From a virus: DNA of 39,519 nucleotides. The notes below the pieces were generated by a model. It was not told where the DNA came from. It was given only the letters and a program-made list of their open reading frames with translations, and made no database searches. The stretch spans positions 1 through 39,519 of IMG/VR virus record IMGVR_UViG_3300021089_000011, one strand, 5' to 3'. Shown piece by piece: positions 1 through 39,519 of this stretch (position 1 is its first letter; each line of letters begins with the position of its first letter). Made by a program: the position numbers and the translations under genes.

Positions 1-30
1 ACTTACTAGATAAAAAATAGTATTAACAAT

Positions 31-50
31 TAAATTAAATTAAATTAAAT
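31..50 (+). repeat. (TAAAT)x4 leader repeat
   Basis: Four perfect copies of the pentamer TAAAT lie directly against the ATG of the histone-like gene. There is no Shine-Dalgarno sequence. A-rich, SD-less leaders are typical of Bacteroidota genes, so this stretch probably acts as the translation initiation region. A pentamer tract can also change length by slippage, but a change in copy number would alter the leader, not the reading frame. Confidence 0.7.
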
Positions 51-245
51 ATGGAAAATGAAGTAACAAGTCTGCTTAAAAATATGGCAGAACAATTTCA
101 CGAAGCAACAAACGATGCTATGAAATTTGAAAGTGGTAATAACTCTGCGGGAACGAGAGTTAGGAAAGCTATGCAGAACATCAAGAATCTAGCTCAACAA
201 GTTAGGTTAGAAGTTCAATCACAAAAGAACTCTGTAACAGCGTAG
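51..245 (+). CDS. Hc1/histone H1-like small DNA-binding protein
   Basis: This is a 64-residue protein and the only plus-strand gene in the window. Residues 26-60 contain the pattern F-E-x-G-N-x-x-A-G-T-R-V-R-K-x-M-Q-x-I-K-N-L-A-Q, which I recognise from the short Hc1-like 'histone H1' proteins of Bacteroidota; chlamydial Hc1 shares the G-N-x-A-A-x-R-V-R core. Family members are basic, helical proteins that bind and compact DNA. Here the basic residues cluster in the C-terminal half (R36, R38, K39, K45, R52, K59). The start is the ATG immediately after four TAAAT repeats, and a strong terminator follows 20 bases after the stop. Possible roles are condensing phage DNA, modulating host chromatin or silencing transcription; the sequence cannot separate these. 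It converges with the endolysin gene on the other strand. The family call is fairly secure, the role is inferred. Confidence 0.72.
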   Translation: MENEVTSLLKNMAEQFHEATNDAMKFESGNNSAGTRVRKAMQNIKNLAQQVRLEVQSQKNSVTA

Positions 246-264
246 TGCTATACACTAAATTAAG

Positions 265-297
265 AAAGGGACCATCGAAAGATGATCCCTTTTTTTT
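265..297 (+). terminator. Intrinsic terminator, possibly bidirectional
   Basis: A 12-base stem (265-276 with 281-292), with one C/A mismatch, is closed by a GAAA tetraloop and continues directly into a run of T. It ends the histone-like transcript. Read on the minus strand the same hairpin is preceded by A residues and followed by CTTAATTT, so it may also stop transcripts coming from the endolysin gene. This would fit the convergent arrangement. Confidence 0.85.
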
Positions 298-304
298 ATA
301 TATT

Positions 305-324
305 AAGATCTACTATAAGATCTT
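305..324. repeat. Inverted repeat AAGATCT/AGATCTT
   Basis: Two 7-base arms are separated by 6 bases in the gap between the histone-like terminator and the end of the endolysin gene. On the minus strand it lies downstream of the endolysin stop but is followed by A-rich sequence, not a T run, so it is not a convincing terminator by itself. It could help RNA folding or 3'-end stability. Confidence 0.4.
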
Positions 325-351
325 CTTCTGTAATTTTTATTTCGAATTTCA

Positions 352-807
352 CTAGATAACCATATATTTAGTTTTACCATTTTCTTTATATGCTTTTAAG
401 CATCTGTTTCTATTGTCAATTTCATTGACATAACTTATATGTACCCAGTTAGGGTTTTTATCATCTCCAAACTCCCAGATCATTTGATCGAAGCTTATAT
501 TCTCTTTAATCCAAGCGTACATCTCAGCATTAGTCTTTTTACATCTAGTGTCATCTATATCTATAGCCTGACCCTTACAATGTTGAGACGATGTTGATCC
601 ACCGATAGCTTTATTCAAGGCTTTACCTCTATAGAAGCTATTAACTCTAATTGGTCCACCAACCCACTCTCTTAACGGTTCAAACACTTGCTCAGCTAAT
701 TCTTTCATATTAGCTAATTCAAATTGATTTGGAGTATTATCTAACCCTCGACGCGTTGCTGTTATGCTATACACTCCTTCTTTATCGCTTATGTGTTTAC
801 TTATCAT
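352..807 (-). CDS. Endolysin, M15-family D-Ala-D-Ala peptidase type
   Basis: A 151-residue peptidoglycan peptidase of the M15 (VanY/peptidase M15_3) kind, expected to cut peptide stems of the cell wall at lysis. The SxHxxGxAxD zinc motif is present at residues 74-83 with ligands H76 and D83. The third zinc histidine is H123 in a W-V-H-I-S segment, and a W-E pair at 111-112 is a candidate for the catalytic-glutamate region. The upstream S-F-Y-R-G (57-61) and L-N-K-A-I-G-G-S (64-71) match the usual lead-in to the zinc site. The whole protein is about one catalytic domain long, with no signal peptide and no separate wall-binding domain, so it would need a holin to reach its substrate. It is the last gene of the leftward unit and follows an 81-base spacer, the longest clear gap on this strand. 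Confidence 0.85.
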   Translation of the reverse strand: MISKHISDKEGVYSITATRRGLDNTPNQFELANMKELAEQVFEPLREWVGGPIRVNSFYRGKALNKAIGGSTSSQHCKGQAIDIDDTRCKKTNAEMYAWIKENISFDQMIWEFGDDKNPNWVHISYVNEIDNRNRCLKAYKENGKTKYMVI

Positions 808-888
808 TTTAATTTCTTATTAACACGTCCACCGCACTATCTGATGCACTTAATTTTATATATATATAGGCTTTTTATTAAACTCATT
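808..888 (-). other. AT-rich spacer before the endolysin
   Basis: This 81-base spacer separates the fibre gene from the endolysin gene. It contains an alternating TA tract near 857-868. It could hold a separate promoter for the lysis gene, but I do not find a clear Bacteroidota -7 element (TAnnTTTG), so no promoter is called. Confidence 0.25.
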
Positions 889-1791
889 TTACGTTGTTAA
901 TGGTATTTTTAATATTATTGTCATTGTTACAAAAATTTCATCTGTACTGTTAGAACTATTACCCATTATAGCGGGCATTAAAGCATCTCCAGCTTGAACA
1001 GTTAAATTTGCTGTGTTAGATATTAGTTTACAAGGACCTTTAAAATTGTGACCGGTAGTCCCATCTGTTCCTCCCGAGGCCTCTGTTTCAACAGCAGTAG
1101 CCACACACCGTAATGTGTACTCGTTTGTCGCGTCAGTACTTCCATAGTCTATACCCTCAGCAGCTGATCCATCAGCGCCTGCTGAACCAGAACCATTGTC
1201 AGCGTGGAATAAACCCGCTTTAAAAGTTAAATCACTATCATCATTTCTACCAATAGCATGAAATCCAACCAAAATACCCGCATGAGGTATTATAAGAGAA
1301 TTAACAGTACTGTATCTAGAGAACGCATAAGTTGTAGTACCCGTTGTTGTTGATGTAATATTAGTGTCTAAATTCCAATCTTCTTCATAAATTCCTTTTG
1401 AAGTATTTGGCACCATCCATTCAGGATTATTACTACCATCTCTTGCTGGTTTAGCACTAGCACTCCAAGTTATATAAGTGTATGCGTATTCACGCTCACC
1501 AAGCGCTCCTGTTATTGTTAAAGTGCTACCAGTGGCACTAGTATCAATCCCCGCACCTCCTTCTATGGTAAAATTTACCGCACCTGTTAATCCATTTATT
1601 GTTCCACTATCAGAAATTAAACTAACAGATGTTATATCCCCAGTAGTTTCGGTTGCTTTAACTATTTTATTGTTGGAGTCTAAACCTAAGTTACCACCAC
1701 TAGCTATAGTACCAGTAGATATGTCTTCTAAATAGACATCACTACGAAACCTAGATATTAGATCGTATATATATTGACCTATCCATTTCAT
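889..1791 (-). CDS. Tail or head fibre-like appendage protein
   Basis: A 300-residue protein. Its N-terminus (residues 1-24; W-I-G-Q-x-I-x-D-L-I-S-R-F-R-x-D-V-Y-L-E-D) is a conserved anchor that I recognise from many marine phage fibre proteins. It is followed by a short G/T/S-rich stalk with D-S-N-N-K-I-V-K and G-D-I-T-S-V, typical of beta-structured fibres. The C-terminal ~180 residues look like a compact beta-sandwich head: alternating hydrophobic strands, 'IPHAGILVGF', and 'VQAGDALMPAIMG', as in receptor-facing or decoration modules. There is no signal peptide. It lies downstream of four other small virion-type genes and before the endolysin. It probably attaches to the virion through the N-terminus and contacts the host with the C-terminus; the receptor is unknown. 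A head-fibre role is the main alternative. Confidence 0.6.
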   Translation of the reverse strand: MKWIGQYIYDLISRFRSDVYLEDISTGTIASGGNLGLDSNNKIVKATETTGDITSVSLISDSGTINGLTGAVNFTIEGGAGIDTSATGSTLTITGALGEREYAYTYITWSASAKPARDGSNNPEWMVPNTSKGIYEEDWNLDTNITSTTTGTTTYAFSRYSTVNSLIIPHAGILVGFHAIGRNDDSDLTFKAGLFHADNGSGSAGADGSAAEGIDYGSTDATNEYTLRCVATAVETEASGGTDGTTGHNFKGPCKLISNTANLTVQAGDALMPAIMGNSSNSTDEIFVTMTIILKIPLTT

Positions 1792-1793
1792 AA

Positions 1794-2324
1794 TTAATCT
1801 GTCGTTATTAAGTTTAAATCACCATCAGAACTGTCTGAGATTATATACAAGTTAAAAAGCGTTGAATTAAAACCAAAATCACTAGATTCTAATTTCAATG
1901 AAGCACCGTTCGGTATTACAACGTTATTTAAAATATAATACCTATTACCAGTGTATAAAATGTCGTTGTTAGTTATTGTGCTTTCTAATCCATCCGCAAA
2001 AACTATTGTCGTTGTATTTGTTACACCTGTACAAACCCCATACAGTGCTCCGGTTGAAGTATAAACCCTCTCATCTTTAAATACATCCGCGGTTGCGCTT
2101 ACAGTATCAACAGTTAATGTTACTGAATCTTTAGAAGAAACTTCTGTTTCGGCGGCTAAAACAGTTGAACTTACTATATCACTACCATTCTGACTAGTTA
2201 CATATAGATCTATAGTAACAGCACTTGACGCGCTAGTGTTAGTAATTAGCAAAGTTTTAGATACGCCATAACTAAAGTCTATTTTAGTTTTAGTATTATC
2301 TACAATTTTTTGATAAGAAGCCAC
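1794..2324 (-). CDS. Putative virion surface/decoration protein
   Basis: A 176-residue, beta-rich protein with many S, T and V residues, no signal peptide and no membrane helix. The N-terminal part ('KTLLITNTSASSAVTIDLYV') reads like the first strands of a jelly-roll or Ig-like fold. The C-terminal part (I-P-N-G-A-S-L-K-L and L-Y-I-I-S-D-S-S) resembles small marine phage accessory virion proteins, in which a 'natural-language' order of strand, polar loop and strand repeats. I cannot name a family. It sits 2 bases from the fibre gene and 11 bases from the paralogue cluster, so it is very likely co-translated with them and belongs to the virion surface set. Confidence 0.5.
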   Translation of the reverse strand: MASYQKIVDNTKTKIDFSYGVSKTLLITNTSASSAVTIDLYVTSQNGSDIVSSTVLAAETEVSSKDSVTLTVDTVSATADVFKDERVYTSTGALYGVCTGVTNTTTIVFADGLESTITNNDILYTGNRYYILNNVVIPNGASLKLESSDFGFNSTLFNLYIISDSSDGDLNLITTD

Positions 2325-2335
2325 TTGTAATTATT

Positions 2336-2773
2336 CTAACCTTTCGTTGCTACTATACCATCGGCGAATACCATATATTCTAGAACTCGTTCTGCCCTAC
2401 CGTCTGAAGCCGCGGTTATATTAACGTTACCGTTGTAAGGAAATAACATCCAATCCCCTCCATATAGTTTACCTATAACCTCGGTTGTAGTTGGCCCTGC
2501 AGCTGAAGCGTTGTAGGCTATATAAAAAAACCCATCTTTTGCAGAAGTAGTGTTTCTAACATATACCATATGCGCTTTGTCATCTGTAAGCTCATCATGC
2601 TCTACGATTACAGCGGCCGTAGTTACTTCTCCAAACTTTTTAGTTCGTAGACCAGTAGTCTCATCAATACCATGACAAGAAGTTAATTTCTTCATTGTCA
2701 TTGATTTATTAATAGAAGTAGGATAATTCATTATATTACTACTAATACTAATGCTTGCGTTTATTGTTGCCAT
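2336..2773 (-). CDS. Small virion-type protein, paralogue 1 of 3
   Basis: A 145-residue beta-rich protein. It shares an architecture with the next two genes upstream: an M-A-x-x start, S-I-S-I-S early strands, a central (Y/F)-(I/V)-x-(N)-x-T/S segment at about 72-90 ('MVYVRNTTSAKDGFFYIAYN'), a G-x-W-M-L-F-P-x-N motif near 107-115, and a closing E-Y-M-V-F segment. Identity between the three is low but the order of motifs is the same, which indicates old tandem duplication. There is no signal peptide or membrane helix. Likely roles are capsid decoration, or subunits of a neck or tail fibre. The start codon is preceded by (ATTT)x4 on the plus strand (AAAT repeats on the coding strand). Confidence 0.55.
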   Translation of the reverse strand: MATINASISISSNIMNYPTSINKSMTMKKLTSCHGIDETTGLRTKKFGEVTTAAVIVEHDELTDDKAHMVYVRNTTSAKDGFFYIAYNASAAGPTTTEVIGKLYGGDWMLFPYNGNVNITAASDGRAERVLEYMVFADGIVATKG

Positions 2774-2789
2774 ATTTATTTATTTATTT
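2774..2789. repeat. (ATTT)x4 tetranucleotide tract in a leader
   Basis: Four perfect copies of ATTT abut the start codon of the 145-residue paralogue, so on the coding strand the leader is AAAT repeated four times. It parallels the TAAAT tract at 31-50 and supports A-rich initiation regions without a Shine-Dalgarno sequence. Confidence 0.7.
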
Positions 2790-2802
2790 ATTGTTAATTA
2801 AT
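2786..2802. repeat. 17-base leader repeat, copy 1
   Basis: The 17-mer ATTTATTGTTAATTAAT occurs here and again at 3241-3257. In each case it is in the short gap upstream of a member of the three-paralogue cluster. It is a likely footprint of tandem gene duplication or a shared translation or promoter element. Confidence 0.75.
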
Positions 2803-3228
2803 CTATGATGCCGCAGTTGGTAATGTCCATGCTGTTTTGAAAATTGCATATTCAAAAGTACAAGTACCATTTTTAGCTTCTATTTCTATCTCTGAATCAG
2901 TTGTCACTGCATTATTCCAAGGAATAAACATCCATTGACCAGAATTTAAATTCCCGATCATCGTGTCGTGTAACCCCCATTCTAGATAGTACTCATCATT
3001 AGAAGTCGTATTACATATATAGACATAATGCGATCCATTTACTTCCCCTAAAGCCGACGAAAGATTAAACTCAGTGCCTGTTGCAATAGAATGGTTACCC
3101 ATCTCCATCAACTCTAGCCCAGTAGTTAAACCACTTTTCATCAACGTTGAGCTAGCATTAATTGATAACGTGTTTCCAGGTTGTAAATCTCTACTGGAAA
3201 TACTTACTGTTGCTGTTGTTGTTGCCAT
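2803..3228 (-). CDS. Small virion-type protein, paralogue 2 of 3
   Basis: A 141-residue protein with the same order of motifs as its two neighbours: early S-I-S-S strand, a central 'HYVYICNTTSNDEYYLEWG' segment at about 67-85, a G-Q-W-M-F-I-P-W-N motif near 98-106, and a late F-E-Y-A-I-F-K segment. The phrase N-T-T-S preceded by Y-x-x-N/R is shared closely with paralogue 1. It lacks export signals. Its leader contains the same 17-mer as that of paralogue 1. Function unknown; the genomic position among fibre and decoration genes suggests that it is a virion surface component. An assembly factor cannot be excluded. Confidence 0.55.
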   Translation of the reverse strand: MATTTATVSISSRDLQPGNTLSINASSTLMKSGLTTGLELMEMGNHSIATGTEFNLSSALGEVNGSHYVYICNTTSNDEYYLEWGLHDTMIGNLNSGQWMFIPWNNAVTTDSEIEIEAKNGTCTFEYAIFKTAWTLPTAAS

Positions 3229-3240
3229 GTTTGTTGTTTT

Positions 3241-3257
3241 ATTTATTGTTAATTAAT
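3241..3257. repeat. 17-base leader repeat, copy 2
   Basis: Identical to 2786-2802 (ATTTATTGTTAATTAAT). It is 12 bases upstream of the start codon of paralogue 2, whereas copy 1 ends next to the stop codon of that gene. This shows that the intergenic segment was duplicated together with the gene. Confidence 0.75.
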
Positions 3258-3269
3258 TGTTTTTATTTT

Positions 3270-3629
3270 TTATGCTTTCTTCCAATAAGCATATTCTAAC
3301 TCTATACTAGCCGTATCAGCTCTAGCCTCTAGACCAGCCCCATCATTTATAGGAAAGAAGCAAAATTCACCAGGACCTAGCCTAGCATATTGTACACTTG
3401 CTGTGGTTTGAAGAATAACAAAGTTGCTAGCATCTTTATTTCTTGCAAAAAAGTAAAACACCCCAGAAACAGCCTCATCTACCAATTCTTGGTCATCAGA
3501 TGTTGTTATGGTTGCTAAGGTTAATCCTTGCGCTGGCGCTTCTACGCTTAAACTATCTGTTATTGAGAAACTTACTTCATCACTAAAAGTAGTTGTATCT
3601 TTTATTGTTAATGTTGGTACTAATGCCAT
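3270..3629 (-). CDS. Small virion-type protein, paralogue 3 of 3
   Basis: A 119-residue beta-rich protein, the shortest and most diverged of the three. It keeps the early strand pattern (S-F-S-I-T-D-S-L-S), the central V-F-Y-F-F-A-R-N-K segment, a G-P-G-E-F-C-F-F-P-I-N motif near 86-96 that aligns with G-x-W-M-(F/L)-(I/F)-P-x-N of the others, and the terminal E-L-E-Y-A-Y-W-K-K. It has no signal peptide or membrane helix. The leader contains three TTTTTG hexamers on the plus strand. Part of the same co-transcribed appendage set; exact job unknown. Confidence 0.52.
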   Translation of the reverse strand: MALVPTLTIKDTTTFSDEVSFSITDSLSVEAPAQGLTLATITTSDDQELVDEAVSGVFYFFARNKDASNFVILQTTASVQYARLGPGEFCFFPINDGAGLEARADTASIELEYAYWKKA

Positions 3630-3640
3630 AATTTTATTTG

Positions 3641-3658
3641 TTTTTGTTTTTGTTTTTG
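3641..3658. repeat. (TTTTTG)x3 hexamer tract
   Basis: Three perfect copies of TTTTTG lie between the stop codon of the outer-membrane-like gene and the start of paralogue 3 (CAAAAA repeated on the coding strand). The tract makes the leader A-rich and unstructured, as expected for initiation without a Shine-Dalgarno sequence. Confidence 0.65.
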
Positions 3659-3659
3659 T

Positions 3660-4718
3660 TTAAAACACAGTGTAATTTACACCAGTTTTTATTTCGTAAT
3701 TATTTATATTCCAATATCTTTGATATCTTCCTTCTATAAATATTCCCAAACGTTTTGTTATTCTCGCGCCTATAATTCCCCCTAAGTCAAAGTCTATATT
3801 CTCTTCGGTAAACGAGTGTTCTGATAATCCCCTATGCTTAGGCATAACATCTCCCCATAAATGAACCCACGCTTTAGGATTATAGTAGTAATAAGACAAG
3901 CCTATCACGAGTGATAGTTCTTGCTGTAAACCTAAACTATCTAAATATCTTTTATTGTATTGATCAACCGCTTTACCAAACTCATACTTCATAAACTCTT
4001 GATCGGTTTCAGCTACCTGCGTCCCATCTGGCGCATACCAATTCCAATTGTAGTAATCATACCAGTCATCTACACCATTTTGATCTCCATCTATATAATA
4101 GTAATCGTCCTCGTATCCTAAATCATAAGCTACGTTCCACCAAGGATCGTTTTCTAAATCATAGTTTTCTTCAAATGGATTTATACCATAAACAGGGTGT
4201 GATCGGTGTTTTGCTCCAACTGATAAATTAAACCCCTTAAAGCTAACTTTACCCCTTACGTCCGCTCCAAAATGTTTTAGGTTTATATCTTGATTGTCGG
4301 TGAACTCACCTTTAATTATATAATATTTTCCTATGTATCTATACCAGTACTCATGATTGGTAAACTCTCTACCTCTATCCCTAATTATATCACAAGATAA
4401 TAAAAACTCACTACCATTAACAGCTCCTATAGTAGCGTTACTACTTATAGACTTTTCAGAACCATCATAAAAAGCTTTAGCCTTGTTTTCATAATCAAAT
4501 CTAGCAATTTTCCTTAACCCCGTACTAATCTTATAATTATAAGGATTAACAACGGTTAAATCGGTTAACTGACCAGTTGTTCTGTCCATCATATAGTGAT
4601 TCTGCTCTGCTAATGGCGAGCTTGTATTCACAGACACGTAAAATGTAGAATACTTTAAGAATTGAGCGTTTGAAGCGAATGCCATACACATCGCGAACAA
4701 TAGTAATAGTTTTTTCAT
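3660..4718 (-). CDS. Phage-encoded outer-membrane beta-barrel-like protein
   Basis: A 352-residue protein with a clear Sec signal peptide: K2-K3, a hydrophobic run to about residue 15, then S-N-A|Q with cleavage expected after A18, leaving Gln at +1 as is typical of Bacteroidota exported proteins. The mature part has no membrane helix, is rich in aromatic residues and alternates strand-like segments with polar loops (for example 261-275 rich in Y, and 'LGGIIGARITKRLGIFIEGR' near 313-332). It ends in a terminal Phe. This is the profile of an outer-membrane beta-barrel. A D/Y/N/W-rich segment at about 195-230 looks like a long extracellular or calcium-binding loop. Its start overlaps the stop of the upstream thioredoxin-like gene (TAATG), so the two are translationally coupled. 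Candidate roles are receptor masking (superinfection exclusion), envelope change during infection, or permeability; none is proven. Confidence 0.68.
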   Translation of the reverse strand: MKKLLLLFAMCMAFASNAQFLKYSTFYVSVNTSSPLAEQNHYMMDRTTGQLTDLTVVNPYNYKISTGLRKIARFDYENKAKAFYDGSEKSISSNATIGAVNGSEFLLSCDIIRDRGREFTNHEYWYRYIGKYYIIKGEFTDNQDINLKHFGADVRGKVSFKGFNLSVGAKHRSHPVYGINPFEENYDLENDPWWNVAYDLGYEDDYYYIDGDQNGVDDWYDYYNWNWYAPDGTQVAETDQEFMKYEFGKAVDQYNKRYLDSLGLQQELSLVIGLSYYYYNPKAWVHLWGDVMPKHRGLSEHSFTEENIDFDLGGIIGARITKRLGIFIEGRYQRYWNINNYEIKTGVNYTVF

Positions 4719-5068
4719 TAAAATTTATTCATTATTAGTTTATCAATCTCGGCTTGAACTTCTTTTCTAGTAGCAACCATCTTAAAGCTTATATCAGCTT
4801 GAAAACGCTTTACTTCTTCTCCGTTATTAAATATAATAATAGTGGGTACAATTACAATACCATGTTTCTTTTGTAGTTTAGGATATTTTACTATATCTAC
4901 TTTTGACAACTCACATTCTTTTAGTTTACCAAACCACTCAACTTCATTCTGCTTATTCCAATCTGCTGTAAATTGAGTTACCACTATTTGACCAAAAGCC
5001 CCGTTGCAAGATAGCAAAAGCAACATAAAAAACATGTACGCGGTAAATATTCTCCAAATTGGTTTCAT
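4718..5068 (-). CDS. Exported thioredoxin-fold protein lacking CxxC
   Basis: A 116-residue protein. Residues 1-26 form a signal sequence: K2, R6, and a hydrophobic run 8-20. It has either a lipobox-like L-L-S-C (lipidated C21) or a signal peptidase I site before Q27. The remainder reads as a small thioredoxin fold: a strand I-V-V-T-Q-F-T-A-D-W (28-37), helix, strand V-D-I-V, then K-K-H-G-I-V-I-V-P-T-I-I-I-F with the cis-proline at P75, a N-N-G-E-E-V turn and a C-terminal helix. At the normal W-C-x-x-C position the sequence is W37-N-K-Q-N, so both active-site cysteines are missing and redox activity is unlikely; a binding or chaperone role is more plausible. Start and stop both overlap the neighbours by one base (TAATG), linking it to the barrel protein and to the coiled-coil membrane protein. 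Confidence 0.6.
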   Translation of the reverse strand: MKPIWRIFTAYMFFMLLLLSCNGAFGQIVVTQFTADWNKQNEVEWFGKLKECELSKVDIVKYPKLQKKHGIVIVPTIIIFNNGEEVKRFQADISFKMVATRKEVQAEIDKLIMNKF

Positions 5069-5343
5069 TATCTTAAGTTGTCTATTTTATCTTCCATGCG
5101 TTTAATGTCTATTTTAATCTCATCTACAGTCTTTTCAGTGTGCTCTATAGACTGTCGTATATTCTGATCTTTCATGTCAAACTCCATTCTAGTAACGTCA
5201 GGTTTAGGTAGTTCTTTAGCTTCTTCAATATCTGATTGTAATACAAACCACATACTAATAAGAGTTGCCATTCCAAATCCTATAGCTATTAGTGTTTTTA
5301 TACTTATAGTAAAACCCGTGTTTTCATTTAACTCTTTTGCCAT
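5068..5343 (-). CDS. Single-helix membrane protein with coiled coil (i-spanin-like)
   Basis: A 91-residue protein with a membrane helix at about 14-36 ('LIAIGFGMATLISMWFVL') followed by a charged segment with heptad-like spacing (60-91; I, V, I, M, I at regular intervals), predicted coiled coil. N-terminal cytoplasmic and C-terminal periplasmic topology would make it similar in shape to inner-membrane spanins, which connect with an outer-membrane lipoprotein to fuse membranes at lysis. The next gene encodes a possible lipoprotein, which fits, but that protein has a thioredoxin fold unlike known outer spanins. Its stop overlaps the next start (TAATG) and there is one base between it and the preceding gene. 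Function is inferred from topology and context only. Confidence 0.5.
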   Translation of the reverse strand: MAKELNENTGFTISIKTLIAIGFGMATLISMWFVLQSDIEEAKELPKPDVTRMEFDMKDQNIRQSIEHTEKTVDEIKIDIKRMEDKIDNLR

Positions 5344-5344
5344 T

Positions 5345-5653
5345 TTACCAGAATATTAGTTTAACGATATAACCCACAACAGCCGCATACAAACCCCAAA
5401 GAGCTTTTGTCACTGTAGACTTCCATTTTTTCATATAATGAAAATCACGAACATCCCTCATCCAACCAGCTAAATTTTTATCTCTTTCGTCTAAACGTTC
5501 AGTATTCTTGTTAACCCTAACTACTAAACCCTCATCTGGGTCTAATAATTTAATCATCAACCTATCCAACTTGTCATTTATCTCCTTAACGTCCTCTCCC
5601 AAAGTTTCGATATCTTTTTTCATTAATGCTATTTCTTGTGCCATTGTTGCCAT
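5345..5653 (-). CDS. Coiled-coil protein with C-terminal membrane helix (XhlA/holin-like)
   Basis: A 102-residue protein. Residues 5-35 form an amphipathic helix with heptad hydrophobics (I, M, I, L, V, I, L, L), then a second helical segment, and one hydrophobic C-terminal helix at about 83-101 ('ALWGLYAAVVGYIVKLIFW'). This tail-anchored layout, with a cytoplasmic coiled coil, resembles XhlA/haemolysin-type holin accessory proteins. It starts the four-gene membrane cassette (3660-5653), 32 bases after the giant internal protein. A holin or holin-regulator role is a reasonable guess because no other holin candidate is visible in the window, but the true lysis holin could be elsewhere in the genome. 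Confidence 0.5.
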   Translation of the reverse strand: MATMAQEIALMKKDIETLGEDVKEINDKLDRLMIKLLDPDEGLVVRVNKNTERLDERDKNLAGWMRDVRDFHYMKKWKSTVTKALWGLYAAVVGYIVKLIFW

Positions 5654-5685
5654 ATCAATTTATAATCACTTGTTATTTTAATTGT

Positions 5686-8600
5686 TTAATCGTGGTAGTA
5701 ACAAAAACCGCTTTTGTTAGCTGTCATAACACCACACCTTTTCTTATCCTTCTTAACTTTTTTACACTGAATCTGTTTACCATCTTTTCTTTGTTCTACT
5801 TCTTGGTGAACCGTACAATACTTATTACCCTTTACAATAGGTAAACCGCATCTACCATCATTAGTTTGTTTAGCACAACCAACTTCTTTACCTTCTTTCT
5901 TTTCTTCTTCTTGCTTTTCTATGTTTACCTTTTCTTTTTCTATTTTCTTTTCCTCTTCTTTTACTTTTTGCTTCTTTGCATTTTCTATTTTCTTTTCTTC
6001 TGCAACCAAACCTTTAACCTCTAACTTCTCAGCGTCTTCAATACCAACATCCCAAGGTCTATATCCAGCGGCTAAAGAAACATTCTGCCACCATTGGTGA
6101 TCTCCAGATAAAATCTCATTTATATTATAAGACTTTTGGATTATTCTATCTAAAGGAAAATTTGTCGCCGCAGCGGTGAAACTACCAGCTATTTGGTATG
6201 CAGGATTATTAATGCTATACCCCATGTGTGGTATGATACTTTTATTTAATTGATATCCATACATAGAAGAATATAACTTTCTAGCTTTAATACCAATTGG
6301 CGGTGCAAAATTAGCAGCCTGTATTAGCGTTTGAGCATGATCAGCGTTAAAACCTTTTTTCTCTTCTTCAGCAAACTTCATGAACGTGTTTTTGGTTGTA
6401 GCAAGCACGGCTCCCGGGAGTCCACTACCACGCAATATCGTATCAAACATATTGTTTAAGGTTCTCTGCGTCTTAGTGTCAAAATTCTTATCGTCATCAT
6501 CAAATGCCGCTGTAAATAAGGCGTTTTGTAAAGCACCAAATAGTAAATTCTGAGCAGCACCGTAATAAAGTATCTTACTAATATTGTGCTTAGTATCACC
6601 CCTACCTTTAGATAGATCTAATATAGATTTTTTCATCTCTCTAGTATATTGCATCGGTGTGTTTTGAAATGCAAATACTAAACGACCAAGTCCACTAGCT
6701 TGTAATTGAGATATTTTAGAGGCATCAGAGGATTGTTGAGTTGTTTGTGTTTTTTCGTTAAATTCCGTCCATGTTAGTTTTTCTGCTTCTTTTACACTTA
6801 ATCCGTTTTTTATATGTTTATTAAAAGTGTTTCTATAAAAAGTAGCACCACCAGCGGAAATTGCAAAACTATCCGCGGTTTTTGTTATTATAAATCCTTT
6901 TGTTAGTAGACTACCAATAACTCCTTTTGCTCCACCTTTTTTAGCCATCGCAGCTAATTCGTTGTGATTAACATCTGTTTGTAAGCCACCACGCCTTTGC
7001 TTCATCATAGGAGAATTAAATATCATCGCAAAATCTTTCCAATACTGAGGTTGATTAGCAAATGCTCTGGCTGCATTTATAGGGTTGTTGGCGCCCCAAT
7101 CTATATAATTTGTTGCCGATAAAGTCTGTAATACTCCAGATCTAGTATTTAAGAACATTGTAACACCAACAGAACCATTAACCCAATCAGAGAAGTTATT
7201 CATCAACTTATCTTCCTTACTAAACACTCTATTAGAACCTTTTCTCATTCTATATATAGAGTTTTCTAAAGCTTCTCTATATGATCTACCATGTATAACT
7301 TCTAATTTGTTTAGGTTGTCCGGCGAAAAAATAGCATCAACATTGTGATTAAATTCAGCTAAATAATTATCCCTACCTTTTCCAGTCGTGATACTAGCTA
7401 AATCATGTTTTATTCCCTGCGTTAACCAGAACGCGTCAGGTTTAACATAACTTCCTTTTCCACCAGATACCATCTCTAATTGATCGGCATAAGCGTGTAA
7501 TTCAGGATTGTTAGTAACAGCATCATTTAATTTTTTAATATCTTTTTTAGATAAACCAAATTCGGTCATGTCAATACCGTTCTTTGTCCATAAATAAACT
7601 CTAGCAGCGTTAGCATTAGAAAATATTTCACCAGGTATATCTTTATCTAAAATCTTTTTTATATTTGGAAATTGCTTATTTAAAGATTTGTATTCAGTTT
7701 GGATCTTATTTTTAGCGATATTTAAAGCGTTAACTCCCATAGCGTATGGTATGTGTAAATTATCGTCATAAAATTTTTGTTGTACTTCTCCTTTTTTGCC
7801 CTTTTGATTTACTAATCTATAATTAGTTAAACCTTTAAAATCATCAGCGTTCGCTCCAACAAACCATTCTGAAGATTTCTCATACCATTTTCTTCTATCA
7901 GATATAACTCTAGCTTTAGCTGGAGAATACGTGGCTTCTTTTTTAACATCATAATTACCCTCCATCATTGAATTGAATTCTGTACTTAATTCAATATCTT
8001 TTGACGCAAAAACACCTTCGTTTATTGAACTAAATTTAGTCATTTGATCAATTAAATAATCCGGCATTTTATCGCCTTGTTTTAATTTATCTGTGTTGAT
8101 CTCCATGAAGTTCTCTCCAAACATTTCTTTATACAGCTCTATGTTACCCTGAACTTGCTCCCAATTGTGTTTAACAATTTTTTCATGTAATACTCTTTCT
8201 CTTGATTGGTTTCTGCTCTGAGCAATCTCTAAAGAAGTATTAACAAATAACGCTGATGTATTATAACCTTCTCTAGTAAACTCTCCATATCGCTGTGCCA
8301 TTACGTTTGAAGAAGCTCCCGTTGCATCCACGATAATAGTTAAACCTTGTTGCTTCGCGTTCTCAAGATCCACCTTAAACTGCTTAATAGCAGCTTGTTG
8401 TATTGTAGACCATTGACTTAGCTCTGGACTTCCTTTTTCATAAATAGATCTATCTAATGACAAACCAGCCTTCTTTAGATCCGCTTCCATTTTAGTATCA
8501 GGATTTAATATAATAGCGTCTTTTGGGATAGCTCCAGATTCTTTTAGTTTCGAAATCACATTTGATTTACCAGATCCAGCACCACCGATAGCAAATACAA

Positions 8601-11600
8601 TTTTTTTGTTAGAATTAGATAACGCCACTCTATTCTTATCGTGTAGTTCTCGAACTTTAACTACATTCTCAAGGGGGTTATCGCTTACTTTAATCCCATT
8701 CTCCTTAAGTATTGCTATATTTTCTTTGTTTTGTTTAGCAGCTTCTAGTTCTATTTCTTTGAAAGAGGCTTCACCAGTCTTTTCAACCATCTCCTGGTAT
8801 ATAGTCTTTGGTTTACCTGCTTTTATACTTTCAATACTGTAAGTAGATTTTGCTATATCAATATTATACGCGAATCTAAATATACCTGACGTATTTATCT
8901 CCCCTCCAGCTTTGTCGATCAAGTTAAACTCGCCTGTTTGACCCCATATACCAACATAATCTTCCATGTTTTCTTTACCTCTTTTATGGAATTGGTTGTT
9001 TTCTATTAACATTAAAGAAGAAACACCTTTTTCATTACTAGACATAAAGTGTTCAACTTTGTCTCCAGTTTCTGCTAAAGCAAGTTTTTCGGCCTTCGCT
9101 TTTAGTTCCCCTGGCTCGAGCCAATTTTTACTACCCTCTTTTCTTTGATTGTTTTCTTTAGTAAGTCGAGTTAAATGAGTTGTATAATATTTTTTGTACT
9201 CAGGATTGTCTTTTCCTTTAGAGTATTTACCTGTAGGTATAAATATATAACCTTCCGGAGCAAGTATTCTTTCTCCTTGAACACCAATTACTGAATTATT
9301 CTTTTTTAACCTAGCGACATAATCCATTTTTCTAGCCCATTCTGGATTTAATTTACCATCAACATATTTTTCCGTAGGAGTACCATCTTTATTCCTATGA
9401 ACATATTGCTCTAATACAGTATTCCAAACATCGTACAACTCCCTACTTGCCTTTAAGCTTTTATTTGTAAAAGTTGCCTCTGCAATCTTGACTTTCTCTG
9501 CAAGAGTACTCGCCTCTCTAATTTTATCATAAGCAGTGTAGTTTTCGCTAGCGTAAGGACTCTTAAAGCTATCAAAATTTATTTTTTCTAAACGAGCTAA
9601 GAGTTCTGGATCAAATCTAGATTCTTTTTCACCAGGTTTTGTTATAAGGTTTTTTCTTAATCCACTAATAAATGAATTCGTAACTATATTGTTTTCACCA
9701 GTAGTCCTATAGTGACTAGTAAATAATCCTTCAAATATTCTTACGTTTCCTAATACAATTCCATCTGCCAAAAATATTTCGCTCGCGATATCATTTGACT
9801 GGCTCATAAAGTTTTCTTGTGACGTACCGTTTTCTTTAAACTTCGTAGCAGACAGTTCACTAATACCACCTTTGCTATATTCCTGCTTAGCGATATGTTT
9901 TGATATTCCTTGTGTTAAAGGATCGGTTTCACTGACTCTACCAGCTTCTAATTTTTCCGCTGCATAATCTCTAACGTAACCACCCATTTTTCCAGCTAGT
10001 TCTGGTCCATAGCTTTTTGAAAAATCTTCGTGACCTAAAAGACCGTATGAATTCCACAAATCCCTATACTCATTATAATCACCGACATGACCATCTTCCA
10101 TGAGTTTATCAGCAAAATCCTTAGAAGCCATGCTCTGATCCTTTCCAGAAGCAATTTCATGTATAACAGTTTCAATCGTAGTATTATGAGCTAAGTTTGG
10201 AAACTTATCAGGGTTTTTCATTATATACTCCCTAGCGCTTTGATTGTATACGATTCTAGAAACTTGCTCTTCTAAATTTTTAATAGCAGTTTTTACGTTT
10301 CTAAAGTCTTTACTAGATTTATCTATAATATACTCTAGCTTTCCATCTTTCATTATAGTAGTTATGCCAAGGGTCGCTAAGAATTGATCCTTAGTCATTT
10401 CTATTTTATTTTGTACTGGATTACCAGCTGCGTCACCAGTCTTCTTAAACTCAACTCTTTCACCTTTAGAATAAAAGTATTTTAATAAACTATTTTGCAA
10501 TCCAGTTGCCTTGCCAGTTATTGGTGAGACATTTTGAGGAAGAGAATTATAGATCAACATCGCGTTTTCACCTATAAAATTTACTTGATCTTGTGTTTTT
10601 TTACCAAAAGAAATTAAGTTAGGATTTTTTAAGGTTTTATAACTAGCAGTACTGAAATCAACCCCTTCAAAAGAAGCCTCCATTTCTTTTACCATTTCCC
10701 CTGTTACTACTTTCTCTCCATTTATTACTAATTCTTCTTTAACTGTAACGAGAGTTTCTGTTGGCACTGGCGAACCTTTTGTTCCACCACCACCTAAGCC
10801 GTCTTCGTTTGTTAGCGTGTCAAAGTCAAAATCTCTTTTAGTACCTACTAACTCTTTTGTTTTTAAGTATTGATAAGCATTCCCATCTCTAAGTTTAAAT
10901 GCAGGCGTAGCGTATCCCATGAATGGTGTTGGATTGTCTATCCATTTACCGTCTTTCAGTATTTTAAACTGATAAGAATCTACCAACTTCTCAAACTCAC
11001 GCATCATGGCTTGTTTGAAATCGCTCTTTTCAACTCTATCCTCTTTACTAACTCCAGCTCCCTTATTATAAAGCTGGTTAATAATTTTATCTATACCTTT
11101 TTGATTGTTTTGTATTAAATCATGCTTTAAAGAATTTAAACCATTTAGTCCTTTCTTTTGATTTTCTAAATCTCTCCATTCTTTCTCTTTAGCTTTATCT
11201 GTCCAAGCACCGTCTTTATAGTATTTATCAAATAATTCTTTAGAAGTAACGCTAATGCTTTCTACTTGCAATTTTATTGCGTCAAAAGAAAGACCTCTTC
11301 CACTTTTTCTAGGATCAGGATCTTTGCTTATTTCTTGGTATGGATTCTCTTTTAAATTCTTTTGAATTGTTGTGTTTTGTTCTACTATTTTTTCATTTTT
11401 AACCTCATTGCCAAACTCTAAAGGAGCTTGACCTTCTGGACTTCTGGAGGTGAATCTTGGATCTTTTAAGGTTTTGTTTATTTCAACTAATTCAAGCCTA
11501 AGGTTTTCAATTGCAACATTATCAGCTTCAGTTCTTTTGTCTTTTGGAGAACTATTTATTTCCTTTATTATCTCTTGCTTACGATTATTTAAATTAGTAA

Positions 11601-14600
11601 TCTCTATATTCTTAGAACCCCTTGGCGTGACAACCTCGCTTGTTAACTCAGTGTGCGTAGATAATATATCTAAACCTCCTTTCTCAACAGGTTTTCCAAG
11701 TAGTTTTATAAACGCGTCGAAAGATTTTTCGTTGAACTTACCTCCTTCAAGACCTCTAGCCACAACACCTAACAACTCCATAGCATCTTTTGCCTTAACG
11801 TTAGTAAACATATTAAAGTTTTCTCTTAGCATTGTTTTAATATCAACAGCCAACGACTGCATATCAGATTGCGCTACTTTTTCATAGTATATTTCTGGTT
11901 TAGATAAAAATTCTACCATATACCCAAGGAACTCTTCACTTTTAACACTACCTGTGCCTTGGTAATAGTCTTCTATAAATTCAGCTAACTTATACTCTCT
12001 AGTTCCTTTGTTTGCTTCTGTCATGTAAACTGAAAAGTCAATATTCTTAAATTTATCAGCAACATTTTCTATAAATACTTCTTTTCTTTGTTTACCACCT
12101 TGACTAAAGTAAGCGTCAACAGTTGCGTGTATCAAGGCCTCGTGTTGCACTTTACCAACCTTGTATAGTTTAGGATTTATTAATATAAAAGGTTTGTCTT
12201 GTTTTTTTCCTTTAAACATAGATCCTTTATAGTTATATTGAGCAGCGTTAGTTTTGTGATAAAAATCAGCAGGGTTTTCAGAAAAATGAATATCAAAACC
12301 TCTATACTCAGGATTTTCTTTTGTTAACTTTGCTTGAAACTCACTCGCGTTACCAAATCTATTCTCCATAGTTTCCTTCCACTTTGGATTTGTTTTTGGA
12401 TCTAGACTAGTTAAAGTTTCATGCTCTTTGATCATTTGGTCTATAGTAAGCTTTCCGTTTAACAGCGCGTTATATTTGTCTATAGCTTCTTTTTCTGATA
12501 ATTTTTTGTTACCAAATACTTTTGTAAATATACCAGTACCAGGTTCCATTTCTACAACGCTATAAAGCTCTCTCATTTGCTTTTCTATATCTCTAATAGC
12601 AGAATATTTACCAGCTTCACCCATTAGATCTGTTTTTCTAATATTATGCAAGCCATGGAAAGTAAATGCAGCAGCGTGAGTTAGCCATCTTTGAACATTT
12701 TCACCTGAATCACCGAAATACTTTTCAAACTCTTCTTGGAACTGAACGTCTCCCTTTAAATGTTTTATATAATCACTAGTAACTTTTGCTACATCAAGAG
12801 AAGTAGCACCAACCATACCTACTTTAAATGTTTTTTGATATAATTTAGCAATAGGGCCAAATCTTTTAAAGTTAGCTATACCATGTGTGGCGTCACCGAT
12901 AATTGAAAAAGTCAAACCATCACCTTGGTTGAAGCCCATTATCCCATTCATTTTAAACTCTTCAATACCAGCTCTAGCTCCAAAAGCCACAACGTTATCC
13001 CAAATATTCTTAGACTTTTTCATGTTTGCTAATATACGAGCAGCACCAGTAAAACTTAAAACCCCACCTGTAGCATAACTTAGCGCAGCCAACTGCGCGG
13101 CTATAGGCACAAACCCACCTATAGTCTCCCCTATTCTTTCGTTCCACTCTTGATCAAAAGCTTTTAATTGTTTGGGTGATAACTCTATTTGTTTTAAGTG
13201 AACATTCTTACCGTTTATTTCTATCATACCTCCCACAGAGGCTGCATAAGAATTATATTCATTCACAACATCACGTAAGTGATTTAAAGTTTGCCTACGT
13301 GTTAAATCACCTTCTTGAGCTGGCATACCAACTGTGTGTTTAGTAGCATCTACCAATCCATTCCAAACACTATTAACGAAGCTAATATTTTTCTTAATAG
13401 CTGGTAAATCTATGTTTAAACGCAGCATCTTTTTTATAGAGAATTCTTGCGCAATAGACTTTAATCTAAAAGCCTCGTAATCCTCCCATAAACCTTTATC
13501 TGCATCGCTCATTTCTTTACCATATAAATTCCACTTATCTAATTTATGTGAATTAAATCCAGCCTCGTAAAGTTTTTGAATTGAAATCGTCATCTTCCCA
13601 TCTTTACCCCCTAACATACTACTAAGCTCTCTTGCTTGTGGAAACACGCGGAAAAAGTCCATTGATTCTGATCCAAGATTACCTATATTAAGAGTTATTT
13701 TTTTATCTAAAAACTCTTTTTCAGTATGTTGCCTTATCTTTAGAACGTTATCATGGTAATGCTCATAAACTTCAGCATCGGTCATTGTAGCTGGTAGCGA
13801 AGCTGCTAATATAGCTAGTTCAAGATCCGAAAGACCTTTAAACTCTTCAGCGAGTTCTCCAGCTTCTTCAATAGCCTCAACGCTGTACTCATTATTAAAC
13901 AACATGCTAGATAACTCTGGATTTTCAATTACCACCGTTGGTGGTTTACCACCCCAAGCACGAAAGGTAGGATCATGAGTATATATGGGAGTCTCAATTT
14001 TTGCGTTTTCAAGAATTTGAGCTTTTAAATCGTCAAGTTCTTTAATTTTTTCTCGCCTGACATTTGTATCAGTTATATTTTCTAGTTCCGCTTCCTTTTT
14101 CTTTATATCCTGAAGTAAACCATACTTTATCTTCAATCTTGGGTTAGTATTTAAACTCTTGAGAAATTCAGCTTCTCTTTCTCGTTTAAATTCAAGATCT
14201 AATTCTTCACCACTAACCTCTAAATTTTTTGAGTTATTATTATCGGTGTTAATCTGCTGGACAATACCATCATACATACTGAATAGTTTATTGAAATCTT
14301 CTTTGTTTATTACGGCGTCAGGTTGCATCTTATTGACCCTATCAAAAACAGCAGTTCGTATTTCATCTTTATCATCCTCGCTGAGTTCTCCAGCTCTAAC
14401 AGAGCTATATCTAGCGCTTAACCCCATAGATTCTGGATCTGTTATAGCTATTTCAATCCCACCGTGAATAAGCTGCGTGATTACCTCCACTTGTTCTGGG
14501 TTGGCTTTGTAACCGTTTGCCGCTAATTGCCTTTCAGTGTCAAAGGTTGGGTTTATGTCTTCTTTGTTTATCAGTTTAATATCATAAAAACCATCTTCCC

Positions 14601-15324
14601 CTGGCGTTTGGTTTGTTAAGTTAAATATATATTTTTGATCTCCAGATATTTCTTGACTATCTAACCAAGTCGTTATATCTTCTAATGAATTCGCGTTATT
14701 CTGCTTTACAAGATCAAACACTTGTTTATTACCATTAGCAGCTGTAATATTAATAAATTTTCCATGTTGAGCGTGCTTGGCCCAGTTAGCGTTCACATCT
14801 TGAATACTTGCCGCACTAACTTTGAAACCTCTATTACCTATATAACTATTTAACCAATTACTAGTTTTCTCAACTGCATCATCTCCAATTATTTTGTCAT
14901 TATAATCTTCTACGTTTAATATAGTTGAAATTGGATTTTTTGGAGGAACCACGACATCTGGTATTTTTATAATACTAATTCCGTCAATACCGGTTTTACT
15001 CAATTTAGCCTCAAACTTTAACGTTTCTTCATCGTCAAAATTTTGTAGCAAACGAACTATTTCATTTTCTTGAAACCCTCGTGCCTCTAAGTCTTCTTTA
15101 AGTTTTTTTCTATCTTTCTTGTGTTGTGAATCCCACGAAGATTTTTCCAAATCTAAATCCGTATTCTCGGGTGTTGTGTTTTTTGACGTTGCAACCACAC
15201 CCTTGTTTGCATCGCCATTCGTCTTTCCCACGTTATCTAATTCGTTTTCTAATAACTCTATTTCTTCTGGAGTGCCTCCATTAGCCTTCACGTCAGCTAT
15301 TACCTCTGGTGTTATTGTTGTCAT
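5686..15324 (-). CDS. Giant polyvalent internal/ejected protein (3212 aa)
   Basis: A single uninterrupted 3212-residue protein, probably packaged in the virion and ejected with the DNA, as are T7 gp16-like and crAss cargo proteins. Recognisable parts: charged coiled-coil N-terminal third; hydrophobic/amphipathic segments near 730-760 ('PIAAQLAALSYATGG'); an H-E-A-L-I-H motif at 1061-1066 followed by E-F-I-E-D, metallopeptidase-like but HExxxH rather than HExxH; a P-loop G-G-A-G-S-G-K-S at 2247-2254 that opens a zeta-toxin-like kinase domain (about 2240-2420; I-I-V-D-A-T-G, R-N-Q-S-R-E-R); a conserved C-terminal membrane-active-looking region (about 2650-3050) with F-Q-N-T-P-M-Q-Y-T-R, well known from marine phage giant proteins; a K/E-rich linker; and two Cys/His fingers at 3150-3173 and 3187-3211. 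No phage RNA polymerase D-x-D-G-D motif was found. Starts 6 bases after the previous stop. Confidence 0.75.
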   Translation of the reverse strand: MTTITPEVIADVKANGGTPEEIELLENELDNVGKTNGDANKGVVATSKNTTPENTDLDLEKSSWDSQHKKDRKKLKEDLEARGFQENEIVRLLQNFDDEETLKFEAKLSKTGIDGISIIKIPDVVVPPKNPISTILNVEDYNDKIIGDDAVEKTSNWLNSYIGNRGFKVSAASIQDVNANWAKHAQHGKFINITAANGNKQVFDLVKQNNANSLEDITTWLDSQEISGDQKYIFNLTNQTPGEDGFYDIKLINKEDINPTFDTERQLAANGYKANPEQVEVITQLIHGGIEIAITDPESMGLSARYSSVRAGELSEDDKDEIRTAVFDRVNKMQPDAVINKEDFNKLFSMYDGIVQQINTDNNNSKNLEVSGEELDLEFKREREAEFLKSLNTNPRLKIKYGLLQDIKKKEAELENITDTNVRREKIKELDDLKAQILENAKIETPIYTHDPTFRAWGGKPPTVVIENPELSSMLFNNEYSVEAIEEAGELAEEFKGLSDLELAILAASLPATMTDAEVYEHYHDNVLKIRQHTEKEFLDKKITLNIGNLGSESMDFFRVFPQARELSSMLGGKDGKMTISIQKLYEAGFNSHKLDKWNLYGKEMSDADKGLWEDYEAFRLKSIAQEFSIKKMLRLNIDLPAIKKNISFVNSVWNGLVDATKHTVGMPAQEGDLTRRQTLNHLRDVVNEYNSYAASVGGMIEINGKNVHLKQIELSPKQLKAFDQEWNERIGETIGGFVPIAAQLAALSYATGGVLSFTGAARILANMKKSKNIWDNVVAFGARAGIEEFKMNGIMGFNQGDGLTFSIIGDATHGIANFKRFGPIAKLYQKTFKVGMVGATSLDVAKVTSDYIKHLKGDVQFQEEFEKYFGDSGENVQRWLTHAAAFTFHGLHNIRKTDLMGEAGKYSAIRDIEKQMRELYSVVEMEPGTGIFTKVFGNKKLSEKEAIDKYNALLNGKLTIDQMIKEHETLTSLDPKTNPKWKETMENRFGNASEFQAKLTKENPEYRGFDIHFSENPADFYHKTNAAQYNYKGSMFKGKKQDKPFILINPKLYKVGKVQHEALIHATVDAYFSQGGKQRKEVFIENVADKFKNIDFSVYMTEANKGTREYKLAEFIEDYYQGTGSVKSEEFLGYMVEFLSKPEIYYEKVAQSDMQSLAVDIKTMLRENFNMFTNVKAKDAMELLGVVARGLEGGKFNEKSFDAFIKLLGKPVEKGGLDILSTHTELTSEVVTPRGSKNIEITNLNNRKQEIIKEINSSPKDKRTEADNVAIENLRLELVEINKTLKDPRFTSRSPEGQAPLEFGNEVKNEKIVEQNTTIQKNLKENPYQEISKDPDPRKSGRGLSFDAIKLQVESISVTSKELFDKYYKDGAWTDKAKEKEWRDLENQKKGLNGLNSLKHDLIQNNQKGIDKIINQLYNKGAGVSKEDRVEKSDFKQAMMREFEKLVDSYQFKILKDGKWIDNPTPFMGYATPAFKLRDGNAYQYLKTKELVGTKRDFDFDTLTNEDGLGGGGTKGSPVPTETLVTVKEELVINGEKVVTGEMVKEMEASFEGVDFSTASYKTLKNPNLISFGKKTQDQVNFIGENAMLIYNSLPQNVSPITGKATGLQNSLLKYFYSKGERVEFKKTGDAAGNPVQNKIEMTKDQFLATLGITTIMKDGKLEYIIDKSSKDFRNVKTAIKNLEEQVSRIVYNQSAREYIMKNPDKFPNLAHNTTIETVIHEIASGKDQSMASKDFADKLMEDGHVGDYNEYRDLWNSYGLLGHEDFSKSYGPELAGKMGGYVRDYAAEKLEAGRVSETDPLTQGISKHIAKQEYSKGGISELSATKFKENGTSQENFMSQSNDIASEIFLADGIVLGNVRIFEGLFTSHYRTTGENNIVTNSFISGLRKNLITKPGEKESRFDPELLARLEKINFDSFKSPYASENYTAYDKIREASTLAEKVKIAEATFTNKSLKASRELYDVWNTVLEQYVHRNKDGTPTEKYVDGKLNPEWARKMDYVARLKKNNSVIGVQGERILAPEGYIFIPTGKYSKGKDNPEYKKYYTTHLTRLTKENNQRKEGSKNWLEPGELKAKAEKLALAETGDKVEHFMSSNEKGVSSLMLIENNQFHKRGKENMEDYVGIWGQTGEFNLIDKAGGEINTSGIFRFAYNIDIAKSTYSIESIKAGKPKTIYQEMVEKTGEASFKEIELEAAKQNKENIAILKENGIKVSDNPLENVVKVRELHDKNRVALSNSNKKIVFAIGGAGSGKSNVISKLKESGAIPKDAIILNPDTKMEADLKKAGLSLDRSIYEKGSPELSQWSTIQQAAIKQFKVDLENAKQQGLTIIVDATGASSNVMAQRYGEFTREGYNTSALFVNTSLEIAQSRNQSRERVLHEKIVKHNWEQVQGNIELYKEMFGENFMEINTDKLKQGDKMPDYLIDQMTKFSSINEGVFASKDIELSTEFNSMMEGNYDVKKEATYSPAKARVISDRRKWYEKSSEWFVGANADDFKGLTNYRLVNQKGKKGEVQQKFYDDNLHIPYAMGVNALNIAKNKIQTEYKSLNKQFPNIKKILDKDIPGEIFSNANAARVYLWTKNGIDMTEFGLSKKDIKKLNDAVTNNPELHAYADQLEMVSGGKGSYVKPDAFWLTQGIKHDLASITTGKGRDNYLAEFNHNVDAIFSPDNLNKLEVIHGRSYREALENSIYRMRKGSNRVFSKEDKLMNNFSDWVNGSVGVTMFLNTRSGVLQTLSATNYIDWGANNPINAARAFANQPQYWKDFAMIFNSPMMKQRRGGLQTDVNHNELAAMAKKGGAKGVIGSLLTKGFIITKTADSFAISAGGATFYRNTFNKHIKNGLSVKEAEKLTWTEFNEKTQTTQQSSDASKISQLQASGLGRLVFAFQNTPMQYTREMKKSILDLSKGRGDTKHNISKILYYGAAQNLLFGALQNALFTAAFDDDDKNFDTKTQRTLNNMFDTILRGSGLPGAVLATTKNTFMKFAEEEKKGFNADHAQTLIQAANFAPPIGIKARKLYSSMYGYQLNKSIIPHMGYSINNPAYQIAGSFTAAATNFPLDRIIQKSYNINEILSGDHQWWQNVSLAAGYRPWDVGIEDAEKLEVKGLVAEEKKIENAKKQKVKEEEKKIEKEKVNIEKQEEEKKEGKEVGCAKQTNDGRCGLPIVKGNKYCTVHQEVEQRKDGKQIQCKKVKKDKKRCGVMTANKSGFCYYHD

Positions 15325-15330
15325 ATGATT

Positions 15331-16326
15331 TTATTTACTATATTTTTTTACGATTTCTTGAGCGATTTGCGCTTGAGTTTTCTTCACTTGTCCTGTTTCC
15401 TTATCTATAACCCCATAAACATCTTTCATTACATTTGTTATATATTTTCCTAAATATTTTTGTAAAATAGCGTAGTTAGCTGGGTCTTTCATCCAAGAAC
15501 TGTCCCCTTGTAATGGCTCTCCAGTTTCTGGGTTTGTGTAAAAATAAGGATCAGCTAATCCGTCATTCCATTGATCAGCAAATGATTTTGAACTATTATC
15601 TCCAGCTAAGTCTGCAAAAGCAAGTCCAATGGTATTTGAAGCCCCTTTATCCGTTAACTCATTCATAAGACGTTTATACACCCACTCTTCGTCAAATGGT
15701 TTTCCTTCTATTTGGTTTTGTTTAGTTTCTTCAGCTAATCTCCAAATATTAGCTTTACTTTCATATGGCTCTATAACTATAGGTGATTGCCCACTAGTTG
15801 GATTAGAAGCGTCGTCTAACTTAAAATAACTAATATCTTCTGGTTTTTTACCATAGACACTGGCCATACTTATTTTACCATCATCATCAATATGATAACC
15901 ATCCGCTTGTCCAGCTAGAACGAGAAAATTAGTATATAGATTAGCGTCTTGGGAACCAGGGCTTATAGATCCTAATGCTTTTTTCAAATCTAAAGTTCCT
16001 AAGTTTAATTTTCCTAATTGATCTTTCAACGTTGGAAGAGATCCAGCTAGTTTTTCCATTTCTAATCTAATCTGTTCGTGTTCTGGACTGTTTTTATCAT
16101 AACCCTCCCTTAAGTCGGTTAAGTCATCCATTTTTCTAGCCACTTCTCTAACAAATGGACTTACAACTTTTTGAATATGTGAGGGTATATAGTTAATGTC
16201 GCTCAGCTTTTCAGGAGATTCATTGTTAATATAATTATATCCACGCTCCATTTTTTGCCCAACAATATCCACCGGCGGTTGCACACCACCTGAGTAAGTT
16301 TTTTCTTTTTTTTGTTTTTTTGCCAT
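15331..16326 (-). CDS. Conserved phage protein next to the giant ejection protein
   Basis: A 331-residue soluble protein, starting with a lysine-rich stretch (M-A-K-K-Q-K-K-E-K). The middle (60-125) is helical and charged; the second half mixes helices with D-D-D-G-K and N-P-E-T-G-E-P turns, and the C-terminus ends in a helix followed by K-K-Y-S-K. There are no transmembrane helices or signal peptide. I cannot assign a family. It sits between an Ala/Gln-rich ejection-type protein and the giant internal protein, the place where podoviruses keep internal core proteins (compare T7 gp14-gp15-gp16), so a role as a second internal core or ejected protein is likely. Confidence 0.5.
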   Translation of the reverse strand: MAKKQKKEKTYSGGVQPPVDIVGQKMERGYNYINNESPEKLSDINYIPSHIQKVVSPFVREVARKMDDLTDLREGYDKNSPEHEQIRLEMEKLAGSLPTLKDQLGKLNLGTLDLKKALGSISPGSQDANLYTNFLVLAGQADGYHIDDDGKISMASVYGKKPEDISYFKLDDASNPTSGQSPIVIEPYESKANIWRLAEETKQNQIEGKPFDEEWVYKRLMNELTDKGASNTIGLAFADLAGDNSSKSFADQWNDGLADPYFYTNPETGEPLQGDSSWMKDPANYAILQKYLGKYITNVMKDVYGVIDKETGQVKKTQAQIAQEIVKKYSK

Positions 16327-16352
16327 TAGTTATTTTTTCAAAATTAAAAGTT

Positions 16353-16362
16353 ATCAGCTGAT
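16353..16362. repeat. Perfect 10-base palindrome ATCAGCTGAT
   Basis: Located in the 41-base gap between the Ala/Gln-rich protein and the 331-residue protein. It could be a small operator or a chance palindrome; it is too short for a terminator and no T run follows. Confidence 0.3.
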
Positions 16363-16367
16363 TATTA

Positions 16368-17018
16368 CTACATCCAGTCTGTAGGACTAAACGCTTGCCC
16401 AACACCACTCCACATTTTATCTTGAGCTTGCTGATGAGCAGTTTTAGCTGTACCCAACCTATTGGCAGACATCGTAAACAACGTAGATACCTTATCCTTT
16501 TCTAGTGTTCGTGATTGCTCCGCGCCGGCACGGCTTGTCATATCAGCTTTCCACGCGCCCTGTCTATCTAACTTTTGCAACGCTCCAGCTTGCTGTGCTG
16601 CTGCTTTTTGATTAGCCGCCTCTTGTTGACCAATAGAAGCTGACGCTTGCTGCGCTGCTTGTTGGCCTTGATTAGCCATTGCTTGAGCTAAACCAGCGAC
16701 ACCAGATCCACCAGCCGCACCCCGCATTTGACCCATAACATTAGCCCTTGTCTGAGCACCTTGTTGGGCTTGAAACTGAGCTTGTTGTTGATTAACGGTT
16801 AAATCCTCCATTGTATTTTGCATTTGCGCATAAGGATTTGACACATCACTATATAGATTACTAGTATCTAAACCCATATATTGTTGACGCATCTTGTCGT
16901 ATTCATCCTGGGATGCTGCTATTTCTTTTTTCCTTTTTCCTCCCCAGTCATAAGCTCCTAAAGCTGATATAGCTCCACTAAGAAATTTTACAGGACTATT
17001 TTTAATATTTTTTGACAT
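16368..17018 (-). CDS. Ala/Gln-rich internal virion (ejection-type) protein
   Basis: A 216-residue protein. The N-terminus (10-40) has a small hydrophobic stretch followed by W-G-G-K-R-K-K-E and a helical D-E-Y-D-K-M-R-Q-Q-Y. N-P-Y-A-Q-M-Q-N-T-M-E-D-L-T-V-N-Q-Q-Q-A-Q-F (61-82) is a motif I recognise from marine phage internal proteins. Residues 80-150 are A/Q/G-rich with M-R-G-A-A-G-G-S-G-V-A, typical of flexible, helical, membrane-inserting ejection proteins such as P22 gp7 or T7 gp14. It precedes two further probable internal proteins in the operon. Likely ejected first to form part of the trans-envelope channel; this is inferred from composition and place. Confidence 0.6.
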   Translation of the reverse strand: MSKNIKNSPVKFLSGAISALGAYDWGGKRKKEIAASQDEYDKMRQQYMGLDTSNLYSDVSNPYAQMQNTMEDLTVNQQQAQFQAQQGAQTRANVMGQMRGAAGGSGVAGLAQAMANQGQQAAQQASASIGQQEAANQKAAAQQAGALQKLDRQGAWKADMTSRAGAEQSRTLEKDKVSTLFTMSANRLGTAKTAHQQAQDKMWSGVGQAFSPTDWM

Positions 17019-17061
17019 AATATATTGTTTTTGGTATAGTTATAGTTACATTTTTTACGAA

Positions 17062-17472
17062 TTATTTACTACTTTCGATGAAGTCAGCAGCAATACTAAA
17101 CAACTCAGCTTGTTCTATAGAGCTGTTTCTAAATCTAACATTAGAATAGTACCCCGCTAAACTACCCATATTAACTTTATTATCTTTGCTGAACATGATA
17201 AAGTCACTAGCAGCTGGTGGGCCGTACAAAGTACTCAAAAAATTCGGCATATCGACCGTTATGAGAGAACTAGTGGGGCTAGAGGATATAGATTGTATAG
17301 GTCCGATTTCCCGTATATCTTCCCTATCCGCTGAATCGTGAGGAGGTGGAATAGAGTTAGTAATCCAAGGTTGACTTGTCCCCACTGGAAATGTGTGGAT
17401 GTAATACGCTATATCACCTACTTGTACAGAAGCATTTATTTCATGAGGGAAAGTTAATGTTACTATTGGCAT
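17062..17472 (-). CDS. Small conserved virion (tail) protein
   Basis: A 136-residue beta-rich protein. The N-terminus has 'INASVQVGDIAYYIHTFP' and the C-terminal half has I-M-F-S-K-D-N-K-V-N-M-G-S-L-A-G-Y-Y followed by R-N-S-S-I-E-Q-A-E-L-F-S-I; both elements are familiar to me from a small protein that lies near nozzle genes in marine phage genomes. It has neither a signal peptide nor a membrane helix. It lies between the 771-residue virion protein (5 bases away) and the ejection-type protein. A minor tail or nozzle-tip subunit is likely; no biochemical function is known to me. Confidence 0.5.
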   Translation of the reverse strand: MPIVTLTFPHEINASVQVGDIAYYIHTFPVGTSQPWITNSIPPPHDSADREDIREIGPIQSISSSPTSSLITVDMPNFLSTLYGPPAASDFIMFSKDNKVNMGSLAGYYSNVRFRNSSIEQAELFSIAADFIESSK

Positions 17473-17477
17473 GTTTA

Positions 17478-19793
17478 TTATTTTACTGTTATATAAATTG
17501 TTTTTTCATCACTAGTAGTAACACCATCACTAATAGTGTATCTTATCTTGTCTCTTCCTGTGAAGTTTGGACTCGGCACATATGTTCTGTAGCCAGCTCC
17601 TCTACCTTTGTCCGCTACAATTCCACTTGTTGGTCCACTTACTATGTTGACTGTTTTATTAGCGTCATTAATGTTGAAATATCTATCAATTATATTTATA
17701 TAATTTTCCCCAGAGTTTCGGCGAACAGTTATATATAGATCTTTAGCTGGTGGTTTTGTCGTTATAAATAGATCTGGTTCTATAGTAAAAGTAACATCTT
17801 CTTGTCCAAAAATAGCAGAACTAATATTAGTTGTTACTGTCATATCACTACCACCTTCCTTATCAACACTCATGATACCTGACAAAGCCGCGGCTTTAAA
17901 GTTTGTAAAACTTAGTTCTGTACCACGTGGAAATAGTACTGGTTCGTCAAGAGTTATAACAACCCCGTCAACACTCGTGGCTCCTACTTCACTAACCTTA
18001 CCATGTGTTTTATATGTAAAAGTCAGTGTGTCTCCTGCATGTAATATACTTTCATCTGCTAATGTTATTCTTTTCTCACAATCAACAGAGACTAAATGTG
18101 TTCTAAAATCATTTACTTCAACATTCATTCCAACAAACAAATCATTAGTATTTTCAACTTCAAACTTATTTGTTTTAACGGGTTTTGTTTTTGAATAATC
18201 TGTGCAATCTTCTCCGCTCTCTTCTAATTCAATAATTTTCATTATTGTTTTAGTTTTTTGAACCGTACCCTCAAACTTCATACCAACTTTTACATCTCCA
18301 GAATAAGAAGGAGTAAACCCTGCTGATTCAGTCCCTACTGCTGTAGCTTTATCTTTAATGGGAAATGTTATTATTGGGTCACTATTGTAAGAATCTTCAG
18401 ATCTATTAACTATTTTCTTAATAACGTCACTTCTAACGATACAATCATCCATATTTAGGTTATCCTTAATGTAATAAAGTTCATTACCACTCGATCTAGT
18501 TACTGTAAACGTGTGAGTGAGGTGAGAAAAGTTATTGTCTTTTGACAGAGCTTCGTGAGTCATAGTTGTGTCAGCTCCCGAAATGCTATGTGTACCGCAA
18601 TCCGAACAAGTCCCCTTAGTCAAAGTTAAAGTTGGTACTTTAAATTGATATATTTTTCTGTTTATAATATTTGATTCGTACCTTACGTCACGGTAATAAT
18701 AACTAGTGTCTGCCGATGGTACTATCGTCAAATCATAGATCTCATGTGTTTTATCACCTTCAATTGCAGGGAAATCTTGCTCTATACTATATTCTCCAGA
18801 TTCCGGTAAACTTATATTCTCTATTTTTTTATTTAGAATACTTTGGCCATTACTATCTTTTATAGTTAAAGTAAACATTGGTTTGTTTAACCCATTTATC
18901 CTTATGATTACTGTTTCTCCAATAGCTCTTACGGTTTTTTTACCTTTATACGAGGTGTTACTTGGTTCTTGTTCCCAACCGCGGTGTATAGCAGAACTTA
19001 ATATATTACTGTTTCCAAAGTAACAACTAGTAATTCTTTTTTCGCTTATATCTAAATCTGTCGGAGCCCAACCTTTTATACCATTTTTATTATACCAAGT
19101 TCCATTTTGCCAAGTGTTGATTTCGTTATTTTCAGAATACAAAACTAAAGAAGCAATTTCATCAAACACAGGTATATCATTAACAGTGGTTACAGTATGC
19201 TCTTTTAAGTGGTCTAAAACCTCTTTACTTGGAGACAACGTGTAATCGCTAAGTTGTACTGATCTTGGTATAAAGCAGTTTTGTGTATATCTTTTAGAGT
19301 TAACAACAGAAGTACTAATCTCTGTTTTATTTAAGTTTGCTTCAACAACGTAGTATCCATCAAAAACATATCCACTCTGCTCACATGTTTTATCTCTACA
19401 CTCCCATTTATCACCTAATCTAGGTGGATCACTATCTATAAAGTGATTATTTCTTATAGCGGGTTTAAAATACTGTTTAACGCCATAATATTCTCTTTCA
19501 CAACCAGTGTTATTGTTACTATCTTTAATAACGTAAGTCGAGCAAGGACAAGATATTGTATTATAAAATTCACCACCCTTGGTAGGCACTACTTTTATAG
19601 CTTTTTCATCTTGACCCGTTCCAACCATCTCGTATAGAGCCGCTTCCCCTGTTACTTCTTCGTCTCTTGGATCCCTTGGATCCCTTGGATTCCTTGGGTC
19701 GCTTGAACTCTTCGGACCACTAGGACCTGAACTCGCTGGACCTGAACTCGCTGGACCAAAACCCCCCTTGCCTTTACCTTTTGAATATGCCAT
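17478..19793 (-). CDS. Ig/cadherin-like tail or adhesion protein (771 aa)
   Basis: A 771-residue protein. Residues 1-45 are low complexity: K-G-K-G-K, repeats of G-P-A-S-S and of D-P-R; DNA repeats underlie this. Residues 80-150 hold Cys pairs (S-C-P-C, G-C, W-E-C, K-T-C) and a Y-Y-G-V motif, perhaps a small zinc or disulfide module; a further C-S-D-C is near 400. The middle is made of beta strands with V-G-M-(K/N)-(F/V) repeats at about 500-560 ('VKVGMKFEGTV', 'LFVGMNVEVN'), suggesting repeated Ig-like units. The final ~65 residues match the cadherin-like/Big tandem domain found in surface adhesins: G-P-T-S-G, Y-V-P-S-P-N-F-T-G-R-D, I-R-Y-T-I-S-D-G. Lies directly downstream of the nozzle gene (14 bases). 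Likely a tail-tip adhesin or fibre; no depolymerase motif was seen. Confidence 0.58.
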   Translation of the reverse strand: MAYSKGKGKGGFGPASSGPASSGPSGPKSSSDPRNPRDPRDPRDEEVTGEAALYEMVGTGQDEKAIKVVPTKGGEFYNTISCPCSTYVIKDSNNNTGCEREYYGVKQYFKPAIRNNHFIDSDPPRLGDKWECRDKTCEQSGYVFDGYYVVEANLNKTEISTSVVNSKRYTQNCFIPRSVQLSDYTLSPSKEVLDHLKEHTVTTVNDIPVFDEIASLVLYSENNEINTWQNGTWYNKNGIKGWAPTDLDISEKRITSCYFGNSNILSSAIHRGWEQEPSNTSYKGKKTVRAIGETVIIRINGLNKPMFTLTIKDSNGQSILNKKIENISLPESGEYSIEQDFPAIEGDKTHEIYDLTIVPSADTSYYYRDVRYESNIINRKIYQFKVPTLTLTKGTCSDCGTHSISGADTTMTHEALSKDNNFSHLTHTFTVTRSSGNELYYIKDNLNMDDCIVRSDVIKKIVNRSEDSYNSDPIITFPIKDKATAVGTESAGFTPSYSGDVKVGMKFEGTVQKTKTIMKIIELEESGEDCTDYSKTKPVKTNKFEVENTNDLFVGMNVEVNDFRTHLVSVDCEKRITLADESILHAGDTLTFTYKTHGKVSEVGATSVDGVVITLDEPVLFPRGTELSFTNFKAAALSGIMSVDKEGGSDMTVTTNISSAIFGQEDVTFTIEPDLFITTKPPAKDLYITVRRNSGENYINIIDRYFNINDANKTVNIVSGPTSGIVADKGRGAGYRTYVPSPNFTGRDKIRYTISDGVTTSDEKTIYITVK
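19662..19697. repeat. 9-base tandem repeat (ATCCCTTGG-type)
   Basis: Four 9-base units (two perfect, two with changes) encode the repeated D-P-R tripeptide near the N-terminus of the 771-residue protein. In-frame expansion or contraction would change the linker length without a frameshift. Confidence 0.7.
19723..19752. repeat. 15-base tandem duplication
   Basis: GGACCTGAACTCGCT occurs twice head to tail, encoding the repeated pentapeptide with G, P, A, S and S in the N-terminal linker of the 771-residue protein. The copies are identical, so the duplication is recent or under conversion. Confidence 0.75.
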
Positions 19794-19807
19794 CTATTAT
19801 TTATTTA

Positions 19808-22800
19808 TTAATTTATTAAAACGAACCAAGAGCCAGTCGCAGTACAACCTCCAGCGTCAGTAACCGCTACAGAAATAGGGCCTAATCCTAAACCACTTGC
19901 GGTTTGGGTTGAAGCTCCGTTACTCCAAGCGTAAGTATAAGGAGCAACGCCACCAGAAACATTTAAACTTACTGATCCATCTAAATTAGGAGTGCTAGTT
20001 CCACTTGGAGTCGCATCTGTAACAGTACCAACAACACTCATTGGACTAGGATCCACCAGCGTGACTGTCACGGTGTAGCTACAGCCAGGTTGAGAACAAC
20101 CGTAATAAGGATCACCCCACAACCAACTAGTGTCGTTGGAATCACAATTCCAAACCTCAGCTGTGTAAGTACCCGCTGGCATACCAGTAAGCGTGTCGCT
20201 AGAACTAAGATTAACTGTGCTCGCTCCATTTCCTATTAGATCACCGTTAGCGTTTGTCCAAGTTATAAAAGGTTGAGGCTGAATATTTCCCTGTTGGAAA
20301 GCTAAACCTTGTAGTATTGAAAAAGCTGAGTTGTTAGGGATTGGAAGAAATACCTCCAATACCCCATCATATGCCCCAGGACAAGAAGGGTTTACTTGCT
20401 GGAAAACAACAGCTTCCCAATCACAACAAAACTCATCACCAAAACCTATACCACTTATCATTGGAGCATATGCGTTTAAGTTTGTGCCAAGCGGATAATC
20501 ACACTCATAAGCGCCACTACCAACATAAGTACCGGTAGTACTGCAACACAGTTCCCAACCGGTTAGTGGATCGCCTGGTGTTCCGTTTACTCCACTTGTC
20601 CCCATCATATAAAAATCACCATTATACTCCACTATAGCTCCAACAACATAAGTACCAATACCAAATCCATAAGGTATTGCAAGTGATAAATCACAGTTTG
20701 GATAACAAGGACCGCCACAGTTATCATCACAATCATCCCACGCGGTAGGTCCTGTATACTGCCCTGTCCCCCACGCGTTTCCTACACAGTTTCCATTAAC
20801 ACAATCATATGAAGGATAAGCTCCTCCATCATCATCACAACAATCTTGCCACTCATTACAAAAATCATAACAAGGGTGCAGTGGGTTACCACCTACCCAT
20901 TGATCACACTTACCACAACACGTTTGCCCCGCTGCGTCATAAACTAAATCTCCTGGGTAATCGTCACAAGGATCACCGGGTAAACAGTCAATCCTTATAT
21001 TAAACGGCCCGTATTGACAACCGTAATTATCTGTTATTACTGCATAATAAATGTTGTACGATTCTGTTCCACCGTTAGCAGTTGTTAATCCAACATACGT
21101 ATTAGACCAAACTCCAGTAGCATAAGTGTTTGGATCTGAATATATAAGACTTCCCATTGTAGGTGGTCCAGTTGTAGACCAAATTGAATCATAGTACTCT
21201 ACAGTCCAACTGGTGAATGGATTTAAACTAGTTGAATTATTGTTTGTTACCATAACAGAAACACTACCATCACTAGCTGATAACACACAAGGTGGGTCAA
21301 GCTCTGTTGGATTTGTTGTTGTCATTTGGATACCCATGTTTTGACCATCACAAGGGTCGCTACATTCGTTTATACAATCATTCTCAGCGTTTGGTCCTGT
21401 GTAGAAACCATTTCCAGTTGTGTTTTCTTCGCAATCTCCCTCAATGCAATCATAAGTAGGTAGTGTTTCGTACAAACAATCACAATTTGGGACATTTGCA
21501 CTTGGGTTGTAGTTTGAAGAAGGACCTACCCATCCAGAAGGTCTGTTTTGTGTTATAAAAGGATCAGTCGTTATTCCATCGTCCATACAGCCATATATAT
21601 AAGGCGCACTAACAGATTGTAAACCTAAGCAATCATATAAATAAGTATAACCGTCATCACAGCAGTTGGAATTCATCACGCAGTCACATAAACTTGAGTA
21701 ATCCCCACTACCATCACCTGGATCAACACAACCATTATCAGTACAACACCAAGTCGCATTAGTACCACAACAACTACTAGTATCGTTTTGACAAGCGGCT
21801 TGAGTTGGATAAGAACCTTGTGAGCCAGACACTTGAACACACTCACATGGATAACCAGTACAATTCCAACTTACTGTTGGACCACAATCTGGACAAGAAT
21901 TACCATTAGTATTGTTACCAATACCTTGAAAAGAAAATTCTTTTGGATCAACGTTTCCAGCTGTGCCATCTCCAGTCCAAATTGTTTTAACTCCTTTTAT
22001 TTGACTAAAGTATTTTTCTTCTTTTGATATAAATTCTAAATTTCCAATTTCCTGCAGGTTACTAGCCATTTCGCTAACATACCAACCTTCTTTCGATGTG
22101 TTATCATAGTATTCTGGATTAGTTTCATCAGCTGTTATTCTAGCTATACTACCTTCGTAATTTAGCGTGGTAAAGCTTTTCACCATCCCAGGAATTCTAT
22201 TTAATAGTGCATTAACATAAGAATCATATTGATTTCCGTAATAATTATTTCTTTCTTCGTTTGAATGATGGAAATATAGTTCCCCGTTTTTAAACGTATA
22301 ATATTCGTTATTTAAACTAACACCGCTTTCTTGTAAATAAGATCTAAAACTAACCCAACCTTTTGACCCTTCACTATAAACTAAAGTAAAACTAGTTTCA
22401 TCTTCAATGTTTTGTATGATCGTTCCATTACTAGAGCTGTCATCTGCCGATCCACTTCCACACCCATCTGCTGAATACCAAAAATAAGGATTTGATATAT
22501 TACCAGGATAAATACCAGAGTAATATGTTACTTCTAATTCGTATCTACTATTTACTAAAGTTATTGAGTCTATTTGGTATGTTAATATTGGTGCGCTAGA
22601 ATCAACCCATTCACCTTCCCTTGATGTTGTCTCGTTCCCGGTTGACTCTTGGAAGTGTAAATAAACATTTCCATTAGGACAACAATCTAGTATTTCCTGC
22701 ATAGCAACAAAGTATGGTTGTATGTTATCTGTCCATAAGTTCATAAAAGGAAAATGAATCTCATCAACATTTTGATATGATGAACCACTGAGCGCTACCA

Positions 22801-25800
22801 CCCCGCCGATATATTGACCAAAAGGTTGAATAACACCGTAAGGTCCCTGCATATTTGTCGTGGAATCTCCAATTTCACCATAAGGGACTATTCCTAGCGT
22901 TTGGTTATATAATTGTCCCCCAGCGGTATGATTAACATATCCGATTTCATTATTTCCAGAAGGAATTGAACTTACGTTAATTGTTTCTTGGCAGTCAACT
23001 TGTGACACAGAACCACTTCCATCGTCACAAATACCGCTACCAGTAGTACTACCGTTATAATCACCTGGAATAAGTGTTATATTGTACTCTTGTTTTTTAT
23101 TATCAAAACTACCTATTATACTACCACCCGCTGCTTTAGCGTAAACTGGAAGTACGTCGGCAAACCAATCTTTCATTCCAGCATCAGATATTGGAGTTAT
23201 CCCATCTTGCGACAATCTTAAAACAGCTCCTCTACTAGCGTCAGAAAAGTAAGACCTATAACTATCTGATGCGAAAGATTCTGGATTTTTAGATATCCCA
23301 TAATCACCTAAGAAAGGTTTTACAGCACCAAGAACTCTATTTGTAGCTACAACATTCGTGTTTCCATCAGCGTTATATAAAGCGTCTTTATTTGCAAATA
23401 CCTTTAAAACTCTATCCTCACAGAAGGCAACTAAATCATTGTCTCTAGCTTGTGTTTTTTGAATACATCCATATCCTGGGTTTACATCTTTAGTAATAGC
23501 CTCTGCTTGTATAAATTGATTTAGATCATTTACACCACTATTTGAATTATATATACCAGACCATATAAAACCTGAACATCTTCTTTCTTCTAAATATGGT
23601 TCTTCTAATGTCGTGGAGGCTTTTGGTCCATTATCTATTGTGACTTGGTTGTAGTCATCTCTAATTCTATCTGACTCAACGCCATTACCATCAGAATAGC
23701 AATTAAACCAAGGTATTTCTACTGGTAAAAAGTGTGCTTGGGAATGGAGCGAAACCCAAAAACCATTTGCACTTGTTGGTATAGCTGTTACTACCCCCGC
23801 TGTTATACTACCATCGGCCCTTTCAAATTCAATTATACTACTTACATTCGGAATAAGGTCGCCGGAAGTGGCTCCTAACACGTTAACCCCTAATGGAGTT
23901 CCATCTGAAGTGCCTAATAGCACTCTACTACCTACCGCATCCAACACCCTTACATCATTACCACCATTTGCACTTAACGGAACGCTTGCTCCACCTATAA
24001 AATTCTTACACTTTACTGATGAATTTTTCAATATATCCGGCCCAACAGGCCCAACATGCTGCTCTATAGTAGAATCGTTTAATTCTATGGGGTATATTTG
24101 CCCTACTTCATAATAAATATCTAAACCAACGTCTTCTTTAGGTTCTGTTTCCCAAATAGCTGGATTATTACTTGTGAAAGAGTTGTCCTCTGCGTCTTGC
24201 ACAAAATACTCTTTTATGTCAAACGTTACACTACCTGGTGGTGGTTTTTGTAATCTATCCGCCGCTGTTGGGTTATTATCAAACGCTCTATATTGAGGAA
24301 TATTTTCTTCTGTTTGACCCGCCGCGTTATACCACCAAGGAAACGCAGGAATTCCGTATCCTGTGTGCATTCCATCTGGACGTATACCTGGCGCTCGATC
24401 TCCAGTATTAGTAGCACCATCGTAAGCAACGGTAGTTACTGGGTTTACAGTTATCGGGCTTAAACTCCCATCAAAATGCGCGGCGTTCCAAGGGCTATTA
24501 GTTGGCTTGTAGTAGTGAGGTCCAACTTCACCAATAGCAACATTATTACCTCCAGAATCTAAAACTTCCGCCATGCTACCTGGGTCTAAAGGCACAGCCT
24601 TAATAACATATCTCCTACGCATATTGTAGGATCTTCCCCAATCCCAAACTCCAACCGGCCAAACATTATGGGATTGAAGGTTGTAATTAGTATAATTACC
24701 TTGAGACACTCTAACGTGATCAACATGTGTTTCCGGGCAGTGAGAAGTTACGGAGCTTGCACCGCCTCCTGTTATGCAATTGTGTGGAATCCAACACGTA
24801 CTATAATCATAACTCCAACACCCAGTCCCACTCATTGGTTTTGTCCAACCGCTAGGAATCCAACCATTTTTCTTACCTCTACTAACTAACGTGTCTTTGT
24901 CAGCACCACAAGTCCCTTCACACAACCAACCCGGCCACCCACTACTACTTACACAATCTTTATGATGTACATGACTAGTCCAGTAGTCAACGAAATTAGC
25001 ATAATTATACATCGCCACACCGGGTTTTCCATCCATAGAATCGATCATTTGATCTTCATATGGTGATCCAGCTAAACTTTTCACCCTATAATATACTTTT
25101 CCTGGGTCTTCTCTCCAAGTAAAAATACATCCAGGTTGTCTTAATTTTTCTATAAAAAGAATGTCAGCTTGATGACGAATAGCATCTGATTGAAAATCGA
25201 AATCTAAATCAGACCAAGATGTAGGACCGGTCCCAGTTTCACCTCCTTCATCAATTAACCCAGAGTATGATAAGAATATAAAGTTCCCATCTATACCTCT
25301 GTTTGGAGTTTTACCACCGTTATCACCGGCAGAAGTGTTTTCTACAGTGTTATTGTTATTAGTTTGTACTGGTGGTTTAACGTTCCCTAAACCTAAGTAA
25401 TTACTAGAGCTGTAATTCTGACCGTACGTGTTAACCCCTAAAACTTTTAACATTTTCTTAGTTGGATCATCTTCATAACTTCCTCTTCCCACGGCCCACC
25501 AGCAAAGTAAGTAATTCCATGGGTTTGCCGCTGCATTCATACGTTTACTAGAATCATCACCAAACATACGCATTGTGTTGTTAAATGGCACAAAACCTTC
25601 GACCGCGTCTATAAACCAACCTTTAGAGTTAGAATCAGAGTAAGCGCCTTGCTCGTCGTGACGACTAGCACGCTTCCAATATTCTGTCCCTTGACCACTA
25701 GAACCTTGTTCGCAATGCCAGTTTTTAGTACTATTCCTTGAATCTACTGATATCCTCCATTTATTGGGTTGCCCGTACCACGTAGGAGCTGGATGAGCGA

Positions 25801-28399
25801 AACCTACTCTAGGATTAATATACTGCACTTGCATAGACGCTTGTGTTAAGAAAAGTTCTATTGAAGTTCCACTTGTTCCAAGTGCGTTTATAATAGTTTC
25901 ATCTCTCAGTATTTTAGCAAAAAATCTTCCTTCAAACTCCGCTTTATCTTCTGGTATTCTTTTTACAACCTGCAACTCGCAGTTTGTTATCCTATTATTC
26001 CAAGTCCCATTTGGACTTGTTATACTCATGTCGGTATCAAATACCTTTGCTGAGGTTAATATGAAACAATTAGTACCTGGATCCCAAGCAACTTGCTTTA
26101 ACCTATAATATTTAGATATACCAACGCTAGTTTTTACGCGCATATAAACTTGTGATACATCCTTATCTCTTAAACTAGTATCCCATCCGGCATTTATAAA
26201 AGCTTCTTTTTGTACATATATGTGAATACCACCTTCATAGGGGAACGTTGCCATACTACCAGCACCTAAAGCGGGTACATCTATAGTACTAGGCGGGACT
26301 CCAATTGTAACGGTGTAATCTACTAAAGATCCCATAGATATATGTTGTAGCTTAATAAATCTAGGCGCTTCGTTTTCTATTGCTATAATTTTATACCTCG
26401 CGCGCTCAGAAACAAAAGTATTATTATCATGTTGTTTCTTTAGTATTAAAAATGTTTCTTCGTCAACCTTATTTCTTTCCGCAGAAGGAAATGACAACCA
26501 GATATTACCATCCTCTGCATCATACCAACGATCCATAGCCATGTTATAGTATTCGTTGGAAGTTTCTTTAATAAAATATTTGTAGTGAGTTGCCCAAGAT
26601 GGTGGGGTATTTCTAGCGTGAACAATAAAACTATTTTTTTTGTCAGCTACATCTTTAGGTACATAGACTGAGGCTTGGGAGACTAAGTTTCCTCCCCTAG
26701 TGTCTTCTGATAGAACAGGTGTTTCCCTTCCATACTTGTCTATATAAACTATTCCTACTTGATATGTTCTGAGGGTTTTAACAGATTTAGCAGGACTGTA
26801 TGTTTGAGGGTATCCCCAGCGTTCAGGAAATTCTTCTGGGTAACGATCTCCTATGTCACGAGATCTATATGAAATTGATAAATCAGGTTTTATATTGTGC
26901 TCAGCAGGATTTACAAATTCATTGTCTAAATTATAGTTTTGTAAATAATTTCCATAAACTAATCTATTACCAATTATTTCTTGCGCTAAAGCTTTTCTAG
27001 GAACGTTGTCCCAAGGCCTTAAAAGCTGGTTAGACGGCAATACTGCGTGTATCATCTCTGACGTCAAAGGTAAATAACCTTTAGTCGAATTATCGTTGGT
27101 AGTAGAAGAAGAAGAATAAGCGTTCCAACTATCCCATTTATCTAAATCAAATTTTCGCCTTTTAACATGCTTTACAGAGTATACATTTGAAGAGTTTGAT
27201 TCTTTATATAAAATATCAATACCAATAACATCTTGCGGTATAACTTTACTATATACGAAATCTTTTATAGCTAATTTTCTTAGGTTATTAACCATCCCTA
27301 GATTATAACCTTCCTTACACATGTAGTTAAATTTACCAGGGAGAAATGCTACCTCTGTAAATGGTGAGAAACAAGAATATTCACCATCTTCGTATTTATA
27401 TCTATATCCAAATCTAGGAAATTTAAACTTAAACAATGGATCAACGTCTTCAAGTTTAATTTTAAGATTTTCTTGTAAATGTAAATCCTTGTTACCGGTT
27501 AAAAATTCAATATCCCAAGTCCCTGGGTTTATAGCGTTACTTATTTGAGCTCTAATATAGTCACTAGGATCTTCTTCGCTATATATAATAACCCAATCAC
27601 CAACTTGCCAATCCATTCCGTTAGGTGTTTGTATCTGCACGCTCGACCAAAATTCCACTGGATCAACGCTTGCTGAATCTAAGAAATCAGCAGTAGAAAC
27701 AAGATCGCCTTGAATTTCTTGACCCCCAACATTTCCATCGTTGTCAATGTCTCCACGTGTTGTATCTACCATCTCCAAAACAGGAGCGGCTGGTGGTCCT
27801 TTTTTGATGATTGTAACGTGTTCTTCTGCTAAGTTCGTTGGTACACCTAGATTATAATCAACCCAACTACCAGGTATGGCATTAACCGCAACATCTCTAA
27901 CTTTAAACTTCGTGTGAGTATTAAAATTGGGGGTTCCAGCAATACTTCTAGTTATGTTTATCTTTTTGGGTTCTGAATTATTATCTGTCCAGTATAAAAT
28001 ACCATCCATAATATTTATACCAGTTATAAGAAAGTTTTTATCAAAACTTAAAACTTTATTTGTAGGTTCGGAAGTAACACAAACCGGTATAATAGATCCT
28101 GTAGTGTAGTCGTATTCAGCTATAGCGTTGTACCCATTATCACCACAAACAAACCAATATAACTTATTGCTTCTATTGTCAGCAATTGATCCTATACAAG
28201 TTAAGTTCTTACTTCCACTTGGATCAATTTGGTCCACTAAAGTATTACCCATTGTCGTTTGTAAAGATCCTATATCAGAACCTTCAGAGGTTGCCACCTC
28301 TATATTCAATGCTTCTCTATACTCCCCATCAGGTACTATTCTTTCGTCAAGATCTTTATTCATTCGACCTTTCTGAAAGTTGTGCTTCATTTCCGGCAT
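19808..28399 (-). CDS. Giant nozzle/muzzle tail protein with SprB-like C-terminus (2863 aa)
   Basis: A 2863-residue tail protein. The N-terminus (9-50) carries F-Q-K-G-R-M-N-K-D-L-D-E-R and G-E-Y-R-E-A-L-N, a signature of marine phage 'stabilization'/nozzle proteins that I recognise; these resemble T7 gp12-like beta-propellers. A second conserved block at about 1690-1745 (G-D-Y-G-I-S-K-N-P-E-S-F, Y-R-S-Y-F-S-D, R-G-A-V-L-R-L-S) belongs to the same core, which seems to end near 2150 (G-W-Y-V-S-E-M, Q-I-K-G-V). The last ~700 residues are different: roughly fifty cysteines, four imperfect Y-D-C-x-x-G-x-C repeats, one G-C-M-D...N-Y-N-P-S-A-N unit, and three SprB-like domains (about 2350-2475, 2660-2785, 2785-2863; the last with G-G-V-A-P-Y-T-Y-A-W-S-N-G). 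A Cys/His-rich insert sits at about 1150-1205. Likely closes the tail channel and touches the host. Starts 3 bases after the preceding stop. Confidence 0.72.
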   Translation of the reverse strand: MPEMKHNFQKGRMNKDLDERIVPDGEYREALNIEVATSEGSDIGSLQTTMGNTLVDQIDPSGSKNLTCIGSIADNRSNKLYWFVCGDNGYNAIAEYDYTTGSIIPVCVTSEPTNKVLSFDKNFLITGINIMDGILYWTDNNSEPKKINITRSIAGTPNFNTHTKFKVRDVAVNAIPGSWVDYNLGVPTNLAEEHVTIIKKGPPAAPVLEMVDTTRGDIDNDGNVGGQEIQGDLVSTADFLDSASVDPVEFWSSVQIQTPNGMDWQVGDWVIIYSEEDPSDYIRAQISNAINPGTWDIEFLTGNKDLHLQENLKIKLEDVDPLFKFKFPRFGYRYKYEDGEYSCFSPFTEVAFLPGKFNYMCKEGYNLGMVNNLRKLAIKDFVYSKVIPQDVIGIDILYKESNSSNVYSVKHVKRRKFDLDKWDSWNAYSSSSTTNDNSTKGYLPLTSEMIHAVLPSNQLLRPWDNVPRKALAQEIIGNRLVYGNYLQNYNLDNEFVNPAEHNIKPDLSISYRSRDIGDRYPEEFPERWGYPQTYSPAKSVKTLRTYQVGIVYIDKYGRETPVLSEDTRGGNLVSQASVYVPKDVADKKNSFIVHARNTPPSWATHYKYFIKETSNEYYNMAMDRWYDAEDGNIWLSFPSAERNKVDEETFLILKKQHDNNTFVSERARYKIIAIENEAPRFIKLQHISMGSLVDYTVTIGVPPSTIDVPALGAGSMATFPYEGGIHIYVQKEAFINAGWDTSLRDKDVSQVYMRVKTSVGISKYYRLKQVAWDPGTNCFILTSAKVFDTDMSITSPNGTWNNRITNCELQVVKRIPEDKAEFEGRFFAKILRDETIINALGTSGTSIELFLTQASMQVQYINPRVGFAHPAPTWYGQPNKWRISVDSRNSTKNWHCEQGSSGQGTEYWKRASRHDEQGAYSDSNSKGWFIDAVEGFVPFNNTMRMFGDDSSKRMNAAANPWNYLLCWWAVGRGSYEDDPTKKMLKVLGVNTYGQNYSSSNYLGLGNVKPPVQTNNNNTVENTSAGDNGGKTPNRGIDGNFIFLSYSGLIDEGGETGTGPTSWSDLDFDFQSDAIRHQADILFIEKLRQPGCIFTWREDPGKVYYRVKSLAGSPYEDQMIDSMDGKPGVAMYNYANFVDYWTSHVHHKDCVSSSGWPGWLCEGTCGADKDTLVSRGKKNGWIPSGWTKPMSGTGCWSYDYSTCWIPHNCITGGGASSVTSHCPETHVDHVRVSQGNYTNYNLQSHNVWPVGVWDWGRSYNMRRRYVIKAVPLDPGSMAEVLDSGGNNVAIGEVGPHYYKPTNSPWNAAHFDGSLSPITVNPVTTVAYDGATNTGDRAPGIRPDGMHTGYGIPAFPWWYNAAGQTEENIPQYRAFDNNPTAADRLQKPPPGSVTFDIKEYFVQDAEDNSFTSNNPAIWETEPKEDVGLDIYYEVGQIYPIELNDSTIEQHVGPVGPDILKNSSVKCKNFIGGASVPLSANGGNDVRVLDAVGSRVLLGTSDGTPLGVNVLGATSGDLIPNVSSIIEFERADGSITAGVVTAIPTSANGFWVSLHSQAHFLPVEIPWFNCYSDGNGVESDRIRDDYNQVTIDNGPKASTTLEEPYLEERRCSGFIWSGIYNSNSGVNDLNQFIQAEAITKDVNPGYGCIQKTQARDNDLVAFCEDRVLKVFANKDALYNADGNTNVVATNRVLGAVKPFLGDYGISKNPESFASDSYRSYFSDASRGAVLRLSQDGITPISDAGMKDWFADVLPVYAKAAGGSIIGSFDNKKQEYNITLIPGDYNGSTTGSGICDDGSGSVSQVDCQETINVSSIPSGNNEIGYVNHTAGGQLYNQTLGIVPYGEIGDSTTNMQGPYGVIQPFGQYIGGVVALSGSSYQNVDEIHFPFMNLWTDNIQPYFVAMQEILDCCPNGNVYLHFQESTGNETTSREGEWVDSSAPILTYQIDSITLVNSRYELEVTYYSGIYPGNISNPYFWYSADGCGSGSADDSSSNGTIIQNIEDETSFTLVYSEGSKGWVSFRSYLQESGVSLNNEYYTFKNGELYFHHSNEERNNYYGNQYDSYVNALLNRIPGMVKSFTTLNYEGSIARITADETNPEYYDNTSKEGWYVSEMASNLQEIGNLEFISKEEKYFSQIKGVKTIWTGDGTAGNVDPKEFSFQGIGNNTNGNSCPDCGPTVSWNCTGYPCECVQVSGSQGSYPTQAACQNDTSSCCGTNATWCCTDNGCVDPGDGSGDYSSLCDCVMNSNCCDDGYTYLYDCLGLQSVSAPYIYGCMDDGITTDPFITQNRPSGWVGPSSNYNPSANVPNCDCLYETLPTYDCIEGDCEENTTGNGFYTGPNAENDCINECSDPCDGQNMGIQMTTTNPTELDPPCVLSASDGSVSVMVTNNNSTSLNPFTSWTVEYYDSIWSTTGPPTMGSLIYSDPNTYATGVWSNTYVGLTTANGGTESYNIYYAVITDNYGCQYGPFNIRIDCLPGDPCDDYPGDLVYDAAGQTCCGKCDQWVGGNPLHPCYDFCNEWQDCCDDDGGAYPSYDCVNGNCVGNAWGTGQYTGPTAWDDCDDNCGGPCYPNCDLSLAIPYGFGIGTYVVGAIVEYNGDFYMMGTSGVNGTPGDPLTGWELCCSTTGTYVGSGAYECDYPLGTNLNAYAPMISGIGFGDEFCCDWEAVVFQQVNPSCPGAYDGVLEVFLPIPNNSAFSILQGLAFQQGNIQPQPFITWTNANGDLIGNGASTVNLSSSDTLTGMPAGTYTAEVWNCDSNDTSWLWGDPYYGCSQPGCSYTVTVTLVDPSPMSVVGTVTDATPSGTSTPNLDGSVSLNVSGGVAPYTYAWSNGASTQTASGLGLGPISVAVTDAGGCTATGSWFVLIN

Positions 28400-28402
28400 A
28401 TT

Positions 28403-29614
28403 CTAGTGTTTTATAAATTTAGATTTACCTCTTAATATTTGAGTTAATTCTTCTAGCTTAATGTTTGATAATCTTAATTTTGCTGTTCTAACAGCTGCAA
28501 ATCTCTCTTTTTTATATCTTTGAACTATATATTCTTGTACGTTTGACCTAGTTGATAATATAGCGTACATTAAACTTTTATACATAGCTTCTTCAGCAAG
28601 TTTAGGCACAACCATTTCTTCGTCTGTACCTAAACTATCACTAATATATCTTAAAGTAATAGTTGTTCCTGACATGTTTGAACTAAAGTGTATTAATCCT
28701 GTTGATTCGTCTACATAAAAAGTCCCATTTGCCTGAGCGCGTTGGGCGTTTAACCCATATCTTTGGCCTAAAAACGGAGTGAAAGAATCATCATCGAAAT
28801 CTACTAATTGACTATTGTTATTCGAGGCAGAAAAACTAGACCAAGTATCAGAATACTGAGGATGTATTAACATAGTGGTATCTTCAACACCATCATCGTT
28901 TATGTCAAAAACATATTCTCCGATTGCTGATTGTTTTATAGCATCTGGATTAGATGATTTCATCTCTGGATATAACAAGTGTTCTATACCAGAACTATCT
29001 TTGTAAGTTAATTTAACGTAATTAACATAGTCCTGAGGTAGTTGCATAACTAAAGAAGGTGGAACCTCTATCTCTTGAGCTTTTGAAGATTTAAAAGTAT
29101 CAAAAGATAATTCTTGTAAAGTCCTCATCGCGTGAAACTGAACATCTGTTCTATTTACTTTACTTATTATTTTGTCTTCTCCAGTATAAGCAATCATAAA
29201 ATTGTTAATAATATCCCTAAGTGGAGTTACGTGGTATTGCTCAACTATATTAGTGGTGCCTACGTTTGGACCAGAAATAGCGGTGTTGGCATCTAAATCT
29301 ACTTTTATATCTAATGATATTTTAACGCCATCACTTGGGGGTGTAACAAATATAACAGCCCATCCATTAACAGTGTCGTACTCAAAAGAATAATTAATTG
29401 TTACAGCACCAGTTGCATCTGCATAAAATTGAGGATACAAAACACCGTTAATAAATAATTTTACTCTAGTGTTGGGTAATCCGCCTACAACATCCAAGTG
29501 ACAGTGGAGTGCTTCTTCAATTTTTGTTACGGTAAAGATAGTTGTAACGCCATCTCCAGTAAACTCTTTACGTCCTATGTAATAATCTATTTCTTCTTGT
29601 GATAGTAGTCCCAT
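28403..29614 (-). CDS. Head-tail connector/ring protein (403 aa)
   Basis: A 403-residue soluble protein. The N-terminal part (1-130) is a beta domain with F-T-G-D-G-V-T-T-I-F-T-V and V-K-L-F-I-N-G-V-L-Y, similar to strands in virion beta-sandwiches. The middle region (150-215) contains M-R-T-L-Q-E-L-S-F-D-T and L-P-Q-D-Y-V-N-Y-V-K-L, a motif I recognise from marine phage connector proteins, in which D-Y-V-x-Y-V is conserved. The C-terminus (about 340-400) is helical and basic, with K-L-A-E-E-A-M-Y-K and R-Y-K-K-E-R-F. It lies between the 242-residue connector and the nozzle protein, the expected place for a ring or adaptor that joins the portal stack to the nozzle. Ring-type is inferred from order; tail tubular protein A-like is the closest classical analogue. 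Confidence 0.6.
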   Translation of the reverse strand: MGLLSQEEIDYYIGRKEFTGDGVTTIFTVTKIEEALHCHLDVVGGLPNTRVKLFINGVLYPQFYADATGAVTINYSFEYDTVNGWAVIFVTPPSDGVKISLDIKVDLDANTAISGPNVGTTNIVEQYHVTPLRDIINNFMIAYTGEDKIISKVNRTDVQFHAMRTLQELSFDTFKSSKAQEIEVPPSLVMQLPQDYVNYVKLTYKDSSGIEHLLYPEMKSSNPDAIKQSAIGEYVFDINDDGVEDTTMLIHPQYSDTWSSFSASNNNSQLVDFDDDSFTPFLGQRYGLNAQRAQANGTFYVDESTGLIHFSSNMSGTTITLRYISDSLGTDEEMVVPKLAEEAMYKSLMYAILSTRSNVQEYIVQRYKKERFAAVRTAKLRLSNIKLEELTQILRGKSKFIKH

Positions 29615-29617
29615 TTA

Positions 29618-30346
29618 TTATGATTTTTCTTGTTGAGCTTGTTCTTTAACTTTTTGATTAGCATACTGTACTAAGTTCGAATCTTCTATTATAACCCCAG
29701 CTAATTCCAACACTCTCATTACTAGTTCGGTTTCTTCTGATGGATGATGTTGAAAGTGTGTAGTCTTATTAGGAGAGCCGTTATATAAAGCTTTTTCTCC
29801 AATAACATCATATCCCCATTCTACCCTATCAGGTTGCTTGATGTAATTACACGTTAAATTGCTCAGCACCTCATTGTTAGTACCGTGAGCAAACACCCTA
29901 TTATTTTCGTCTCTAATATAAATAGGTCTAATATCTTTTGGTTGTAATAGTGGGGCGTGTTGGACATAAAGCCATTCTTTTGCACTTGTCTCAACACACT
30001 CATAATTTTTACTAGCAATTTTAGTTTCCCCACATGTGTATGGATCTGTTAATTCATATATGATTGAATCTAATCTATATAAATCGTTTGGTAAATTAAC
30101 GCTAAACGGGATGTTTCGACGTTCAAAAATAGATATTTTTTCTGTCAACATTTCGTCAACATCAGAATGAGTGATTTTACTTCCTGGTGCTCTAGCTGTT
30201 TGGTGTCTATCATAGAAGTACTGCTCAAACACTACTAGCTGAGCTTGATTAGCTAATAAGTTGAACTCTAAAGGAGTGATATACCCACGCTGCTCTTTAT
30301 TAGCTATTGCTAAAACTCTTTGATATACAGTATCTATATTTACCAT
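29618..30346 (-). CDS. Portal-proximal connector/ring protein (242 aa)
   Basis: A 242-residue protein with no membrane or signal segments. The N-terminus (2-50) is helical: V-Y-Q-R-V-L-A-I-A-N-K-E-Q-R-G-Y-I-T-P-L-E-F-N and L-A-N-Q-A-Q-L-x-x-F-E-Q-Y-F. This 'G-Y-I-T-P-x-E-F-N' signature is shared by many marine phage head-tail connector proteins I have seen. The C-terminal third has P-D-R-V-E-W-G-Y and H-F-x-x-H-P-S-E-E-T-E-L-V, with a final helix rich in K, Q and E. It is followed at 3 bases by the 403-residue ring protein, and the two are likely partners in the neck below the portal. Exact ring position cannot be given. Confidence 0.58.
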   Translation of the reverse strand: MVNIDTVYQRVLAIANKEQRGYITPLEFNLLANQAQLVVFEQYFYDRHQTARAPGSKITHSDVDEMLTEKISIFERRNIPFSVNLPNDLYRLDSIIYELTDPYTCGETKIASKNYECVETSAKEWLYVQHAPLLQPKDIRPIYIRDENNRVFAHGTNNEVLSNLTCNYIKQPDRVEWGYDVIGEKALYNGSPNKTTHFQHHPSEETELVMRVLELAGVIIEDSNLVQYANQKVKEQAQQEKS

Positions 30347-30357
30347 TTTTTATTTTT

Positions 30358-30546
30358 TTAACGGAATCTTTGACTAAGCCAAGATCCTTTTGGATTATAA
30401 GGGAATTTTTTGTTTAAAGCATTTTTTCTAGCACCACACCCACAATCTTTACCAGTTACCTTGTTTACCTTGTCTACTATTTTTTTTATTCCCGTTGCTT
30501 TTGTAATTTTTTCTATTGAGTCTCCTAGTCCTTTTGATTTTGTCAT
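30358..30546 (-). CDS. Small CGCG-motif protein (62 aa)
   Basis: A 62-residue basic protein. The first half is helical (G-D-S-I-E-K-I-T-K-A-T-G-I-K-K-I-V-D-K-V), the second half carries C-G-C-G-A-R-K-N-A-L-N-K-K-F-P-Y, a compact motif found in small marine phage proteins next to capsid genes. Two cysteines alone are not enough for a zinc finger unless the protein dimerises. It lies 11 bases before the connector gene and after an RNA hairpin. Function unknown; a head-completion or scaffold-associated role is possible. Confidence 0.5.
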   Translation of the reverse strand: MTKSKGLGDSIEKITKATGIKKIVDKVNKVTGKDCGCGARKNALNKKFPYNPKGSWLSQRFR

Positions 30547-30565
30547 ATAATTAAATTTTTAATAA

Positions 30566-30589
30566 ATGGTCACCCCGAAGGGCAACCAT
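30566..30589 (-). terminator. 10-base-pair hairpin with UUCG loop
   Basis: On the minus strand the 24 bases form ATGGTTGCCC-TTCG-GGGTGACCAT: ten pairs with two adjacent G/T wobbles and a very stable UUCG tetraloop. It lies between the 287-residue protein and the CGCG protein. The downstream sequence is A/T mixed (TTATTAAAAATTT) rather than a clean T run, so it may be a weak terminator, an RNase-stability element or a processing site. Confidence 0.6.
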
Positions 30590-30598
30590 ATTATTTTG

Positions 30599-31462
30599 TT
30601 ATTCATTCAATCTTTTCTCTATATTAGAGAAGATCTCCATTCCTTCATCAGTCTTAAACCAATGTGCTAAAGCGGTATATGGATGTTCATCAAATGGTAT
30701 CACCATTAATTTCCTTCCATTAGAACCCCAAAGGAAATTTCTTCGATCTGAAGACAATCTTAAGATTCCAGCTTCCACAGCTTTAATACCAAAGTTTCTT
30801 AACATCACGTTTTCATCATCCGCTAGTTCTAAGAACAATTTAGGATTATTACGAGCGAATACTAATAAATCTCTTCTAAGTTCCTTAGAACTCAACTCTG
30901 ATACCTTAGAGCCTTGCTCAACTCTCATAATAGCTTCAGCTACATCAATCTCAACATTTCTAGCAGCAACCAACGCTTCAACTTGCTGTTCTAAAACATC
31001 TATCTCTTCAGCTGCTAGTGCTGCTGGTTTATATTCTTCATAGATAGTTTCTCTGTGTGGGTGATATAAACTTAATAGTTTTTGTAAAGTTGTTTTTTCT
31101 TTTTCTACAAATAAACTACCAGATCTAAATATAATATGCTCTAATCTTTGGTCCCCTTTCATTTCATCAACGAATGGTGTTTTTTGATTTTGACAATATT
31201 TAAGTTCTCTTTCGTAACCTTTTTCTTTGTCAAAATGATAAATATTTGCAGATTTAATAGATCTTGATAGTGGTGTTTTACCATCTCTTAAAAGATATAA
31301 TCTATCTTTAACTTCCCACTCATTAGATGGTACTTTTCTTTCTCTTGTCTTTGGTTCTTCAACTACAGGTTCTTTGAATGTTTCTTCAAAAAATTCTGTA
31401 ACTGTTTCTTCCATTGTTTCAATTTGAGGTTCTACCTCAACTTTCTTTGTTTTCTTTGCCAT
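30599..31462 (-). CDS. Conserved structural-module protein (287 aa)
   Basis: A 287-residue protein; the ATG at 31462 (M-A-K-K-T-K-K) is preferred to the longer in-frame start at 31516, because the additional 18 codons fall in the terminator hairpin and an AT-rich leader. The N-terminal 50 residues are acidic and disordered; the rest is well ordered with K-D-R-L-Y-L-L, S-I-K-S-x-N-I-Y-x-F-D, K-G-Y-E-R-E-L-K-Y, F-V-D-E-M-K-G-D-Q-R-L-E-H-I-I-F, S-S-K-E-L-R-R-D-L and P-F-D-E-H-P-Y. These blocks are strongly conserved in marine phages, including T4-like ones, but I know no assigned function. It is separated from the major capsid gene by a strong terminator, so it is probably made in lower amounts. 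A head-vertex or internal regulatory role is possible. Confidence 0.55.
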   Translation of the reverse strand: MAKKTKKVEVEPQIETMEETVTEFFEETFKEPVVEEPKTRERKVPSNEWEVKDRLYLLRDGKTPLSRSIKSANIYHFDKEKGYERELKYCQNQKTPFVDEMKGDQRLEHIIFRSGSLFVEKEKTTLQKLLSLYHPHRETIYEEYKPAALAAEEIDVLEQQVEALVAARNVEIDVAEAIMRVEQGSKVSELSSKELRRDLLVFARNNPKLFLELADDENVMLRNFGIKAVEAGILRLSSDRRNFLWGSNGRKLMVIPFDEHPYTALAHWFKTDEGMEIFSNIEKRLNE

Positions 31463-31481
31463 AATATAATATATAATAAAA

Positions 31482-31522
31482 TTAATAAAATAAAAGGGTC
31501 GGGGCCGAAGCCCCAACTCTTT
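31482..31522 (-). terminator. Strong UUCG terminator after the major capsid gene
   Basis: On the minus strand a long stem (13 positions with one C/A mismatch and one G/T wobble; AAAGAGTTGGGGC-TTCG-GCCCCGACCCTTT) is closed by UUCG and followed by TTTTATTTTATT. It lies 13 bases downstream of the capsid stop codon. Partial termination here would raise capsid expression above that of the genes below. Confidence 0.85.
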
Positions 31523-31534
31523 AAATATAAATGC

Positions 31535-33043
31535 TTATTTCAATAACATGAAATTGTTAGCACCTTGTGTAACTAAACATCTTTCTGATAGCATGTGGAT
31601 TTGCATTGCATCTAAAGCAGATGTAGCAGCGCCAACCGAACCAGTAACCCATGATTTCATTCTTCTATCATCAGTTTGAGAAGCTCTATAACGAACGTGT
31701 AAGAAAGGTCTTTTAAGATTCTTTCCTAATTGTTGATCATAAACCGTAGATGTTCCAGCTGGAACCATTACCCCTCTAATAGCCTCACTACCAGCAGCAG
31801 TATTAATACCACCTCTTGTAGCTTTGTCATTTAAGTATCTCATATCAGACTTGTAGAAGTCATAAGAACCTCTTCTGAAACCAGAGAATCCTAAGTTTAA
31901 TGCCATATCTTCAGAGTTGTTAAATACTCCATAAGAAGTACCACCAGCTCCATAAGAATTCATAGAAGCTAACATGTCATCCATTGCTAACGAAGTAGCT
32001 CTGTTTACAAACATCATGTTTTCTTCAATAGCACCTTGCTTGTCAAACTCAGCTAAAATAGCGTCGAACTCAGCTAAATCAGTAGCAGCATTAACACCAG
32101 TAACACCAGAAGTGATATTACCTCTATCTTCGATAGCTGCAAATAAACCTTCAGTACCAGCACCGTTTAAACCAGCATCAGCAGCACCTCTAACTTGACT
32201 GTTCTCACCAAAACCAATGATAGATGCAGCGGCAGTTTTCTCAGCTTCAAGCATAGTCATTTCTAAGTAATCGTTAAAACGAGCTCTTGTATCAGCTTCA
32301 GCTTTTAAGTACCATAAGTAACCTGACTGACCACCTTCAGAAGCAACTTCAACCCAACCGATTCTAGAAACATCAGAACCTGATACTTCGTAGTAATCTT
32401 TCATAATGATTGGTTTGTTGTGGAACGACTTGAAAGTAGGTTCGTTAGCACCTCTTGAATCAGTTTTCCAGGTACCAGTTTCGTCAGCGTAAGCCGCTCC
32501 TTTACCGTACTCAGAACCTATAACTAACAAAGTAGCTGCACTAGCAGTTTCAGAGTGAGTTGTTAAAACAGCCTCACCATAAGACTCAAGTGAAACAACA
32601 TTTGAGTTTGGAGTTTCTACTACTAAACATTTAGAAACTTTTCCAGAAGTAGCTAAAAGTACCATATCATTAACTCTAATACCGTGAACTCTACTCCCTG
32701 TAGCACCTACAGCTGTATCTCCATCGATGTCAGCGACAACAGCGAACGTACCGTTTGTGTCACCGTTTAAATCTATCGTACCCGTGTAAGATAAGTGTAA
32801 TCTTGATTGTTCAGACCATACAACTTGATCAGCTTGCATTGCCTCTTCAGCTCCAACTTGTGAAAGAAAACCAGATATAGTCCTAGGACCAAATACCTCT
32901 GCTTCTTTCTCCATTAGATCTGGTAAATATTGTTGTGCCCAACCTGAATTTGTTCCATCAACTAAATCTAGGTAGTTTGTAGATAATGTTTGCTGCCTTG
33001 AAGCAGGAACACTATTCAAACTAGGGCCATTTGTAATTGCCAT
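31535..33043 (-). CDS. Major capsid protein
   Basis: A 502-residue protein with length and position of a HK97-fold major capsid protein. The N-terminus contains D-L-M-E-K-E-A-E-V-F-G-P-R-T-I-S-G-F-L-S-Q-V-G-A-E-E-A-M-Q-A-D-Q (about 41-72) followed by S-E-Q-S-R-L-H-L-S-Y-T-G. The middle includes an S-F-H-N-K-P-I-I-M-K-D-Y-Y-E-V-S-G region, then a helix with A-D-T-R-A-R-F-N-D-Y-L-E-M-T-M-L-E-A-E-K-T, probably the long spine helix. The C-terminal part has R-P-F-L-H-V-R-Y-R-A-S and ends after H-M-L-S-E-R-C-L-V. It follows a scaffold-like gene and is followed by a dedicated terminator, and the codon choice is regular, as expected for the most abundant virion protein. Name inferred from context and recognisable motifs. 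Confidence 0.75.
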   Translation of the reverse strand: MAITNGPSLNSVPASRQQTLSTNYLDLVDGTNSGWAQQYLPDLMEKEAEVFGPRTISGFLSQVGAEEAMQADQVVWSEQSRLHLSYTGTIDLNGDTNGTFAVVADIDGDTAVGATGSRVHGIRVNDMVLLATSGKVSKCLVVETPNSNVVSLESYGEAVLTTHSETASAATLLVIGSEYGKGAAYADETGTWKTDSRGANEPTFKSFHNKPIIMKDYYEVSGSDVSRIGWVEVASEGGQSGYLWYLKAEADTRARFNDYLEMTMLEAEKTAAASIIGFGENSQVRGAADAGLNGAGTEGLFAAIEDRGNITSGVTGVNAATDLAEFDAILAEFDKQGAIEENMMFVNRATSLAMDDMLASMNSYGAGGTSYGVFNNSEDMALNLGFSGFRRGSYDFYKSDMRYLNDKATRGGINTAAGSEAIRGVMVPAGTSTVYDQQLGKNLKRPFLHVRYRASQTDDRRMKSWVTGSVGAATSALDAMQIHMLSERCLVTQGANNFMLLK

Positions 33044-33063
33044 AATTTTTAAATTTTAATTTG

Positions 33064-34254
33064 TTATTTGTTTTTGTTTTTAATTTTAAACTTGAAATCA
33101 GCAGTATTATCACCTAACACCCTTACTTTAATTCCACCAGCCTGTACCTCACCATGTGCTTGTCTGGGCTCCATACTAATGTTTTTCCCCCTTTCAACAC
33201 TTTGTTTAATAGCGTCTGATTTTCCTTGTTCGTAAAAATGTTTAGCGATTGCATCGGCATTATTTGCTGTGAAAAGTGATTTATGATAACCTTCAGCATC
33301 TTGCATAGTATTGTTTTCATCTAGAAACTTTCCGATAAAATTACTTATGCTACTTTGGTCCTCCACAATTTTTTCAGCATCCTGAACATTGTATCTATAT
33401 TTTTTATCACCGACGTTGTATTCAAAACCTTTGAAATTGTCGTTAAAAACATTGTTAGTTTTTTCTTTAAAAATAGAAATACGCTCTTCTGTACTTTGCT
33501 TGTTTTCCGCTTCCTCCTTGCTGTATCTATTAAAGAAATCAATCGCTTCTTGCTGCTCACTCGTGAGCTTTGAACCGTTCTTGATGTCTTCATAGTATTT
33601 GGATTTGTTCTCTTCCAGTTGAGTTTTAGCGTTGGCAACTTGCTCTTTTAACGCTAATTTTTTTCTTTTAATTTCTTTTTCATCATCTAAATCTTCATCA
33701 TAAGAAAATTGATCTTCCATTAGGAAGTTAATTTCCTCACCATTTAAATGAGGTTTTGATTGAGTATAGTATTCGCGTAATAGATCTTGATTGTCTAACT
33801 CGGAATAATCTTGATTAAGTTTAACGAAATCATTAATATCACCACCAGTTTCATCCATAAAACTAACTAGTTTTTGGATTCCATCAGGAAGTGGTTCTCC
33901 TTTCTCTATAGATTCTTTTACTACTTCTTTAACAGTTTCTACTATCTCTTCTGTTTTGTCTTCATTAGTTACTTCCTCTAAAGCAGGTACTCCTTCTTTA
34001 GTTGGTTCTACACTTTCTACTTGCTGAGGTGTAGGCTCTTGAGTAACGTCTTCTTCTACCTCTGTTGGTTTATCTAAACTAACCTTAGTTACAGATTGCT
34101 CTTCAACTACAGGCTTCATTGTCATTTTTTCTTTAACTTTAGTGACGCTGCCTTTAGTTTCATTACCGGTAGGTTGTACCTCTTGTTTTTCTTTTACTTT
34201 TAGTGACCCAGTTTCGTTATCCACGATTGGCTCTTCTTTCTTTTCTTTTGCCAT
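33064..34254 (-). CDS. Scaffold-like acidic protein
   Basis: A 396-residue protein between portal and capsid genes, the usual place for the head scaffold. Residues 1-130 are low complexity: E/K/V/T-rich, with P-T-x-E repeats, predicted disordered. Residues 130-300 form charged helices (Y-D-E-D-L-D-D-E-K-E-I-K-R-K-K-L-A-L-K-E-Q). The C-terminal part contains S-I-S-N-F-I-G-K-F-L, A-K-H-F-Y-E-Q-G-K-S-D-A-I-K, then a conserved end (G-G-I-K-V-R-V-L-G-D-N) and a basic tail N-K-N-K which may bind the capsid. No protease motif is visible, so cleavage, if any, would need another enzyme. Scaffold is the likely role; a capsid-assembly chaperone is the alternative. Confidence 0.62.
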   Translation of the reverse strand: MAKEKKEEPIVDNETGSLKVKEKQEVQPTGNETKGSVTKVKEKMTMKPVVEEQSVTKVSLDKPTEVEEDVTQEPTPQQVESVEPTKEGVPALEEVTNEDKTEEIVETVKEVVKESIEKGEPLPDGIQKLVSFMDETGGDINDFVKLNQDYSELDNQDLLREYYTQSKPHLNGEEINFLMEDQFSYDEDLDDEKEIKRKKLALKEQVANAKTQLEENKSKYYEDIKNGSKLTSEQQEAIDFFNRYSKEEAENKQSTEERISIFKEKTNNVFNDNFKGFEYNVGDKKYRYNVQDAEKIVEDQSSISNFIGKFLDENNTMQDAEGYHKSLFTANNADAIAKHFYEQGKSDAIKQSVERGKNISMEPRQAHGEVQAGGIKVRVLGDNTADFKFKIKNKNK

Positions 34255-34281
34255 AATATAATATAATAATAGTTAATAATT

Positions 34282-36672
34282 CTATAGTCCTAAACCAAAC
34301 CCTCCTAATGTATCATTACCTGCGGACTCAAAGTTTTTAGGTGGTTTTTGATTGTTTCTTTGATCAATCAACTCGGACTGTTGAGTTGCTTGTATTTTTG
34401 TTCTTTCGTCTTTTCTGTTTTCCTTTTCACTATCTCTTCCTTGTACACTCTTAACCTCTTGACTCTTTAGCTGCATATTATATTGGAACTCTAGTTCCAT
34501 CAACTGTTTCTTTATTTCACCCTCGTGAGACAATGATTGAGCCTTCATTTGTGATTTTGCTTGCTCTAATTGAATTTGACTTTGAGTTAAAGCTTGTTGT
34601 TTTTGAACTTCAGCTTGTGCGGCAGCTTGTTGTTGTTGTGCGTTTGCTTGAGCTTGAGCTTGAATATTCTCTTGTTGCATTTGTTGATCTCGCTCCATCT
34701 TTTTCTTTCTTCTAATCTTCAACACTTGGTTAGCGAGTTTTACGCTTTTAATCTCCCTTATATCAATTGCATCTTCAAGGTCAACAGAACCTTGTTGTAG
34801 TGCCACTTGAATATTATTTTCAAGTAATTGTTGTTCTTCTTCGTCTGGAGCTAACTCTATGAATATCCCGAAATCATATAAATGTAGATCGCTTATTTCT
34901 TTTAAAGTAGCGACGTTATGCATACCTATACTTCTAGTAAACGCGCTTGCGGTGGGAGAGTATTCTAGTATATCAGATATTCTAAGCGATAAGCATTCCG
35001 CGACCTCTGCTGTTAAAAACAGTCCACTTTGCAATATATGTCTTGTTGCTACGTTTGAATTTGCGGCCGCCAACTTTTGTATACCCACTAAAGAGTATTT
35101 ATCTGGAACACTCCCGTCTCTAGCCTCGTTTAAACCGGTGGTATCTCTTATCATTTGTAGGTAATAATTATAATTACCGATTAGAGCTTGCATTTTATTA
35201 CCAGCACCTTGCCCGCTATGTATTTCTTGAATTGGTATTTTACCTGGATTTTGATCTCCTTCTGAAGTGAAACTTCGTCCTATAACAGAACCAGTTTGGA
35301 AATACATATTCAAAGCTTCTTGGGGATTATAGTTTGTTCCGTTACCTAAGTCAATTTCAGCTAAACCATCAGCGTCTAAATAAACACCATCAGGAACCAT
35401 TCTAGACAAAACTTGTTGCAACTTTAAATGAGTTAACTGTATCATGTCAGCAAAACCAGTTATTCTACTTACAAGTGATTCTATACGTCCTTCATACATT
35501 CTTGGAGCTACTATAGAATAATTCATTTTAACCTTAGTATAGTCACTTTTAGGGCGCATCATATTTTTAGCCATCTCCCATTTAAGCAGTCTATCAGTAC
35601 CAAGAATCATAGCCCCATCATACAAGCACTCTATAGATCTAGCCACTTTACTATATCCACCCTCCATTCCCTCTGGTGGGTTGAATTGATCGTCTTTTTC
35701 TATTGTCTTTTCTGCACCACTACCAGTTTCTTTAACTTTATACACCTCATTCATATAAGTTTTATAGTTAAAATATAATACTTGAACAGCGTTGTTATCT
35801 TCTTCTTGTCTAGTGTTGTAATTATTTCTCTTTAAAGTTTTTTTATTCAGTATTTCCTCAAGATCTTCCTGTTCTAGAAACGGAAATTGCTTAACCAACT
35901 CGTTTATAGGAATAGTTTTAACTTCACCAACATAGTATATATCATCAAAATAAGGGGAGTCAGTATGAGAATAGACTAGGTTAACAGGATCTACATAATC
36001 TATAACAACTCCTTCAGAAGTGTTGAAGGATGTTTTAACAGCGCCAATACCTATAGTTGCTAGATCATAATAATAACGTTTTCTAATTAAATCATAATTA
36101 CTACCCTCGAATAAAGTGTTTAACGCTTGTTCTTCCGCTAACTCAATACTTTGTTTATATGTAAGCTGCATGTGTAACTTTAATTCTTCTTCCGTTTCTG
36201 GGAGATCTTCTGGATCACTACTATATAAATTAACACCAAAAGCTTCTTGAGCATAATCGTTCAATTCTTTTCTACGCATATCTTTTAATATAGCGTTCAT
36301 ATAGTTAGTTCTCTTGTTGATACCAGATGGGTCTTGAGAGTATGCTTTTATATCATAATTTCTCTGTGTCATTCCATTTACTAGAATATCCACGAACTTA
36401 GGTATGATTGGAACTGGTTTCCAATCTAAATTTAAATAGGACAAATCACCGTTTATAGATAACTCATCCTTATACTTTTGGATAGATTGTTCGCCTCTAG
36501 CGTACAATCTTAAATTGTGAAAATTGTTGTTATTATTAGTCCATCTACTAGAATTACCATCAAACCACTCTGCCTCAATAGCTTTTCCAACTTTTAAACC
36601 ATACTCATAGCTAGTTTTTTCAACATCGCTTACTACTTGACTAGGAAATTGACGGTTTGTATATATTGCCAT
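34282..36672 (-). CDS. Portal protein
   Basis: A 796-residue protein immediately downstream of the large terminase (3 bases). The core (about 50-620) has features of phage portals: N-R-L-Y-A-R-G-E-Q-S-like opening (L-R-L-Y-A-R-G-E-Q-S-I-Q-K-Y at 52-65), D-L-A-T-I-G-I-G-A-V-K-T at 204-215, D-Y-V-D-P-V-N-L-V-Y-S, and a long helix with T-H-L-K-L-Q-Q-V-L-S-R-M. The C-terminal ~150 residues are a Q/A-rich coiled coil (about 660-750; Q-A-Q-A-Q-A-N-A-Q-Q-Q-Q), comparable with the barrel extension of podovirus-type portals that reaches into the head. It should form the 12-fold vertex through which DNA is packaged and ejected, and should bind terminase and the ring proteins encoded further on. Length is at the upper end for portals. 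Confidence 0.72.
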   Translation of the reverse strand: MAIYTNRQFPSQVVSDVEKTSYEYGLKVGKAIEAEWFDGNSSRWTNNNNNFHNLRLYARGEQSIQKYKDELSINGDLSYLNLDWKPVPIIPKFVDILVNGMTQRNYDIKAYSQDPSGINKRTNYMNAILKDMRRKELNDYAQEAFGVNLYSSDPEDLPETEEELKLHMQLTYKQSIELAEEQALNTLFEGSNYDLIRKRYYYDLATIGIGAVKTSFNTSEGVVIDYVDPVNLVYSHTDSPYFDDIYYVGEVKTIPINELVKQFPFLEQEDLEEILNKKTLKRNNYNTRQEEDNNAVQVLYFNYKTYMNEVYKVKETGSGAEKTIEKDDQFNPPEGMEGGYSKVARSIECLYDGAMILGTDRLLKWEMAKNMMRPKSDYTKVKMNYSIVAPRMYEGRIESLVSRITGFADMIQLTHLKLQQVLSRMVPDGVYLDADGLAEIDLGNGTNYNPQEALNMYFQTGSVIGRSFTSEGDQNPGKIPIQEIHSGQGAGNKMQALIGNYNYYLQMIRDTTGLNEARDGSVPDKYSLVGIQKLAAANSNVATRHILQSGLFLTAEVAECLSLRISDILEYSPTASAFTRSIGMHNVATLKEISDLHLYDFGIFIELAPDEEEQQLLENNIQVALQQGSVDLEDAIDIREIKSVKLANQVLKIRRKKKMERDQQMQQENIQAQAQANAQQQQAAAQAEVQKQQALTQSQIQLEQAKSQMKAQSLSHEGEIKKQLMELEFQYNMQLKSQEVKSVQGRDSEKENRKDERTKIQATQQSELIDQRNNQKPPKNFESAGNDTLGGFGLGL

Positions 36673-36675
36673 ATT

Positions 36676-38892
36676 TTATTTTTCTATTATTTTTGACACG
36701 TTACCTCTATTTGCATACTTAGAGATATGTATGTTTAACTTCGGTTTTTCAACCTTTGCGTTCGGAGCGTATAAATGTCTGTTGTTTGCCATTATAGCCA
36801 AACCAGAACTTATTGATGCATCAAACTTTGTCCTTTTGTTTATATCGAATCTACTCCAATCGTTTAACAATTCATTGAAATATAGATTTCCAACACTCCC
36901 ATCTTGTTGTAATCCAACGTGGCTTTGTATGTACATCTCAATCGCTGCCGCGTGAGCTTGTTTAATATCTTCTGAGGAATTAGGTATTCCACCTACTTCT
37001 TTTTCTGCAACAGATAATTTGTTCCAAACTTTGTCAGGTCTATTCATACTAAACCCCCTGTATCCTCTTCTTCTTAAATAATATAATAATCTGGGTTTAT
37101 TATTCTCCGCTAATATTGGCATGCCATAAAAAACTATTGCCATCAACATGTCTTCAAAAAACATCTCAGCAGTTGGCGGTCTTGATAAGTACTCTAAAAA
37201 GAAACTATTCGCAGGAGCGTCTTCCATGCTAAATTTAGTTAAACCGTGTAGAGCTCCTTTAGATCCTTTTCCATCTACCGTTCCCGATATATCATAACTA
37301 TCACAACCAAAAGCACCCATATGTTCGTTGCCAGGATACTTAATACCGTTTTTTAACACTATTTTATTTTGCAAATGTACCGGTGGAACCCAACTAACCT
37401 TAAACCTTCCTTTTGGATCTGGATAAAATATAACTTGAGAATCCTTAATTCCATTCACCCATTGAAAATTACCAGTTGTAACTCCTAAGGTTCTAGACAT
37501 CTCTTCGTTATAATCTATTTGCTCGTATATTTTAACAAGATTGAATATACTATTTTTACTCTCATCTCTAAACGCGTGTTCTGTCGTTCTTGGAAATTGG
37601 CGATAAAACTCATTTAAAGCGTCGTGGTCTCCTTTCAAACCATCAACCTCGTTTTGCCAATTATCTATTACACCTACGTCTATTAATTCACCGTCTGGTG
37701 CGAATCTATCGATATCAGGAGTATTAAAGACTGGAACTCCATGCTCGTCAATAAAGCCTTCATAGTTCCATTCCATTGGGATAAAAAGAGAGTATAGACC
37801 AGACTTTGTCTGACCATTTCTATTTCTTTTTGTGACATCTGAGGCATTGTATAGTTTTTTAAAATTCTCTCCACCTTTATCTAAAGCATTTGAAGTTGAG
37901 CCCATCATACATTTACCAATAATTCTACTACCTAATCGTAAACATGTTTTTGTAACTCTCCAGTTATTTAAAATATTATCGGGTCTCTCCCACTTACCAG
38001 ATTCATCATGTACTAGCAACGCTAGTTTCTCACCATCATAACTATTGTCTCCAGTGTTCTTCCAGTCAATCGTTGTATCTAAGCCTTCCATTTCCTCCAT
38101 ACCATCTGTAGCTGACATCTTTTTTCTTGTAAACTTACTAGCAGGCACTCTATAAGCAAGTTCAGATTTAGGACGATCCATACCGTCTTGGATAGGTTTA
38201 AAAAAGAAAGGATAATTAATTGATATAGGAACCACTTTGTCCGTAAACATCTTCTTTGCATCTGCACCAGTTTTAGACAATATACCATATCTGCTATCAC
38301 TCGCAAGAGTAGCTAAGTTAACTGTTTCTGCTGATGACATGAAAGAAAATCCAGAACGTCTATTTTTAAGGTAACACATCCCGTAACATCTTTTATCTGC
38401 TTTACAAGCTTCCCAGAATATATAGAACAATCTGTTTGCCTCTCTAAAATCTGGAGCACCTACATCAATCTTGCTCCATTGTAAGTACATGTACTGCGTA
38501 CCTGTTATCCAGGTTGGTTTACCATTATTCATAAACCAGAATCCTTCCTCCCTTCTTTTAAATTCTTCGTCTATGTAATCGTACCATTTTTCTTTACTGC
38601 TTTCCGGATAGTTTCTCCAATCGAATATATTTTTAATTCTTTTTAACTCCTTGGGGTACTCGAATTTCACCCATTTGTTCTTCGGATCTTTGTATACTTC
38701 TTTAGGAGCTTTTGGTAGCGCAATAACTAGTCCTTGTATTTCTATTATCTCACCTATCTGCCCGTTTTGAGATAACACTATAATATCGTGTTCTTTGTTG
38801 TAACCGTACTTCCATTTCTTACCCTTGTTAAGGCGACTGATCGTCGTTTTCTTAACTGGCTCAACTGTCTTAACTAAACTTTGCTCGTACAT
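36676..38892 (-). CDS. terL: Terminase large subunit
   Basis: A 738-residue packaging ATPase/nuclease that drives DNA into the head and cuts it. The N-terminal ~130 residues include the block W-I-T-G-T-Q-Y-M-Y-L-Q-W, well known from terminases of marine and crAss-like phages. The ATPase has an atypical Walker A-like region (R178-R-S-G-F-S) that lacks the usual G-K-(S/T), and a Walker B with catalytic acid at L-A-L-L-V-H-D-E-S-G-K-W (about 290-300). A nuclease-type acidic site is at 531-534 (F-G-C-D-S-Y-D), with further acidic residues downstream (for example F-F-E-D near 580). The start overlaps the stop of the preceding small gene (TAATG), indicating coupled translation, as is common for small and large terminase subunits. 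738 residues is longer than usual (about 450-600), mainly from the N-terminal extension. Confidence 0.85.
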   Translation of the reverse strand: MYEQSLVKTVEPVKKTTISRLNKGKKWKYGYNKEHDIIVLSQNGQIGEIIEIQGLVIALPKAPKEVYKDPKNKWVKFEYPKELKRIKNIFDWRNYPESSKEKWYDYIDEEFKRREEGFWFMNNGKPTWITGTQYMYLQWSKIDVGAPDFREANRLFYIFWEACKADKRCYGMCYLKNRRSGFSFMSSAETVNLATLASDSRYGILSKTGADAKKMFTDKVVPISINYPFFFKPIQDGMDRPKSELAYRVPASKFTRKKMSATDGMEEMEGLDTTIDWKNTGDNSYDGEKLALLVHDESGKWERPDNILNNWRVTKTCLRLGSRIIGKCMMGSTSNALDKGGENFKKLYNASDVTKRNRNGQTKSGLYSLFIPMEWNYEGFIDEHGVPVFNTPDIDRFAPDGELIDVGVIDNWQNEVDGLKGDHDALNEFYRQFPRTTEHAFRDESKNSIFNLVKIYEQIDYNEEMSRTLGVTTGNFQWVNGIKDSQVIFYPDPKGRFKVSWVPPVHLQNKIVLKNGIKYPGNEHMGAFGCDSYDISGTVDGKGSKGALHGLTKFSMEDAPANSFFLEYLSRPPTAEMFFEDMLMAIVFYGMPILAENNKPRLLYYLRRRGYRGFSMNRPDKVWNKLSVAEKEVGGIPNSSEDIKQAHAAAIEMYIQSHVGLQQDGSVGNLYFNELLNDWSRFDINKRTKFDASISSGLAIMANNRHLYAPNAKVEKPKLNIHISKYANRGNVSKIIEK

Positions 38893-39167
38893 TACTTAGA
38901 TCTACCTTCTGCGAATCCTCTAAAGACTTTTTCCTTTGCCTCTTCAAGTGTTTTACCCTCAAGCAAGTCTTCTTCTTCTTTAATTCTGTTAAGTATCTCA
39001 AATGCGTCAAATATAGCTAGTTTTTTAGTAGCCGCGGCATTCTTAAGTCTATCTGCTGATATATCATCGTCTGAATCAACGATTGCTTCCTTCGCTACTT
39101 TAATCAGCTCTTCAACTGCTTTGTGCCCAGCTTGGATTATATTCTTCTTCGTTTCCTTGATGTTCAT
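38892..39167 (-). CDS. Putative terminase small subunit
   Basis: A 91-residue helical protein starting at M-N-I-K-E-T-K-K; an upstream in-frame ATG at 39254 is less likely because it lies deep inside the preceding gene. Residues 10-35 form a charged helix, and 45-70 carry L-K-N-A-A-A-T-K-K-L-A-I-F-D-A-F-E-I-L-N-R-I, a coiled-coil helix of the type seen in small terminases. Its TAATG overlap with the large subunit and its size fit a small terminase that recognises the packaging site and regulates the large subunit. No clear helix-turn-helix is visible, so the call rests on place, size and helical character. The first 56 bases overlap the end of the upstream gene in another frame. Confidence 0.48.
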   Translation of the reverse strand: MNIKETKKNIIQAGHKAVEELIKVAKEAIVDSDDDISADRLKNAAATKKLAIFDAFEILNRIKEEEDLLEGKTLEEAKEKVFRGFAEGRSK

Positions 39168-39519
39168 ATTTGATTGTAATAAAATTAGATAAAACTCGAA
39201 ATAGCCTCTCGCCATCAACGATAAACTCATATTCACTATTTGGTCTAAAACCAACTAGTTCGTTAACTTCAACTGTACCGTCAGAATACTTGACAATACC
39301 CTGTAAAGGTTTTTCAGATTCAATGTTAAACTGATCTGTGGCTTTTAGAGGCATCACAAAGCAATATCCTTTTGGAGCTATCCACTTGTCTTCTTGTTTG
39401 TACAAAAAGATTTGTTCGTGGTTTATGAGATAAGTGTCTTCGTTAAAGTAAGCCTTACTGTTTCTTTCTACACCTTTAACATCATTCCATCTTCTAAAAA
39501 CGTTGTGGTGTACTATAAC
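39112..39519 (-). CDS. GroES/gp31-like conserved phage protein, 5'-truncated
   Basis: The reading frame is open to the window edge, so the start is missing; 135 residues can be read. An internal TTG near 39405 is not the real start, because the frame continues upstream with V-H-H-N-V-F-R-R-W-N-D-V and R-N-S-K-A-Y-F. The C-terminal half (P-N-S-E-Y-E-F-I-V-D-G-E-R-L-F-R-V) resembles the co-chaperonin pattern of small beta-barrel subunits such as phage T4 gp31, where a 'dG-x-x-(L/Y)-x-x-x-x-x-x-I' strand closes the barrel, and the whole protein reads like a conserved marine phage protein that I associate with that fold. If correct, it would help host GroEL fold capsid protein. It overlaps the next gene by 56 bases. 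The fold call is tentative. Confidence 0.45.
   Translation of the reverse strand, partial: VIVHHNVFRRWNDVKGVERNSKAYFNEDTYLINHEQIFLYKQEDKWIAPKGYCFVMPLKATDQFNIESEKPLQGIVKYSDGTVEVNELVGFRPNSEYEFIVDGERLFRVLSNFITIKYEHQGNEEEYNPSWAQSS

Follow-up and report, generated by a model that had tools for sequence, protein, structure and literature searches.

To our knowledge, host attachment of crAss-like phages is largely undescribed, and what is known of the marine crAss-like group comes almost exclusively from metagenomes. Many phage virions are decorated with Ig domains. A described counterpart of the protein studied here is the muzzle gp44 of PhicrAss001, which is placed at the tail end. Its ring-joining domain and propeller resemble those of T7, and the only length variation mentioned for muzzles arises by insertions within the crass domain and the IG2 domain (PMC10172136). 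The nozzle protein of T7 contacts the adaptor through a platform formed by its C-terminal domain (PMC6702177). According to the abstract of one study, tandem repeats of the BACON domain accompany crAss-like phage tail proteins and have moved horizontally in two lineages (PMC6949934). Modular Ig adhesins occur in gut phages, crAss-like ones included (PMC13370021), and the receptors of flavobacterial phages were proposed to be part of the gliding machinery (PMC7345892, PMC13288928).

The window analysed here is a 39.5-kb virus record (IMGVR_UViG_3300021089_000011; 39,519 nucleotides) and was the source of the muzzle ORF under study. The original prediction, made from the letters alone, had described three SprB-type domains in the last ~700 residues of a tail protein.

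Results

The 2863-aa ORF is a muzzle with a C-terminal extension

The ORF was matched by phrog_14478 with an E-value of 3e-140 in the PHROG search, and its genes nearby correspond to terminase, portal and structural proteins in crAss-like order (PHROG matches). Cellulophaga phage phi40:1 has a similar series of structural genes ahead of its muzzle. With tblastn, muzzle relatives were found mainly in Cellulophaga, Flavobacterium, Tenacibaculum and Maribacter phages, and 84 stretches related to the window muzzle were collected from IMG/VR, 80 of which were retained. Judged by these matches, the ORF is a Crassvirales-type muzzle protein, and the window represents a marine phage related to the crAss phages of the gut. 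The crAss_MUZ_C match remained under the cut-off, yet was found at the expected place. The main parts of the gene are as follows:

19808..28399, minus strand: muzzle (crAss-type nozzle) gene, open 2863-aa ORF (Pfam, phrog_14478, 84 related stretches)
27938..28381, minus strand: crAss_MUZ N-terminal match, aa 7-154 (PF25731, 35.7 bits, cut-off 27)
21998..22255, minus strand: crAss_MUZ_C match, aa 2049-2134, close of the conserved core (PF25729, 23.4 bits, just under the cut-off of 27)
19811..21916, minus strand: C-terminal extension, aa 2162-2863 (702 residues), Cys-rich and Lys/Arg-depleted (composition and alignment)

In the alignment with relatives, the homologous core stopped at approx. aa 2161. 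The extension beyond it contains 51 Cys but only three Lys or Arg among its 702 residues, with neither of the latter in the last 366, and the predicted difference between the last ~700 residues and the conserved core was thus borne out. Bacterial SprB repeats are themselves poor in Lys and Arg (mean 1.25 per repeat, 49% with none), so that the scarcity is partly a property of the module.

Some related muzzles vary elsewhere. At ~aa 1800-2000, the window muzzle carries an insertion ahead of MUZ_C that is almost free of Lys and Arg, mostly missing in the related contig L082 and 29% alike in L002. In L174 (2843-11566), two GCTD repeats (described below) lie inside an internal insertion ahead of MUZ_C, which represents a second insertion site of the muzzle. 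The muzzle is split in L071-L081, L084 and L085, with the MUZ_C region on a separate smaller ORF. The window further encodes an M15 peptidase endolysin (352-807) and a 3212-aa protein (5686-15324) in which residues 2228-2394 form an AAA_33/zeta-toxin-like kinase domain.

The extension ends in an SprB repeat

The extension was divided into the following segments:

21359..21904, minus strand: Cys-rich front part with a YDC..G.C type repeat (common to L082, L002 and L174; no Pfam match)
21470-21592, minus strand: degenerate GCTD-type repeat GCMDDG...NYNPSANV within the front part (common to L082, L002 and L174)
20984..21358, minus strand: domain 1, Ig-like beta-sandwich, aa 2348-2472 (AlphaFold, hhalign, SprB profile)
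20705..20983, minus strand: Cys-rich middle part; contains a second YDC..G.C repeat (from the alignment with L082 and L002)
20537..20704, minus strand: CBM5/12-like segment, aa 2566-2621, sub-threshold (PF02839, 17.5 bits, cut-off 26.2)
20090..20431, minus strand: domain 2, aa 2657-2770, probable SprB-type domain, diverged and with loop insertions (weak profile matches, hhalign, AlphaFold)
19829..20089, minus strand: SprB repeat, aa 2771-2857 (PF13573, full-length SprB profile, AlphaFold)

The Pfam family SprB (PF13573) matched the last domain with 37.8-44.3 bits at a cut-off of 28, and this was the sole significant Pfam match in pieces of the extension. The motif quoted in the original prediction, GGVAPYTYAWSNG...VTDAGGC, belongs to this match. 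Pfam scans of the entire 2863-aa or 700-aa sequence missed the repeat, probably through the composition filters of HMMER, and short pieces were needed. A full-length SprB profile was compiled from 1548 repeats of Bacteroidota (78 bacterial loci). It matched the whole ~89-aa repeat with 78.6-85.0 bits (E 4.6e-24 for 78.6 bits in the extension); the phage domain served as first query for seeding, which may give a small favourable bias, although bacterial repeats dominate the profile. With the same profile, 200 shuffled extensions reached a maximum of 5.0 bits, and three generic Ig domains of RB43 fibritin 30-33 bits. The AlphaFold model of the last domain had a pLDDT of 80-97 over most of its length, mainly >85. 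In a Foldseek search of the PDB with a model of domains 2 and 3, the best match was GhpA of Aureispira (9flw, 9flp; E 9.7e-5, 16% identity). By its sequence, the last domain is a true SprB repeat, and it scored far beyond what general Ig domains reached.

The two other domains named in the prediction fared differently. Domain 2 gave three collinear weak stretches with the SprB profile (17.3 bits in all for the isolated domain), an hhalign probability of 41% over a short stretch and a pLDDT of ~35-75; it is probably a diverged SprB-type domain with loop insertions. Domain 1 reached only 0.4 bits, and its hhalign match had 93% probability, but covered 22 columns only. It was modelled confidently as a beta-sandwich (pLDDT ~80-95 over most of it) with many matches in the PDB, the best ones being generic folds. 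According to the model, it is a beta-sandwich without convincing SprB similarity. It is common to L082, L002 and L174 as well as to a protein of another virus, L175. That 1492-aa protein (L175:4992-9470), from a virus without detected muzzle kinship, contains GCTD, YDC and domain-1-type modules and adjoins a possibly fibre-like gene. Of the three predicted SprB domains, the last one is confirmed, and domain 2 is a weak, plausible candidate.

Extensions are patchily distributed among related muzzles

Across 71 muzzle C-termini, including some of split or partial genes, the length of the extension varied between 7 and 1169 residues. Among the 56 muzzles placed in the tree, 24 ended in GCTD repeats, 19 had no extension, eight carried another kind, three were Cys-rich in another way and two ended in SprB. 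Well-supported branches of the core tree forced at least four changes of the state without extension. An extension is hence no general property of related nozzle proteins.

In 49 records, a muzzle-borne Pfam SprB match over the cut-off was detected only in the window and its close relative L082; related muzzles otherwise end in GCTD...DDGSC repeat arrays, in FN3 domains or in nothing. The remaining SprB-positive records among the 49 were L168, L170 and L172, none of which matches the terminase family of the window. A pattern-limited scan of IMG/VR yielded six SprB loci, namely L082, L168-L171 (four loci with equal match values) and L172, which looks like a region of a bacterial chromosome. Two viral contigs encode SprB proteins with the T9SS sorting domain CHU_C (L168:6855-9293 and L179:7549-12561); one of these contigs has GroEL and thymidylate synthase and one is a 642-kb huge phage. 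The proteins of L168 and of the huge phage LR756502 are apparently secreted adhesins.

The GCTD repeat is Cys-rich with the consensus GCTDPTAFNYDPNATTDDGSC and was found in up to 16 copies at the C-terminal end of the muzzle in L026, L027, L032, L063 and ~28 other loci. No Pfam family was found for it, and among the papers listed in a literature search with the string DDGSC, none was relevant as judged by title. The repeat is apparently undescribed.

The terminal part is exchanged as a cassette

Divergence between the window and L082 was compared at four-fold sites. It amounted to 0.12-0.31 in the head and ring genes, to ~0.5-0.65 across the muzzle body and the first part of the extension, and to 0.22-0.30 in the SprB end (SprB end versus muzzle body, Fisher p 5e-8). 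A single change point was located at aa 2573/2574, where the differing sites dropped from 80/139 to 30/122 (permutation p 0.0005). Amino-acid identity was 66-81% from residue 2501 on and, over most of the distal crass-domain region, 30-47%. In the core tree, L082 groups with L002 and L174 (SH-aLRT 99), the muzzles of which end in sequence unrelated to the SprB end, while the latter is shared by the window and L082 only. Because of this breakpoint and the conflict between tree and SprB sharing, the muzzle body and the last ~290 residues must have been separated by recombination. The C-terminal ~290 residues form a separable cassette, which has been exchanged from phage to phage:

19811..20680, minus strand: exchangeable terminal cassette, aa 2574-2863, with most of the CBM-like segment, domain 2 and SprB (four-fold-site breakpoint, tree conflict)

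A simple recent transfer of the SprB end into both phages was considered and had to be tempered, as the head genes of the window phage and L082 are equally similar. Since the SprB end is about as diverged as the head genes, the replacement may instead have affected the muzzle body.

The muzzle C-terminus borders a variable site

Two genes follow the muzzle:

17478..19793, minus strand: next gene, 771 aa, with a Big_9/Cadherin_5 domain at the C-terminus; fibre-like and located at the same insertion site (PF17963, 29.9 bits; position in relatives)
17062..17472, minus strand: conserved 136-aa gene, downstream boundary of the variable site (downstream of most related muzzles)

The 136-aa gene comes after most muzzles, either directly or behind one fibre-like gene of ~1.2-2.5 kb (more in one case). 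By a count made by hand from a table, a separate gene preceded it in 17/17 muzzles without and in 15/29 with an extension (p 0.0005, which is generous, as near-identical contigs were counted apart). Accessory domains seem to be placed in the muzzle extension or, alternatively, in the separate gene; the window phage has both. In L016 (15985-17205) and L020 (15678-16940), GCTD repeats are located in a separate gene directly after an extension-less muzzle. The 136-aa gene (window:17062-17472) matches the C-terminal end of phrog_18548, the N-terminal part of which matches the MUZ_C region of the muzzle. Because phrog_18548 spans both, the 136-aa gene and the muzzle may be pieces of one ancestral protein.

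The SprB module probably came from Bacteroidota

The last domain nests among Bacteroidota repeats with a best identity of 54%, which is the usual range between bacterial loci. In an SprB tree of 98 rows, which was poorly resolved with too few columns to single out a donor bacterium, the nearest bacterial rows by path were Saprospiraceae. SprB repeats are present in hundreds of Bacteroidota contigs; in one Bacteroidota order, they occurred in 42/42 genomes and GCTD repeats in 34/42. Among the matches listed in these 42 genomes, none was a bacterial protein like the whole arm. They were confined to the SprB domain and its edge (query residues 584-699), and the whole arm was therefore not taken over from a host protein of this order. 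The sequence comparison makes a Bacteroidota origin of the module likely, as had been predicted; the further claim of a capture from the phage's own host did not find the same backing, the clearest recent exchange being one between phages.

Discussion

An accessory adhesin arm on the muzzle, ending in SprB and exchanged as a cassette, is the best explanation for these results, and we consider it reasonably probable. The muzzle hexamer would carry up to six flexible arms, one per subunit, each a string of presumably disulfide-bonded Cys-rich repeats, Ig-like domains and the CBM-like segment, with the terminal SprB repeat of likely Bacteroidota origin. The arm would most likely act as an adhesin that fastens the virion to glycans or proteins on the surface of Bacteroidota cells, or to polysaccharide in the surroundings, with gating and injection left to the muzzle core. 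Recombination replaces the terminal cassette as a unit at the variable site, which lies between muzzle core and 136-aa gene; in other phages of the group, this site is occupied by another extension or by a fibre-like gene of its own.

The adhesin function is suggested by the kinds of modules, their patchy swapping and the precedents of BACON repeats (PMC6949934, abstract) and gut-phage Ig adhesins (PMC13370021). The original prediction is supported as to an SprB module of Bacteroidota type on the tail protein of a phage; contact with host surface or polysaccharide would be its presumed function. Against this function stands that the window and L082 resemble each other most in the terminal part, whereas receptor-binding domains are often hypervariable; moreover, the CBM match lies under the cut-off, and only one SprB repeat is certain. 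As to its position, the muzzle profile gave no match in the PDB and could not be mapped by sequence onto the solved gp44 structure, so that the place of the C-terminus rests on the analogy to T7. The nozzle C-terminus of T7 is a platform facing the adaptor, and the arm more likely leaves near the rings at the tail side than forms the distal tip, which makes the predicted location at the tip of the nozzle doubtful.

Ig domains commonly decorate phage virions, and the arm could be a structural or spacing element in the manner of Hoc-type or fibritin Ig domains, stabilising the tail or holding fibres with no binding of its own. The last domain does match phage decoration proteins weakly, the Ig domains of RB43 fibritin partly match SprB, and the C-terminus would be near the fibre-docking side by analogy to T7. 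We nevertheless regard such a role as unlikely, if worth keeping in mind, as 19 of the 56 related muzzles have no extension at all and even close relatives end in unrelated sequences, a pattern that would be unusual for a structural element. Binding to environmental polysaccharide (particles, algal mucilage) rather than to the host, comparable to gut phages with BACON or PKD domains adhering to epithelium, would suit the CBM-like segment and has a parallel in the modular Ig adhesins of gut phages, crAss-like ones included (PMC13370021). It appears unlikely as well, as such modules are just as characteristic of the host phylum.

Interference with gliding, in which the SprB copy mimics or blocks the host's gliding adhesin and disturbs motility or superinfection, was an option of the original prediction and draws on the receptors proposed in the gliding machinery (PMC7345892, PMC13288928). 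It gained no support and is very improbable: the single certain repeat sits on a virion protein, the N-terminus of which is muzzle core and not a signal peptide by domain content, and no T9SS sorting domain (CHU_C or other) was found in Pfam scans of the whole protein and its pieces. SprB repeats are also widespread in proteins of many Bacteroidota, and their presence in hundreds of contigs and in every genome of the order examined means that the module does not imply gliding. Even less credit can be given to a generic Ig-like fold that resembles SprB merely through the GG-x-PYTYxW turn. This motif also occurs in the phage decoration protein 5lxk of the PDB and in RB43 fibritin, but no Ig, PKD or FN3 profile was among the Pfam matches to the last domain at E up to 10, and the idea was rejected because of the 78-85 bits set against 30-33 bits for the fibritin domains. 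Finally, a metagenomic contig as source raises the thought that assembly fused a bacterial SprB tail onto a phage gene. The chance of this is negligible, and it was rejected, as the independent contig L082 has the same gene with the identical fusion, 71% identity over the whole extension and downstream genes in the same order.

If the adhesin arm is real, a muzzle with exchangeable adhesin modules of host type would offer a direct way to learn what crAss-like phages attach to, and the BACON story of gut phages would be extended to a different module, another virion protein and another biome. The analysis also brings into view an apparently undescribed Cys-rich repeat (GCTD...DDGSC) common to marine crAss-like phages and a Bacteroidota order. 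As a broader and tentative proposal, which we hold to be possible but would not favour, marine crAss-like phages may swap whole adhesin cassettes of host surface modules (SprB, GCTD repeats, FN3) at a dedicated site at the muzzle C-terminus, so that attachment to host or substrate evolves independently of the injection machine.

Compared to known systems, the phage copy has the same full-length repeat sequence as PF13573 of Bacteroidota surface proteins and nests among their repeats. Those proteins contain many repeats, whereas the window muzzle has one certain copy and neither a long array nor a signal peptide or T9SS sorting domain. The grappling-hook protein GhpA of Aureispira is a bacterial surface adhesin too, and its likeness to domains 2 and 3 is at the level of the fold. 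The fibritin (Wac) of the Pseudotevenvirus RB43 shares with the window muzzle Ig domains on a phage virion and a partial SprB motif, but its domains fit generic Ig profiles better than SprB, unlike the last domain here. Like the SprB repeat, the BACON repeats are a Bacteroidota module, of carbohydrate-binding type, found with crAss-like phage tail proteins; they differ in domain family, belong to gut phages and, judging by the abstract, are not muzzle-borne (PMC6949934). The gp44 of PhicrAss001 (PMC10172136) has a core homologous to that of the window muzzle by Pfam crAss_MUZ and a like place in the head-to-tail gene order; the window muzzle differs from it by its additional C-terminal extension of ~700 aa.
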